DNA from: Auriscalpium vulgare | Lineage: Eukaryota > Basidiomycota > Agaricomycetes > Russulales > Auriscalpiaceae | DNA: 64,000 nt | NCBI GenBank assembly: GCA_019915015.1 | Contig: JAHBBC010000010.1 | Span: forward strand, 434,001-498,000 | Reading direction: 5' to 3' | In this document: positions 1 through 64,000 of the stretch, in pieces | Position numbering within the stretch: position 1 is the first letter of the stretch | How the letters are laid out: each line of letters opens with the position of its first letter | Translations under genes and position numbers: made by a program | The notes under the pieces: generated by a model | What the model saw: only the letters and a program-made list of their open reading frames with translations | Databases searched by the model: none | Told to the model about the DNA's origin: nothing

Positions 1-1499
1 TCCCTCTGACATGCGTACGCCGGCGCCCAGATTCCACCGTCGTCGGCAATGCCAGGCCATACATATACGTACGCTCTTCCTAAAATAATCCTGCCTCGAT
101 GCCGCGCGACACCGCGACACCTGCCCGCCTAACTTTCCATCGCAACGCAAACACGGCCTTTACGTATCCACTCCCTTGCGACGGCGCTGTGCTGCCGCCT
201 ACTCGCGTCCATTTACCTGTTTATAGCTATGTACTTACTGTGCTCGCGTCCGCAGGCGGTGCGCGCGGTGTCTTGGCCCCCTTGTATTATAGCTAGCCGC
301 TGCCGACGACATGCCTTGGGCGCACGGTCGTCGAGCCTCTTGTGTATTGTAGCGTACAGAATACGTCCTGCTCTGAAAATGCGAGCTTGCAGTGAAACAT
401 CGACAGTTCTGAGACAGCGCCGCGTTGTCGGGTTCTTGTCTGCTGAGACAGAAACGGCACTCAGCAGCCCTGCAGCACACGGGCTCTTGTCTTGCTGCGT
501 TCTTGCGCACAGGTTAGGATAAATTACTACGAGTTGTGGTTATAGCCAGGCGACAAAAGCAACGTACACTCGGATATCGACTTTGCCAATTCCGCGTCTC
601 CCACATGACCGCCCGCTCGCCACGATGCAGCACACGCCGCGAGCCGTCGATAAGGCGAATATGGGTACATATGGGCCGCAGTCCTCGCCGTGTGGCCCGC
701 CCGCACGCCACGTCTCGCGCCAGCAGCAGCCCCGAGTCCCCGCGCAACATCCGGAGACTGACAGCGTGCCGAGCGGCCACGTTGACGGCACCACGGCGCG
801 CGCGCGCGGCGTGGCTGGCTGGGAATGGCTACATAGGAGCGCGGCGTGGGCGGTTTGCGACGTTTGCGTAAGATGGGGGCATCACGCGGGGTGAAATGAG
901 GCGGGGAACTGTGGGGAAACGAGGGGAAACGAGCTGGGAAGCCCAGGCCGAGCGCGGTATGCCCGCAGGCTTCATGACCGCTTCATAACACCCCCGCAGC
1001 ACACACGCCCCTGCGGCAGATCAGGTTTCAGGCGTGCCATGGGCAAAAGCGCCGTGCTGGACGTGCGTGATGAAGTTCATCTCGGTCGCAGAGCGCGAGC
1101 GCTGCGAATTAGCAGCAAATACTGGGGAAAAAATCACGTCACAGTGCAAAAATGGGGCAAAAAGCGGGAAATCCGGTCCCGTGAGCGAGCACATTCCGTG
1201 AGAAAACAATTATTTCCGACGAAAAACCGTCCAGGCCGGACCGGCGAACGGGGGGAGAAACGGGCGACTCGCCCGCTCGCGCTCTCTCCCAACCACCATC
1301 GCGTCGCCATCACCCCCGCGCTTTCTTCACTGATCGCGCCGGCCTCAAGCCCTCCTCGCTGTGGTATGTTCGACCTGCGCTGCCCGCACGCCTCCTGCTC
1401 ACCGCAACTCGCTCCAGGCAACCTTGTTCGAGGGTTCGTACACGACGACAGCTGGCTGCTCGTACCCAGCGCACTCCGCCCTGCACTGTGTGCTCGACC
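1..1499. other. Gene-free upstream stretch
   Basis: I see no supportable gene here. Short open frames on both strands overlap one another and show no family motif or intron pattern. The last 500 bases before 1500 are presumably the promoter and 5' leader of the GATA-like gene. A pyrimidine-rich stretch around 1270-1330 fits a fungal promoter region, but no TATA box could be assigned. Confidence 0.4.
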
Positions 1500-4006
1500 A
1501 TGGTGGCCGCCTTTCCGGCCCCCGTCCTCTCTGTAGCCGCAGACGTCCTCAAGGATCTTGACGGAGGCGACGCCCTCAGCGGCCTCTGGACCCGTGCGTT
1601 TGCCGCGTTTCCACCCTGCCCTGTTTGCTCACCCGCTCGATCCCAGTCTTCACAAAGTGCAAGGAATCGCTCCAGGACGGCCGTCGCCTCGAAAACATCT
1701 CGTGGAGATTGTGGTATCGCGAGCTCGCCTCGCAACACCCTGTGCAGCCGTCCCCCCCGGCCGACCGGTCCCCAACCGTCTTCTCGCAAAACGCAGCGCC
1801 GCTCACGCCCGAGTCCGAGAACGGAGAGGGGAAGCGATTTGACGGTGAGCTCCAAGCCCACGCGCATCATGTGCCCCGATACCGACGTCGCCTAGCGTCT
1901 GTATCTGCGTTCCCCGTCAAGCCTCTCGCATCGCATCGCGCCGGATCAGAGCCTGCCAAGCCGTCACCAGCACCATCAGGCCCATCGCCCGCGAGCCGCC
2001 CGTCCAGCCTGCGCACAAAATCGTGCTCGTCGGTGGGCAAGATCATCTGCGACATGATCCCCGAGAAACTCGCCCTCAGCACCGTCAGGCCCCCACCCCC
2101 GCCCCCGCCCGCGGTCGCGACGCAGCCCGCCGCCGCTACGCCCTTCGTCGCCGCGCCCCTCCCCAGCGTGCTGCTGCCGCCGCCCTCGACCCCGCCCTCG
2201 GCGTCGAACCCGCGCGTCGTCGTCGTGAACCCGACGCCGCACCCCACGCCGCCGACGACGCCGACGCCCCTCGTCGCGCCCGCGCTGCCCCCCGCGGGCC
2301 ACCACCTGCTCCCGCCGCCGCGCCTGTCGCTCGCCGCCCGCGACCCCGCGCCCCCCGCGCCCCTGCCGATATCACGTGTGACCACCCCGGCGCCTGCGGC
2401 GTCCTCCCCGCGCCGGGCCGACGACGCCGGCAAGCCGCAGCGCTTTTTCCTCCCGCAGGACCAGTCGCCGTCCCCTGAACGCGACCGCGACTCGCAGGAC
2501 CGTGGCTCGCCGTCGCAGGCGTCCGAGAGCACAGGCAAGACACCCTCCGACGTGCACCCCAGCAGCGTCGCGTCCAACCAGACCAAGGCCAGCACCGCCT
2601 CCTCGAGACGCGAGGGGCCGGCGACGAGCAGGGGCCGCAAGGTTAAGGAGAGCGCGCAGAAGCCCCCGGTGCGCCCCGGCATGCATCGCCCGAACGGCAA
2701 GCTCGTGCAGCGCAAGTCGGCGAGCGGCGCGGAGCCGCTGAAGGGCCGCGCGACGTTCAAGGTCGGCTCGGACGGGAAAGCCCCCGCCGCGGGCCCGTCG
2801 CGCACGTCGCGGCCCGCAGTCGAGGCCATGACGGCAGCGGAGCCCGCGCGCCCCGCGAAGGACGTCGTGTCGCCGCCGCCGAAGCCCGCCGAGCCCGCCG
2901 CGCGACGGGGCATCGTCCTCGCCCGCCACAGCTCCTCCGAGTACGAGACGACGACGGACACCGACGAGGACGACTCGTGGTCGGACGAGGGCAGCGCCGG
3001 CGACGGCGAGGAGACGCGCCGCCCGTCGAAGGAGGAGATGCGCATCCGCGAGGCCGCCGTCGAGGCGCAGCGCCAGCGCGAGCTGTTCACCAAGCAGCCG
3101 AAGCGGTCGTACTCGAACCTCAATCGCACGCAGTCGGGCCTTCTGACGGCCCTGCTCAACCCCGACCCGAATCTCCTCCCGCAGAATCACCCCTACCGCA
3201 GCAACTCCACCGCGGACCTTGCGCGGCTGCCGCACCACCGCGGCGCCTCGACTTCCGCAACGCCCGCACCCCAGCCTCCGACCTCTAGCAAATCCTCCGC
3301 GGCACTGCCGACGACTGCGCAGGTCAACGCACAGGCCCCGCGCACGAACGGGGACAACGGCACGCGCGGGCGGGGCTATCGGCCCAAGGGCCGCCCGCAG
3401 GGCGAGGAGATGGAGGATGACAGCGACAGCGGGGACGAGAACCCCGACAACACCATCCAGGTGTCGCACAGCCTCGCGCAGCAGAAGCTCGCCGCGCTCG
3501 CCGACCCAAACCGGCGGCGCAACTCTGACCGCGGACAGGCCCCGGCGCCGCGCGAGGTGCGCCCCGCGCTGCCCATGGTCGCGACCGCGCCCATCCCGCT
3601 GAACCACCCGTGGAACCTGCCGGCGCCCGCCGCGCCGTCGACGCCGCGCACGACGCGGCGGCAGATGCTCGCGACGGAGCTGAGCGAGAGCCTGCGGCGC
3701 AACCTGCTGTGGGAGCGGCAGGTGAGCAAGACGAGCATGATGGGCCCGACTGCGCAGTACCGGAGGGGCAGCGGGCTGTTGGGGAACGGGCTGCGGCCGC
3801 TGACGTCGACGACGCAGGCACAGGGCACGCAGCAGGCGCAGGGCCAGTCGGGGCAGGTCCGGGAGCGCGAGAGGAGGGCCGGGGGCAGCGAACGGGGTGG
3901 GGATAGTCGGAGCGGGGACGAGGCCAACGACAAGGATGAGCGGAAGAGGCGCGCCATGGCGCGCAACCGGAGCTGGGCGGATGACTACCACTATTCCGGG
4001 TGGTAA
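1500..4006 (+). CDS. AreA GATA-like (DUF1752) / DUF3295 domain protein
   Basis: Predicted nuclear regulator of about 817 aa; the family is linked to nitrogen regulation but its biochemistry is not established. Exon 1 is 1500..1593 (ATG in the strong context CGACCATGG). A 53-nt intron (1594..1646, GTGCGT..CAG) joins LWT to LFTKCKESL, restoring the GATA-like signature LFTKCKESLQDGRRLENIS followed by WRLWYRE. Exon 2 runs to 4006. A 51-nt in-frame segment (1845..1895, GTGAGC..TAG) may be a second intron. The middle is low-complexity Pro/Ala/Ser. An acidic serine-rich patch (EYETTTDTDEDDSWSDE) precedes the DUF3295 core SNLNRTQSGLLTALLNPDPN. A second conserved block, MLATELSESLRRNLLWERQ, lies near the C-terminus. 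The name rests on these motifs. Long antisense frames over this GC-rich exon are shadows. Confidence 0.82.
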
Positions 4007-4489
4007 CTCACCCCCTCCTCGTGTGCGTTGCGTGCTGTCGCGTGCCTCCTTCATTCTTCACTGGGTTTTTCTGGGCATCATTCTGGGGACATGGACACCA
4101 CCCACCACATAACATATTGCTTACGACCTCCCGCTCCGACTTCGCTCACCGGCCTCCCACTCACGGGCGTTCACCCACCCTGCTCGACGCCAACCGCACA
4201 TCATTGATCCAGCATCTTGGTTCTTCTTCATTCATCACAAGCACGTTGGGTTATCATCACGCTGTTGTCGCAAATATCTGTACTTCTAGGTCCTCATACT
4301 TTGTATATAATTTCATCGACGTAGTAGCATCATAGGATTTTCATTGCACGGGATGATCGGAAGATACACGGAAGGTTTGGCCTCAAGAAAGACATTGGTT
4401 TAATTGGTTGGAATGAGCTTGAGAGCGTATGGCTACGTTTGCCAAATTCGCAGGACACCCGGGTAATAGGCTTCCCGTTGATCGCGAAG
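4007..4489. other. 3' flank of the GATA-like gene
   Basis: No gene seen. Pyrimidine-rich sequence and TTTGTATATAAT near 4300 fit a 3' untranslated region and polyadenylation area of the upstream gene. Sequence related to the F-box genes begins near 4460. Confidence 0.35.
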
Positions 4490-4620
4490 CTCTGACCCAG
4501 TCGACGTTCTGTGGGCCCTGTTGGTTAACAGTCAATACTAGTATAGCGTCACGAACCACGTTCAAGACGTACCCAAAAGTGATTCGCATTCTGAAAATCG
4601 TTGGCGCGTTGTTGGGACGC
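4490..4620 (-). pseudogene. Degenerate 3' end of a third F-box gene
   Basis: This stretch matches the 3' end of the F-box gene at 5025-6173. Both contain AATCACTTTTGGGTA or close to it, then a GT..AG segment, then (C/A)CAGGG, a (T/C)CC(A/C)(A/C)AG core and AACGT(T/C)GACTGG. In the two better preserved paralogs the last exon after a 52-nt intron encodes a peptide ending VDWI and a stop. Here the same reading continues past VDW without the stop. No F-box or middle region is found upstream, so only the tail remains. It shows that the cluster grew by local duplication. Confidence 0.6.
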
Positions 4621-5024
4621 ACCAAGCATATGACGCATTCGAGGCTCCCGAGCATTTTACTGCCTGCTAACACTTGTAACCACAATCATTATTCGAAATG
4701 CCCCCGGTTACCGGTAATCTCACTTTTCCTCATCTGTGCGCACTCGTCTGCCGTCGGTCCATACAGCTCTGCCGCTCAACGCTCGCAGTTGTCCTCCGGT
4801 CTGAATGGGAATCTGCCACCACCGGACAGCACAGGCTAGACGTGAGTGCGCCGTGTCTTCGCAGGCGGCATCCTCGATTGCATCGCAAAAAAATGATCAA
4901 TCCGTAGAGCTGCATTGAAACGGTGCATGCAAACGGGAAATGGGAGAGCGTGATGATAAGACAATTATGAGAAGGAGGCAAAACACCGCGCGCGGCGATA
5001 GGCTTCCCGTTTGTTGTACAGGGG
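4621..5024. other. Intergenic stretch between F-box copies
   Basis: No gene seen. It contains A-rich runs near 4890 and the 3' flank of the frameshifted F-box copy. The motif ATAGGCTTCCCGTT occurs at about 4467 and again at about 5000, so the duplication also covered sequence downstream of the stop. Confidence 0.35.
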
Positions 5025-6173
5025 TTAGATCCAGTCAACGTTCTTTGGACCCTGTGCGCTGGAGGTCAATATCGTGTCACAAGTGGATCATGGACATACC
5101 TACCCAAAAGTGATCTTTGTTCTGAAACATCTCCAGTTCGATGCCGCGTTCGCGACAGACTTCATCGAACATCGTGAGGTGGTCCGGTGACGAGCCGCGC
5201 ATCACACTGACGCGCTGTAACCTGGGCAGCACACGCAGAGCTGCAATGAAGGGCTTGACGTCCTTGGTGTGCTTGGGCCGCCAGAACGCAGAGAACCTGT
5301 CGTGATATTTGTGATACCCGACATGGAAAAGGGCCCGAGGTAGCGTGATGTCGGCCTCCCCCACTGGGAGCCGGGAGACAACCAGGCTCTCGAGATGCGT
5401 GAGACGCATGAGCACCACTTGAGGGGGGAAGTGCCCGTCGATCCGCAGTGTACGGAGATGCGGGAGCACGATTGATAGGTGCAGCCCTCGGCGGATGAAA
5501 TCGTTCCACGAAAACCATTTCAGCTCCAGTTCGCGCAACAAAGGAATGTGCGTGCCACCCAACAGATAGTCGATATTATGGTCGAATGGGATTGTCATCG
5601 ACCGAACCGTGTCGGGGATGTGGATTGAGGGACCCCGATCCATCCGTCCACGTCTTGCAACCTCACAGAGCGCGCGCGAACAGACGGCCACATCTGCATC
5701 ATCCATTCCACCATGGCCGGGTGCTCGGCTTCGATTTCGAGGTAGGCAGGCTGCAGCTGGGCCGCGCGCAGACGTGCATCAAATGTTGGATCAAAGGCAG
5801 CGAGGGGGTCGACGACAAAAGTGTGGATACCCTCCAGGCGTGGGCACAGCTCGAGCAGCGCCACGTGAGTTTCACATGAGGCGACATCCCTCGCAGCCAG
5901 GACGAAGCGAATGAAGCGGACGCACGCGCCGAGGCGTGGGGTATTGCGGAGGGTGTCCAGGAGCCGGGCGGGGGTGTGATACCTACCTGGAGTCTCCATG
6001 CCGATATGGGGATAGGGAATGCGACGGAACAAGAGGCGTTGCGCGGGGGTTGTCCACGCGCGGCAGACGAGCGCACATGCGTTGAGGGTGGCATAGTCGA
6101 CGCGAAACTGCTGAGACAACCGGAATACCCATGCCATCACGACAAGATGAACGTCCAGGGGAACTGGCACCAT
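5025..6173 (-). pseudogene. F-box-like protein gene with a frameshift
   Basis: Start at ATG 6173 (MVPVPLDVHLVVMAWVFRL). The F-box-like segment reads YATLNACALVCRAW..QRLLFRRI and a leucine-rich C-terminal half follows. The frame from 6173 meets a stop at 5595. The homologous frame is open from 5706 downward and resumes the match to the intact paralog at 7902-8985 (IHIPDTVRSM against IRVPSGVTAL). One indel therefore lies between 5595 and 5706, best placed by alignment near 5625-5650. No splice-site pair explains the shift. A 52-nt intron (5052..5103) leads to a 27-nt last exon ending VDWI and TAA (5027-5025). F-box proteins usually recruit substrates to SCF ubiquitin ligases. The break could be genuine or a one-base sequencing error. 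Confidence 0.7.
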
Positions 6174-6650
6174 GGTTGCACAATCGTTCCAGGTAGAAGG
6201 TTTGATTTCGGCGGATGTGCTGTGAGCACTGAGTTCAGCGGGAATAAGACTCGGAGCAAATGCCAGGTACAGCCTGAGCGCACCTCCGCACAGCGTGCGG
6301 CGAAGCCTGACTGAACAACCAGGTATTGAACCTGTCCCGAGAGGAATATAAATGATGCAAATTGTTTGCCAGAAGGGGTACGCACCAAAGTCTGAACGAT
6401 ACAAGATGGAGGGAGCCCACAGATGAGGCGACAGACTCGGTGGAACCGAACCGTTGAAGGCATTTTCCCACGGCTTGCGGACAGGCCGGCCCCTGCTTGG
6501 CAGCGACTGACCGTGGAACGTGCACATCTGAGTCGGTCAACGTCGAGGACGTTCCGCGGTGCTCAAGAACGATCCAAAAAAGTGTCGTAGTGCTCCCCAA
6601 GTATTATACTACTGCTGACAATTCTAACTATTCGGGACGCACGTATCTCC
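6174..6650. other. Intergenic stretch
   Basis: Upstream region of the frameshifted F-box gene and downstream region of the kinase-like gene. The minus-strand frame extends upstream of 6173, but the paralog begins at the equivalent of 6173, so the extension is taken as untranslated. No other feature seen. Confidence 0.35.
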
Positions 6651-7373
6651 TCACTGGGCAAGGCGCGTTATAGTATCGACAAGCCTCCTGATCTCCTCAT
6701 GAAATCTGTGCGCACTCGTCTGGGTGTTGGTCGTCCTGTCCCGGAGATCCGTCCAATTGGTCAACACAACTCTGCCACTCAACGCCCGCGGTCCCCACCC
6801 ATCGTCCTCCGGCCTCAACCTCGCGTACTCCAGCATGACATTGCTCGCGCTGATGTACCCGAGCGTCATCCCCTGGCGATGCAACGCCGAACCGAGCTGC
6901 TGCAGTGACCCAGCAGCCCGCACCAGGACCCCACGGGAGTACGGCCCACCGCTCGGGAGGGATTGGACGCTCGTGCCGTCCACGGCCGACATGAGGAGTG
7001 CGGGGATCTCCATCTCCCTGCGCACGTACACGATGCCCGGCACGACGAAAGACGGGGCGACGACCGCGCCGTTGAAAGGGCGCAGGACGCGCTGCAGGAC
7101 CGCGAGGTTTTGCAGGTCGGCGTCGCGCACTCGCTCGCCGTGTTCAAAGGGGTAGAGTCGGAGGACGAGCGATGGGCCCACTTGCGCGGCGTCCAAGGCC
7201 GGGATGCCCGCCTGCGAGAGCTGCCCGCGGGAGTTGTGGACGACCCAGACGTTCATCTCTTGGCTGAGAGTGGTGCTTCGTACAGTGAAATTGAGCTCGG
7301 GCGCCGGGTCACGATCTTGGGGGAGGAAGCGGACGTGCTTCCAGTGGATGAAAGACAGGTCGGGCGGAGACAT
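6651..7373 (-). CDS. Possible degenerate protein-kinase-fold protein
   Basis: A 240-aa single-exon frame starting at ATG 7373 (MSPPDLSFIHWKHVRFLPQ). The second half is laid out like a fungal kinase-like domain: LLMSAVDGTSVQSLP resembles a hinge, LGSALHRQGMTLGYISASN sits where the catalytic loop (H-x-D..N) is expected, and VVLTNWTDL sits where the DFG segment is expected. The catalytic aspartates are absent in both places, so if the fold is right this is a pseudokinase. It lies between two F-box genes on the same strand. No known name is offered; an unrelated small fungal protein is the alternative. Confidence 0.45.
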   Translation of the reverse strand: MSPPDLSFIHWKHVRFLPQDRDPAPELNFTVRSTTLSQEMNVWVVHNSRGQLSQAGIPALDAAQVGPSLVLRLYPFEHGERVRDADLQNLAVLQRVLRPFNGAVVAPSFVVPGIVYVRREMEIPALLMSAVDGTSVQSLPSGGPYSRGVLVRAAGSLQQLGSALHRQGMTLGYISASNVMLEYARLRPEDDGWGPRALSGRVVLTNWTDLRDRTTNTQTSAHRFHEEIRRLVDTITRLAQ

Positions 7374-7901
7374 TGGTAGGTGTGAGTGGGTGAGGTGGGG
7401 TTCTGGTGGGATGTAGGAGTGGTTTTTGCTGCGAAAAGTCTTCGCAGCGGGCCTTCTTAAATATATCTTCGTCCGTCCATGGCCGTCGCGAACCGCCAAA
7501 GGATCGTCTTCGAAAATACAAAGATGACGGAGAGTGTGGTCGTTGAGACGGTGAGCATGCATTGTTCCGTCGGTCCGTGCTTCTGAGCCGGCCACATCCT
7601 GCCCTTCCTGGCCGCGCCGCCGCCCGAGTTGCCATTGTGTCGACTACCTGGCCATCTCGAAGTAATGAGCTTCTGGGACCGCCAATTTCTCCGCAAGCAC
7701 TTCGTTCTGGCCCGGCGGAAGCGGCGGCGAGGACAGAACGAGCGTCAGCTTGGACGTGACCTGGAAGGGAGAACTTCGTCAGGCTTCGACACAGCTTAAT
7801 GAGATGAAAGTTCACGTACCATTTCACGGCCACACGGCCCCAGTCCGGGCCACAGATTTGCAGACTGTCCGATCTTTGGCCATTGTCGGCAATGGACATG
7901 G
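7374..7901. other. Intergenic stretch
   Basis: Upstream region of the kinase-like gene and 3' flank of the F-box gene. A minus-strand frame stays open through here, continuous with the F-box frame, but splicing of the F-box gene places its stop at 7902, so this stretch is not coding. Confidence 0.4.
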
Positions 7902-8985
7902 TCAAATCCAGTCGACGCATCGCGGACGCTGTGAAGAAATGATCAACACGGATCCGACTGCATTGGGATGGGAAACTCACTGGGAAATGAAGCGGCGTCT
8001 CGTATGTCACAAATTCAACGTCCATCTCACGGCAAGCCTCCCTGAGCGCGGCCTGCGTCTTCGTTAGCAGGTTCAGTCGTGTCACAGTCACCAGCTCGAT
8101 ATCACCCAACACACGAAGCGCCGCCACGAAAAAAGAGACGTCCTTCTGCGAAGGTGCACCATAGTAAGAGTTGGGCTCGTAGTGGTATCCGACATGCCGC
8201 AAGGCGCGTGGGAGGGAGATGTCGTGAACGGGGAGGTCGCTGAACGCGAGGCTCTCGAGCTGCTGGAGCTGTTCGAGAACCTCCGTGCAAGGTAGGGGCC
8301 CGTGGAGCACCAGCGTACGAAGCTGCGGCAATAAGCCTGATGCACATAAATCAGGGAATTTGGGTTCGTACAGCTCGAGATCGCGCAGCGCGGAGAGGGA
8401 GTCGTGAGGCGAGTCAATCCAGCTCATTACTTGGGAGGGGAAACACAGCGCCGTGACACCACTGGGTACCCTGATCAGTGTATCCGGTGACATGAACACT
8501 CCAATGTCAATGGCGCGCAGACCCGGCCACATCTTCCATATGCTGGCGATACCGTCGTTGAAGTCGATGACATTGAGATATTGGACGTGTTGGGTCCAAT
8601 CTTGTGGTATCGCGAGCGAACGCATGCGAGATGATTCATTGTCTTCTACGATGTCGACGGTGATGCCAGCGACGTGCGGGCACAGCTCGAGCAGCGCGAT
8701 ATCAACGGGGTCAGGGGCGAGGTAGATGGAGCGGACATGCGCGGCGAGGTGCGGGCGGGTGCGGAGAATGTCTATGAGCAGCGAGACGTAGAAACGAGAT
8801 TCATCCATGTGCCACATTTGCCGTGGTACGCGGCGGAAAAGGAGGCGTTGCGCGATGGGCCTGCATGCCCTACACACGAGGGCACATGCACGGAGGGTGG
8901 TGTAGTCGATATCCAACTGAGACTGCGAGTGCCTATACACCCACTCTACGACGGTGACCTGGAGCTCCAGAGGGAAGAAAGCCAT
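7902..8985 (-). CDS. F-box-like protein
   Basis: Intact paralog of the gene at 5025-6173; 343 aa. Exon 1 is 8985..7981 from ATG (MAFFPLELQVTVVEWVYRHS). The F-box-like segment runs through about residue 50 (YTTLRACALVCRACRPIAQ, then RLLFRRV). A leucine-rich region follows, with ALRDLELY and LPQLRTLVLHGPLPC. A 52-nt intron (7980..7929, GTGAGT..CACAG) leads to a 27-nt last exon ending VDWI and TGA at 7902. The last-exon length, intron length and ending match the frameshifted paralog, which supports the splice model and rejects the longer unspliced 568-codon frame. Likely a substrate adaptor of an SCF ubiquitin ligase; the target is unknown. Confidence 0.75.
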
Positions 8986-9184
8986 GTGAGGATCGTCCTC
9001 GATTGTTCTGAACAAAATACGTAGTCAGGTGAGCAGGGCAGGTTATCGCTGGATTCTGGGGCTACACACCTAGATGTTAACATAGATAAAAGAACACGCT
9101 TGATTTTGCGAGCGCTGCACGATGTCCAGCTGCGCTTGCGTAAAGGCTTGGGGGCTGGGTGGTTACGATGAGCGTGTGAGCGCG

Positions 9185-9400
9185 ACGCTATTGGGGCGAG
9201 TACTTACTCTTCTGTGCGGTGCGCCTCTTCAAGCTCCTGAGTCGCCGCCGGAGCAGCTGGCCGTCCACCGTCGATCCCGTCCCCGGACCTGCGTCTGTTG
9301 CGATTCGTCTGTCCTGGACTTGTCCTGGCATCGATGTATAGGCGCGTGTCGGTGTGGTGAGCAGAGGACTGACAGTGACATCAGCACCGACGTTGTTTGG
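9185..9400 (-). repeat. Duplicated block, copy 1
   Basis: Shares TTGT(C/T)CTGGCATCGATGTA and the following C-G-rich segment with copy 2 near 9895-9945. Translated on the minus strand it gives DTRLYIDARTSPGQTNRNR. Function unknown. Confidence 0.4.
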
Positions 9401-9739
9401 CTTCGTGAGGCCAAACTGCCTCCCCATGCAGCAAATGCGTACTCTTCGAATATCGTCTGTTGTGCGTTTCTTCACACGCTGGCGAGTGAGAGGCTGAGAG
9501 CGCGCGGTGTCAATGGCAACTGCATTCGTTGAGAATGCCTGAAAGACGGCGACAGGCCGGGTGACGGGTCAGCGAAGCACACGGCGAGACGACGGGGTGG
9601 ACAGACAAATGCAAGGATCACGCGCACGGGGAGCGATGGGTCCGGTGCGCAGAAGAGGATAGAACGGAGCGTTGGTGCTACGACCGTCGGCGCCGTCTGT
9701 GCACTAGGATATCAGCCTACAGCCGGGGTCTGATCAGCT

Positions 9740-9965
9740 GGCATCACCGCGCAATACGAATGCCGACGTGCCTTGTAACTGGGGCTGTCCACGCCGCCGC
9801 TCCGAGTCGAGTGGGTGTGCGGTCCCTGCAAGTGCAACACCAGATCGTGGCTGCGTTGCTTCTCTTAGATCCCTTGTATTCTGCGCAATTCGTCGGCTTT
9901 GGAGTTGTTCTGGCATCGATGTACACGCGTGTCGGTTGAGCGCTGAGCAACGGTGAGGTTGGTTG
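9740..9965 (-). repeat. Duplicated block, copy 2
   Basis: Paired with copy 1 at 9185-9400. The minus-strand reading is PTRVYIDARTTPKPTN followed by a Cys-containing tail. Conservation of the protein reading between copies is suggestive, but the nucleotide identity is also high around the core. Confidence 0.4.
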
Positions 9966-10699
9966 AGGTGACGAAAGGAACCTGCATGGCCGCCATGATG
10001 CATGATGGCGGCTGGCCCTTTTCGCTCACGCACTGATCGCTTGCTCCTCGTCTTCAAGCAGCCCGGCCTTGCTGTGAGCCCGCTGCGTTCGCCACACTCG
10101 CAGACCCTCGTACACCATCATGCGCAACAGGCATCAAGACCAGGCTCACGCCGCCATTGTACAGCTCGGGCAGACCGAAGATGTCGAATGGCGTTCATAA
10201 CGGCCATCTGCAGCAGTGCGTAAAGATCAGCGCCCAGTCGGCTCTCCACGTCGTGAGTCCCTCTGAGCTGGGCACACTGTATCCACTCACAATTTCCGTC
10301 CAGAGCATGCATACTGTACACGCGCAAGCGAATTCTCAAGATGTGGAGAAGGTGCGCTGCCTTCGGAATCACCAGGTCGTTCGAGGGCATGCGCGCTTCG
10401 GGGCTCACAACACGGCCTCAAGCTCAAACTCGACAGACAGGTTAGGACTCCCCGGCGCCCGCAACCTGCTGAAACGACAAAGCCTAGCGACGGATCTCGC
10501 GTGTTCGTCGTCCTCGTGACGCCGCCTTGATATCATCCCCTCCCCACAACCTCCGTCTTTGCTGCATCTTTGGTGGGCCCCCTTCTTCGCATGTTCTGGG
10601 ATCGTCCTGGTACTACTTATCACGATCGGGTCTCATTTCAAATGTTGTATATATGGCTACGTGTACACGATACAGTATCGTATTTAATAAAAACTTACT

Positions 10700-12415
10700 T
10701 TTGGCTTCCGCGGCGCCCCACAACTAGTCCTCCGACTCCCAGCTTCTCGCCACTTGCGAACGCGTTTCTTCGCATCCGATTCCTTCCAGAACGAATGTTT
10801 GCAAGCATATCCACATCCTGTGCACGGACCTGTTCAGCATAGATCATAAAAGAAAACGGATGCTTACGCATCAAAGTCATCGCCGGGCGTAGCTCTCCAG
10901 CGGGCAGTGGTCATCCTGCTCGGTCACGCCAGCTACTAGTCTTCACCGGCAGGGTACGCACCCGCGCTGCTTGCATCCCATTCATAGCGTCACGGCGGCG
11001 CGAGACGGGAGTCCAGATGCCCGGAGGCGCACTAGCCGCGCAGTGTACCGCGACTGCGCGCAGACGAGTCATTCGAGGCTGAGGCCGTCAACATACGGGG
11101 CGCCAGGATCTAGGAAAAGAGCGACGTGTTGAGCGCAGGTGGCGCTGAAGGCGGTAGAGTTTGCGCGGCGGGTGGGCTTGTATGATACGGGCCGCCGAGC
11201 GCGCGATTTCGAGCACGCTATGCAAAACGAAACAGTTAGAGTCCAAACTTTCAAAACCACGGTGCGAGGTGAGGTGAGGTGAGAAGCGTCTTACCGGATT
11301 GGCGTAAATATCATTTCTACATCGCAGAGGCAGGCGAGTACATCGCGGGCGGAGGTCGACAGCGGCCAAGGATCGACATGGGGAACGAGGTGGGCGTTAT
11401 GTTGTGCACGGGCAGCGGGGAAATGAAGAGACGACGGGATAGGAGGGTAGAGAAAGGAGGATGAGCTGAGATGACGGTAAGCTAGCGCAAGGTAGGTATG
11501 AAGAGCAGCTCACCAGTCACGACCTGATCGATACCAGGACGATGGAATTCGGCCGTCTTCTCTTCTCGCTTGGACAGCAGCGTATGTCCGATGTGATGGA
11601 AGTAGAAGAGGGCGCAGTGGGAGGAGTATGCATGCAGGACATCAGGCAGCAGGCGGCTGGCTTGCAAAACCAACCTTGCCGAGGCACTCTACTCGACGTG
11701 ACTGATCGTGAGCTCGAGTACACACGCCGACGGCAGCTCACCGGCACCGATACATCCCTACTCCGAACACAGCAACATATCGCCTGGCATCCCAGAGGCT
11801 CAACTCTACGGACGGCGATGAGCGGACGCGCGACTATGGCGCGAGCGAGTCGACAGGCTATCGACGACTCGAACTCGCCTAGCTTGGAGCGTCCGTCATT
11901 CACCATGGTGTAAGATACGATGTGTGCACCGTTTGCTCTTCTTGCCTTGGTGCCGATCGCCGAAGTGTGTCCTTCGTGAGCCGCAAGGAGCGAGCTGTAG
12001 CCAGAAGGCGCACCGACGTTTTCAACCAACTCTGAAGCCCAGACCGAGAAGCTGCTGCGCGCATGCGACAAGGGCTCTCGCGGCTAAATCCCTACGTCGT
12101 GCGGCGACCCTCCTGTGGACGTAGCGCAACCAACACGACCTCGAGAGTCGAGACTGAGACCCGAGAAGTCAGAAAGAAGAACTCGAGCAGCGATGGAGAC
12201 AGGTACGCACCTCGCCTTTCTCAGCGGCTATCCTCCACGTTACGACGCCTCTCGCCCTCCCGACGCTCGCGTCAGGCCCCTGCCGCAGATGGGAGACGCG
12301 CGCGCGAAGCTTGAGCGCGGTGAGGAGAGCAGGTTGCGGACATTGAACACGCAACACCGATGGTCGGTCTAAGGCGGATGCAACGCAGGTTGGGTGGGAC
12401 ACAGCGTAGTTCATG
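10700..12415 (-). other. Possible multi-exon gene, not resolved
   Basis: The minus strand has several open segments that join across plausible 50-60 nt introns. One segment around 11290-11420 reads DVLACLCDVEMIFTPIR, ends at a GTAAGA donor, and continues after TTGCATAG at about 11220 with VLEIARSAARIIQAHPPRK. A segment near 10750-10910 reads DFDA, GTAAGC..ACAG, SVHRMWICLQTFVLEG and a stop. No domain was recognised and the segments could not be joined into one model. It may be a decayed gene. Confidence 0.25.
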
Positions 12416-12823
12416 GCGGTGCTTCGCAGATGCGTTTCGACAGGGATTCAATCTATCGGGGGCCGCGTGATTGACCGGGTGCCAGCAGAACAAGTCGACG
12501 ACACAATGGTGGGCATGAGTTCACCTCGACATTGCCTCGCCCCGCTGTGGAGAGAGGCAGGCGGCTGTAGGGCAAGACGGCGTCGACTCGGAAAGGCGGT
12601 CACGGTGCGGCGTGCGCGGGAAGGCGACGTGCGCGTGTGAGTCTTTGCCCTCACGCTTCCTCGAGGCTCGCCTTCAGCATCGTACCATCACGATCTCGCC
12701 GCATCGTAAGTCGTCGGGAGGCTCTAGCGCACTGAATCTCGCTCACGGACCGCTTGTACGTTAGATCTCAACTACCCATCAACCCTCGTCCCGAGCTTGC
12801 AACTCTCGATCGTCGTCGAATCG
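12416..12823. other. Upstream region of the NLR gene
   Basis: No gene seen. Presumed promoter and 5' leader of the NLR. Confidence 0.3.
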
Positions 12824-15800
12824 ATGGCACACGCGCGTGCTGAACGCAACATTCGGTGCGATTATGAACGCCGTGCTACGGTAGCTACCGCCGCTGACGG
12901 TTTGTCGACACAGGAATGCTCTTTCTCCTGAGGCTGCACCCGTTCTGAAGGATAGGCTCGAGCTCACAGGTGCGTACATGCACGTCATCTTCAACGCCTC
13001 TTCTGTCGCTGAGGCACTCTCCTCAAGTCGAAAGGTGCACAGAACTGCCCAAGATCAGCTCCCTCAAGGGCTTCTATGTCTCCATCCGAGTCGACGGTAC
13101 TGTGAAGGACACTGGTCTATCTAAGGGCAAGGATGAAGTTATATGGAATGAACCTATCCCTCTCGTCTTGTACGTTTCTTACTCCTCAATTCTCGAAAGG
13201 CATCATTTGATGATGCCTGTCAGTGAATTCTCCGATGCATCCACAGTAGAGATGCAGATCTGGGCCGCCCGTGGGATCCCAAAATTTCGGTCAAAGCCTG
13301 TCGCCAGAATTTCTATCCCTCTTTCAGATTTGCTTCAAGTCAGGACCGGTAAGTTATCTATTCTGCCTTGTATTTTATCAGGATGGCCATACAAATATGT
13401 CCTTGTTCCTAGACCCCTGCTCCCTCACAATCACATATCCTAAGAAAAGTGCAGGCCAGCTATGCCAGCTCTATGTGACCGCCACTCAGATAACTCAGCA
13501 GCAAGAGCAAGAGCGGGTTCAAAGTGAGGTAGCTAATGTGATAGCAAATCCTATAGGCAGTGCCCCAGATGCAATCACATCATTTGGAAATGGAGCTGTG
13601 GCTGTACATGAGCATGCAGCATCTGTAGTTGATGTATGGGGACCACTTCTGCAAAAGCTCAAACTGTTTGCAGATTTGATGGACAAAGTGTCTGAGGTAT
13701 ATTTGCTGCCTTATCTTTGATAGTTCACAGTGCTGAGTGGATCTTTAGGTTCACCCATACTTGTCAGCAGCTTGGAAAATATTGGATGCAGGGAGAAAGG
13801 TATGCATGTTGTTCATTGTTTCTTAGGGAACAAAATTTATACAACTATGCAGATAATGGTCACTCAACAAGAACGAGACAGCAAAGTTGAAAAGCTTGGA
13901 CAAGATATGGTCAATGTTTATGATCTCATAAACCAAGCTGGTGCTTTTCAGGGGAGTGAAGGACAAAAGAATGTTTGCAGTGCCCTAGCCAAGCAAACCT
14001 TGGAATGTGGCTATTTCATTGTTGACTATTACAGGAACAAAATCTTCTGTAAATCCCAGTGTTTGCTTCAGCTTTGAAAGCTTGCTGATTTTATTTACAG
14101 GGAAACGAACCGTCAAGCATATAGTGTCTCAGATTGACAGTATCATCTCAAGGTATCAGGATCAGTTCAGGGAACTCAAGGATGCCTTTCAACTGCAAAC
14201 AGCTATCCACACTCAACTGGTTGTTCAAAGAATCTTTGCAAATGTAGGCCAAGTTGAAAATCTTGGTAAGCTTTCTGCTATTGCTTGAACTCTTTTCTCA
14301 CAGAAAGACTAGTGGAGAAATTTGAACTCTCTACTATGCCTTATGCTCAAGGTGTGCGACATCAGACAGGAAAGCAATGCCTGGCAGGGACACGTGAAAA
14401 ACTGCTTGATGATATCAAAGATTGGATTGATAGTCCAAAAGATAATGGTCCAAAATTATGTCTCTTGACTGGTCTCTCTGGAAGTGGAAAGTCATCTGTG
14501 GCACACTCCATTGCAGAGCACTATCATCAGCTGAAACGCTTGGGGTCATCTTTCTGTTTTAACAAAGGCAAAGTCCTGTCAAAATTACTGTTCACTACTC
14601 TGGCAAAAGATCTTGCTCAATTTGACCGTGATTTCAAACATTCACTTGTAAACTCCATTGGCAACAATGCATCACTACAATCAGTGCAAGATCTGAATGA
14701 TCAAGTGCAAAATTTCATCATTTCACCTATGCAGGATCTCACCTTTGTGGGACCTATTGTGATTGTTATTGATGCACTGGATGAAAGTGGAATTTTAGGC
14801 TATCGCATTGAGTTATTGAGATTATTGATCACATTTTCAAAGCTGCCATCAAATTTCCGTATTCTTCTAACGTCTAGGCCAGAGGAGGATGTTTTGAAAA
14901 CTCTTGTTCCAAATCCCAATGTGCACCATCTCAAAATGGGAGATGTTGCAAAGGAGTCGACCGACAAAGATATCCTACAATTTGTCTCCTCTCAGCTCAC
15001 AGACGAGTTAGGAATGCCACTTTCTATATTCCAAGACCAACATTATAGGACTTTGGTGAAGAAATCGGAAGGACTATTTCAGTGGGCTTACCTTGCCTGC
15101 TCTGTCATTAAAGGTCAAATGGGAGGGAGCTCCTTAAATCGTGAGATGCTGAGGAGATATAAACAGCTCACTTCAAATAGCTCTCAAGAATCACATCATG
15201 AAAAAGGAGTTTTAGATGAGTTATATAATGTTGTATTGTCCCAATTCATTGTAGAGCCGGAGGCTGATGAAGCAAATGAGAGGCTAAAGACTCTGAGAGC
15301 ACTTCTAGAACAAATACTTGCTGCTTTCCAGCCGCTATCAGCCAACTCTCTGAAAAGAATGTATACAATAATTCCAGGCCTGGATTTAACCCTGACTGAA
15401 GACTTTGGATGGGCTCTGGGAAAATTGGGTGCTCTGCTTACAGGGGTTAGTGATCCATCAGAGCCAATCCGCTTTATTCATTCATCCTTCCGAGACTTTG
15501 TGACCACTAAGACAAAGAGTGGAAAATTCCATGTAGAAGATTTGTCACAGCATCACCAACTATTTGTGCAAGGTGCACTTAATACTCTCAATGAGAAGCT
15601 TAAATTCAATATGTGCCAGATTCCATCTTCTTATTATGTGAACAGTGATGTTCCAGACTTGAATGAGAAAATTGCAGCATACTTTGACCCCTGGTCAAGA
15701 TATGCAGTGCAGTACTGGGCAATGCATTTGGAGACAATATTATTTGATCCACAACTTGAGTGTCTTATACAACTGCTGCTTGAAAGAAAACTACTCTTTT

Positions 15801-17842
15801 GGCTTGAGGCTCTTAGTCTATTAGACATTGTAAATACTGCTGTAGGATCATTGTATGCGGCTGCTGCGTACTGTCAGGTTAGTAACGGGTTGAATCCTAT
15901 TGTGAATAACAAAACTAATGCTCTGCTCTAGGATAATAGATTGATTTCATATATCTTGGATGCTGTGAGATTTGTGCAAATGTTTGCACCTCCCATTGTG
16001 AGATCAGTACCTCAATTGTACCTATCAGGCATTCCAAGTGCTCCAACAACATCTATTGTGTATCAAGAGCATATAAAGCTTCTGAAACATCTGCCTGTTG
16101 TACATTTAGGGCATACACCTCATTGGCCTAGAACAATTATATCTATACAGGCCCATAAGAACGCTGTTAAAGCTGTAGCATATTCACCAGATGGAAGACA
16201 CATTGCCTCTGGCTCTAATGACAAGACCATCCGCATCTGGGATGCACAGACAGGCCAGCCGATAGGCACAATCCTTGAGGGACACACAAGTTCAGTCTAC
16301 TCTGTGGCATACTCCCCAGATGGAAGACACATTGCCTCTGGCTCTGCTGACAAGACCATCCGCATCTGGGATGCACAGACAGGCCAGCTCATGGGCACAC
16401 CTCTTGAGGGGCACACAAGTTGGGTCTCCTCTGTGGCATACTCCCCAGATGGAAGACACATTGCCTCTGGCTCTGATGACCGGACCATCCGCATCTGGGA
16501 TGCACAGACAGGCCAGCTCATGGGCACACCTCTTGAGGGGCACACAAGTTCAGTCTCCTCTGTGGCATACTCCCCGGATGGAAGACACATTGCCTCTGGC
16601 TCTGATGACCGGACCATCCGCATCTGGGATGCACAGACAGGCCAGCTCATGGGCACACCTCTTGAGGGGCACACAAGTTGGGTCTCCTCTGTGGCATACT
16701 CCCCAGATGGAAGACACATTGCCTCTGGCTCTGGTGACCGGACCATCCGCATCTGGGATGCACAGACAGGCCAGCTCATGGGCGCACCTCTTGAGGGGCA
16801 CACAAGTTGGGTCTCCTCTGTGGCATACTCCCCAGATGGAAGACACATTGCCTCTGGCTCTGCTGACCAGACCATCCGCATCTGGGATGCACAGACAGGC
16901 CAGGTCGTGGGCACACCTCTTGAGGGGCACAGAAATTGTGTCTCCTCTGTGGCATACTCCCCAGATGGAAGACACATTGCCTCTGGCTCTGATGACCGGA
17001 CCATCCGCATCTGGGATGCACAGACAGGCCAGCTCATGGGCACACCTCTTGAGGGGCACACAAATTGGGTCTGCTCTGTGGCATACTCCCCAGATGGAAA
17101 ACACATTGCCTCTGGCTCTGATGACAAGACCATCCGCATCTGGGATGCACAGACAGGCCAGCCGGTGGGTACACCTCTTGAGGGGCACACAAGTTCAGTC
17201 TACTCTGTGGCATACTCCCCAGATGGAAGACACATTGCCTCTGGCTCTGATGACCAGACCATCCGCATCTGGGATGCACAGACAGGCCAGCCATTGGGCA
17301 CACCTGTTGAGGGGCACACAAGTTGGGTTGACTCAGTGGCATACTCCCCGGATGGAAGCCATATTGCCTCTGGCTCTGGAGACCGAACCATCCGCATCTG
17401 GGATGCACAGACTGGCCAGCCGGGGGCTACACCTCTTGAGGGGCACACAGATGTGGTCAGGTTTGTGGCATACTCCCCAGATGGAAGACACATTGCCTCT
17501 GGCTCTGGTGACCAGACCATCCGCATGTGGGATGCACAGACAAAACCAAACATGTCAGACAACCAGCTGTCTCATTCTCATTTGGTGAAATATCTAAATC
17601 ATTCTCTGTGCAACCCCCACAACTTAAATGCCCTACATAATGGGAGTGATATCCAGCTTACTATAACTTCTGATGGCTGGATTGTTGATTCTGAATGTTC
17701 TCCTCCCACTCTTATAATGTGGCTTCCCCCCCACAATCGAGTTCTCTACACACCAAGCACAATTCACATTATGGGTGCTTATACTGAGGTTGACCTTAGT
17801 GATTTTGCACATGGTCCAGACTGGACTAAATGCATGGAATAG
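12824..17842 (+). CDS. NLR: C2 / Goodbye-like / NACHT / WD40
   Basis: Predicted intracellular immune or allorecognition receptor of 1,511 aa. Exons: 12824..12855, 12914..12969, 13028..13169, 13224..13348, 13413..13696, 13749..13799, 13853..14048, 14101..14265, 14304..15877, 15932..17842. All phases agree and there is no internal stop; one intron is only 38 nt. The N-terminal C2-like domain (about 25-120) reads RLELTVERCTELPKISSLKG. A helical Goodbye-like region (about 160-340) contains VHPYLSAAWKILDAGRK. NACHT has P-loop GLSGSGKSS (about 407) and Walker B VIVIDALDES (about 503). Eleven 43-aa WD40 repeats span about 947-1411. The C-terminal extension ends AYTEVDLSDFAHGPDWTKC, typical of mushroom NACHT-WD40 proteins. 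In this fold repeat ligand binding is thought to trigger oligomerisation; the ligand is unknown. The gene is visibly AT-richer than the first 12 kb. Confidence 0.88.
16150..17541 (+). repeat. Array of eleven near-identical 129-bp WD40 repeats
   Basis: Each unit encodes 43 aa around SVAYSPDGRHIASGS and TIRIWDAQTGQ. Between units most bases are identical and differences fall at a few codons: the two residues after EGHT or EGHR (SS, SW, NC, NW, DV), the residue pair after the next V, the N/A/D/G and K/R/Q around S.D.T, and the residues after TGQ (PI, LM, VV, PV, PL, PG). The array also leaves several other frames open on both strands; these are artefacts of the 129-bp periodicity. Confidence 0.92.
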
Positions 17843-18730
17843 TAGAAAGGATATTGTTTATAGTAGTTCTGATGAGATGGAATATATTTATCTGATACTT
17901 GGTGGGAAATGGCCAGTGCAAGCATGGCAGTACAATTACTCTTAATCATTTAGGGGGCAGAGGGGAAAGGGGCTTGACCATTCAATATACCCAAGCAAAA
18001 TATCTGACAGTATGGGCTTGGGGATTGTCTCTATCACTGGGTGGTAGCTCAATGTCCTGCATGCTCCGATGCACTATGTCAGAGGTGAGTGCTGCAATGT
18101 TGTGACATTGTGCTCATTCTTCCGCCGGTAAGAATGCTCTGGAATGGTGGTCAGAATCCTGAGGCAATAATCGGGACACTGATGAAAATACAAAATAATC
18201 GGGATCAGAACAATGCAGTGTGAGTACAAGAACTGAGGTGGACAACGGCGCGACTGCAGAGGAATACAGATGTTGCAGTGACTGGAGCGGCATTGTGCAC
18301 AAATTCTGATGACAATCTCAACAGTAAACATGTCTGATTGCCGCATTCTGATGTGTTGTGATAGCTGTGGGAGATGTTGTGCTTGAGGTTACGTGGTGGC
18401 CGCTGGAATGATGAGAGCAGGTTGGACGACTATGTGCATGTTGTGCCACTGGGTTGATGGTCCAAGGGTGCTGTCCAAGGTGCACTTTTGATCATAAAAT
18501 GTTCTGCAAGACTGCAATGGTGAGAACTCTAGCTCCTACCTTGCAAACATTCGGAAAGACTACTTGAATGGTCTGAACGCTGCTGTTGCTGTGAAACACC
18601 TCAATAACACCTCAATTTCCGAGATTATTTTGGGGCTGTCGACTTGACAAAAGGGCACTTGCTGGTAGTGGGCCGGTGCTAAGCACGGCAGGTACGATTC
18701 CATTTCTAATGGTTTGTGAATATCATTATG
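17843..18730 (+). repeat. Dispersed repeat family A, uninterrupted copy
   Basis: From about 17895 this matches 62381-62485 and 35880-36377 on the opposite strand. Those two stretches are the halves of another copy split by transposon E1. The uninterrupted target of E1 is the TATA at 17986-17989. Shared segments include GGCTTGGGGATTGTCTC and CAGAATCCTGAGGCAATAAT. At about 18650-18730 it also matches 63825-63900 inverted. No coding capacity recognised. Confidence 0.7.
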
Positions 18731-19172
18731 TAGTTAATGTTAGTATCCATTTGCTGCGGCTACAACCTCTACTTGATGTGAGTTTGAAATGCAGTAGAGA
18801 GTCTGCATGTACTGAGAATAGTGAATGGTGTTGAAGGTAGTGATATGCAAGTGAAAGATTGACCTGTCTCAGTCATATCTAAAGTTCAATCTGTGGCATC
18901 ATGGGTAGCCCTGATACTCCTCGCTCTGCGCTACGAGGCAATCGTTCGCCAATTTTCGCACTTTTGACAAGTCAACATTCACACAATTTCAGAGTCGCAG
19001 CATCGCACAGCAGTGTTCCGACCATCCGATTAGTCTCTCCAAATGCTCGCAAGCTTGGACCAGAGTTCCAACCACTTGTCACAGATGTCGTGAGATTGGA
19101 TGGAACGTAGAGCCGTCCAAGTGAGCAACTGGGGGCGTTGGGGTCACCTATTCAGTGACGCGACATGTCGTC
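18731..19172. repeat. Repeat family A, inverted fragment and flank
   Basis: About 18935-19100 reads AATTTTCGCACTTTTGACAA and GCAGCATCGCACAGCAGTG. This is the same segment as 35740-35810, and inverted relative to 33540-33650. The TRIM element is inserted just downstream. Nothing coding seen. Confidence 0.55.
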
Positions 19173-19388
19173 TGTTGAGGATCGGCTCCACGCACAAGGA
19201 CGATGAGGGACAACGAAGGATATTCGAATTAGCGCCGGGTAGCGTATACGAAGCTGGGCGTAATCCGTAAGGGATATCGTAGCAAAAGAGCTAGCTACAT
19301 GTCTACGGAATAAGGTTCGTATGTACTGTACAGTACCCGGAAGATGCCGGTGCGGCGTTGAGCTCGACATGCACGTGATATTCCAACA
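19173..19388 (-). repeat. TRIM LTR (3' LTR in minus orientation)
   Basis: 216 bp, TGTTG..CAACA, with CTGTACAGTAC near its centre. The upstream flank is TCGTC. Confidence 0.85.
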
Positions 19389-20048
19389 CACTCCCTCGAG
19401 CGAAAACGCCAACAGGAAACAGGGACAGAAAATGGGAAGGGGGATTCAAAGGGGGATGGGAAAAGCATAACAGCAGAAGGAAGAGATAGAAGATGATGAC
19501 ATGCCTAGTAACCCCAGACAGTAGGAGATCCTAGCGCCTGACCCAACTCCTGGACTGATCCTGCCACTCCCTGGCTCTGGACGCACTTCCAGCCTGTCCA
19601 ACCTGACCAACTTCCAAGCCCATGTCTTCATCTCCCTGCCAGCCAACCAACCACTCGGTGATGCGATTGCGCACCTAAAGCCCCGAAGCCGGACTCTCCC
19701 TGTGTGGCTGGATGCCACCTATCTCGAGAGCAGACGATGCTCTGTGAGGCGTGAGCCTCATGTCCCGTAGCGCGGACAACGGATGACGACGACAGCGAGG
19801 ACGGCGAAACATCGAGTGAGGGGGGGAATCGGAAAGGAGCGTCGAAGAAGGGGGAAGGGATTTAAGGCCCAATGACGAGACAAGTGTTATGCCCACCTGG
19901 GATACGTCGCGAGGTTCGGTTACGCGAAGGCGCTGCGGCACGAGGTCCAGTTACGTGCCCACGACGCACGGCTGAGACAGGACAGCCGGTGTCCACTGTC
20001 AAGGCAAGAGGCCGGTCGATATTCCCAACGACCAAGGTAGACGGATTA

Positions 20049-20264
20049 TGTTGAGGATCGGCTCCACGCACAAGGACGATGAGGGACAACGAAGGATATT
20101 CGAATTAGCGCCGGGTAGCGTATACGAAGCTGGGCGTAATCCGTAAGGCATATCGTAGCAAAATAGCTAGCTACATGTCCACGGAATAAGGTTCGTATGT
20201 ACTGTACAGTACCCGGAAGATGCCGGTGCGGCGTTGAGCTCGACATGCACGTGATATTCCAACA
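20049..20264 (-). repeat. TRIM LTR (5' LTR in minus orientation)
   Basis: 216 bp, three differences from its partner. The downstream flank is TCGTC. Confidence 0.85.
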
Positions 20265-20269
20265 TCGTC

Positions 20270-20989
20270 CGGGCAAGGCAACATGTAGCTGCCCGGGAGT
20301 CGTCCTTTCAGAACGACGGGATGTGTGAGTGGTACGAGAGACAGGCGTTGTCTCTCGAGGAAGCTGGGTCCTATGCCTAATCCCTCATGTGTACTTTCGG
20401 AGTGTCTCAATGAAGTACGCTGGGTGAGGGTGTAAGGCAAGAAGGATGATATTAAGTAAGCAACCGCGGTGCGTAAATACAAATACAGACTAAGGAACCA
20501 GTAACACTGTGGGGTTGCAATCAAAGGTATTCAAAGGTATCACAAGAGTAGGAAGAGAACAATATAAGTAGGATATCCAACATGTCAGTGACACAACTGT
20601 CACAGTTGTCTCACAGTCAGCTTATTATTCTCCTGGGTCTCATCTTGTCCCATCGTCATCCCATTAGCCGTTGTGCGAGCTCTACGTTGCTCTGACTGTC
20701 TTGCGACACCGGCTATTACAGTTGCATTGCTCTCGTCCCGCAGTGATTGCACCCTCGCTCGTGTCGCACTACTCATCCTAGTCTTCCAACCATTGCCCTT
20801 GCTCTTCTGACTAGTCACATGAGTGCAATGGTTCAGTGTTGTTGTCTGCACTCCTCTCTGTTGTTCTGACCATATTTCGATGATTGTGCACACAGTGCAG
20901 TGTGCAGTTGTTCCCAGTTGCTTGCAACACACATCCTCTCCTCCAACCCCTCGTTGATGATTCTCCGACTGATCACGCATTCCAACCAT
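20270..20989 (-). repeat. Repeat family D, inverted partner of 22130-22690
   Basis: The minus strand here and the plus strand at 22130-22690 share a series of motifs including GGTC(A/G)GAACAACA and GTGCAG(A/G)CAACAAC, spaced alike. Both translate partly to WSEQQ.GVQ.TTL. No protein family recognised; treated as old dispersed repeat DNA. Confidence 0.5.
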
Positions 20990-21310
20990 CACCTCTGATT
21001 GCACACCTCCCTACTCTCATCGGAGACGCGCTCTGATCATCTTCGGGAGCCTGGCACTCGCTCACACACATTGCAGTACCCTCTTCAGCGCTCAAGGGAT
21101 CTGGTACTATCTGACACATTACCACTATACTACATGTGGGTGCCCATCATCGCTGTGCATGAACTTGCTCAGCAACATTGTGCATTGCTCCGTGAAACAT
21201 GGACTCAACCATGCCCCAATTAATACCTGGCCGGCCTCGCTCGCATGCTTGCACAGGCCGCCAGGTATTGATCAGGGGCATGGTCTGCAGTTCAATTTCT
21301 GATAGAAACA
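20990..21310 (+). repeat. Repeat family C with a large palindrome
   Basis: Matches 63618-63840 inverted. The stretch 21209-21283 is a near-perfect palindrome: CATGCCCC and AATACCTGGC on one side, GCCAGGTATT and GGGGCATG on the other, around a 15-20 nt loop. The second copy keeps the palindrome, so the hairpin is a conserved part of the element. The sequence after it, CTGCAGTTCAATTTC, resembles a tRNA B box. Confidence 0.6.
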
Positions 21311-21314
21311 CTTA

Positions 21315-22000
21315 TATGTACTTCACTCCGCGTAGTATTTTGGCTAGAGCTCAGACATGACATGATTTCTGGATGCACGAATGGGGAGGTGACAGACTTA
21401 GATGCTTTGAAAAGCCTAGAGGAATAGTCTATAACATATGTATTAATGTATATATTGTCAATGGCTCTGTAGTCTAGTGGTATCTGCACTGTATAGTCTT
21501 CTAAACTTGAAGGTTTGCAGTTCAATTCCTGTTATAAACAGTTTTGAAAAGATTGGTAATCGAGTCCGGGTAGTACAGTAGCCGGAGTAGAGAGGAATGA
21601 CGTAGTTTCCGAGTGCACTTGTGCTGTGCATCCGAGACTGACGTCATGGGATCAAGCGTGGGAATTATTTACCGGAAATGGCAATTATGGAGCATTTTCT
21701 TCTGACTTCAGAGCCACTGAAATTATGTGCATATCTATTCTAGTTAGCTTAAAAAATGCGAAATACTGTCTGAAACGGGAGTCTTTTGAAGTGCGAAGAG
21801 GGGGAATTGTGTTTGCTAGGGAAATTGGACCGTGTGAACAAATAGCTATATATGGGGGGGAAGATGAAAGTTGCATGGGGGTCCAAAAACGGCGACTGGT
21901 GCTTACATAAGAAACGATTCAAGGGAATCGTAAAAGATTTCCCAATGATCGCCTGGCAGCATGGAACAAGGCGTATCAACCTATTTCTTAGCCCTATCAT
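21315..22000 (+). repeat. Repeat family B, copy 1 (inverted partner near 62.5-63.1 kb)
   Basis: Aligns along most of its length with 62525-63130 on the opposite strand, including a tRNA-like segment and TGACGTCATGGGATC followed by GCGTGGGAATTATTTACCGG. Shorter relatives lie at 34000-34960. No gene recognised. Confidence 0.65.
21463..21540 (+). repeat. tRNA-like segment (SINE-type head)
   Basis: Contains an A-box-like TAGTCTAGTGG and a B-box-like GTTCAATTC at tRNA spacing. The acceptor ends do not pair, so it is not a working tRNA gene. A copy exists inverted near 62917-62988. Confidence 0.55.
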
Positions 22001-22690
22001 GTATTATATATATAATATCCTACGAAGAGTGAGCACTTGTAACCATTAAGATGATCTGGACACAGATGGTAGATATGTATTGGCCATGTTTTCTCAACTC
22101 TATATATTGTGTTTGTATTATTGTGATTTGCAAAATGGCAGAGAGCGACTGAGAGCGACTGGACACTGTGCGTATGACCGTCGACGAAGGTGTGCAGAGT
22201 GTGGCTCTGATGCGTGATGCGCGATGGCGTTGCGAGGTGGTCGGAACAACAACAAGGGGTGCAGGCAACAACGCTGTACTGTTCCGATCATTTGAACAGT
22301 TGGAGGAGTGGAGTCACGGGTCGGAATGTGGGGTCGAGCGGTGGGAGTAGTGCAATCGAGGGTGCGACCGTGGCAGGAGAAATGAAAGCAAGGCTGCGAT
22401 CTCTGATATTGCAAGACGGTCGGAGAGACGATGAGTCATGCAGGCAACAACACAGAACCGTGTGGACGGAGGAGCGGGGGTGATGGTCGAAAGATAGGGA
22501 TGAGTGGTGCGAGCACACCAATCGATGGCGCGATTGCTGTGGGACAAGCGGAACGTGACTGTGATCTTCGATGTTGCAAGACGGTCGGAGTGATGAAGTG
22601 CGAGGGCGACGGCGGATGGGACGACAATGGAACAAGATGAGAGCGAGGAGAACGATGAGCTGAGTGGGCGAGATGACAACGAAGACTAAG
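22001..22690 (+). repeat. Repeat family D, plus-strand copy
   Basis: Inverted partner of 20600-20989. It contains repeated TTGCAAGACGGTCGGAG at about 22410 and 22575. Also TGTGATTTGCAAAATGG at about 22120, which recurs near 35200 and may mark the end of a shared element. No gene seen. Confidence 0.45.
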
Positions 22691-23139
22691 GCAAAGGCAA
22701 AGGCGACAGAGCTAGCCTCGAGCTAACTATACGATAGAGATGGAGCTGCTGAGCTCCGAATGAGATCTGAACCGTGATGGGGAACCGAATCTGTATTGCA
22801 GCATGGATGCGGCTGCTATCTATACGTTTCAACCGCTACAGCACGAGTCTGATTGAGAATGAGGTCGGAACAAAAGCAAACGATGGTGCGCAAGTCACAC
22901 ATGGTACGGACATTGGAGGAGAGTCAATAGAACATATCAGGAGGTCTGCGAGGCTGTAGAGAACAATGTAGGGCAAGTGATCAGCGCTGTCAGGAGGGTA
23001 GTGCAAGCACATGGAAAACAATCTGCACTGTCAAAAAGTGTGGGAGAGGTGTCCTACATTGTCGAACAAGACAATACGACCAGAATAGGAGACAATGGAG
23101 GTGTGGTGAGTGGTAGAATGCACTCCGATGTGCGAGGGG
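22691..23139. other. Unassigned repeat-rich spacer
   Basis: Nothing recognisable; only short overlapping open frames. Confidence 0.3.
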
Positions 23140-23530
23140 GTTGCAGGTGAGTATTGCGATCTTGCGACTTGTTGAACAGTTGGAAGAATGCCCTGGTATT
23201 GCGTGCGCAATGGTCGGAATGGTGTAGGAATAATCGGAACACTGGTCCGACTGCAGAACAATCGGGATCGAATAAATGTGGCGCAAGCTCGAGAGCTGGG
23301 CTAGACAGTGATTGGAGGACAATGACGCAACTATGGGGGTACTCGGAAGTCGCAGAGACGTCGGAGAGGCGTAGCGCACGTGCTGAAACGACGATCTCGA
23401 CAATCGAAATGTCTAATGGAATTCCGATGTGTTGTGACATCTGTGGAAGATGCTGCTCGCGGTCGTGTGGCGTCAGTTGGGACAGTGCGTGCATGGTCGG
23501 ATGTCTGCGTGTGCTGTGTGCGACGGCGTT
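23140..23530 (+). repeat. Repeat family A, left half of a copy split by the Gypsy element
   Basis: Continues at 33442 after the Gypsy insertion. Shares GATGTGTTGTGACATCTGTGG with related copies at 18350 and inverted near 36000. The copy at 35500-36377 keeps the uninterrupted target at about 35898-35902. Confidence 0.65.
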
Positions 23531-23721
23531 TGTAAGGCGCACGCCTTCCAGGAAGAGCGGAGATAGGGTTAGGAGAAGTTAGGGTTATTAGTCAGCGAGG
23601 GCATATGGCGCGAGCGAGCTCGTAGAGATGGGCAGCTCTTTTACACGTGTACCTATTCCTTCTCAACGCAGAACGGGATCTTGTGTACATCGTGTGATCT
23701 GAGAGCGACACCCGACTTACA
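23531..23721 (+). repeat. Gypsy 5' LTR
   Basis: 191 bp, TGTAAGGCGC..CGACTTACA. Contains AGATAGGGTTAGGAGAAG and AGTTAGGGTTATTAG (two TTAGGG hexamers). No TATA box assigned. Confidence 0.92.
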
Positions 23722-23813
23722 CTTTTTTACACAACCACATCGTTTGCTACGAATTGGAATAGCTACAGACTGAAACAGTCTATTACCATACCTCGAGCGT
23801 CATCCGGAAGCGG

Positions 23814-26800
23814 ATGCAAGCATCCACCCCATCCACTCCATATCCTAACTCGAAAGTCCCGAAATCGGGTCGTAGTACGGCTAATTCACGTAGAGCAGGA
23901 TCTGAAAGCGCATTGACAGTACATACTATACGTATGGCATCCCAACAGGCTCGCAAAGAGTCCGGAGAGTCGGGCAGGAGAGCAGCCGAGTTGCCGGTCC
24001 ACACGGAACTCGATCGAGTAAGTGAGGAGCGCAGCACGGGCAGCGACAAGGACGTCGAGTCAGGAGGAAAGGGCGAAAATAATTCGCTAGAAATGGATGC
24101 GTCGAAGGAGAAGGGCAAGCAGAAAGCTGCACGACCCGAGACGCCTCCGAATGGGGAAGAGGACGCAAGAGACGGACTGCTACAAGTACTGGAGGAGTTC
24201 AGTCGATCAGTAGACAACAACATTGACGTGACCAACGGGGCCATAGAGATTGCAACCGAGGCTATGAAAAGGGCCACGGAAGCGCGTGAAAGTACGCACC
24301 AGTTACGAGAGCGATGGACGGGCTTGCGCGACAAACTGCAGTCTTATAAGGGCGTAGTTAACCTCGACGACGAGGTAATGACGAGGCCCGTACGCGACGT
24401 GATGGAAAAGCCGAAAGTAAACGCGCCGGACCCAGAAGAAATCTGGGTCAGTACACTGAGACTGGGCGAAGCGCCTAGATTTCAGTATAGAGGCTTGACG
24501 TATACACTGGACCAAATGGTTGAGCCGCGAGGACAATGGGAGTCGGCCGAGAGCCACGCGTACCGCGAGGGAGTAGTGAAGAACTACTACGAGTGGAAGC
24601 GGAATGCCAAGGAGAAACTCCTAGCCACATATGAGGGACTGCGCACGGAGCAGGAGGCTGACGAAGAAAATCTCACCTTGAGTGAGATAGAGAGAATGCT
24701 AGTCAAACAACCAGCGGCGGCCTCTGACCACAACGCTAGACGTCAGAGGGACCTCGAAAGAGGTGCGGTAGTATTCGGATCCATTGACGCGGCTGCGCGG
24801 GTTTGGGAAGACAGCCTGAAGCGAGGAGAGAGAGAGGCGTTCAAGGGCACGCATAACGACGGAAGGTCGAGACGCACTGAACAGGCTGGTGGACGCCAAC
24901 GCCGAGAGCAGACGCAAGATCGCGAGACGACAGGCGAGCGCGATCGTGGATCAAATGGCGGGTTCTGGTGGGAACAAATCCCGGTCAACGACAATCGCCG
25001 TAATGGCGAAGAGCGCCAAAACAACGGTGACGAACGTAGAGACCGCAGGACGGGCGATGATGAGCGTAGGCAAACGGCAGGGGGAGCGCCTGACGGAGAC
25101 GACCCGGACGAATCATCGAACGGTGACCACGGCTCGCTTCACGGTCGCAGAATGGGGCCACCTCCGATAGACGCACTCGGACGGGGAAGTGAACCGGCCA
25201 GACGCGAAATCACGCCAGACTATCAGTCCAGCGGCCGTGACAGCGCGGCAGTAACCAAGCTGCGGCAAGCAGTGCGAGAGGGGCTCTCAGAGGAGCTACC
25301 GGAACTGCCAAAAGGATTTAAAGTACCCGCGCAGACTAAATACGATGGAACGGACAAACCTGAGAAATTCGGGATATTCGCTTCCGACTTCATGACGTGG
25401 TTGCAGCTCAGTCGATTGGTCAACCCGAAATACCGGGCCGCACAGATCATGTCACTGGGAACCGCGCTGGAAGGAGAGGCATCAGAATGGTACAAGCAGG
25501 AGATAAAAGATCCTGACAGGACCAAACGTACTTGGACGCTGGAGGAAGCGATGGTAGCCCTGTACGGACGATTCATCCATAAGGCGTCCATACAGGAAGC
25601 GTTCATCAACTTCCGTAAAACGCGATATGATCCTGACAGAGGATTAGTAGCATATTATAAGGACCTGCGGAAATGGGCGCAGCGTATGGCAGAGCACCCG
25701 GACAGCTACACGTTCAACCGTAAGCTGATGCAGGGCATTCCCCAACATTTACTGGGGCCGGCCATGTTGAGCCGTAATCTCAGTGCGGAGTACTCTACCG
25801 CTGAAGACATCATGGACGCGGTAATCGCGGTCCAGGATCGTGATGAGTTTTTAAATACACTCACACGCGGACGGCGCGGGCTTGCGGATGATACGCAAGC
25901 TACGAACGCACAGTCTGGGTCACGCAAAGTACCGGCATTTCGTAATCGCCAGCAAATGGGATTACCTAGACAAGCCCCGCGCGCATTAGATCGTGCACCA
26001 GGTAAACAGGGACCGGGTCCAGCGGCGGCGAGTGGAATGCCGCGAGTGTCAGCAACCGCAGCACGAGGAGAGGACGTGCGTAATACGTCAGGCAGCGCGC
26101 CTAGGAACAGCGCAGGTCGGTTTGATGCCAGGAACAAGCCTGGCGGACCGGGACGCGCCAGGCCGAATGGAGGAAATGGGGTGACATGCTATGGGTGTGG
26201 ACAAGTGGGCCACTACGCATCGGACCCCAAGTGCCCGCAGTATGGTAAAGGTCCCCAGATTCCCCGCCTTCAAGCAGTAGAGGCAGTCGCTAGCGAAGGG
26301 GACAGCGAGGAGGATGTAAAATCCGCAAGAACAGCAGGAGTCGTGGACGTCGACGATGACGAAGAGGTCATCGAGGTACACTCCGACTACGAGAGTGAGT
26401 ATGATGGGTCCCAGTATGACCCGGACGAACCACCAGCAGCAGCCACCGAGTACGAGACGGACGACGAATTCGACGACGTCCAGTATTTCGGAGGCATGAC
26501 GCTAGGCGATAATAGGCGCCAAGCGGAGAGTGAGGCACGCGAAGCGGAGGAGCTACAGCTACTGCGAGACGCAGAAACCATTAAGCAGCGTCAACGAGCT
26601 GATGCATGGGTCGCTGGGTGGAATGCCGCCCTCGACAACGTGGACGACGCGTTGCAGAACGTGTTGCGTGATCGCCCGCCGTCAAGCACCGCAGAATCCC
26701 TTCTGTTGGTAAGCGAAATACGGGGGATCGTATGCGGATTAAATCGCGTGACACCTACCGAGTTCCGCCATTGGTTTGGGCTGACGCAAGGTCACCCCGA

Positions 26801-27533
26801 CTCGGTCAACATAGCGGCGGACGTGTTGGCGCGCCGTTTCGGTTGGCAAGATCGAGTGCCACCGGTGGACGAGGACGACGATTACGCGTCGATGCCGGAC
26901 CTAGAAACCGTGCCATCAGAGGACGGGGTCGAAGAACAGCTTCGAGCCTTCGCTGACAACAATGTTGACGCCGAGATAGACCTCGAACACGCACCACCGC
27001 TGGCAAAAGACCGAGTCTATCGGTCCGCCATCATGCGTACTTACCCTACTGGGGCACGCCCGGTACGAAACGCGCAGAACCAGCTGTGCCTGGCGGCGTA
27101 TGTGACTATCAACGGTCATCGAGCACTGGCCTTGTTTGACAGCGGGTCGACGGCAGATCTGGTTAGCCCGGATTTTGCAAGAGTGGCGAACTTACCACTC
27201 TTCGCGCTGGAGACACCTGTGCCGCTGCAACTGGGGTGCATCGGGAGCCGGTCAGCAATTAATTTTGGCACTGAACCTTCCGTGTCGTTCGGCAGCGTCG
27301 AACGACAGTGGTACTTTGACGTCGCCAATATTGATCGATATGATGCCATTATCGGGACGCCGTTCCTGTCGATAATCGGCATTGTACTGAACTTCAGGAA
27401 GCGGGAAATTGCGTCACCGCACACAACGGTACGCGCCCTTCTCGAGGGGGAGGAACCTAGGCTCGAACGAGCAAAGGTTAAGAAAGCCATAAGACTAGCG
27501 CCGAACAGCGACGCACGTCTGAAGGCCGAATGA
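23814..27533 (+). CDS. Gypsy Gag-protease polyprotein
   Basis: 1,239 aa from ATG 23814. An acidic, charged N-terminal half is followed by a retrotransposon Gag capsid-like region at about 540-690 (EASEWYKQEIKD and KTRYDPDRGLVAYYKDLRKW). The zinc knuckle CYGCGQVGHYASDPKC at about 790 is CX2CX4HX6C, two residues longer than the usual CX4HX4C form but common in fungal elements. A retropepsin domain with the catalytic motif LFDSGSTADLVS lies at about 1105, with the later YDAIIGTPFL segment. The frame ends in UGA followed directly by CUA, and pol continues in the same frame. Confidence 0.88.
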   Translation: MQASTPSTPYPNSKVPKSGRSTANSRRAGSESALTVHTIRMASQQARKESGESGRRAAELPVHTELDRVSEERSTGSDKDVESGGKGENNSLEMDASKEKGKQKAARPETPPNGEEDARDGLLQVLEEFSRSVDNNIDVTNGAIEIATEAMKRATEARESTHQLRERWTGLRDKLQSYKGVVNLDDEVMTRPVRDVMEKPKVNAPDPEEIWVSTLRLGEAPRFQYRGLTYTLDQMVEPRGQWESAESHAYREGVVKNYYEWKRNAKEKLLATYEGLRTEQEADEENLTLSEIERMLVKQPAAASDHNARRQRDLERGAVVFGSIDAAARVWEDSLKRGEREAFKGTHNDGRSRRTEQAGGRQRREQTQDRETTGERDRGSNGGFWWEQIPVNDNRRNGEERQNNGDERRDRRTGDDERRQTAGGAPDGDDPDESSNGDHGSLHGRRMGPPPIDALGRGSEPARREITPDYQSSGRDSAAVTKLRQAVREGLSEELPELPKGFKVPAQTKYDGTDKPEKFGIFASDFMTWLQLSRLVNPKYRAAQIMSLGTALEGEASEWYKQEIKDPDRTKRTWTLEEAMVALYGRFIHKASIQEAFINFRKTRYDPDRGLVAYYKDLRKWAQRMAEHPDSYTFNRKLMQGIPQHLLGPAMLSRNLSAEYSTAEDIMDAVIAVQDRDEFLNTLTRGRRGLADDTQATNAQSGSRKVPAFRNRQQMGLPRQAPRALDRAPGKQGPGPAAASGMPRVSATAARGEDVRNTSGSAPRNSAGRFDARNKPGGPGRARPNGGNGVTCYGCGQVGHYASDPKCPQYGKGPQIPRLQAVEAVASEGDSEEDVKSARTAGVVDVDDDEEVIEVHSDYESEYDGSQYDPDEPPAAATEYETDDEFDDVQYFGGMTLGDNRRQAESEAREAEELQLLRDAETIKQRQRADAWVAGWNAALDNVDDALQNVLRDRPPSSTAESLLLVSEIRGIVCGLNRVTPTEFRHWFGLTQGHPDSVNIAADVLARRFGWQDRVPPVDEDDDYASMPDLETVPSEDGVEEQLRAFADNNVDAEIDLEHAPPLAKDRVYRSAIMRTYPTGARPVRNAQNQLCLAAYVTINGHRALALFDSGSTADLVSPDFARVANLPLFALETPVPLQLGCIGSRSAINFGTEPSVSFGSVERQWYFDVANIDRYDAIIGTPFLSIIGIVLNFRKREIASPHTTVRALLEGEEPRLERAKVKKAIRLAPNSDARLKAE

Positions 27534-30500
27534 CTACCCACGGGGGAAATCCCTATAGTGTCCGCAATAGCAGATGCGCAAGGAGTCAAGAGGACAGAAA
27601 CGAAGAAAACGTACCAAAAGGAGGACGTCCTGCAATTGCGGGAGGCGTGGTACGAAAAATTTGCGGACATAATGAACGGCACACCAAGCAGGTTACCTCC
27701 AATGAGGGAGGTTAACCACGCAATCCCGTTAATAGATGAGGAGATAAAATACAGATATCACCTATCACGTTGCCCAGAGGCACTTCAGGAACAGCTGAAG
27801 CAAAAAATAGCCCGATACGTCGAGGCAGGATGGTGGGGTACGGCTACCACTGCGCAAGCGGCACCACTGTTGTGCATACCCAAGAAAAATGGGTCGTTAC
27901 GCACGGTGGTGGACTGCAGGAAGAGAAATGACAATACGGTCAAGGATGTAACGCCACTGCCGGACCAGGATCGCATCCGAATGGATACGGCGAGGGCTAA
28001 GATCAGGTCGAAAATCGACTTGACAGACGCGTACGAGCAGGTACGTGTTGAACCGTCGGACGTCTGGAAAACAGCGTTCTCCACGATATATGGGAACTAC
28101 GTCAGCTTCACTATGCAACAAGGGGACTGTAACGCACCCGCGACGTTCCAGCAACTCATGACGGCTATATTCAGGGAATATATAGGCCTGTTCATGCACG
28201 TATATCTGGATGATATATTCGTGTTTTCTGATACCATAGAAGACCACGAGGAACACCTCGGATTAGTGCTTACACGGTTGCGAGAAGCGGAGCTCTACCT
28301 GAAAAAGGAAAAGTGCGAGCTGTACGCAGAACGATTGGATTGTTTGGGTCATATCATCGACAACAAGGGGTTGCATGCTGACGCAGACAAAATGAGCAAG
28401 ATCAGGGAATGGAGGACGCCGCGGAACTATCACGACGTACAAAGGTTTCTTGGGCTCGTCCAATATTTGGCCCACTTTATGCCCGACGTGTCCGCGTACA
28501 CGGGGCCGCTGTCTGCAATCACGAAGGGTGGTCAATCATTTCATTGGCGACCATTACATGCTAAGTGCTTCGAAATGATCAAAGCACTGGCATGTAAGCG
28601 CCCCATATTACGGCCGGTTGACTTCTCAGTAAACGAGAAGGTATGGATTGTGTGCGACGCGTCGGCGTCGGGAGTAGGGGCGGTTTACGGCCAAGGGGCC
28701 GATTGGACGAACTGCCGGCCTGCTGGATTCATGTCGCGTAAATTCACGACGGCTCAACATTCGTACCGAGTGTTCGAAATGGAGACTATCGCCATATTGG
28801 AGGCGCTCCTGAAATGGGAGGATAAACTGTTAGGTCGCAAAGTGACCATAGTGACCGACCACAAGGCGTTGGAGTTCTTCAGTACCCAGCGAAACTTGTC
28901 CAGTCGACAGACGCGATGGATGGAATACCTGAGCCGATTCAACTATGAGATCGTCTATGTCAAGGGGGATAGCAACAAAGTTGCGGACTGTCTGTCGCGC
29001 TATTATGAAGGCGACGACGGAGACGTGGACGTACCTAACCACGAGTATGTTAACGCAGATGCACGGCTGGACCCCGAAAGCGAGGACCTACCCCAGATGC
29101 GAGTACTTGAGTTACGGGCAATGGATACGCGGAGCGGGCACACACTGAAGGAAGCAGTGGAGCCGCGCCGTATCGAGGCGGATGAGATCAATGCGGGAGT
29201 ACGCAATGAGGCTGCATCCGATCGAGCAACTGTAGGGGCAGATGTCGAATTGGCAACATCTGTAAGGACAGATGACAATCACGCACCGGTGGACGTACGT
29301 GGCGACGCCGAGTTCATGGAACACGTGAAGTTAGCGTACGCGAACGACGCGACATTTGGGAAGGTAGTCGAGAATATCGACGCTTACCCAACATTCACAA
29401 TAACTGAGGGGGTTATTACAACGCCCAATAGGGCGGGGGAAATAGTGATGTGCATACCCAAGGGGATGCACGGAAAGCGGTCAATTGTCGAGGTCATAAT
29501 TGACCAAGGTCACCGTGTGTTAGGACACATGGGATCGCAAAAGACTACCGATTACTTACGTCGGTGGTACTGGTAGCCGGGAATCGGCAAGGACGTAGAC
29601 AAATTCTGTCAGTCCTGTGAGACATGTCAGATGTCAAAAACGAATACACGCGCACCAGCGGGCTTACTGCACTCCATGCCGATCCCGCTAACGCCGTGGC
29701 AATCGATCGGCATGGACTTCGTGGGACCCTTCCCACAGTCGCGCGGGCATGACTACTTATGGGTAGTAATATGCCGACTCACCAGCATGGTGCACTTGAT
29801 ACCGGTACACACCACGATAAAGGCCGCGGAGTGAGCGTGGCTATATGTCAAAGAGGTCGTGCGGCTGCACGGGATTCCCGAGTCAATCGTGTCAGACAGG
29901 GATCCTAAGTTCACGTCTGTGTTTTGGAAAGAGACGCACCGTTTATTGGGATCCAAATTATTGATGTCTACGGCATTCCATCCGCAGACGGATGGTGCAA
30001 GTGAGCATGTAATACGCTCGGTCGGCCAGATCTTGCGCGCGACGGTCAATCCGAAACAAACGGATTGGGTTGATCACATACCCATGACCGAGTTTGCGAT
30101 CAATTCTACGATCAACGGATCGAGTACGTTCGCGCCGTTCGAGCTGAATTGCGGGTACATGCCCGTAATACACCGACCGCCGCTCAGCGACAAGGCAGCG
30201 CCAGGGGTGCGCGAATTTGCAGCACGGGCTCGTCATCATTTGGCCATGGCACACGACGCGATAATCGCGAGCCGTGTACAGCAGACGCACCAGGCGAATA
30301 AACGCCGCAGAGTCGACGCTGGCATTCCAGTCGGTGGCAAGGCGTACCTGTCTACGCAGAATTTAGCCATGCCCAAGGGACGGGCGCGCAAGTTAATGCC
30401 TAAATATCTGGGGCCATTCACAGTCAATGCATACCACGAACGCACCTCGACATATACGCTAGAATTACCCACGGAGCTAAAGGAGCGCCGCATACACCCT

Positions 30501-30893
30501 ACCTTCCTTGCCAGTCTCATAAGGCCGCACGTCGAGAATGACGACGCGTTGTTTCCAGTTAGGGAAACGAGGCGTGCGTTCGATATGGGCGACCCAGATG
30601 ACCAAGAATGGCTTGTCGATGAGATAGTGGCGCACCAGTGGGAGAAGGGCACCTACCATTTCCTGGTAAGATGGAACTATGGGGACACGACGTGGGAGCC
30701 GCGCAGAAATTGCGAAGAATTAGAGGCGTTGGATAATTACCTGGCATTGCAAGGCGCGCGCACGGTCGAGGATCTACCGCATACGGCCGCACCGACGAAA
30801 ACGAGCGGTGGGCGTGCGCAAGGAGCGAGCGCGCCGAAAGCGGCGGCGCGCAAGGCTAGCCGGCGAACAGCGCCAAAGCGACGGGCACAGTGA
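27534..30893 (+). pseudogene. Gypsy Pol: RT, RNase H, integrase, chromodomain, with two in-frame stops
   Basis: Same frame as gag, directly after its UGA. RT has VVDCRKRNDNTVKDVTPLPD and the active site VYLDDIFVFS (near 28200). RNase H has IVCDASASGVGAV and FEMETIAILEALLKW. Integrase has an HHCC finger (HRVLGHMG..CQSCETCQ) and D,D,E residues in MDFVGPFPQS, SIVSDRDPKFTS and TDGASEHV. The C-terminal chromodomain is EWLVDEIVAHQWEKG..YHFLVRW. Stops: UAG at 29574-29576 and UGA at 29832-29834. Both sit where related elements carry Trp, so each could be one G-to-A change. Readthrough, trans-mobilisation or sequencing error remain possible. Confidence 0.85.
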
Positions 30894-31024
30894 CGCAACA
30901 GGCGTCATTGTACCGGCGCCTCAGCCACCATCGTGGGAGGCGTTTAGTCATCGGCTATACAGCACATCAGGATAGAGCTAGCGCACCGAAAAGGTGAAGA
31001 CGGACCGAGAGACCGCCTCTGCAA

Positions 31025-32991
31025 ATGGACAGTCGCAAGACGACACCTAACACAGACAAGAACAACCAGCTCCGGTGGCTTTACGAGCCCACCATCAAGC
31101 AAGCGTTACACAAGAAAGGGTGCCGCACCTGCCGCGACTTCTTCCTCCATACATCGGAGGCGGCGCTTGTCGGCGACGTGACGTACATCGAAGCGTGCAA
31201 AACACGCGACGGCGTCAATCTCGAAGATCTGGAGAAGGACGTCCAGCGCCTGCGGGACCGCGTACGGCGTCGCGACGACGAGATCACGCAGCTACGCGAT
31301 CGGCTCGCCGCGAGGCACGTCGAACCCGGCGACGACGCAATGTCGATGGAGGAAGACCACCCCGCACCGACGGAGGCGCGGACCAGCAAGAGGAGACGGG
31401 CTGAGGACGGGGCAGAGGCAGGGCCGAGTCGTACGGAGGCACCGCGGAACGCGGTAAGCGAACCTCCACAACCGACGGCTGGACTGACCAGCGACATGGC
31501 TGGCGGACAGGGCCCTCTACCAGGACATGGAGCGGCGATGGGCGGCTTCATGGGCCCACCGGCGATGTTCACGGCGCCCATGCCGGGCATGTTCGCGCCG
31601 CCTGGCATGTACGCGCCGCCTGGCATGTACGGACCGCCGGGCAATCAACCCATCGTATGGCCCGATGGATCCACCTGGCTGCCGAACGACGGCGCGCAGA
31701 CCGCAATGGGCGGTTGGGGTGGGGCAGCGAACTGGGCTGCCGACTGGAGGCCGAACACGTACACATCCGGAGCGCGCACGATGGAGAACAACTGGGCGTC
31801 CTCGTCGCGTGCGCCAGACTGGTCGGAGCGGCCGTGGGACCCACCCTACGACCACCCGGGGCTCATGCCGTGGCCCGAGACGGCGCGGCCACCGGCCTAC
31901 CAAGACGACCGCGGGGCGCCGCCAATGGGCGGTGCGGGGCAGCCGGCGCCGCACACGACCAACGTGCACGCGCGGGGCATCCCTACTGGGCCGCGCGCCG
32001 AACGGGGCAACCCTCGGCCGCAGGCGGGTCGACGTACTGTACCGGCGGGGCATCGCGCGCCGAAAACGGCGGTCGACCCGGACGTAGAGGCGTTCCTCAC
32101 GGACTCAGACGACGACGACACTAACACGCCGGCGCCGTCTTCAGGGGGGGGGGGGCCAGTTCGGGTTCCTTCCCGTCCGAGGACGAGATCAGACGCTTGT
32201 TTGAGGAAGTTAAGACGCCTGGCAACAGGAACGCCCTCCGCACTTTAAGGAAGTGGCTCAAGGAGGCCTGCGAAACACCGCAGCACGAGCGACAAGCTCG
32301 ACACCGGCTCATGCTGCAGCACTACAAGCGACCGCAATGGGCGGAGCACGACGTACAGACCGTGAGGCTGCCGCAACCGCGCCTAGCCAGCGACACCAAG
32401 AAGTGGCATGCGTACCTACAGCGCTACCCGGGGTTCAAGCGACGCGGCTTGCATGGCGGCTCAGGAGTCGCGCCCATGGACGACATCTTGTCGTACCTGC
32501 GCATAGCGCGCCTAGTGCACGATGGGGTGTCGACGGAATGGACGAGACGCAAACAGGTGCGCGATGCATTCGTGATGATGGCGGCTGGCATCATACACAC
32601 GGTGGAGAACTACCAGCGCCTGCGCCTGCAGTACGGCGTCAGCATCAACCGCATCGCGTCCGCGCCGGACTTCGCGCTCGACACACCAGTTACCGAACGG
32701 TCGGTCATCGAGCACCTGGCCAGGGCTGGATACGGGGACTACGAGGCGGCCGCCGCGTCGCACTTCGCACACGCAGTGCTGACTGACGGGCGTTTCGTGA
32801 GTGGATCGCAAGGATCTACGGAGACCGGCTCGGATGGCGACCCGAATGCCAATGGTACTCCCATCGTCGTTGACGAGCCAGTTATAGCTGACGGGCCCCC
32901 AGATGACTCAGGGAACTCGCAGCCCGTGCCACTCGACGTGGCTATGACTGGGGACGACGACAGGTCTCCGTCACCCGCGCCTAGTGCGTAA
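31025..32991 (+). CDS. Third Gypsy ORF, unknown, split at a 12-G run
   Basis: Starts at ATG 31025. A Cys-containing N-terminus (GCRTCRDFF) is followed by a coiled coil (LEKDVQRLRDRVRRRDDEI), a Pro/Gly/Met-rich middle (MFAPPGMYAPPGMYGPPG) and an acidic patch. The frame meets G12 at 32144-32155. After it the original frame closes at 32248. The frame one base back stays open to 32991 and encodes DEIRRLFEEVKTPGNRNAL, a basic helical domain and an acidic tail. One lost G, or slippage on the run, would join the two parts. It lies downstream of pol where some elements carry extra genes. No signal peptide or membrane segment argues for an envelope. Confidence 0.6.
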
Positions 32992-33239
32992 CCACCCGAC
33001 TGGTTCATTAACTGACCAGGGTGGAGGCAGTAAATGCCACATGGACGATGATACAATCATACTTTTACATACGGTAAACGACGATTACGACGGACGGGGT
33101 AGAATTACCCGGATTCGTCGCGTGCTCAGGTGAACGGCACCTGGACCGCGGATGACCGCGATGGAGGCGCAACCCTCGGACCACAACAAGACTATAGGGT
33201 GCTCAACCACCCGTTCAACTCACCGCCGGGCCTTCTCTC

Positions 33240-33250
33240 GAGGGGGAGGG
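33240..33250 (+). other. Gypsy polypurine tract
   Basis: GAGGGGGAGGG immediately before the 3' LTR, apart from the junction base. It is the likely primer for plus-strand DNA synthesis. Confidence 0.7.
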
Positions 33251-33441
33251 TGTAAGGCGCACGCCTTCCAGGAAGAGCGGAGATAGGGTTAGGAGAAGTT
33301 AGGGTTATTAGTCAGCGAGGGCATATGGCGCGAGCGAGCTCGTAGAGATGGGCAGCTCTTTTACACGTGTACCTATTCCTTCTCAACGCAGAACGGGATC
33401 TTGTGTACATCGTGTGATCTGAGAGCGACACCCGACTTACA
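33251..33441 (+). repeat. Gypsy 3' LTR
   Basis: 191 bp, identical to the 5' LTR by direct reading. Followed by the GCGTT target duplication. Confidence 0.92.
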
Positions 33442-33900
33442 GCGTTGCTGGTCCGAGCATGGTGTCCAAGGTATGATTCCGATTGCGTAACTGCTCTGCG
33501 AGACTCCAACGGTTGGAACTCTGGCTCCGATTTTGCGAGCAGTTGGAAGAGCTAATCGGGTGGTCGGAGCACTGCTGTGCAATGCTGCGATCTCCGGAAT
33601 TGCATGTCTGTTGACTTGACAAAAGTGCGAAAATTCTGTAACGATCGCCTCGCAGTGAGAGCGAGGCGTATCACTACTCTCGGCGCTGCTTCCCACGACA
33701 TGTGACGCGTCATCGCCGTTGTCCTGACGCGCCACATGGCGTTGACAACTTTGTGTATCTTGGCTTCCACTGCGCCTATGGAGGTGGTTCCGGCCTCAAT
33801 CGACAGCTTGGATGTCATGTATCTCTATGATGCCCAAGAGTTTTATCTGATGCTGTATACCAGCACCATAGAATTGCATGTATATGTGAATCAGTCATTA
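33442..33900 (+). repeat. Repeat family A, right half of the copy split by Gypsy
   Basis: Continues the copy at 23140-23530. Matches 35500-35890 inverted, including CGAAAATTCTGTAACGATCG and TATGGAGGTGGTTCCGG. Non-coding. Confidence 0.65.
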
Positions 33901-34960
33901 CGATTACTCTTAATCGTTTCTTTCTTCAACCAAGTCAGGCGAAAACGTGAACACATTATAAGTCGCTTTAGGAAATAGATCCCACGGTCAAGTCGCGTCG
34001 TCCCAACTGCCTTTTTCAGTAATTCTTAGCTAAGCAGGTCCTGCCGCACCTTGCAGGATCCTCACACTTCAACTATAGCACTAGCATGGTTCCCATTACG
34101 AGTACTCTTAATTATGATTCCTCCTAATCATTTATTTCCTCCATCAGCCAGGCGAAATGCATGCATTAGAAAGAATGCTCTAGGAGATATGTCCCAAAGC
34201 TTGGACTAAAGTCAAGTTGTGTCGTCCCATCTGCCTAATTCTGTAATTCTTAGCTAAGTAGCTCCTGCCTGCCCTGTGATTTACACACCTTTGCACTGCA
34301 AAAGACACTCGTGTCTGCGAGTATTTTGCATTTTCCAAGCTAATTAGCATTGATATACACATGATACCAATTGTTCTCAGGTCAGAAGAGAAGGCCTTCT
34401 AACTTCCCTTTTTGGTAACATGTTCCCACGGGGTGACAATGGTGAGGTTGGCAATTGGGAGGGCTCTAGTTGCTAACTACCATGCATTATATATATACCA
34501 GAAGTGTTGAGAGGATGTTGGTCATGTGAATAGCCAATGATATAATTCCTCAACAAGCGTGGGAAAATGACGCAGTTGAATCAGGCAGACTGGGATTTTT
34601 GCCGGTCAATGAGTCATTGCTTACTAATCCCGGGGATAAAGTACCCGGTTACCCGGTAATTGAGCAATTTTTAGCTAAGTAGCTCCTGCCCAATGCTTTT
34701 CAACACCTTCTCACTTCCAAAGACACTCATGTCTGCAAGTATTTTGCGTTTTGCAAGCTAACCAGCAACAATATGAACATGTTTTCAATTGTTCTCGAGT
34801 CAGCAGAAAATACTGCATGATTTCCATTTTAGGTAAAATTTTCCCACGGGTAGGCCAAACACGCACCATGACGCATCAACCGGCACTTTCAACTGGGTGC
34901 AGGTTTAAACGCGTCATGGTGCACAAACCCGGCTACTACAACACCCGGGCAGAATAATTA
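33901..34960 (+). repeat. Two tandem relatives of repeat family B
   Basis: Copies at about 34000-34440 and 34580-34860 share TTCTTAGCTAAG or TTTAGCTAAGTAGCTCCTGC, AGACACTC(G/A)TGTCTGC(G/A)AG and GTATTTTGC(A/G)TTTT. The same order occurs at 62640-62800. The direct pair suggests tandem duplication or insertion side by side. Confidence 0.55.
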
Positions 34961-34980
34961 TATTATTAAAAAGTCGCACA

Positions 34981-35055
34981 GAGGGAGAATTGAACCTACA
35001 ACCTCTTGGTTCTTTATATCAACCAATAGTATTGACCACTACACTACAAGGCCAT
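34981..35055 (-). repeat. tRNA-like segment, minus strand
   Basis: The minus strand reads CCTTGTAGTGTAGTGGTCAA with an A box, then GGTTCAATTC as a B box at tRNA spacing. The ends do not pair well. Probably the head of a SINE. Confidence 0.5.
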
Positions 35056-35480
35056 TTAGCTTTGTAGGATATGTACAGTAGTTGTTGACCTTCTATCTTC
35101 TCCTGCCCTACAAGACAGTTTACTCTTTGCATCAATTTCTTTCCCCTTCTTTGGTACTTTGGGAAAAGATATATATATATAAAGCTACAATTGTTGTGAT
35201 TTGCAAAATGGATGAGAATCACTGAAAAAAAGAGTTTAGAGGTCTTCGACCTGTGGGCTGCGGCGCCACCAGGTGCCGTGGCTTCGCTCTTGACTCCAAT
35301 GCTTACACATCACCGCTGCTTCCCACAACATGTGACACGTTGTTGCTGTCGTGCTGACGTGCCATGAGACATCGACAACATGTATCTCAGCTTCTACTGC
35401 ACCTGTGGAGGTGGTTCTGGGCTCAATCGAGATAGTGATGTATACTATCATGACTGATTCACATATACATGCAATTCTGT
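35056..35480 (+). repeat. Repeat fragments next to the tRNA-like head
   Basis: About 35195 repeats TGTGATTTGCAAAATGG seen near 22120. About 35300-35460 is a family A fragment (ACCTGTGGAGGTGGTTCTGG and CAATCGAGATAGTGATGTAT) also found inverted at 62470-62520. No gene. Confidence 0.45.
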
Positions 35481-35499
35481 GGTGCTACTGTGGATAGAA

Positions 35500-36377
35500 A
35501 TTACATACATGTGAAAATGAAATACAACTCTTTTGCCGTGAAATACAGCATCAGATAAACTCTTGGGCATCTTAGGAATACATGACGTCCAAGCCCTTGA
35601 TTGAGCCCGGAACCGCCTCCATAGGCATAGTGGAAGCCAAGATACACATTGTCGATGTTGTGTGGCGCGTCAGCACAACGGTGACGGCGCTGATACACAT
35701 CGCTCCATGCTGCGAGGCGATCATTACAGAATTTTCGCACTTTCATCAAGTCGACAGACACACAATTCTGAAGATCGCAGCATCGCACAGCAGTGGTCCG
35801 ACCACCTGATTAGTTCTTCCAACCGCTCACAAGATTGGAGTCTTGCAGAGCAGTCACGCAATCAGAATCATACCTTGAACACCACACTCGCGCCAGCGAC
35901 GCTGTCGCACGCAGCACACACAGTCATCCGACCACTTGCTCGTTGTTCCAACTGCCACCACGTGACCTCGAGCACAGCACCTCCCACAGCTGTCACAACG
36001 CGTCGGAATTCCATCAGACATGTTTACTGTTGAGATTGTCATCAGAATGTATGCACGATGCCACTCCAGTCACTGTGACATCTGTATTCCTCTGCAGTCG
36101 CACCACTGTCCTCTGACCATTGTTCACCTCAGTTCTTGTACTCACACTGCATCGTTCTGATCCCGATTGTTTTGTATTTTTATCAATGTCCCGATTATTG
36201 CCTCAGGATTCTGACCACCATTCCGGAGCATTCTTACCGGAAGAATAATCACAATGTCACAACATTGCAACACTCACCTCCGATCACCTAGTGCATTGGA
36301 GCATGCAGGATGTTGAGCTACCACCCAGTGATAGAGACAATCCCCAAGCCTAGACTGTCAGCAATTTTGCTTGGGTA
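35500..36377 (-). repeat. Repeat family A copy interrupted by transposon E1
   Basis: Inverted relative to 17895-18480 and 33442-33900. It stops at 36377, the left border of E1, and resumes at 62381 after E1. It carries the uninterrupted equivalent of the Gypsy target at about 35898-35902. Confidence 0.7.
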
Positions 36378-37697
36378 CACAGGCGGCACAGTTATTGGCC
36401 TGGGGCCGACGCTGGCGGTGCTGGCCCAGTGCCCGTGATCACCAGCTCAGAGGCAAAAAGGGGCGATTCCGTGTGGTGCCGGTGACCGGATTTTCCGCCT
36501 CAGGCCCGTGATCTTTGGCCCAGTGCCAGCTCGCTCTACGGGCGTGGTGCCCATTGTGCATATTTCGGAACCTCGGTCCCTGTCCTATCCTTGCTTGCAT
36601 AATCAAGCACACAGGAGACGATAAAATCATATAATATTCATTTGACGTGCATAGATACAACTATCTCTATACTACGTGCCTATGAGCTTGCCAACAAGCC
36701 TGGTAAATACACAATACCTCCCTCCGTTCAGCAGTGCCCTGTTGTGACGCAGCAAATCAATTGTCATACAACATGTGGCCCGTGGTGCATGACGCAAACA
36801 CTCACCTGCGCATCCGTAAGAGCCAAGTCCGGCAGATACATAGTCCCAGATGCAGAGTGTGAGCAATTACAAGAGACAGTCTCATCAGCTCCAAGCAAGT
36901 AACAGGCGCGAGCGAGTCTCCGAGGGCACGAGATAGCCCAGGTCCAAGCTCCATGCAGAATTCCGGACTAGAAGGCCAACGAGGCCACCGCAAATCGAGC
37001 ATTCAGACCCAGGACCGTGGTGTGCAGGATATATGAGAGCTAATGGTCATGGTCGACAGCACCTGCACGTCAGTGTCATGGCAACGTCGTTGTTCGTGAC
37101 CGCGCGACCAGGCAAAAGAAAGAGACGAGACTCACCACAAAGCGGAAAATTTGGTGCAGCACTCATACCGTGAGACGAGACGAGCATCTATCGTCTTGAA
37201 GCTTGATCACTAAACGCTGCTGCAACGGAACTGCACACGACTCACCTGACGGCACATCTGTCTGCAACCTCCAGCCCCCTTGCTCCCTGACATCCACCAC
37301 AAACGGTCACCCATGGCGGCCTGCGGCAATAGGTCGACGGAGGCACGGCGTTGAGTGAAGGGCGCGGGTGAGAGGATGAGAGGAACAAGACGAAGTCGAA
37401 CACGTCACACTCTGGTTGCGGTCGCGAGTGAGGAGACACGCGTGTGACCGAGGGTGATGCCGACGTACTGCCACGATTTTCATGCTCAACAGGGAGGCGT
37501 CATATCTGGACAATGTCTGACTAGTCTTATAATTGCAAGAGTAGCACACCTGCCAATTTTTGTGCATTCAAACGACAATGCCGCACCTGCAGAACAATGC
37601 TTAAACGGGCGTGACATTGAGCGCCTACAAAGCCCAAGTCGGCACTCGACACGAATACAGACAAGGATATCTGTGCGAGTAACATATGTACATGATA
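36378..37697. other. E1 left subterminal region
   Basis: No gene seen. The first 200 bases hold GGCC-rich motifs like those at the right end (ATTGGCCTGGGGCCGA, TTTGGCCCAGTGCC), probably transposase binding sites. The rest is the 3' flank of the 467-aa gene. Confidence 0.45.
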
Positions 37698-39382
37698 CTA
37701 AACGTCCATGTCGTAGTAATTAGTGTGACTCGCAGCTTGAGGCGCATCCCAACCCCCGGTCAACTGGGAACCTCCCTCGCCGATTACCACACTTGCAACT
37801 GACCCTCCAGCGGTGGACGGCCCTGGGACACTTTCAATGGGAGCGTAAGTGATCGGAAGTTTCTCAAGGGCGTCTCCCTTCCCAACCCCGAACTCCGCAT
37901 GGTCGTCACGAATCAGGTTGGCCAGGTAGCTTGTCGGACACCGCATGTACATCAGTCGGAGGGCGACACTTGTTTCGGGCCGGGACATACCTTTTCCATT
38001 GAGCGTTGCGGCGGTCTTGCCCATTCTGCACTACTAGGCCAGTCAGGAAAGCGTCAGCAAGGGACCAGAAGTCTTCGCCCTTGGCAGTCCTCCCGATCTT
38101 CCGCTTCTTCAAAGGCGCTTGCTGGTGTGCAGCTTCAGCGGTGCTGGCCGTCGTCTCGCCTGTCATGGGCTGAGTGTCTTCATTGTTGCTGTATCTCAGG
38201 CTGAATGCACGCTGTGTGACCTCAGATTAGTCACTTGTACACTTCCCTTCAGGACAAAATCAACTACGCACCAACAGGGCCACCTGCAACTGAAACTCGG
38301 GTTTCAGCCCGTACGGCGCTCCGCCGATGCGCATCTTGTTCGCAATGTGGAATGTGGCCTGTTCAAGCGTAGTCGGTTTGTTCATGACACTGTCGATCAA
38401 CTAGGACACCTGTTCAGTACAGCATGAGATGATAGCGAGGGGAAACGGGTGCCCACATAACCACGGTACGTGTTGCGTGCAGTTGAAGCTTTGTCCTTGA
38501 CTGCAGATCGAAATACTTTCTCTTTTTTACCGTCACCAATGACCTTCTCGAAGCCGTACTTTTTGGGGTCCGAGGTGATGAGTTTCTGTCCGTGCGTCCA
38601 TCTCAACACATTTTTACCTCGCAGAGAAAAGCGACGGACCTCTACCGGAAGGTATGCCTTCATGTGGGCAGTCTGCCAAGGTTGGAACAGCTCGTCCTTG
38701 GCGTGGCGTACGATAGTATCCTAGTTGCAGCATCAGGAGTGGCTCGCGGAGATAGGGAATCATTAGACGGACCTGCTGCGTGGTCGAGAGGGCGAAGTTC
38801 TGGTCCATACGCGATTGGAATTCCTCGAGAGCTGCTTTGAATTCCTCGTAGTCGACGCGCTGCTTCTCCAAGATGTTCGTTATGTTGAAGATCCCTGCTT
38901 GCTGTATGAGCCGAAAGCGGATGTCCGACTTGTGCAGCTCCCCATCCAGCCCAAGCTACAAACGGCTATGTTAGTGTGTATGGTGTCAAGCGCATTATAC
39001 GACGTACATCAACAAGATGGTGCATCTCGGAGTATTGCACAGGCGTCAACCCGTACGTACCCCCAACGACGTTCGTCCATGACTTGAGTTTCTGCCGAGT
39101 CTCGTCAGCAGCCTGAGAGCGCAGAGGTGGAGCGGTGGCTGCCGTCGGCACGTGCAGATTCATCGGGTCGCGCAACTGGAAATGGCCACCTGTCAGCGCA
39201 GGGGCCCCGCTGTTCTCATCCATGGCAAAGGTGCCAAGGTCACGGTCACCAGGTAGCGGGTAACGCGTCGCAGCTGCCAGGGGAGGGCTATCAGCCTGGG
39301 ATGACGCGTTGGGGAAGTGATATGTCGATGTAGCGTTGCCTGTGCTGTTGTGCTGAGGCGTGCTGGGAAAGGAGCGCTCCAT
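37698..39382 (-). CDS. E1-encoded protein of unknown function, 467 aa
   Basis: Six exons: 39382..39008, 38955..38773, 38720..38457, 38400..38272, 38211..37991, 37929..37698. All introns are 52-61 nt, GT..AG, with matching phases. Starts MERSFPSTPQHN. A conserved-looking core contains YGLTPVQYSEMHHLVDLGL. A helical stretch reads ILEKQRVDYEEFKAALEEF. Then come WQTAHMKAYLPVEVRRFSLR, and a basic KKRKIG that could be a nuclear signal. Ends YYDMDV. No family recognised. It faces the 328-aa gene across only 213 bp, so the two are probably co-expressed. Location inside E1 suggests an accessory transposition or regulatory protein, but that is inference. Confidence 0.72.
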
Positions 39383-39595
39383 GATGAAGGTCAATTGAAG
39401 GATGGAGGGAGGGAAAATGATGGTAGCAGAGCCTGCCTTTTAATAATCAACGCGCCGGGCCTCCCGTGGGGCCGTCAATTTCCAACGACGCGTCTGTGGC
39501 GAGCGCATGCGCACTGCGCGTGCGCTCGGACCACCAAACCGATCGTGTTTGATGGTCGCCGGCCCCGGGCATCCAGCCATTAGAACGCAACCACC
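39383..39595. promoter_or_regulatory. Divergent promoter of the E1 gene pair
   Basis: 213 bp between two start codons facing away from each other. Contains GCGCATGCGCACTGCGCGTG, rich in GCGC and palindromic, a possible binding site. No TATA box is evident on the plus side; TTTTAATAATC at 39439-39449 could serve the minus-strand gene. Confidence 0.5.
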
Positions 39596-40810
39596 ATGGC
39601 AAACAAGGTGCGTACATACCGTGGATGTTGCCACTCCGCCAGCGGTTGATTAAGTCTGCGGACAGTGGACTCCGCAGGAGCGCAAGCGCAAGTACTCTCC
39701 TGAGGACCCACTCTGCGCGCCGACTTGGTCCCCATCTGGCCGCCCACTTGGGTTGTTGCAATCAGAGCCGCAGCGCCTGCGACGAAGGGTCCACAACGAC
39801 TCGTGAGTTTAATTGTTCGTCAGCCGTCATTTCCACTCACCTCTGAGTCCACCTCAGTGACGACTGGTTTTGTGCAGGCGGCGCTCTCAACTCGCAGACA
39901 AGTGAGACCCAGTGGTACGATGGGAAATTTGGCATGACCGGGCATAGTGGTACGCAAGCGGAGGATGTTGACAACTCGGAGAGCCGCGTTGATCCAGCCC
40001 GAGAGTCTTCTGCTGGTAAGTATTGGCATGCATGATGTTATCGGTGAATGCTGACCGCACCTTTCAGATACTCCTAGTGGTGGTAACAGCGAAGAAGACA
40101 AAAAGACCCATGAGGCGCCAAACGGTGAGTGACGTGATAGGCGGCGCTTGACAACTCTAATGACTGCCGGCACAGAAGCCAGTGTGGGTGCCAGCTCCGA
40201 GTCTGGCTACCTTGCGGACCCTGCAAGAATGCGGCTCATTGCAGACCAGAGACAAGCCTACCAATGGCTCCGGCCTTGGGCGCGCAACAAAACTGCGCCC
40301 GACATCGTGTTCTTGGCCGCTGCGCCATGGGCCGTTCGTCCTGACACCGACATCTACCCCGAATGGCGCAGTCTCGATGACTGGCTCGCTCGGAGCCAGT
40401 CAGTCAATCAAGCGATGTCCCGTGCACTCCCCATGCAAACGGTCTCGATCCTACGCCCAAAGGAAGCAGGCCTGCTGTGCGAACACCCGGGCACGTCAAA
40501 AGAACATGTTGAAGACTCCACTATCAAATACATTGCCGACGTCGAATGTCGCGCGAAGACGTTCTACGAAACAGCTCCTGCTCTGTACGAAGAATTCATC
40601 GAGCTTCATGCGCGTCTGCATTGCGTGCAGAGCCACGTCCTCATGGCATATAGGGCTTCCGACCTCGCCCTGGTGGAGGAGTTGCTGGAGGTTGCTGATG
40701 CCGCACATGCGGGGATGCGCGCCCTCGTTCATCATGAGCGCTATGCCCGTGCTGTTGTTATGAACGATCTTGGTACTACAATTGGAGCCACGGGTACTTC
40801 TGTCAATTAA
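39596..40810 (+). CDS. E1-encoded protein of unknown function, 328 aa
   Basis: Five exons: 39596..39607, 39678..39802, 39858..40015, 40068..40124, 40176..40810. The first exon encodes only MANK. The start context ACCACCATGG is strong and all phases agree. The N-terminal third is polar and acidic (SETQWYDGKF, NSEEDKKTHE). The C-terminal 200 aa look folded, with MRLIADQRQAYQWLRPWARN, DIVFLAAAPWAVRPDTDIY and a helical end (ALVEELLEVADAAHAGMRAL). No family recognised. Divergent from the 467-aa gene. Confidence 0.7.
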
Positions 40811-41346
40811 TTCGTAGACTCTGTTTACATTATGCCCAATTTTGCTCTGCGCTTTAAATGATCATCCATGGTCTGCCGTCCGAAATAGAGAAGCCACGGC
40901 TCACACCCCCGCCCCGCCGTTAATGACCGCTCGCGTCGTCCACGTTGCGCTTGTGCTAGCTGAACGTTGTTGGCACACCCTGCGCTCCGACTTTGGTGGC
41001 TTTTGCCCGATGCTGAGCGGTGGTAAGGACTGGCGTTGCCGGTTGGCGTCTGGCGGCCGAGTCACGTGCTCCGCTGCCTTCACCGAAAATCGAAATCATA
41101 CAGACCGGGGCATCTACGGCTAACATTTCGGACACTGTCTATTCAGCTTGTAGTCTTCTGGAACAATATTTTCCGATTCAAAAACATTATAAATGTCGCT
41201 GGTTGCTGTCCCAGCAAGCATCCGGCGTTTGCAGTCTGATTCCCACGCATTTTCCGTCTGTGCAGCAGCAAGCAGTATTGTGCGAGCGCATGCGTTTGAC
41301 AACCGTCACACCGTACTACATACAGCAATATGAAACAGCACAGAAT
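40811..41346. other. Intergenic stretch in E1
   Basis: No gene seen. It separates the convergent 3' ends of the 328-aa gene and the E1 transposase-type gene. Confidence 0.4.
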
Positions 41347-41567
41347 CTAATTTATCTTGCGTTTTTTGCTAATACTCCTTGGTGACACTCCTTGGCTGCC
41401 CTTTCCTGCGCCTTTCGGCGCCGCCTGCGCTGACTGAGACTTCCGCGCCTTAACCTCCGCGGCAGCGCCTTCATGAATCACCCTGTCGCGGTTCAGGGGG
41501 TGGACTGGGGTTTGGAACGGCTGAACGTAGCGCGCGCTGCGCATTTGGGCCGTGTTCAAGATACACT
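41347..41567 (-). pseudogene. Severed 3' end of the E1 transposase-type gene
   Basis: The minus strand reads CILNTAQMRSARYVQPF, then a basic tail ending KKRKIN and TAG at 41347. This is the normal C-terminus of the gene whose main part ends at 57862. Codon phase fits exactly: one base of a codon remains at 57862 and the other two are at 41564-41563 once one ACT copy is ignored. The fragment has no promoter or start of its own here. Confidence 0.85.
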
Positions 41568-41602
41568 CACTGCGTTCAGGGCCCGAATTCAACAATATAA
41601 AG
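41568..41602 (+). repeat. E2 left terminal inverted repeat
   Basis: CACTGCGTTCAGGGCCCG followed by AATTCAACAATATAAAG. About 29 of 35 positions match the right end. Confidence 0.88.
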
Positions 41603-41964
41603 AAGATGAGCTACTTGAGGTGTGCGAGCCGGGTGTAGTAGATAGTCTAATCAGAGTCAAAGGACTCGGTAGTAGATCGGAGTAGATTACGTACTCGAAA
41701 TCAAAGTAGATGCACGCGGCAAAGGCAAGCAGGCGCAGAGCTACGATCTCCTTCGACTTCAAGTAGCCCAGCTGCTCCCGGTGTGCACATTCTCCAAGCA
41801 GGTACGAGTATCCCGTCTGCTTTTACTTGAATCAGAGCTAAGTTGACACCCAGACGACCCTTCAGACAAATTTCGTTAAGTCGCGCTACGGCCCGGCTCT
41901 CCTCCGCACCTCGACCATCTCCCTCGCACCACCTGGCTCTCGACTCCCCACCCCCACTCTCCCG
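41603..41964. other. E2 left subterminal region
   Basis: Short motifs recur: GTAGTAGAT twice, GGAGTAG and AAGTAG at 41630-41780, resembling CTACT-type motifs at the right end. Subterminal repeats of this kind bind CACTA transposases. No gene. Confidence 0.45.
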
Positions 41965-42040
41965 CAGCGAAACAGCCTCTACAGGCTGTTCTGTTGTGAA
42001 TCTCGCCTTCAGTGCAGCCTTTACAGGCTACACTTGTGAG
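41965..42040 (+). promoter_or_regulatory. Paired-palindrome module upstream of tnp2
   Basis: Two palindromes, ACAGCCTCTACAGGCTGT (41972-41989) and GCAGCCTTTACAGGCT (42014-42029), about 42 bp apart centre to centre. They lie 70-140 bp before the tnp2 start codon and are followed by ACACTTGTGAG. The same module occurs upstream of two other E2 units. Likely a transcription-factor or transposase binding site. Confidence 0.7.
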
Positions 42041-42108
42041 ATTCCACACGTTGCCTTCGTCTGCCCGCACGCGTCCCTCTTGTCGTGCCCGTGTCCCTCT
42101 CGCTTGCC

Positions 42109-45100
42109 ATGCCGGCCTGTTCTTGTAAAGAGTGCAACGGGAAGACTGTTTCTCGGTGGCTAAGGGATAAACATCGAGCGGCGTCTGCCCCAAAGGCCCC
42201 GACCATTGCCAGGAAAAAAAGCAGCTCGGCGCTCACTACTGCCCTGCCCCCTGCTCTTGCTGGCCCATCCACGGGAAAGCGCGCGGGCGATGCAGGGCCA
42301 TCCATCCAGGCTAGGGAGAAGCGACCGCGGACAGAGGGGGACGTGGACATTGAGGTGCATCTCGCCGCAAATCACTGCTGTATCGTTGTACTCACCGCAG
42401 ACCAGATTCCCGACGAGCACCTACCTCCTGCCGACGAGCACCTACCTCCTGCCGACGAGCACCTACCTCCTGCCGACGAGCACCTACCTGGGGTTGCTGC
42501 TATCCCGATTTATGACGCCCCGCTGCCAGACCCACCGTCGCCATCCCCTGCGCCTTCAGATCGCGTTCCGGAAGGCCCAGCAATCCAAGCGGAGGCAACA
42601 TTTGGTCTCTACGATGGAGATGAAGACGACAATGAAGACGAAGCCGAGTTATTTGTGGACGCCCTGGGGGTGCTTCCCGGCGACGCCGACGAGGGGCCAC
42701 TCGCCGATGAGCCCATGCCCTATCATTTCCAGACGGCAGAGCAAATCTACACGACGTCGGAATTCACCCTTCCCTTCCCTCCACCTCGAGAGCCACCTGC
42801 TAACGTCTACGCTGCATCACACCCCCTGTGGTTTATCCGGCAAATCCTCGTGCTTGTTGTCGCTCTCAACTCAAAGTTCAATCTCCCATTTCGTGCCTGC
42901 GCCCTCCTCCTCTTTGCCTTGCGGACCATATTCACCGCCCTCGGGCTCCTTCAAGCAGAAGACCCGATGCCCATCACGCTTCCCACCACGTTGAAAAGAC
43001 TCGGCCTTGAAGACCGGTTTCATATCCTCGTAGGATGCGTAAAGTGCTGTCGAATCCACGAGCCGGACGTCCCACCTACAGAGAAGTGCAGCAAATGCCA
43101 CGCCAAGCTCTTCAACCGACCGAGGCCCACCGCACCCGTCCAGCCGAACCAGGCAAAACCGCCGCCACCGCCGAAGGCAACGCCGAAGCGTGCCATTCCA
43201 TACGTGTCACTCAGAACGCTCATAGAAGGCGTCCTCGCGCGCCCGGGTCTCGAAGAGGCCCTCGAGCGGTACAAGACGCGCGACCGGCGCCCTGGAGACC
43301 TCAAGGACATCATGGACGGGAATATTTGGAAGCTACTGAAGGGGCCCGATGGCAAGCCTTTCTTCTCAGTCACGGAGGACGAGTCGGGCGAGCTTCGCAT
43401 TGGTGTAACTCTCGGTTTCAACTGGTAAGTCTTTCGATTCAACTCCATTGATGGCTTTCGCTCACGTACTCTAGGTTCTCGTGCGTTCGGAGCCCGTTCG
43501 CACCAAGTCATTCCGCTGGGGTATTCTCCTTTGGTCTCGCAAACCTGCCCCCCGCCCTTCGGTTGGTCGCTGTATCCTGTGCTCTTTGGGACTGCTAAAC
43601 CCAAGCTGTCTAGGTACCGCCTGGAAAATTTCCTCGTGTCGATGTTGACGATAGGCCCTGACGAGCCGAATGGCGAAGATCTCCAACACTACAACGCGCT
43701 CATCGTCGATGAGTTGCGGGACCTTTTCACCAACGGCTTCGTGGCAAAAACTCCTCTCCACCCTGAAGGTGGGTGTCTTATTTCACAGCTTTATCCCTGC
43801 TCACCCGCGCACAGGCAGGATCGTACGGGTGGCGCTCCTCGCCATCATCTGTGACCACCCGGCTATGTGCAAGATGTCTGGCTTGGCAGACAAGGGCCAC
43901 AAAGAGGATCCATGCCCGAAATGCAAAGCCTCCCTCCGAGAGTTCTTTACCGACGACATCTTATCCGGAGGTTCGTCCCATGGCGCGCTAGCCGCCGACT
44001 TTGCTGACAGTTTCTTTCAGTATTTACCCTTCGCACAGGAGAAGAGCACAAGCGCTTGGCAGACGAATGGCTCTCCCTCCCTACATCACGGGAACGCGAC
44101 GAGCACTTCTCCAAGAACGGCGTTCGATGGACGGAATTCGCGCGCCTCGAATACTTCGACCCGGTCCGAATGACGATAATAGATCCGATGCACAACCTGC
44201 TGCTAGGTACGTCACGCGTTCGTTTGTCTGCTATAGTCTGACATGAGTTCCAGGCCTTGTCAAGAACCAGTGGTTCAGCTGCTGGATTCAAAAGGGTGCC
44301 CTGCGAGGAACGACCGAGAGTGGCGTGGCCCGCGAGCTCGCACCGCTGCATGACATGCTCCGCGAGGTAAGACCCGCCGTCTGCTTTGCGATGGTTATAC
44401 TTACTGTTCTTCCAGCTTGAGGTGCCATCATGGGTGGGCAGGGTCCCAACGATGGTCGGATTGCCCTCGGGCGGCTCACTCAGCGCTGACGAATACAAGA
44501 TGCTCGTCACAACCGTGGTGCCTATGTTTGTAAGTCTATCACATCCTTCAACCTGTTGTCACACTCATGTCGCCAACCAGCTGCCGTTAATATGGGACGA
44601 GTACACCCCAGACGCGACGAAGGAGTATGACCAAGCCCTCAAGAAGCTCAAGCAAGAACGCAAGAAGGCAGACAATGCCGCGGCAGCAGCAGCAGCGGCA
44701 GCAGCAGCGGCAGCAGCAGCGGAAGCGGCAGCAGCAGCGGAAGCGGCAGCAGCGGCAGCAGCAGCAGAAGCGGCAGCTGGCCCATCCATCTCCCCGTCGA
44801 CCTCTACCACCGAAGCTGGCCCATCTGCGCCACCTGCTCTGCCCCCTCTTGCAGCCGCCCCGTCGAATATCCCACCCACCACCCAGCCGGCGGAGGCGCA
44901 GGCCGCAGTTCCTGCACCTGGCAAGGCAAAGCAGAAATCCAAAGGCAAGAAGGGGAAGGCAAAGGCGACAAACGACGACGAGCCACAGCGTCGTATCCAT
45001 CCAGAGCAAACTAGGCTCTCGCTGCTTCTGGCAACAGCGATGAAGCTAATCCTCGCCTACACTTCAAACGATGAAAAACTGGAAAGAGGCCGTGAGGTAT

Positions 45101-46379
45101 TGACCGAATACCTGTTACTGTACAAGGAGGTAACATTGGACCACCACACCCGTTGCTCATCTGCTCATGTATTCTTCAGATATACGGAGTTGAAGACATG
45201 AAGCCGAACCACCATTTCGCAGGACACACGTTCGATCAAATTCGTGACTACGGCCCAGTCCCCTCTTTCTGGGCATTCGCCGGCGAGCGTTTGAACAAGG
45301 TGCTCAAGAGCTTCAACCTGAACAACTGGGGCGACGGACAGCTCGAGATTACCATGATGCGAGCATTCCATCGCGGTCGCAACCTGGACGACATCGTGCG
45401 TACCTCCCTACCTTCTTCAAATTCACTGGTAATAATTTACACAGGTCGCCGACATCATCCGCAACGAGCACACATCCGACGCAGAGAAGGCGATTTCGAA
45501 GCGCATCGAGGCGGACAAGGGCCCTGCGCGCGGCACAGTTGAGGCTACAGCAGAGGCGTTAGATGAAAATGTTGAAGCGCAGGACGACGGTGCGCCAATG
45601 TTTTTATGTTCCAGGCCGCTCTCTGATCGTTGGAAACAGCTCTCTCCCCGCTCCCCATCCAACTTGGCCCTGCAGCACGGCGTCCTGAAGCGGCGTCGGC
45701 CCGGGTGAAAGGCGCCTTGTACAAGCTGTATAACGCCGCAGGCAAGAAGGTCTTTTACCCTGGCGAGCCAAATGTACGGAGGAATACGATCGTCCTCAAG
45801 AGTCAGATACAAAGCTTCAGCCACGTGCTCATCAATGGTCGGCGGATAGTACCCGTCAATGAAGCAAGAAAGCAGTCAGCAAGCTCCGCCATCGTCAAGG
45901 TACTGATCAACGGTAAGATGCACGGTGGAGAGGTGTTGCGAGTTTTCCAGCACCCACAGACTGGCGTTCCCAACCCGAGCGAAATATATGCCGAGATGCG
46001 TTGGATGATTCGGCAGAGCCTATCGCCGGTTGAAGGGGATCCATGGTCGGACTTGTGAGTCTTATCTCTAGCCTTTCGTCACACGAACCTAACCATGCTC
46101 AAAGCCCAGAGCTCGAGACCGAATTCTGGTCCCATAAGACGTATCATGGCGACACTTCGCCTGACGCCCCACCCGCCATCATCGCTCTGTCTCAGATCCG
46201 CTGCCAGATGGCTCGAGGCAGTTGCCAATGGACAAAGCCTAAGCTATGGGCCACCGTAACACTTGAGAGAGTAAGGTTTTGTCATTGTATAGTCTATTCT
46301 TCACTAACAAGTCTGCCAACAGGACGCTAGAGCTATGGGGAACCCTGAACCCGAGTCCGAGGATGAAGCCGCGTCGTAG
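42109..46379 (+). CDS. Tnp2-family (CACTA/EnSpm) transposase, one frameshift
   Basis: Starts ATG 42109 (MPACSCKECNGKTVSRWL). Exons: 42109..43424, 43475..43561, 43614..43768, 43815..43970, 44021..44206, 44254..44366, 44416..44529, 44581..45129, 45180..45395, 45445 to about 45705, then about 45706..46054, 46105..46270, 46323..46379. Introns are 46-52 nt. Tnp2 signatures: CVKCCRIHEPD..CSKCHAKLF, GKPFFSVTEDESGELRIGV, IICDHPAMCKMSGLADKGH (D) with CPKC, MTIIDPMHNLLLGLVKNQW (D), FAGERLNKVLKSFN (candidate E). The first frame stops at 45706-45708. The C-terminal part (KGALYKLYNAAGKKVF to LWATVTLERDAR) continues one base out of phase, so there is an indel near 45700. Acts in the nucleus by cutting E2 ends. 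Confidence 0.85.
42412..42489 (+). repeat. 21-bp tandem repeat in tnp2
   Basis: Nearly four perfect copies of GACGAGCACCTACCTCCTGC plus C, encoding DEHLPPA. A protein-coding minisatellite likely to vary in length between alleles. Confidence 0.9.
44677..44778 (+). repeat. Alanine-codon repeat in tnp2
   Basis: 34 codons of GCA/GCG/GCC with four GAA, giving runs of up to 15 alanines. Lies between conserved Tnp2 blocks in what is probably a linker; its length may vary by slippage. Confidence 0.85.
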
Positions 46380-46607
46380 AGTATAAGTTTGAAAAGTCAC
46401 TACCTACGAGAACATGTCCGTTCATGTCCATGCAAATACGAGAGCTACTGTAACATCGCGTGATCGTCTTGAATATGCGTGATTCGATCTCCGAGTCGAG
46501 TCCGAGGCCGAGTCCTAGAGTCCCAGCTCGCAAGGTAATTACCTACCGGCGTGTGTCCGTCTCTATCCATGCGAGAGCGAAAAAATCAGCCTTTCCCTTC
46601 AAACCCT

Positions 46608-48666
46608 TCAACCTTCGGCTTCCTCTGCATCGTCTTCGACTTCCTGCGTCCCAGTGCCCGGCCTGTCGCGTTGTCCGATGCCATCCCCTGCGACCGGCGG
46701 TGCCCAGTCCTCTGGATCGCCGACCTCGAACCAATCGGCGTACAAAACATCGTCGTCCTTGTGGTCATCCCACCAGCTAGGGTCGATCATACAGTCCCAC
46801 GGCGTAGTAGTGGGGACCTCGTCCGTCGTTCGTCCAGTCGTTCGAACGCGGTGGTTCGATCTACCCTTTTGATGAGCCGTCAGCGAGGCAGCATGCAGGC
46901 TCCGCAGCTCTGAGTAGAGCTCGTCAATCTGCAATGATGTCTTAGTGCATCTTCCCCCTTGAGAAACCTGCGACGCACCACGACCGACCGGTAGTTCGGA
47001 CGGATGACTTCAAAGAATTTCCAGGTCGCGGTGATCTCGTCTGGCACGGCGCCCATGCCCATCGCATCCTTCATTCTCTCCTTCCAGTCCCTCCACTCCT
47101 CGGTATTGCCGTCTTCTGCCTTGTACCCTTCCGGCCCAGAAACCTCATCGGACATGTAGTCCTCGTGCAGCAGGGCGGTCGGATTCTTGCCCTGGTGCTT
47201 ATTCTGGTATGCAGTAACTGCGCTTAATAATTGCCGAGCTTTCTGTGTGCGGGACGTCAAATCGCTACCGTGCGCAACATGCGGGTCTCGCAACTTACCA
47301 CCTTCCGCCGAGACGTCTCTCGCCGCTTCTTATCGGCCAGAGCAGCCTTCTCCTTGGTCTCCTCGTCGCCGTGCTGTTGCCGGAATCGAGCCTTGAATCC
47401 ATTGAACGTAATTTTGGCCAGCTCGTGAACGGTATCCCATGACACCTTAAACGAAGGGTCCTCCCTCCAGCCTTTGTCTTTTTGGTCAAGCTAAGCCCGT
47501 CCGTCCCGTGGCCCATCAGTTAGGCTCGGAGACATATAGACTGACACTCACCTCGAGCTCCCTGAACACGATATCCGTCACCCTTTTGAGCAGCAGCTTG
47601 TTCGCAGGATCGCCAACGCCAGCCTTGAAATTTGGGGTGAGGTAGGCCTCCCCCGAGACCTCGTCCGTCCGCGGGGGAAACCCAAGGGTCCACTCTGGCC
47701 ATTCCTCGTTCACTTTGACACCTGTGATCTCGCGGAATTGGCCCGCTGTCGCTTTCTGAAAAGAGATCAGTCACTATGCCACCAAGAGCATTTGCGACGT
47801 ACGGATATATCCATTCGCGCGTGCGACTGATTTATCGTCAAATCTCTCACCGCCTTGATCCGTGCAATGTCGACCAAGGGAGGTCCTGCAGCCTCCGCCA
47901 GCTTTGCGGCGGCCTCCTCCCTGGTCATCTCTTCCTGGCTTCCGCGTCGAAGCATCCTCTGCTTCGCCTTTTTCGTCCGCTTGCTCCCCGACCCCGTGCG
48001 ACGGACGCGGCTTGCAAAGGCGTGCGTTTCATTGCTGGGGACGACGCCCGAGGTGTCTGCCGCCTCAGGTGCACGGTGCGCGGCGCTCTGGGAGGCACCC
48101 CGCAGAACGCTGCTGGAGCTTCCAGCTGTGCGTGCGGCAGAGTGTATGCGCGGATCTATGCGGAGATCCTCCACCTCCTCCTCCTCGTCGTCCGCAAGTG
48201 GGTCGTCGTCCATCTCCCAGAGCTCCTCCTCGGTGAGCGCGTGGTCGACAGGGATCGCCAAGGCCTGGCGTGAGTGCAGAGCGGGGGAGCGGGGGTAGCG
48301 CGAAGTCTGTTCGCGATCCTTGCTGTTGAGTCGCGGCGGGCTACGACTGCGCTCGGGGCTCCGCTGGGGCGCGTTCTCGCCACGGTTGGATGTCTGTCTA
48401 GGGCGCACTGTACGGCCTCGGCGTGCTGAGGCAGGTTGCACAGGCGGCGTACCACCTGCGAATCTCTCGATGCTACGGTGTCCTCCAACCTCCTCAGCCT
48501 CCCCTCTCGCCTGACCCTGCAGCCCAAAAGGCTCTCCTCGCGGCGCGTCCGGGCCAAAGCGATCCTCGTGCGTCGTGCGAAGGGCCTCAACCCTTTGCGT
48601 GTCGTCGAGGATGGGCCAAATGGAGACCAGCAGCGGCGGCGCGTTTGAAGGCAGAGGGATCGGCAT
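46608..48666 (-). CDS. E2-encoded protein of unknown function, 598 aa
   Basis: Five exons: 48666..47851, 47755..47552, 47490..47299, 47242..46979, 46928..46608; introns 50-95 nt, phases consistent. Starts MPIPLPSNAPPLLVSIWPIL. The N-terminal half is disordered, with RS-rich and acidic stretches (ALTEEELWEMDDDPLADDEE) and a basic KRTKKAKQRMLRRG. The C-terminal half looks folded: REITGVKVNEEWPEWTLGF, KDKGWREDPSFKVSWDTVH, ADKKRRETSRRKV, and FFEVIRPNYRSVV followed by IDELYSELRSLH. Similar proteins are common in mushrooms as unnamed multi-copy genes, from memory. Convergent with tnp2. Role unknown; DNA binding is possible from the basic segments. Confidence 0.72.
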
Positions 48667-49204
48667 GGCAAGGTAGTATTGAAACAATGCTGAGATAGAG
48701 AGAGGAGGACGAGGGCAAGGAAGAGTGCAGGCTCACAACGTGGACGCGACGCGTCAAGTCGCGCAGGGCCCGCGCCACGCCGCACCGCGTCAAGTCGTGC
48801 TGTTACGTCATCACACACAAGAAAGATTGAATAGAATTATGTAGCAACGGCGCACAGAACGAGTCCCGGATTCTACATCCTATGTCTCAAGGTCCACTCC
48901 GTGTTCCTATTTGGTCGGTGCCAGATCGGCGATGTGGCTATGCGCACCCGGATCGCTGTGGCTATGCTTCTTCTATATGAAGTGGCTGTGCGCAATTATC
49001 CGGAGCGCCCGCTATGCTCTTGCAGCGAAACGGGCGTCAACATATCAGTGAGGTACAGGAGAGCCAGATTGAAATTCACTGGCCTTGACCACGGTTTGTT
49101 GCTCACCCGCTGTGGTGACGCCTTGCATGCATTCCGACGGGGGATTAAATCAGACAATGCATGAAATTTACACAGAGCGCGTCGTACACTAATACACATG
49201 GCCG
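48667..49204. other. E2 spacer
   Basis: Upstream region of the 598-aa gene and 3' flank of the 769-aa gene. GTGGCTATGC recurs at about 48933 and 48958. No palindrome module and no gene seen. Confidence 0.4.
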
Positions 49205-51623
49205 CTAAACTTTACGCTCTGCAATAGACGGGGGCCGCGCAAGAGGGAATGTCGGCAGTCGCCCACGGCGTTTGTAGAAATAGCGTGCGTAAGCCTCGTA
49301 AAGTGTCACCTCGTACGCATTGAAGGCGGATGGTGAGACGGTGACTTCCATGTTGTCGATGTCGCTGTCCCCAAACTCGGGCCATGCGTGGACCAGGGCT
49401 CGCAAACGGAGCACTCCTGCCCGCCGCCATATCCAATCCTCGGAAAGGATGTAGTCCAGGTCTGCAGGGTCCGTCATGACATCGAGCCCTCCGTTCCAAA
49501 CACCCAACCAGTCCAGAAACCGCTGGTACGTCGAGGGCTCACCGATCTCCGCCATTATTTCCTCGTCGAGCTGCAGGAGCTCCAGCCGGAAATGTTTGAT
49601 GGAGAGTTGCCAGACTACCTCTTGCCAGAGCACCTGGTCGCTTGCGGTCCGGCTGGCGCTGACCGGTTCATTCCTCCATAGCGGACGGTCGTCAGGGTGA
49701 TAGGGAGGGAAACCGCACATCACTGCAAAATGCACGGCAACATTTAACTTCTCCGCGACCCGTTTATCATGCCCACCAGGCGTTCGAGATGACTTGTGCG
49801 GCTCACGCCGCTTGCCCAAAGTCGGTGGATCCGCTGGATGTGGTGGCAGTTGGGCGATGAGATCTGGAGAGTAAATCGACCGATGTTTGGCATTTGGGCG
49901 CTGTGCGATTGAGTGGTAACTGCCGTCCAGCGCCACCTTCCACCCCGACGCCGTGAGAGTGGTGGGCCGCTCCTCCTCCGAGTGGACGGCGAGGAAGCAA
50001 TGCGGGCGGATACGCAGCCAGTTGTGCATCTTCAGGGCGACATTGCCGGTGAAGGCGTGGAACGGGGGGAGGCTGTATTGGATGGGCCTTGCGTTTTGAA
50101 CCTCCGAAAGGGAAGCTAGTTTTGCTTCGATCGGCGCCCAGTGCAGATTGGTAGCTGGCAGCCAGCTTGGACGGGTCGGGACGTCACGACTGACCACTGT
50201 GGGAGCGCTGCTGGCTGTCTCCTTGCCCTTGCCTTTGCGCAAGCTTCGGGCCTTCTTGGCAGGCGGCGCGGGTACCTCTACAAGTGAACGGTCAGGTTCA
50301 AGACTTTGCGGTGCACGCAGTGTATTCACGTACCAGGGGCATTCGAAGGACCGGCGTGCGCAACCGGCGCAGGCGCGTGGATATCTTCCAGCGTCGCCGT
50401 CATCGTAGGAGGGTCATCGGGTGCGTCGGGAATGATGGGTCGTGGCGGGGCAACGACGGGCTTGCTGCTCAGTTGGTAGCGCCGAAGCTGCTGCGCGAAT
50501 CCGGTGTGCGCATTGTCGACCGCCACGCCGTCTTTCCACGCGGGGGCCTCCACAGTGATGTTCCCGAGCTTTTTCGTCTTTCTCTTCGCAAAGACATCTT
50601 TCCACGGTGTTGGCTCCACGACCGCCTGAATCCATGTGGTGCGGTCGAGCGTGTTGATGGGCCGCACCCACCAGACAGGGATGCCCACGCGATACATCGT
50701 TTGGACGGTCTTGATAGACCCCGTGATCACGCCTCGGACGGGCGTGACGGGTGCGGGCTTAGCCTGAGGGGCGGTCTCGATGCGCGGCTTGAAGATGGCC
50801 ATGTAGTTGTGCCATGCGCGCAGGTCCAAGAGCAGGCGTTGGCACTCGCGGAACCACTGAATTGCCTGTCCAAGCGGCAGTGTGCGGTCGAGACCGTTGA
50901 GCGCCATGGTGAGAGCCGCACTCTGCCTGTCCGCATACGCCATCGTTCGATCGCTGTAACCCTTTGACATCCCGTGGTAGGAGTATGCCCCGTTGGCCTC
51001 CTCAGCCGCGTCGCGGAGGCGGGTGATGATGGAGACGTCCAGACGACCGAGATCACGGCCGAAGGTTTCGGCGCGCCAGTCGTGCTCGTTGAAGGAGAAC
51101 CACGGCGCAGCGTCATCCTTCCAACTACCGAGCTCGAGGGGAGCTTTTATGCCCGTAGATATGCGCTCACGCGGCTGTCGTGTGAGAAAGTCGAGCGGCG
51201 GCAGCGGGTCGGGTCCGGCGAGCTTGCTGCGGGTGCATTGCAGAAGCATGGGGTTGGCAGGCGCGACTGCTGTGTGGGGCTCCATAGAGTCGAACACCTG
51301 GGGCCATTTGAGGTGCTCGAAAGACCCAAGCATGCCGTCGGCGTAGTAGCCGAACTCTTCATCGCGACTGTGCACGGGGACTTCGGGCACGAAGTCGGCG
51401 TTCGGCGACGAGACCCACAGCTGGCCTTTGCTGCCAGGCAAAGGAGCAATGCATAAAGCGTCGGCAGCGCCACGGTTACCGTCTTGCGGAGGAACCGACG
51501 ACACTGCTGCGGTGACTTGTTGCTCGTCTCGATAGTACGGGAGAGTCTCGGCTGGCCTGCGCAGACAAGGTAAAACGGCTGCCACAAAAATAGGTAAGAG
51601 AGCACTCACGGGCTGTCGGTCAT
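49205..51623 (-). CDS. E2-encoded protein of unknown function, 769 aa
   Basis: Three exons: 51623..51610 (MTDS plus two bases), 51556..50334, 50277..49205; introns of 53 and 56 nt. The N-terminal half contains SFNEHDWRAETFGRDLGRL, GYSDRTMAYADRQSAALTM and IQWFRECQRLLLDLRAWHN. A linker with basic PPAKKARSLRKGKGKE follows. The C-terminal half has HNWLRIRPHCFLAVHSEEER, WKVALDGSYHSIAQ, FGDSDIDNMEVTV and ends RPPSIAERKV. No family recognised. The start is about 260 bp from a palindrome module, facing the truncated plus-strand unit. Probably an accessory protein of E2. Confidence 0.72.
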
Positions 51624-52330
51624 TGTGCGCGTGGGCTCCCTGCTCGACCGCTATTTCGTTTGGGATCTAAGTCGCAGCTCGTCAGCACAGGATATTCGAG
51701 CCGCAACCCGACAGTCCAGGAGGTACCAGGTCTGGCGCCATACAGGGACGAGGGGATGCAAAAGGAGGGGACTCACAAGGTACAATCTGCACGGCACACC
51801 GTGGCCACACGTAGAGTCTTGATACGGCGCCTTGAACCGGTGTTCTTGAGGGGACGAAAGCAACGTGTCCAAGGTCACAAGTGTAGCCTGTATAGGCTGC
51901 ACTCAAACGTGACACTCGGACAAAGTAGCCTGTAAAGGCTGCTTCGTCGCGGGGGATGGGGGATGCTGGGGCCGGGTGGGCGACGGCGGAGACGCGGAGG
52001 CGGGGTCTGCGAGGGGGAAGCGGAAGGCGTGGGGTGTGGTGAAGGTGGCCGCAGGGTCTATGATGATGATGGTGAGGTTGCGGGAGAGCGGTGGGTGGTG
52101 TTGGGCGGTGGGCTATGCAGGGCGGGACGGGGGATGGTGGAGAGCGGCGAAGTGACAAGTCAGACGCGCGTCACGCCAATACTCAGACGCGCGTCACGCC
52201 AATACTCAGCGTCACGTCACGGTGTCGCGTCACTGTTCGCCGCGCGTTTTCGCTAAGTCGCTCCCGCCCACCAACCCCGCCTCCACCCACTCTCCTTCCC
52301 CCCCTCCACTCCCCCCTTCCCCGCGACGAA
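51624..52330. promoter_or_regulatory. Divergent control region between E2 units
   Basis: Contains palindrome-module copy 2 (51884-51942, minus orientation) and leads to copy 3 (52331). Between them lie GC-rich sequence and a 23-25 bp tandem pair AGACGCGCGTCACGCCAATA at about 52163-52210, followed by GTCACGTCACGGTGTCGCGT, rich in CGTCAC. Likely the shared promoter of the 769-aa gene and the truncated plus-strand gene. Confidence 0.55.
51884..51942 (-). promoter_or_regulatory. Paired-palindrome module, copy 2
   Basis: TAGCCTGTATAGGCTGC (51884-51900) and TAGCCTGTAAAGGCTGC (51926-51942), on the strand of the 769-aa gene. On the minus strand the order and flanks match copies 1 and 3: GACGAAGCAGCC first, then GAGTGCAGCC and ACACTTGTGA. 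Confidence 0.7.
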
Positions 52331-52388
52331 GCAGCCTTTACAGGCTACTTTGTCTGGCTTCGCCTGGAGTGCAGCCTTTACAGGCTGC
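52331..52388 (+). promoter_or_regulatory. Paired-palindrome module, copy 3
   Basis: GCAGCCTTTACAGGCTAC (52331-52348) and GCAGCCTTTACAGGCTGC (52371-52388), 40 bp apart, followed by ACTTGCGAAG. It precedes the truncated plus-strand gene. Confidence 0.7.
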
Positions 52389-52870
52389 ACTTGCGAAGTC
52401 GGACGCGTCGCATCTCATCAAGGCCCCGATCCCAGCGCCGACTTGGCCCCTCCCCAAGCTGAAGTCCACACTCACCGCGGACCTGTCGCCAGAGGCGCAG
52501 GCGCAATGCAAGGTACGTTTGAATGAGCGTCGCGCTGCTTATTTACGTCCAACTGATCTCGTCTTACCCATAGGATTCCTCCTCCAGCGCGGGTTAGTTC
52601 TCAACGTCCCACAGCGCCCCCACGAATTTTTCTCCAATGTGCAGCGCAATTTTCTTTGCTGCAATCTACCATACTGACATCACCGACGTCTTCTCCACAG
52701 GGCTACCATCCGTCACCGAAACCGCGCGTCTCCGCGCCGTCACCACGAAGTCAGCACGGCCTGCGACGGTACGTGCTTATCTCCTTGACTGCCGCCCGCT
52801 CGCTGATATAGAGCACAGGGAGGAATGTAGGCTTGGCGCTGCTTCCCATCGTCTGGGAGCACGACTTGCA
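52389..52870 (+). pseudogene. 5' remnant of a sixth E2 gene
   Basis: Downstream of module copy 3 the plus strand shows small exon-like pieces. PKLKSTLTADLSPEAQAQCK ends at a GTACGT donor. CCATAG then DSSSSAG comes before a GTTAGT donor. CCACAG then GLPSVTETARLRAVTTKS ends at another GTACGT. No start codon fits and the unit ends against the 3' end of the TET/JBP gene. It looks like a gene truncated when the TET/JBP unit was placed next to it. No family recognised. Confidence 0.4.
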
Positions 52871-52888
52871 TTTATTTCGTGTAATACG

Positions 52889-54524
52889 TTACTTTTGAAT
52901 GCATATTCCGTGGTCCCCCTCCAACGCCTCCGCCTTTGAGAACATTCCCAGCGCATCCACTGCCCTTTCCACCACCTCCGCATCCAACTTTGCCTTGAGC
53001 ACTGGGTCCTCTCGGGCCAGCTGCCGGCCGGTGCGACAGCCATACGTGTGCCAACGCGTGAGGGCGCCGGCGCAATATTGCGTGAACGAATACCGTGTCT
53101 CCCCAGGCTGCACCGGGGTGTTTCCATGGATAAGGAGGGCGGAAGGGAGGAGGATTGTCGAGCCGGGGGGAAACTCAACCACCAGCTTCAAGTCCCAAAG
53201 AATGAGGTGGCCTCCCCGCTTGTAGTCGTAGCTGCCAAACGCGGTTACGGAGCACCACCCGTACGGGACGTTGAGGTGGTCGCGGTGGAGACGGGTCGCG
53301 ACTTGAGGGCCGAAATTAAAGGTGGCTGTAGGGAAGACGGAGTTTGAGAAGGGGGGTGCAAGCGTCGGATCCTGATCGCGAACGCCTTGGACGGTTTCCT
53401 TGCAGCTGGCGAAGAGCCGAGGCCCATACAACTTGTACGACGCTGCATGAGGAAGCGGTCAGATCAGCTGGACCGTCGGACGACGCTGCGACGCACCACT
53501 TCCAAAGCCTGCGAACCTGCGGAAAGCAACGCTGCGACCTAGGCAAGTGAACGCGCCAACCTGCTTGTCGGTCTTGGGCTTCAAGTTTGTAGGCTCCTGG
53601 AGGCAAAAGGGTATGTCAGGCTTCGAGTACATCGCGTCACCGCGCCGATGGTGCGTACCGTTCGTCCTCCTCCGAAGGAAAAGCCCATGCTGAGATGCGG
53701 ATAAGTGCCGCGTTTGCTCTTCTGCTGCCCTGCGGCGAAATCGCAACCCCGTAGTATTTCGTCCGCCTGCTGGTTGGCCTGCCGGATAACATCAGGCCAG
53801 TCCTTCGATTCAGCGGGCTGCCCTGCCAGCGGCACGAGGATGCGGCCTTGTTCGTCAACGATTGCCCGGCTTTTTCTGTGGAGCCAGACATGAGCAACGC
53901 GACTTCCTGGATGCTATCGCAACTTGCCTGCCATCCCATTCCACCAGCTCGAACTTGTAATGCTCCAGGAGTACAGGCAGCTCGAGCGCCTCCTTGGAGA
54001 GCTTCTGCACCTCCGGGGGAAGGTCGCGCTGGCCGATGTACGCCCCACCAGCAACTGGCAACGCCGAGGCTTCGAACGCCGCCGGTTTAACCTCAGGTGT
54101 TGCGTATTTCCTGGCGACCGCGGGCCGCAAGGGACGGACGCCAGCTGAAGTGGCCTGCACGAGCCGGCGTTTGGCACGACGGCGCGTCTGGTAGCCTTTC
54201 TGCGCCTTTTCTTTCAACTTATTGCCGACGGGCCCGACGGAGCCCATGCAGAAGAGAGCTGAAGCTGCAGCGTTGCTGGGTGCCGCGTCCTGCACCGAGA
54301 TCGAGTGGGCGGAGCCGTCGGCTGCTTCGACGAGGTCGCTCTCTTCCTCCTCGGCGTCGGCAGATGCGGCAGCCTCTGCCATGGATGTTTGAAGGGCTGT
54401 CTGCAGGTCGAAACCTCCGGCAACAATGTATCGTGGCTGGTAACGCTTTCCTGAACGAGTCTGCAGGCATGACGTTAGAAGATACAACGCATCGCCAGAA
54501 CCACACAGGACGTACAGCACTCAT
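52889..54524 (-). CDS. TET/JBP-family 5-methylpyrimidine dioxygenase, 470 aa
   Basis: Oxidises methylated pyrimidines, mainly 5-methylcytosine in DNA, using Fe(II) and 2-oxoglutarate; acts in the nucleus. Exons: 54524..54516 (MSA), 54460..53928, 53875..53659, 53596..53497, 53442..52889. Introns are 52-62 nt; that at 53927..53876 has a GC donor (GCAAGT). All phases agree. The N-terminus has TRSGKRYQPRYIVAGGFD and a helical, basic region. The core has ILVPLAGQPAESKDWPDVI, GFSFGGGRTEPTNL, FRRFAGFGSASYKLYGPRLF and NSVFPTATFNFGP. The catalytic double-stranded beta helix has HRDHLN (H339, D341), GGHLILWDLKLVVEFPPGS, LIHGN (H392) and GETRYSFTQY (R403). All metal and 2-oxoglutarate ligands expected of an active enzyme are present. 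Divergent from the DUF6698-type gene. Confidence 0.88.
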
Positions 54525-55074
54525 GGCTAGGCACGATGAGAGGGGGAGACCAGCGTGTGCCAGGAGGTGCCGGGGCCGACTCGCTGCAAGGCAAATCGCT
54601 GAGAAAGGGTGGGGATGGTAAGAGACTGCCGAGAAAGCCAAGAGGTGCCGGGGTCGACTCGCTACAAGGCGGATGCGGAGAAAGTTGGGGGGAAGCGCAG
54701 TGGAGGCCAGCAGCGTTAAAAAGGGCAGGGGTGGGAGTACCGGCGAGACCAAGTCCGGCCACACGACCAAGCGTGTCCCTGCAGCGGCAGGGCCTCGTGC
54801 CTGCCCCTCGTGCCTGCCTCCCGTGGCCGTCAGGCGTCCGGATCGATGGAGACAAAGGCGACGGTGACGGATGGTGCGGGCGGTGGAGGACGAGCGCGTT
54901 GCGAATGCCCTAGTCGCGACTTGGCTGATTTTGGACCGACGCGATCACATGACCGGCCTCGAGATCGCAGCAACGACGTCATCGCTCGGGCGCCTTCTTA
55001 AACGGATGCGTTCCAGCTGCGACGTCGCTTGCTTTTTCCCCTCTTCCCCCAGCCTCGCCTGGGTCCTCGCTGGC
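54525..55074. promoter_or_regulatory. Divergent control region of TET/JBP and DUF6698-type genes
   Basis: 550 bp. It holds a direct repeat of about 45 bp: AGGTGCCGGGG(C/T)CGACTCGCT and GCAAGGC or ACAAGGC, at about 54569-54612 and 54641-54690. No paired-palindrome module is present, so this unit is likely controlled differently from the three units that carry it. Confidence 0.5.
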
Positions 55075-57217
55075 ATGTCGTCTGCAAGCCCTCCTCAAGG
55101 TAGCGTTTACCGTTTCTCCTGGGCGCAAGCTGATCTCGAGGACGGTAGAGAACCCCGCTAGCGCCGGCCCCGCTAGCGCCGGCCCCGCTAGCGCTGGCGC
55201 CGCAGCACCAAGCGCCCCGATCGTATGCACAAAGGAAAGGTACGCATATATGCGCGCCACTTCATTTCGCACAGCGAGCTAACCCGGTTTATAGCTACCT
55301 CATCGCGGCAAAGTTTGCCGCGCGCGGCCTGATTGGCCCTACAACTCATATGGAGGACGTGTTCCTCGCCGGCTCAGGCAACAGCAACCCCAATTTGTGA
55401 GTGTCGCGGATGGCTTCGCTCCCGTCTTACGCGTCTTCCAGGCCCGAGGCCAGACAGACCGAGCTGCTCCATGCCTATGAGGAAATCGAACGACGAGTGC
55501 CCGGTCTCCAGGAGCTCGTTGCCGCAGGGGACGAGAAAACCCTTGCCATGATCGCAAAAGAGGTGAGCGCATATACGTGCTTTGTTCAACTCACGACTCA
55601 GCCGACTGTCCAGATGATGAAGAAGATCAAAGCTGTACGCGCCAGCGACCGCAACGCCATCAGGGACATGGTGAACACATACGTGCCGGACGACCTCAAC
55701 TCGCCTCTGCAGCCAGCCGTTGGGGTAGGCATGAAGGCAACGTGTGGGTTCTTCCATCCGGCACTCGGCCGGCTCCTGTGCCCCGTCGATTATTACGAGT
55801 CATTCGAGACGGACCCTGAGCGGTGAGTGCCTGCTATCCTCTATCGAATTATCCTCTCTGACCAGCACCTTCAGCACGTATGAACACTTCAAAAAAGGCC
55901 TTCTCCCGATGCATTCGGAACCACCGCTCCTAGTGTACGAAGGTTACAGGTACCACTCGAAGGACGGAGAAGACCCGGATGAGGGCTTGTACCGAAGTGC
56001 AGCGATCATCCGCGTAGGTGCAAATTTGTTGCAGTCTCGCAGTCTCTGACGTTGTCCAGGTCGGCCGGCACATTCTCCTGGGCAAGAGCAAAGCGATGAC
56101 GGATCCGACGACGGAATCAGTCTCCTTCGCTGGGAGTAACGCGGAGATCCATGGGATCACGCATATCACCGGATACCTCATCGCATACATTTGCGAATTG
56201 GTACGTCTCCATCAGCATGGATTTCTTGCGCAACTTACCCTTGATAGACTCGATATATGATGAGCTCGCAGACGACGTTTTCGGCCCAAGACGGCCGATT
56301 CTCCTACGAGGTGTTTCGCCACCAAATTATTCATTGGTTTAGCTGCCCAACGGACCCGCACGTTGAGGGCACCCTCCGGTGGTGGAACGAGTACGTGCCG
56401 TTCTATATCGCTCTGCATCTGGGCTCACTTTGCCTGAGAAACATCTTTGGCAACGCGGAGGGAAGGGTGACAGTTGAAGAGCCCGAGGAAATCCCGGTCA
56501 ACAATGGGTTAGCCCGCCGTCGAGCGGCTCGTATTGCGGCACAGATGGCTCTTACGGGAGCTACAGGTGCGTCCCGCGTCCTTCCAGTACTCTGGTGATT
56601 CTTACCATAAGCAGATGCAGCAACATCGGCCCACGTCCCGCTCGAGCGTGCGCTCGCCGCAGCCTCCACCAGCGCGGCCGCCATCGCGGATATAGCCTCT
56701 TCCCCAGCCGCGATCCCTCCCACCCCTGCTCCTACGCCCCGCGAGCCTTCTCCGCCCCCTGCTCTAGGTACGTCGCTTCTGCGGGCTCAGGCGGCGCGTC
56801 TGACGTTGTGCAGATTCCGCAGAGCAGACCATGACCGACATCTCCTTTGCGACCAGCACCAGCGCGGCATCTGCAGCTACGCGCGACACGACGCCGCCTG
56901 GCTCTCCACTCTCCGACCTCGCTTCGCCAACGCCCGCTGCCGCCACTTTGCCAACCATCAGCACCGGGGACGGCATGACGTCGCCGACGCTCTCCTCCTC
57001 GCCCTCCTTGACCCTCGACACCAGCCTCCGTGCGCCCGAGGTCGGCACCAAGAGGAAGGCGACGACCGACGAGGAGCCTGAAGAACTGACTACCGACGCC
57101 CCCGACGGGCCCAGCAAGGCGAAGCGTGCCCCGAAGCGCGCCAGGGGGAAAGCGACGGCGTCGTCTGCCCCCGTCACCACGCGCCGCATGACTCGCTCGG
57201 CCGTGAAAGGCGGCTAG
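55075..57217 (+). CDS. DUF6698-type protein, 567 aa
   Basis: Ten exons: 55075..55099, 55149..55239, 55295..55396, 55442..55562, 55614..55822, 55875..56013, 56060..56200, 56248..56566, 56615..56767, 56814..57217. Introns are 45-55 nt and phases agree. Starts MSSASPPQE, then a triplicated PASAG from a 15-bp repeat. The conserved core has RRVPGLQELVAAGDEKTL, GFFHPALGRLLCPVDYY, VYEGYRYHSKDGEDPDEGLY, SFAGSNAEIHGITHITGYLI and EGTLRWWNEYVP. This layout is typical of DUF6698, a mushroom-expanded family of unknown role. The C-terminal third is low-complexity Ala/Ser/Pro/Thr ending in basic KRAPKRARGKA, a likely nuclear signal. Shares a divergent promoter with the TET/JBP gene. Confidence 0.72.
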
Positions 57218-57826
57218 GGCACTCTCCTCTCGCGCCTTGTGCCCCAACGACCCCCTGCTCCTGCTCTCGCACGGTTTCCGTCGCTCCTGCTCTCGTATCG
57301 CTTTCGTTTGCCCCCTGCCTGCTGCCCGATGGTACGCGCTCGTTAGATACCCACCGATTGCAATGTATATTATCCTGTGCCCGGCTTGCAATGCATCATG
57401 ATTCTCATAATCCTTGCAAAGTGTGAACAGTATTACTAATGAGCAGCCCAGAGCAACAGGCCTCATGCCACCGGCATTACCATCGCCATAAATATCGTGA
57501 TGGATCATAACTCTCATAACCATCGTGAGGCTTTGACTGGACAGGTAGAGCAAAATATATTCGAGTGAGTTGTATATTACAGGCATCATGACTCTCATAA
57601 CCATTCAGATCCCCGCCCCCGCCCGCGCGGCGCCCGCCCTCCACCGCTGTAGCCTACTACGAGCTGGTCCCAGCTACTTTGAGTGCTAGCGGGCTACCTA
57701 CTTAAGGTCCGAGCAGGCTGTCTACTCGAACTCTTAGTGTTTGACGTGGTCCCGTCTTGTTCGGTCTACTTGCCGAGTTTCACTCCCCGCTTCCGGGACT
57801 CCGAGTAGCTGACCTGGTCGGAGATA
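57218..57826. other. E2 right subterminal region
   Basis: Three spaced copies of about 20 bp, ATCATGA(C/T)TCTCATAA(C/T)C or ATCATAACTCTCATAACC, lie near 57397, 57502 and 57587. CTACT-type motifs are dense at 57650-57800. Both patterns fit transposase binding sites. No gene. Confidence 0.5.
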
Positions 57827-57861
57827 CTTTAATCTGTAGTATCCGGGCCCTGAACGCAGTG
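57827..57861 (-). repeat. E2 right terminal inverted repeat
   Basis: Ends CGGGCCCTGAACGCAGTG, the exact reverse complement of the left 18 bp, followed by the ACT duplication. Confidence 0.88.
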
Positions 57862-60800
57862 ACTGTTCCGGCTCGATATGACGAATGCTTGGGCGAGTGC
57901 GTGTAGTCAATTCCCCTTCTTGCCTGACTGCAACAGTGCCGCTAGCGTCGCATCCATGTTTGGCACAGTTGTGCTGTGTATTGACAGCGCAAAGCGCATC
58001 CTCCGACACAATTTGAGACTGCAAATCAACGCATGAGGCTGGAGGACACACCTGTATGGGTACCAAGGTCCATCCGGCAAACCGCAGCTGAGGCATCTGA
58101 TACTTTGGTGCAATGCCTTGCACTACGTGCGTCTCTAGCAGGATATAATGTCCTTTACCTTCACGGGAAATCGCCGTGTTCGGAACTTGAATGATTTCGC
58201 GCACACGGCCGACCGACAGGGGTGTCTCAGACGCGTGCACGGTCGGCATGGGCCCTGGGTGTTTGGCCAAAATCCAGCTGTCGAGGGCCACAACTTCCCC
58301 TTTCTCAAGGGTCACATTCTTGCACATTTTAAATTTGTACCGTCCTGGGTTTGCCAAACTATTGGGAAGCCGCCGCGCAGCTTGCAGTGTGTCCCAGCCC
58401 CTGGCGGGTTTGCCGTCGCTCGTCACAGTGCCTGTTTGGTATAATCAGCCTGTGCCCGAGCGTGAATATGAGAGCGTGATGGCGTACCGTGTTCAGCATC
58501 GCTGGCATCTGGGCCCAGGCCTAGGTAATGACATAGAATACGTTGATGACTGCCAGCACCGAGCACAAGGCTATGTGGGTGAGGTCCGACCGTCGTCCAA
58601 TCGGCTGCGCGGTCGCTAAATGCAGGTGGGCGAACCACCGACTTTGCTTGCTGTGCAGCAAGAGGAGAGGGTGGCGGATCTTGACGGACACGCGGAAGAA
58701 AATAACCGCCGCTCAAAAGGTGTCGGATGCGGTTGCAGTTTGAGAACCCGATAGCAAGGTCGCGTGATGGTGCATGTCGATTGCTGTGGATGCTCTGTGA
58801 GCGGATGACAGCGTTGAATGACTCGAAGGCCTCTGTCGCAAAGAGTATGGCAGGGCCGAAACGGCGGACGTGGTCGGGAAGGTGCCGAATGATGTGGAAT
58901 TTGGGCTTGTTGAACCAGCGTGGTGTCCAACGAGCTGTGCAGTTCAGAAAGTGATCGATCGCATCTTGCATGGCGGCCTATGTCGGACATAGATGTGAGC
59001 GCATAGAAAATGCGATGAGAAGGCTTGGGACACACCAAGTGCTGTTCCAGATTCATTATTTGGGGCTGCCATATTAATGGGATGAGACGACAGAGCGATA
59101 GCCATGTGCCGTAACACTCCGTGGGTACAAGGTCATAGAGAACAAATGGGGCTGCTTGCGCGATGACTCGGAAGTCGCGCCCGGTCAAAGATCCTGCATA
59201 TTGAACCAAAGTTCGACCGGCTAGAGGCGACGCGCCGAGGCCAGCAACATCTAGCGAATTTAAGCGGGTGATGAGAAGTTCCTTCTTGTCGTCCTTGACC
59301 CGAGCAACCACGTCGCGCCAGAAGTACTTGACAAACCCAAGAAGCACAACGTGCAGGATTTCAACGGGAGTGTCTGTGTGCGGATCCAGAGCTGATCGCA
59401 AAGCCAAGTCAAATACTGCAGACACGTGGATAGAAGGCGTGGCTTACTCTTGATACGCCAGACAGGGCTCATCGTATTCTTCGGGAACGAATCAACGACC
59501 TTGTCAATAGCAATTTGCTTCTGCTCATGCGACCCTTTGAACTTCTTGCTAACGGCGGAGATCCGGTCAATGAAGTGTTCCTGAAACGTGTCTTTCAGGC
59601 CATGAGCCGTCTTGCGCTTCTTCACCTGAGTCATGCGCCCAACGGTGATGGCGTCTTGGAAGATGGATTTCAACGTGGCCTCAGACTGATCCTTGGTTCG
59701 CCAAGTGATGGGCTGAAAACCGCAATTGTGAGCCACTCCAACTACAAGTTTGATTGATGCGTGCACGTACCCCGAGAAAGCGACGCGCTCGGTTGACAAG
59801 CTCTTGCATGGTCTCCTCTCGCTTCTTCCTTGACTTCTTTGCAGGTTTGTCTGCGTCATTGTCTGAGGTGTCAACACTGACAACAGACTCACGACCGCTC
59901 GATGCGCCAGGCGACAGCGCACGAGAGTCTGACCCAGGCTCGTGGGAAGGAACAGTGGGTTCATCCTCGGCATCCTTGCCCTTCACCCAACAACACCGAC
60001 AGAAGAACTTTCCACGAAGGCCGATGTGGCAAGCGATCTCACTCTGCATGGGATTGTCTCCGAGGAAGGCGAGAACAATCGGAATCATGAGGATCATCTC
60101 TTGAGCTTCGCAGTCCCATGCCCAGATTCCGTTCTCCTGACCATCACTGGTGCCGTGGCAAAGTATGAGACACTGGGGTAAATTATGTGGTGCAACACGT
60201 ACATGATTTGATCAGCAATTCCATCGAGCATCTCCAACGGTGGCGCAATGTTGGAGGTTGCTAAGAAATGAACATTGTATTCTTTTTGAGCCATCGCGCG
60301 AGGCAGTCCAGCGGGCGTGAACAGGAACGAGTTATGTTTGTTCCACTTCTTCGAGAGATTGCCGGATGTATCGTCGCAGTAGAGCCACATCATGAACGTC
60401 GCGACTCGGTGTTTGCGTGCCTTCGCACGCCAGCGGTTGCCTTCAGCCGGATCAGTGTGTGTCCACGGGCATAAACCTCTACCTGGCGCGTTAAGAACAC
60501 CTGCCAGCGCCTGCTTGTTAGCCATATAATATACACTGAGGCTGAACGTCACGCACCCAGGATCACATGCGGACTCACTCGCCCATTGGATCTATGCACC
60601 GCAGCCGTGGTAGGCAGGTTGAGCGTGAATTGGCTAGCCGGCACCTCGAATGTTTCATAGTCGAGGACGACGTAGCCAAGTGGCAAGTCATCACCATCAG
60701 AGACGGCCTGCAAACGGCAGGCGCGGGCGAAAAATTCCTGGTGGGTGGCATTGCCGGACCGGCACGCACGTGTGAACCAGCGCAGAGGTATGCAGAGCTC

Positions 60801-62073
60801 GCCGTCTGACAAGGTAGCCGGCTCGTACGTGTAAAAGTCCTGGTTCTTGATGCGGATCATGGGGGAGAGTAGCGACCCGTCCATCTCGTGCAGCCAGCGC
60901 TTCGCCTGCCATGCTTCTCCAAGCTCGGGTCCTGTATCCTCGGGAAAGTGCCGCAGGTGAGGTCGGACTCGAGGGTTTGCCATTTCCTTCAAAGCATACC
61001 GCGGCGTCGTACCGCAATGTTAGTCTGTCTTTGTCGTGTCCGGAAAGGGAAGCAGAAGTCGTACCTGTGCAATAATATCCGCCAGACTATTGGTGTAATA
61101 GACGTGCCCCAGTGCGCCTTGATGCCTGATGGTTTTGATGCCATAGAGCTCTTGCATGTCTGCGTTGAGGTTCTTCATCCACGAGACAGATGGCACATCA
61201 TCGATGCCGAACATTGCCAGACCCCAACGGATGATCTCCACTTGGGAGTCGGAAAAAAGAGAGCGAGGCAGATGACGCAGAACGTCGAGAACACAGGCCT
61301 GTCAACGTGTAAGTGTACGGTGAAGCAGATGGAGCCTAGTGCTTACCGCTTTATCGGGCCATGGGAACCAGCTGGGGTCGAGAACAGCGTCCGGTGCATG
61401 GCGTATCCTGTCCGCTCCGACTCTGAATCCATGGTCTAGGCAGTAATGTGTTAGTATAGGTAGACACACCGCATGCGAGAGGAGCTTCTTACCATCCTCA
61501 TCACTGCCCGCAGGCCGAGTGTCCCCGAGCGAGGCCTCCGAACTTGTATCAGAGCGTGCACCGTCTCCGTCTGCTGCCAGCCAATCAGAAAGCGTTGTTG
61601 CCAGGCGGCCGAGTGCGTCATCGACGTCCGCTGGGTTGGAGCTGGTGTCGGGTGCGTCTTCGAGGATTGCCTCCCAGTCAAATTGAGCAGCTTCACGAGA
61701 ACTCCCAGGAGACGGTGGTGCAGTGTGAGGCGGAGGACTCCCCCCGATATCTCGAAGGAGCGCCGCTATGGGGCCTGTGACCATCTCGGAGGCTCGCCGA
61801 TAGGTCGAGGCCGGACTCGTGCCTTCCTGCAAAGAAGACGAGGCTGGTTGGCTTGACCTGAAGAACTCGACGCGTTCGCGGTGGCCATGTGTCGTCTCGT
61901 GTCGGCGAGCGTGATAGCCAGTGCGCCAGGACTTGTCCTTGCATGCCATGCACGTCCACTCATTCTTGTGGTCTCCGACACCAGCTTGCCACACTATTTG
62001 AGAGGTCTTAAGGCTGGTAAAAAGCCAATGAAAGCGCAGCAGACTGACCAGTAGGGTCCTCAAACATTTCCAT
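57862..62073 (-). pseudogene. E1 Tnp2-like transposase-type gene, cut by E2
   Basis: Exons: 62073..62049, 61993..61493, 61435..61347, 61298..61065, 60986..60579, 60510..60203, 60146..59771, 59712..59448, 59391..59036, 58977..58488, 58431..57862; the last codons lie at 41564..41347. Together 1,279 aa with every phase correct. Starts MEMFEDPTVWQAGVGDHKN. N-terminal zinc finger CMACKDKSWRTG with two later His. Then IRWGLAMFGIDDVPSVSWMK, MANPRVRPHLRHFPEDTG, SKKWNKHNSFLFTPAGLPRA, MIPIVLAFLGDNPMQSE (candidate D), CRCCW, TPVEILHVVLLGFVKYFW (compare DPMHNLLLGLVKNQW of Tnp2), and FGPAILFATEAFESFNAVIR (candidate E). The family is familiar as a multi-copy mushroom protein; the Tnp2-like assignment is inference. 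E2 replaces its last 72 codons. Confidence 0.75.
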
Positions 62074-62380
62074 GCTGCTGCTACGTGCTGTGACACAGTG
62101 AGGAGAGGAAGGAGCAATATGCAAAGCGCGTACGCGGAGCGACGCGCGTTCGGGCGTCGGGCCAATAATATGCCATCCGGCCTGATGCTGAATGCAGAAG
62201 TCCGGCCTGGGGCCAATGCCGCTATCCATTGGCCTCCGGCTGACATGTGATCCGGGCTCAGGCCAATGATCGACTCACCGGCCTCACGCTGACTTTTCGC
62301 CAGCCTCAAGCCAATTCTTATCATCCGCTCAGTGCTGACTTTCTCTCATTGGCCTACGCGGCTGTGGAGCGCTGGCGGTG
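62074..62380. other. E1 right end and promoter of its transposase-type gene
   Basis: Holds at least six GGCC-containing motifs in both orientations (CCGGCCTGGGGCCAAT, GGGCTCAGGCCAATGATC, CATTGGCCTACG), evenly spread over 200 bp. They resemble those at the left end. Ends GCGCTGGCGGTG. Confidence 0.5.
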
Positions 62381-62520
62381 TATATTTAATGGCCAAGCCC
62401 CTCTCCCCCCTGCCCCCTAAATGATTAAGAGTAATTGTACTGCCATGCTTGCACTGGCCATTTCCCACCAAGTGATAGTATACATCACTATCTCAATTGA
62501 GCTCAGAACCGCCTCCACAG
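62381..62520 (-). repeat. Repeat family A, continuation after E1
   Basis: Continues the copy that stops at 36377. Matches 17895-17989 inverted (AATTACTCTTAATCATTTAG). Then joins a fragment also present at 35395-35450. Confidence 0.65.
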
Positions 62521-63132
62521 GTTACGATTCCCTTGAATCGTTTCTTATGTAAGCACCAGTCGCGGTTTTTGACCCCCCCTGTAACCTTCATCTTGTCCTC
62601 CAAAATGGAAATATGTTCTCATGATCCATTTTCATTTCTAAACACATTTCTACCTCTTCCCTCCTCAAAAGACTCTCGATTCTGTCAGTATTTTGCATTT
62701 TGTAGGCTAACTAGGATAGATATGCATATAATTACAGTTGCTCCTAAGTCCGATGAAAATGCTCTATAATTGCCATTTCCGGTAAATAATTCCCACGCTC
62801 GATCCCATGACGTCAGTCTCGGATGCACAGCACAAGCGCACTCGGAAACTACGTCATTCCTCTCTACTCCGGCTACTGTACTACCCGGACTTGATTACCA
62901 ATCTTTTCAAAATTGTTCATAACAGGATTTGAACTGCAAACCTCCAAGTTTTGAAGACTGTAAGATACCACTAGACTACAGAGCCATTGACAATAAATAC
63001 ATCAATACGTATCCTATAGACTATTCCTGTAGGCTTTTGAAAGCCTCTAAGTCTGTTACCTCATTCGTGCATCCAGAAATTATGTCATGTCTGAGCTCTA
63101 GCCAACGTACTACCTAGAGTAAAATACATATA
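62521..63132 (-). repeat. Repeat family B, copy 2, with tRNA-like head
   Basis: Inverted partner of 21315-22000. The tRNA-like segment at about 62917-62988 reads GGCTCTGTAGTCTAGTGG on the minus strand. Carries TGACGTCA in the same position as copy 1. Confidence 0.65.
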
Positions 63133-63617
63133 CTGTACCATTACGGAGATAGGCTTGCAGGGGTACAGCCGTGACCGAAAATTCCACATGCTCGTTTGGC
63201 TCGAAGTGCTTGCAGGACCGCATGAGAAAAAAAATGCTCGAGCCACCTTGAGCTTGGGCAGTACTGACTAGCAGTAGGAGTCTTGATGTGAGATTGCATG
63301 CCACTACTGGAACAATCTGATGATGGTAGGTGTCATGATACCCCTCAGAGACCCGACAATGATGGGTGTGAGAAGGTGAGGTGAACCGAGGGGCAGGCTG
63401 GGCAGCAATAAAATGACAGAAAATTGCGATAGCAGATTATCTGAAGCCACAAAATGCACACTTTAGTCTTCCACATCCTTATGACCAGAAAAATGGCAGT
63501 ACCGGACTTTTGGTTGCTGTGCTCGCTCTCGCCTGTGACCTGTGACCAAGTGCTCCATATGCTCTGCTCGCGGGCCCCTGTGACCTGTGACCCGAGCCTC
63601 TCTCCGTAATGGTACAG
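63133..63617. mobile_element. MITE, Tc1/mariner-like, 485 bp
   Basis: Terminal inverted repeats CTGTACCATTACGGAGA then T or G, then AGGCT (22 of 23 matching). TA is duplicated on both sides (63131-63132 and 63618-63619). The equivalent stretch at about 21306-21320 is uninterrupted. No coding capacity. A TA duplication fits the Tc1/mariner group. Confidence 0.8.
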
Positions 63618-63840
63618 TAAGTGTTTCTATTAGAAATTGAACTGCAGACCGTGCCCTTGATCAATACCTGGCGGCCTGCGCGAGCTTGCGAGCGAGGCCG
63701 GCCAGGTATTGATTGAGGCATGGTTGGTCCATGTTTCACGGAGCAATGCCCAATGTTGCTGAGCAAGTTCTTGCACAGCGATGATGGGCACCCACATGTG
63801 GTAGGGTGTACTAAGATTGACTACATGATGATATTTACAA
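63618..63840 (-). repeat. Repeat family C, copy 2, with palindrome
   Basis: Inverted partner of 21090-21306. The palindrome at 63653-63723 keeps TCAATACCTGG..CCAGGTATTGA around a GC-rich loop. Confidence 0.6.
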
Positions 63841-64000
63841 ACCATTAGAAATGGAATCGTACCTGCCGTGCTTAGCACCGGCCCACTACCAGCAAGTGCA
63901 GTAGAAGCTGAGATACGCGTTGTCAATGTCGTGTGACGCGTCAGCACGACAGCAACGACGCGTCACATGTCGTGGGAAGCAGCGGCGATGTGTAAGTGTC
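63841..64000. repeat. Fragments of repeat families A and related
   Basis: About 63825-63900 matches 18650-18730 inverted (GTGCTTAGCACCGGCCCACT, inside TGCCGTGCTTAGCACC). The last 100 bases match 35300-35390 and 33680-33790 (CGCGTCACATGTCGTGGGAA). Runs off the window. Confidence 0.5.

Follow-up and report, generated by a model that had tools for sequence, protein, structure and literature searches.

The window, a 64,000-nucleotide stretch of the genome of Auriscalpium vulgare, contains a 16.3-kb CACTA (Tnp2) element, here called E2 (41568–57861), whose two 18-bp ends match exactly and are flanked by an ACT target-site duplication. The left duplication (41565–41567) adjoins the terminal inverted repeat CACTGCGTTCAGGGCCCG (41568–41585, plus strand), the exact reverse complement of which forms the right end (57844–57861, minus strand) and is followed by the right duplication (57862–57864), both copies of ACT having been read from the sequence. 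Two CpG sites lie within the terminal repeat. Subterminal similarity to the short derivatives compared amounts to 77–93% identity over about 160–200 bp on the left (41568–41767) and 88–97% over 211 bp on the right (57651–57861). With termini CACTG..CAGTG, E2 begins with CAC and has a 3-bp duplication, as CACTA/EnSpm elements do, with CACTG in place of CACTA; they differ from the TGT..ACA or CATCA..TGATG ends given for Plavaka by Kojima (2025; PMC12730594).

Genes of the element

The Tnp2/CACTA transposase gene (42109–46379, plus strand) was spliced by hand into 12–13 exons, with the last exon and stop codon read by eye. On the intron-split pieces, PF02992 matched two of ten open reading frames, at 17 and 15.9 bits against a cut-off of 28.6; 38 of 48 homologues of the spliced model carry this domain. 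Alignment with 40 of the 48 revealed a Tnp2-type DDE transposase with CxxC and HxxxH (motifs ICDHPA, CPKC, DPMHN, HHFAGH and GER), which would act on the 18-bp ends and create a 3-bp ANT duplication. The first catalytic Asp is replaced by Asn in the window copy, while the same column holds Asp in all 36 aligned homologues that have it and in the C1, C2 and C4 copies of E2 described below. Without this conserved residue, the window copy probably cannot mobilise itself.

A five-exon gene on the minus strand (52890–54524; exons 54524–54516, 54460–53928, 53875–53659, 53596–53497 and 53442–52890) encodes a 470-aa TET-family dioxygenase, its first intron and start codon deduced from splice signals. 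PF12851 (Tet_JBP) scored below its cut-off of 34.9 bits (14.4 on the last exon, 11.7 on the whole protein), was matched at E 0.01 or better by 19 of 74 homologues (best 4e-6), and a sequence-profile search of the PDB returned no TET structure at E 1. A fold search with the predicted structure gave CcTET, NgTET1 and TET2 as best matches, with TET structures 3 to 8 Z units above FTO, PHD2 and AlkB. The database holds 422 homologues; across the 74 compared, the HxD motif, distal His and 2OG-binding Arg are retained, with H, H and R invariant and D nearly so.

The metal motif, HRD, is of the HxD kind and not the HxE kind of the PE type (Kojima, 2025). A weak profile alignment to two template sequences (probability 14.9%, E 0.0018), resting on the shared HxD and gapless to H+11, places Asn and Cys where CcTET has Gly331 and Asp337; on this mapping the E2 enzyme falls outside the AG type and a CcTET base pocket was rejected. 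The Asn coincides with the one by which human TET2 reads 5mC, and the enzyme is predicted to oxidise 5-methylcytosine using a conventional, human TET2-like base pocket.

Among the other passengers, gene X (46608–48732, minus strand) comprises open reading frames of 321, 149 and 133 aa, 98–99.7% conserved in the C1 copy and without a Pfam match. Gene Y (49208–51666, minus strand), the next gene downstream of TET, consists of two open reading frames that jointly match a single Auriscalpium protein of 746 aa, P0169. To the right lie a DUF6698 gene (55401–56397, plus strand; pieces 55623–55823, 56045–56206 and 56248–56397; Pfam 4.1e-8) and a 137-aa open frame (56804–57214, plus strand), 100% conserved in the C1 copy, which is possibly, though uncertainly, a further exon.

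Copies of E2 and exchange of the TET cassette

The E2 18-mer occurs exactly 58 times in the 51.6-Mb genome and, allowing up to three mismatches, 57 times forward and 61 times in reverse, against 16 and 20 for a reversed control pattern. Flanking 3-mers (ACT, AGT, AAT or ATT) agree in 17 of 19 insertions for which both exact ends were read, the other two being an abutting pair on C14; two further ends, on C24 and C35, have no partner. This copy number relative to the control, with the agreeing 3-bp flanks, excludes a chance origin of the ends. When the E2 flanks are joined, they match one uninterrupted related site (C4:449107–449401), with 298 of 300 bases aligned at 90%, and the existence of this empty site confirms the boundaries.

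A second full copy (C2:945723–962016) has equal length, 99.5% identity to E2 in the window and different flanks; together with the empty site, it rules out that E2 is two unrelated elements joined in a single, unrepeated event. Copies with the E2 interior number four, namely the window copy, that on C2 and two larger interrupted ones on C1 and C4 (the C4 copy being read over the outermost 10 kb at either end and over 301 bases surrounding the first catalytic residue), and all four contain the dioxygenase gene. Another 23 short derivatives share the ends and are too small for a TET gene. Two larger units that share these ends (C14:748664–755892 and C2:1478538–1508567) gave no match to E2 proteins (tblastn, E 1e-5) and were dropped as carriers of E2 genes, their ends alone matching. 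Since these 23 short and two larger units lack it, the TET gene is dispensable in cis.

The C1 copy differs from the window copy in its TET cassette (52584–54524), that is, the gene and about 300 bp downstream: TET exons are 82–89% identical, against 98.1% in the next 361 bp upstream and 97.8% and 99.4% in the long flanking stretches. This comparison marks the TET gene as having been swapped as one unit in the C1 copy. The two TET genes, whose split is much older than that of the remaining element, show a dN/dS of 0.19, and by this measure the E2 TET gene is under constraint.

An earlier note, made from the letters of the window, had described matching 18-bp CACTG ends and an ACT duplication enclosing a Tnp2 transposase, a TET/JBP dioxygenase and at least three other proteins. 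Genome copies, agreeing 3-mers and the empty site bear out the ends; the PF02992-bearing homologues and motifs of the spliced model bear out the transposase; and the TET-type predicted fold with HxD, His and Arg does the same for the dioxygenase, despite its sub-threshold Pfam score. X, Y and the DUF6698 gene supply the other proteins. The note's own refuting condition, that other copies never contain the TET/JBP gene, did not hold: the gene is present in all four copies with the E2 interior, which supports a cargo-bearing element.

E2-type dioxygenases and protein Y across the genome

The genome yielded 105 dioxygenase matches, 101 of them without an internal stop. Merging second fragments at C17 and C44, and leaving out C8:367386 and C9:1494737 (AG-type), gave 101 places for these roughly 100 E2-type relatives. 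Among the matches listed, a Tnp2, Plavaka or KDZ domain lies near 65 of the 101 and no listed transposase domain lies within 13 kb of the other 36; 27 places are nearest Plavaka and 28 nearest KDZ, labels that denote nearness of a domain and not resolved ends. A few places, such as C48:110240 and C18:764443, are near two kinds of domain. The Tnp2 list combined PF02992 matches with those found using E2's own transposase, KDZ places came from the matches listed of 168 after merging fragments, and 16 of 17 PF12851 matches were used, C2:2970183 being omitted as an E2-type place. A tree of 28 of the 101 places, chosen so that every superfamily was represented by places whose nearest domain seemed clear, contains several switches of transposase association within the E2-type family. 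Within groups of identical copies, the spacing to a transposase domain is mostly preserved.

Gene Y occurs at 25 places (36 matches, neighbouring fragments merged), with a TET gene within 15 kb at 14. In all 14 it lies downstream of TET on the same strand: in four it follows the E2-type gene of the CACTA element and in ten, among the matches listed, an AG-type (PF12851) gene in the vicinity of a KDZ domain. The distance is at most 3.4 kb in 12 of the 14, the exceptions being C6 (8.3 kb) and C53 (12.6 kb). Y is not obligatory, because 11 of its 25 places have no listed TET gene and 97 of the 101 E2-type genes lack any Y closer than 15 kb.

A Pfam search of five Y proteins returned no match, and a predicted model from 17 sequences (pLDDT 68, pTM 0.46) had no PDB match at E 0.001 and was uninformative on fold. 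We found no description of a TET partner like Y, although a nameless protein gives a literature search no handle. Its position downstream of both TET types points to a possible TET partner. It is conceivable, if doubtful, that TET and Y constitute a two-gene anti-silencing module in which Y guides or regulates the dioxygenase, and which moves between unrelated superfamilies with order and orientation kept and the TET half replaceable.

Possible silencing of E2 and the proposed role of its enzyme

Comparison of the two full E2 copies gave 26 transitions, of which 18 involve a CpG (expected 31%, p 6e-5), and the loss of the catalytic Asp in the window transposase is among these changes. Such CpG decay suggests methylation with, at best, partial protection: TET-bearing copies still change at CpG, so any protection by TET would be partial. 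The enzyme would ease silencing of E2, or change the methylation of its ends and promoters; either effect would favour expression and movement of E2 and its relatives. Among the passenger genes, the TET gene is an exchangeable cassette. We consider it reasonably probable that E2 represents a young cut-and-paste CACTA/EnSpm family in A. vulgare (Russulales) whose TET-like enzyme counters silencing and is carried on an exchangeable cassette, and that the E2-type TET family is common to CACTA, Plavaka and KDZ elements.

That the enzyme is instead a passive passenger, picked up by cargo-capable elements without benefit to them, seems unlikely: most units with E2 ends lack the gene, the cassette is exchangeable between copies and CpG change persists in TET-bearing copies, but dN/dS is 0.19 between two TET genes whose divergence is much older than that of the rest of the element, the family is repeatedly associated with three kinds of transposase and 101 of 105 matches are free of internal stops. 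In plants, the transposition of CACTA elements is sensitive to methylation. Given the two CpG sites in the terminal repeat, the enzyme might oxidise methylcytosine in the repeats and so license transposase binding or excision, in place of transcriptional relief; we rate this as distinctly improbable, present data fitting transcriptional anti-silencing alike and short derivatives being mobilisable in trans under either view. Least probable is that the enzyme serves another substrate or the host, as part of a large 2OG dioxygenase family that happens to sit in transposon-rich DNA. In favour are about 100 genomic members and 422 database homologues, the 36 of 101 places away from any transposase domain among the matches listed, and a sequence profile that meets no TET structure in the PDB. 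Against it, the gene is present in four E2 copies whose ends are resolved, identical-copy groups mostly hold their spacing to a transposase domain, and FTO, PHD2 and AlkB rank 3 to 8 Z units below the TET structures.

A TET-family enzyme on a CACTA element has precedent, and novelty of the Tnp2-type partner is not supported: TET-positive EnSpm/CACTA elements have been described in Puccinia striiformis and Agaricus bisporus, the Puccinia families having CAC..GTG ends and 3-bp duplications (Kojima, 2025; PMC12730594). Like E2, these combine an EnSpm transposase and TET/JBP in one element, with an anti-silencing role proposed and, according to that paper, not experimentally validated for transposon TETs; for Russulales, it reports Kyakuja TET elements only. 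The enzymes of the published EnSpm elements are of the PU and PE (HxE) types (PMC12730594), whereas that of E2 is HxD with Asn and Cys at CcTET Gly331 and Asp337; the AG-type loci L001 and L003, of the kind to which CcTET and the TET genes of Kyakuja elements belong, keep Gly and Asp at the two CcTET positions, unlike E2. Plavaka- and KDZ-linked genes in the same genome share the E2-type dioxygenase but have different transposases. The plant transposon Vandal also has its own anti-silencing protein (named in PMC12730594). E2 would resemble it in encoding a counter-silencing factor. No dioxygenase is known in the Vandal system.

The kind of element is already known; the additions made here are the HxD/Asn enzyme variant, its spread over superfamilies, the cassette exchange, protein Y and the CpG decay. 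The TET gene, in some elements with a neighbour of undescribed function, seems to have passed between unrelated transposons. E2 bears on whether transposon-borne TET enzymes counter silencing, and offers a natural test of it in near-identical copies at known sites, same-end derivatives without TET and a copy with an exchanged TET gene; the CpG change in TET-bearing copies yields a measurable prediction, that protection would be partial and not full.

Boundaries, copies and derivatives of E2

The ends that the earlier note had proposed for E2, a 16.3-kb CACTA (Tnp2) element at 41568–57861, were borne out: CACTGCGTTCAGGGCCCG lies at 41568–41585 and its reverse complement ends at 57861, both exact, and the reported duplication is present as ACT on either side. 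The window corresponds to C10:434001–498000 in a genome of 51.6 Mb (96 contigs), which contains 58 perfect matches to the terminal 18-mer. Identical flanking 3-mers of the form ANT were found at 17 of the 19 insertions for which both exact ends were read, and the remaining two constitute one abutting pair. At C14:181121–183770 (locus L058), three bases separate a pair of adjoining short derivatives, whose flanks (AAT/AGT and AGT/AAT) disagree within each element.

When joined, the E2 flanks match one uninterrupted related site, C4:449107–449401, which indicates that E2 inserted into a repeat and that its boundaries are correct to the base or nearly so. The right flank (57865–59504) is 87% identical over >1.6 kb to C4:449255 onwards (L063), the insertion host itself being a repeat. 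Within this flank, a minus-strand ORF (58426–58977) resembles a transposase end by eye; a Pfam search with it gave no match. Outside E2, the window also contains a 129-bp unit repeated in tandem about 11 times (16044–17633; 86–94% similar to the middle reference copy) and two stretches, 21123–21933 and 62380–63996, linked by inverted repeats that reach 352 bp in length (88–96%) and are probably copies of another element.

A copy of equal length (16,294 bp) and 99.5% identity occupies a different insertion site at C2:945723–962016. Two further copies, each with its own duplication, are interrupted by other DNA: C1:402317–433584 (31 kb) and C4:731471–800808 (69 kb; outer parts read). Pairing of ends also yielded 23 short units: 21 measure 1.29–1.36 kb, and the other two, at 2.6 kb, each enclose another. 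At the five places compared, the loci share about 160–200 bp with the left end of E2 and 211 bp with the right. Two larger units have only their ends in common with E2. The 30-kb unit at C2:1478538–1508567 (L046–L049) has E2-type ends and an ATT duplication, sharing nothing but ends with E2; as it encloses a complete KDZ domain (C2:1503158), one transposon appears to be nested in another.

Genes of E2 and exchange of the TET cassette

E2 encodes a Tnp2 transposase (42109–46379, plus strand; hand-spliced, with the Tnp2 signature present), genes X (46608–48732) and Y (49208–51666) and the TET dioxygenase (52890–54524), all three on the minus strand, and a plus-strand DUF6698 gene. Among 48 homologues of the transposase, 38 carry PF02992 and 39 a mushroom name. 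In the window copy, the first catalytic Asp of the transposase is replaced by Asn through a transition at a CpG; Asp stands there in all 36 aligned homologues having the column and in the C1, C2 and C4 copies. The nearest database proteins to the dioxygenase (96%) and protein Y (97%) are from Auriscalpium vulgare, which makes the host an Auriscalpium or a near relative (Russulales).

In comparison with the C1 copy, E2 shows 98.9% and 97.8% identity in the first two long stretches and 99.4% in its final 3 kb, but identity drops to an average of 85% in a stretch containing TET. Divergence starts sharply at the TET gene: identity is 98.1% across the 361 columns upstream of its start codon, against 82–89% in exons (the 9-base first exon excepted) and 65–85% in introns. 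This sharp change places the exchanged stretch at about 52584–54524. With dN 0.083 and dS 0.443 over 466 codons, both TET versions were constrained.

Carriers of the dioxygenase and its neighbour Y

The last TET exon has 105 genome matches, three of them identical to E2, the window itself included. Of 101 counted dioxygenase places, 65 lie ≤13 kb from a Tnp2 (10), Plavaka (27) or KDZ (28) domain, compared with 23.0 expected for random places (sd 3.7; maximum 34 in 500 runs), each place being labelled by its nearest domain. The 36 without a label include two of the E2 copies, in both of which nested DNA displaces the transposase. Distance to a domain is constant in many groups of identical genes, for example Tnp2 at 2.0–2.15 kb on C1, C41, C48 and C72, although the C16 member of that group has it at 3.4 kb; the C25/C26/C8 group shows two Plavaka distances (about 1.5–2 and 10.4 kb), and other groups likewise vary. 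With superfamily labels assigned by nearness, a tree of 28 exons required five superfamily changes against a minimum of two. On this tree, a single Tnp2 clade (p-AU 4.5e-61) and a single KDZ clade (p-AU 1.7e-38) were both rejected.

Protein Y occurs at 25 genome places (36 rows merged), 14 with a TET gene ≤15 kb away, and in all 14 Y is downstream on the same strand. Four are E2 copies (1.6–2.6 kb from TET); the other ten are PF12851 genes near KDZ domains, eight preceding Y by 2.3–3.3 kb and those on C6 and C53 by 8.3 and 12.6 kb. Six of these ten have identical TET exons, judged by score, and CcTET-type residues were read at two loci, L001 and L003. No listed TET accompanies Y at 11 places, and Y is absent from the neighbourhood of 97 of the 101 E2-type genes. 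Six loci, at C8:1574222–1581984, C9 (two), C13 (two) and C14, have a KDZ domain, TET and Y in one common order, and their AG-type TET exons score the same; they probably represent a KDZ element that carries both genes and has spread recently. Of 17 database homologues of Y, five were searched against Pfam and gave no domain, and the predicted structure of Y was too weak to assign a fold.

CpG changes and relation to described TET elements

Between E2 in the window and its C2 copy, 26 of 34 substitutions are transitions, and 18 of these make or break a CpG (expected 31%, p 6e-5). Using C1 as outgroup resolves 32 substitutions, 13 being CpG to TpG/CpA (eight on the window copy, five on the C2 copy). 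Cytosine-methylase matches were found at three genome places and, together with the CpG excess, suggest at least intermittent methylation of the copies that carry TET. A general CpG effect that includes host DNA may instead lie behind the excess. E2 is not CpG-poor (ratio 1.03, 1.01 in the rest of the window), which fits a young element.

The TET-carrying CACTA element described in the earlier note exists and was accurately delineated, although the main claim about it exemplifies something already in the literature. Kojima (2025; PMC12730594) reports TET genes in eleven transposon lineages, including EnSpm of Puccinia striiformis and Agaricus bisporus, describes TET transfer between superfamilies, likewise proposes an anti-silencing role and, for Russulales, finds only Kyakuja TET elements. 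Searches of open-licence papers turned up no further description of a CACTA element carrying TET in this host. New with E2 are the type of enzyme, the order of its host, cassette exchange between sister copies, a common downstream protein and the CpG trace.
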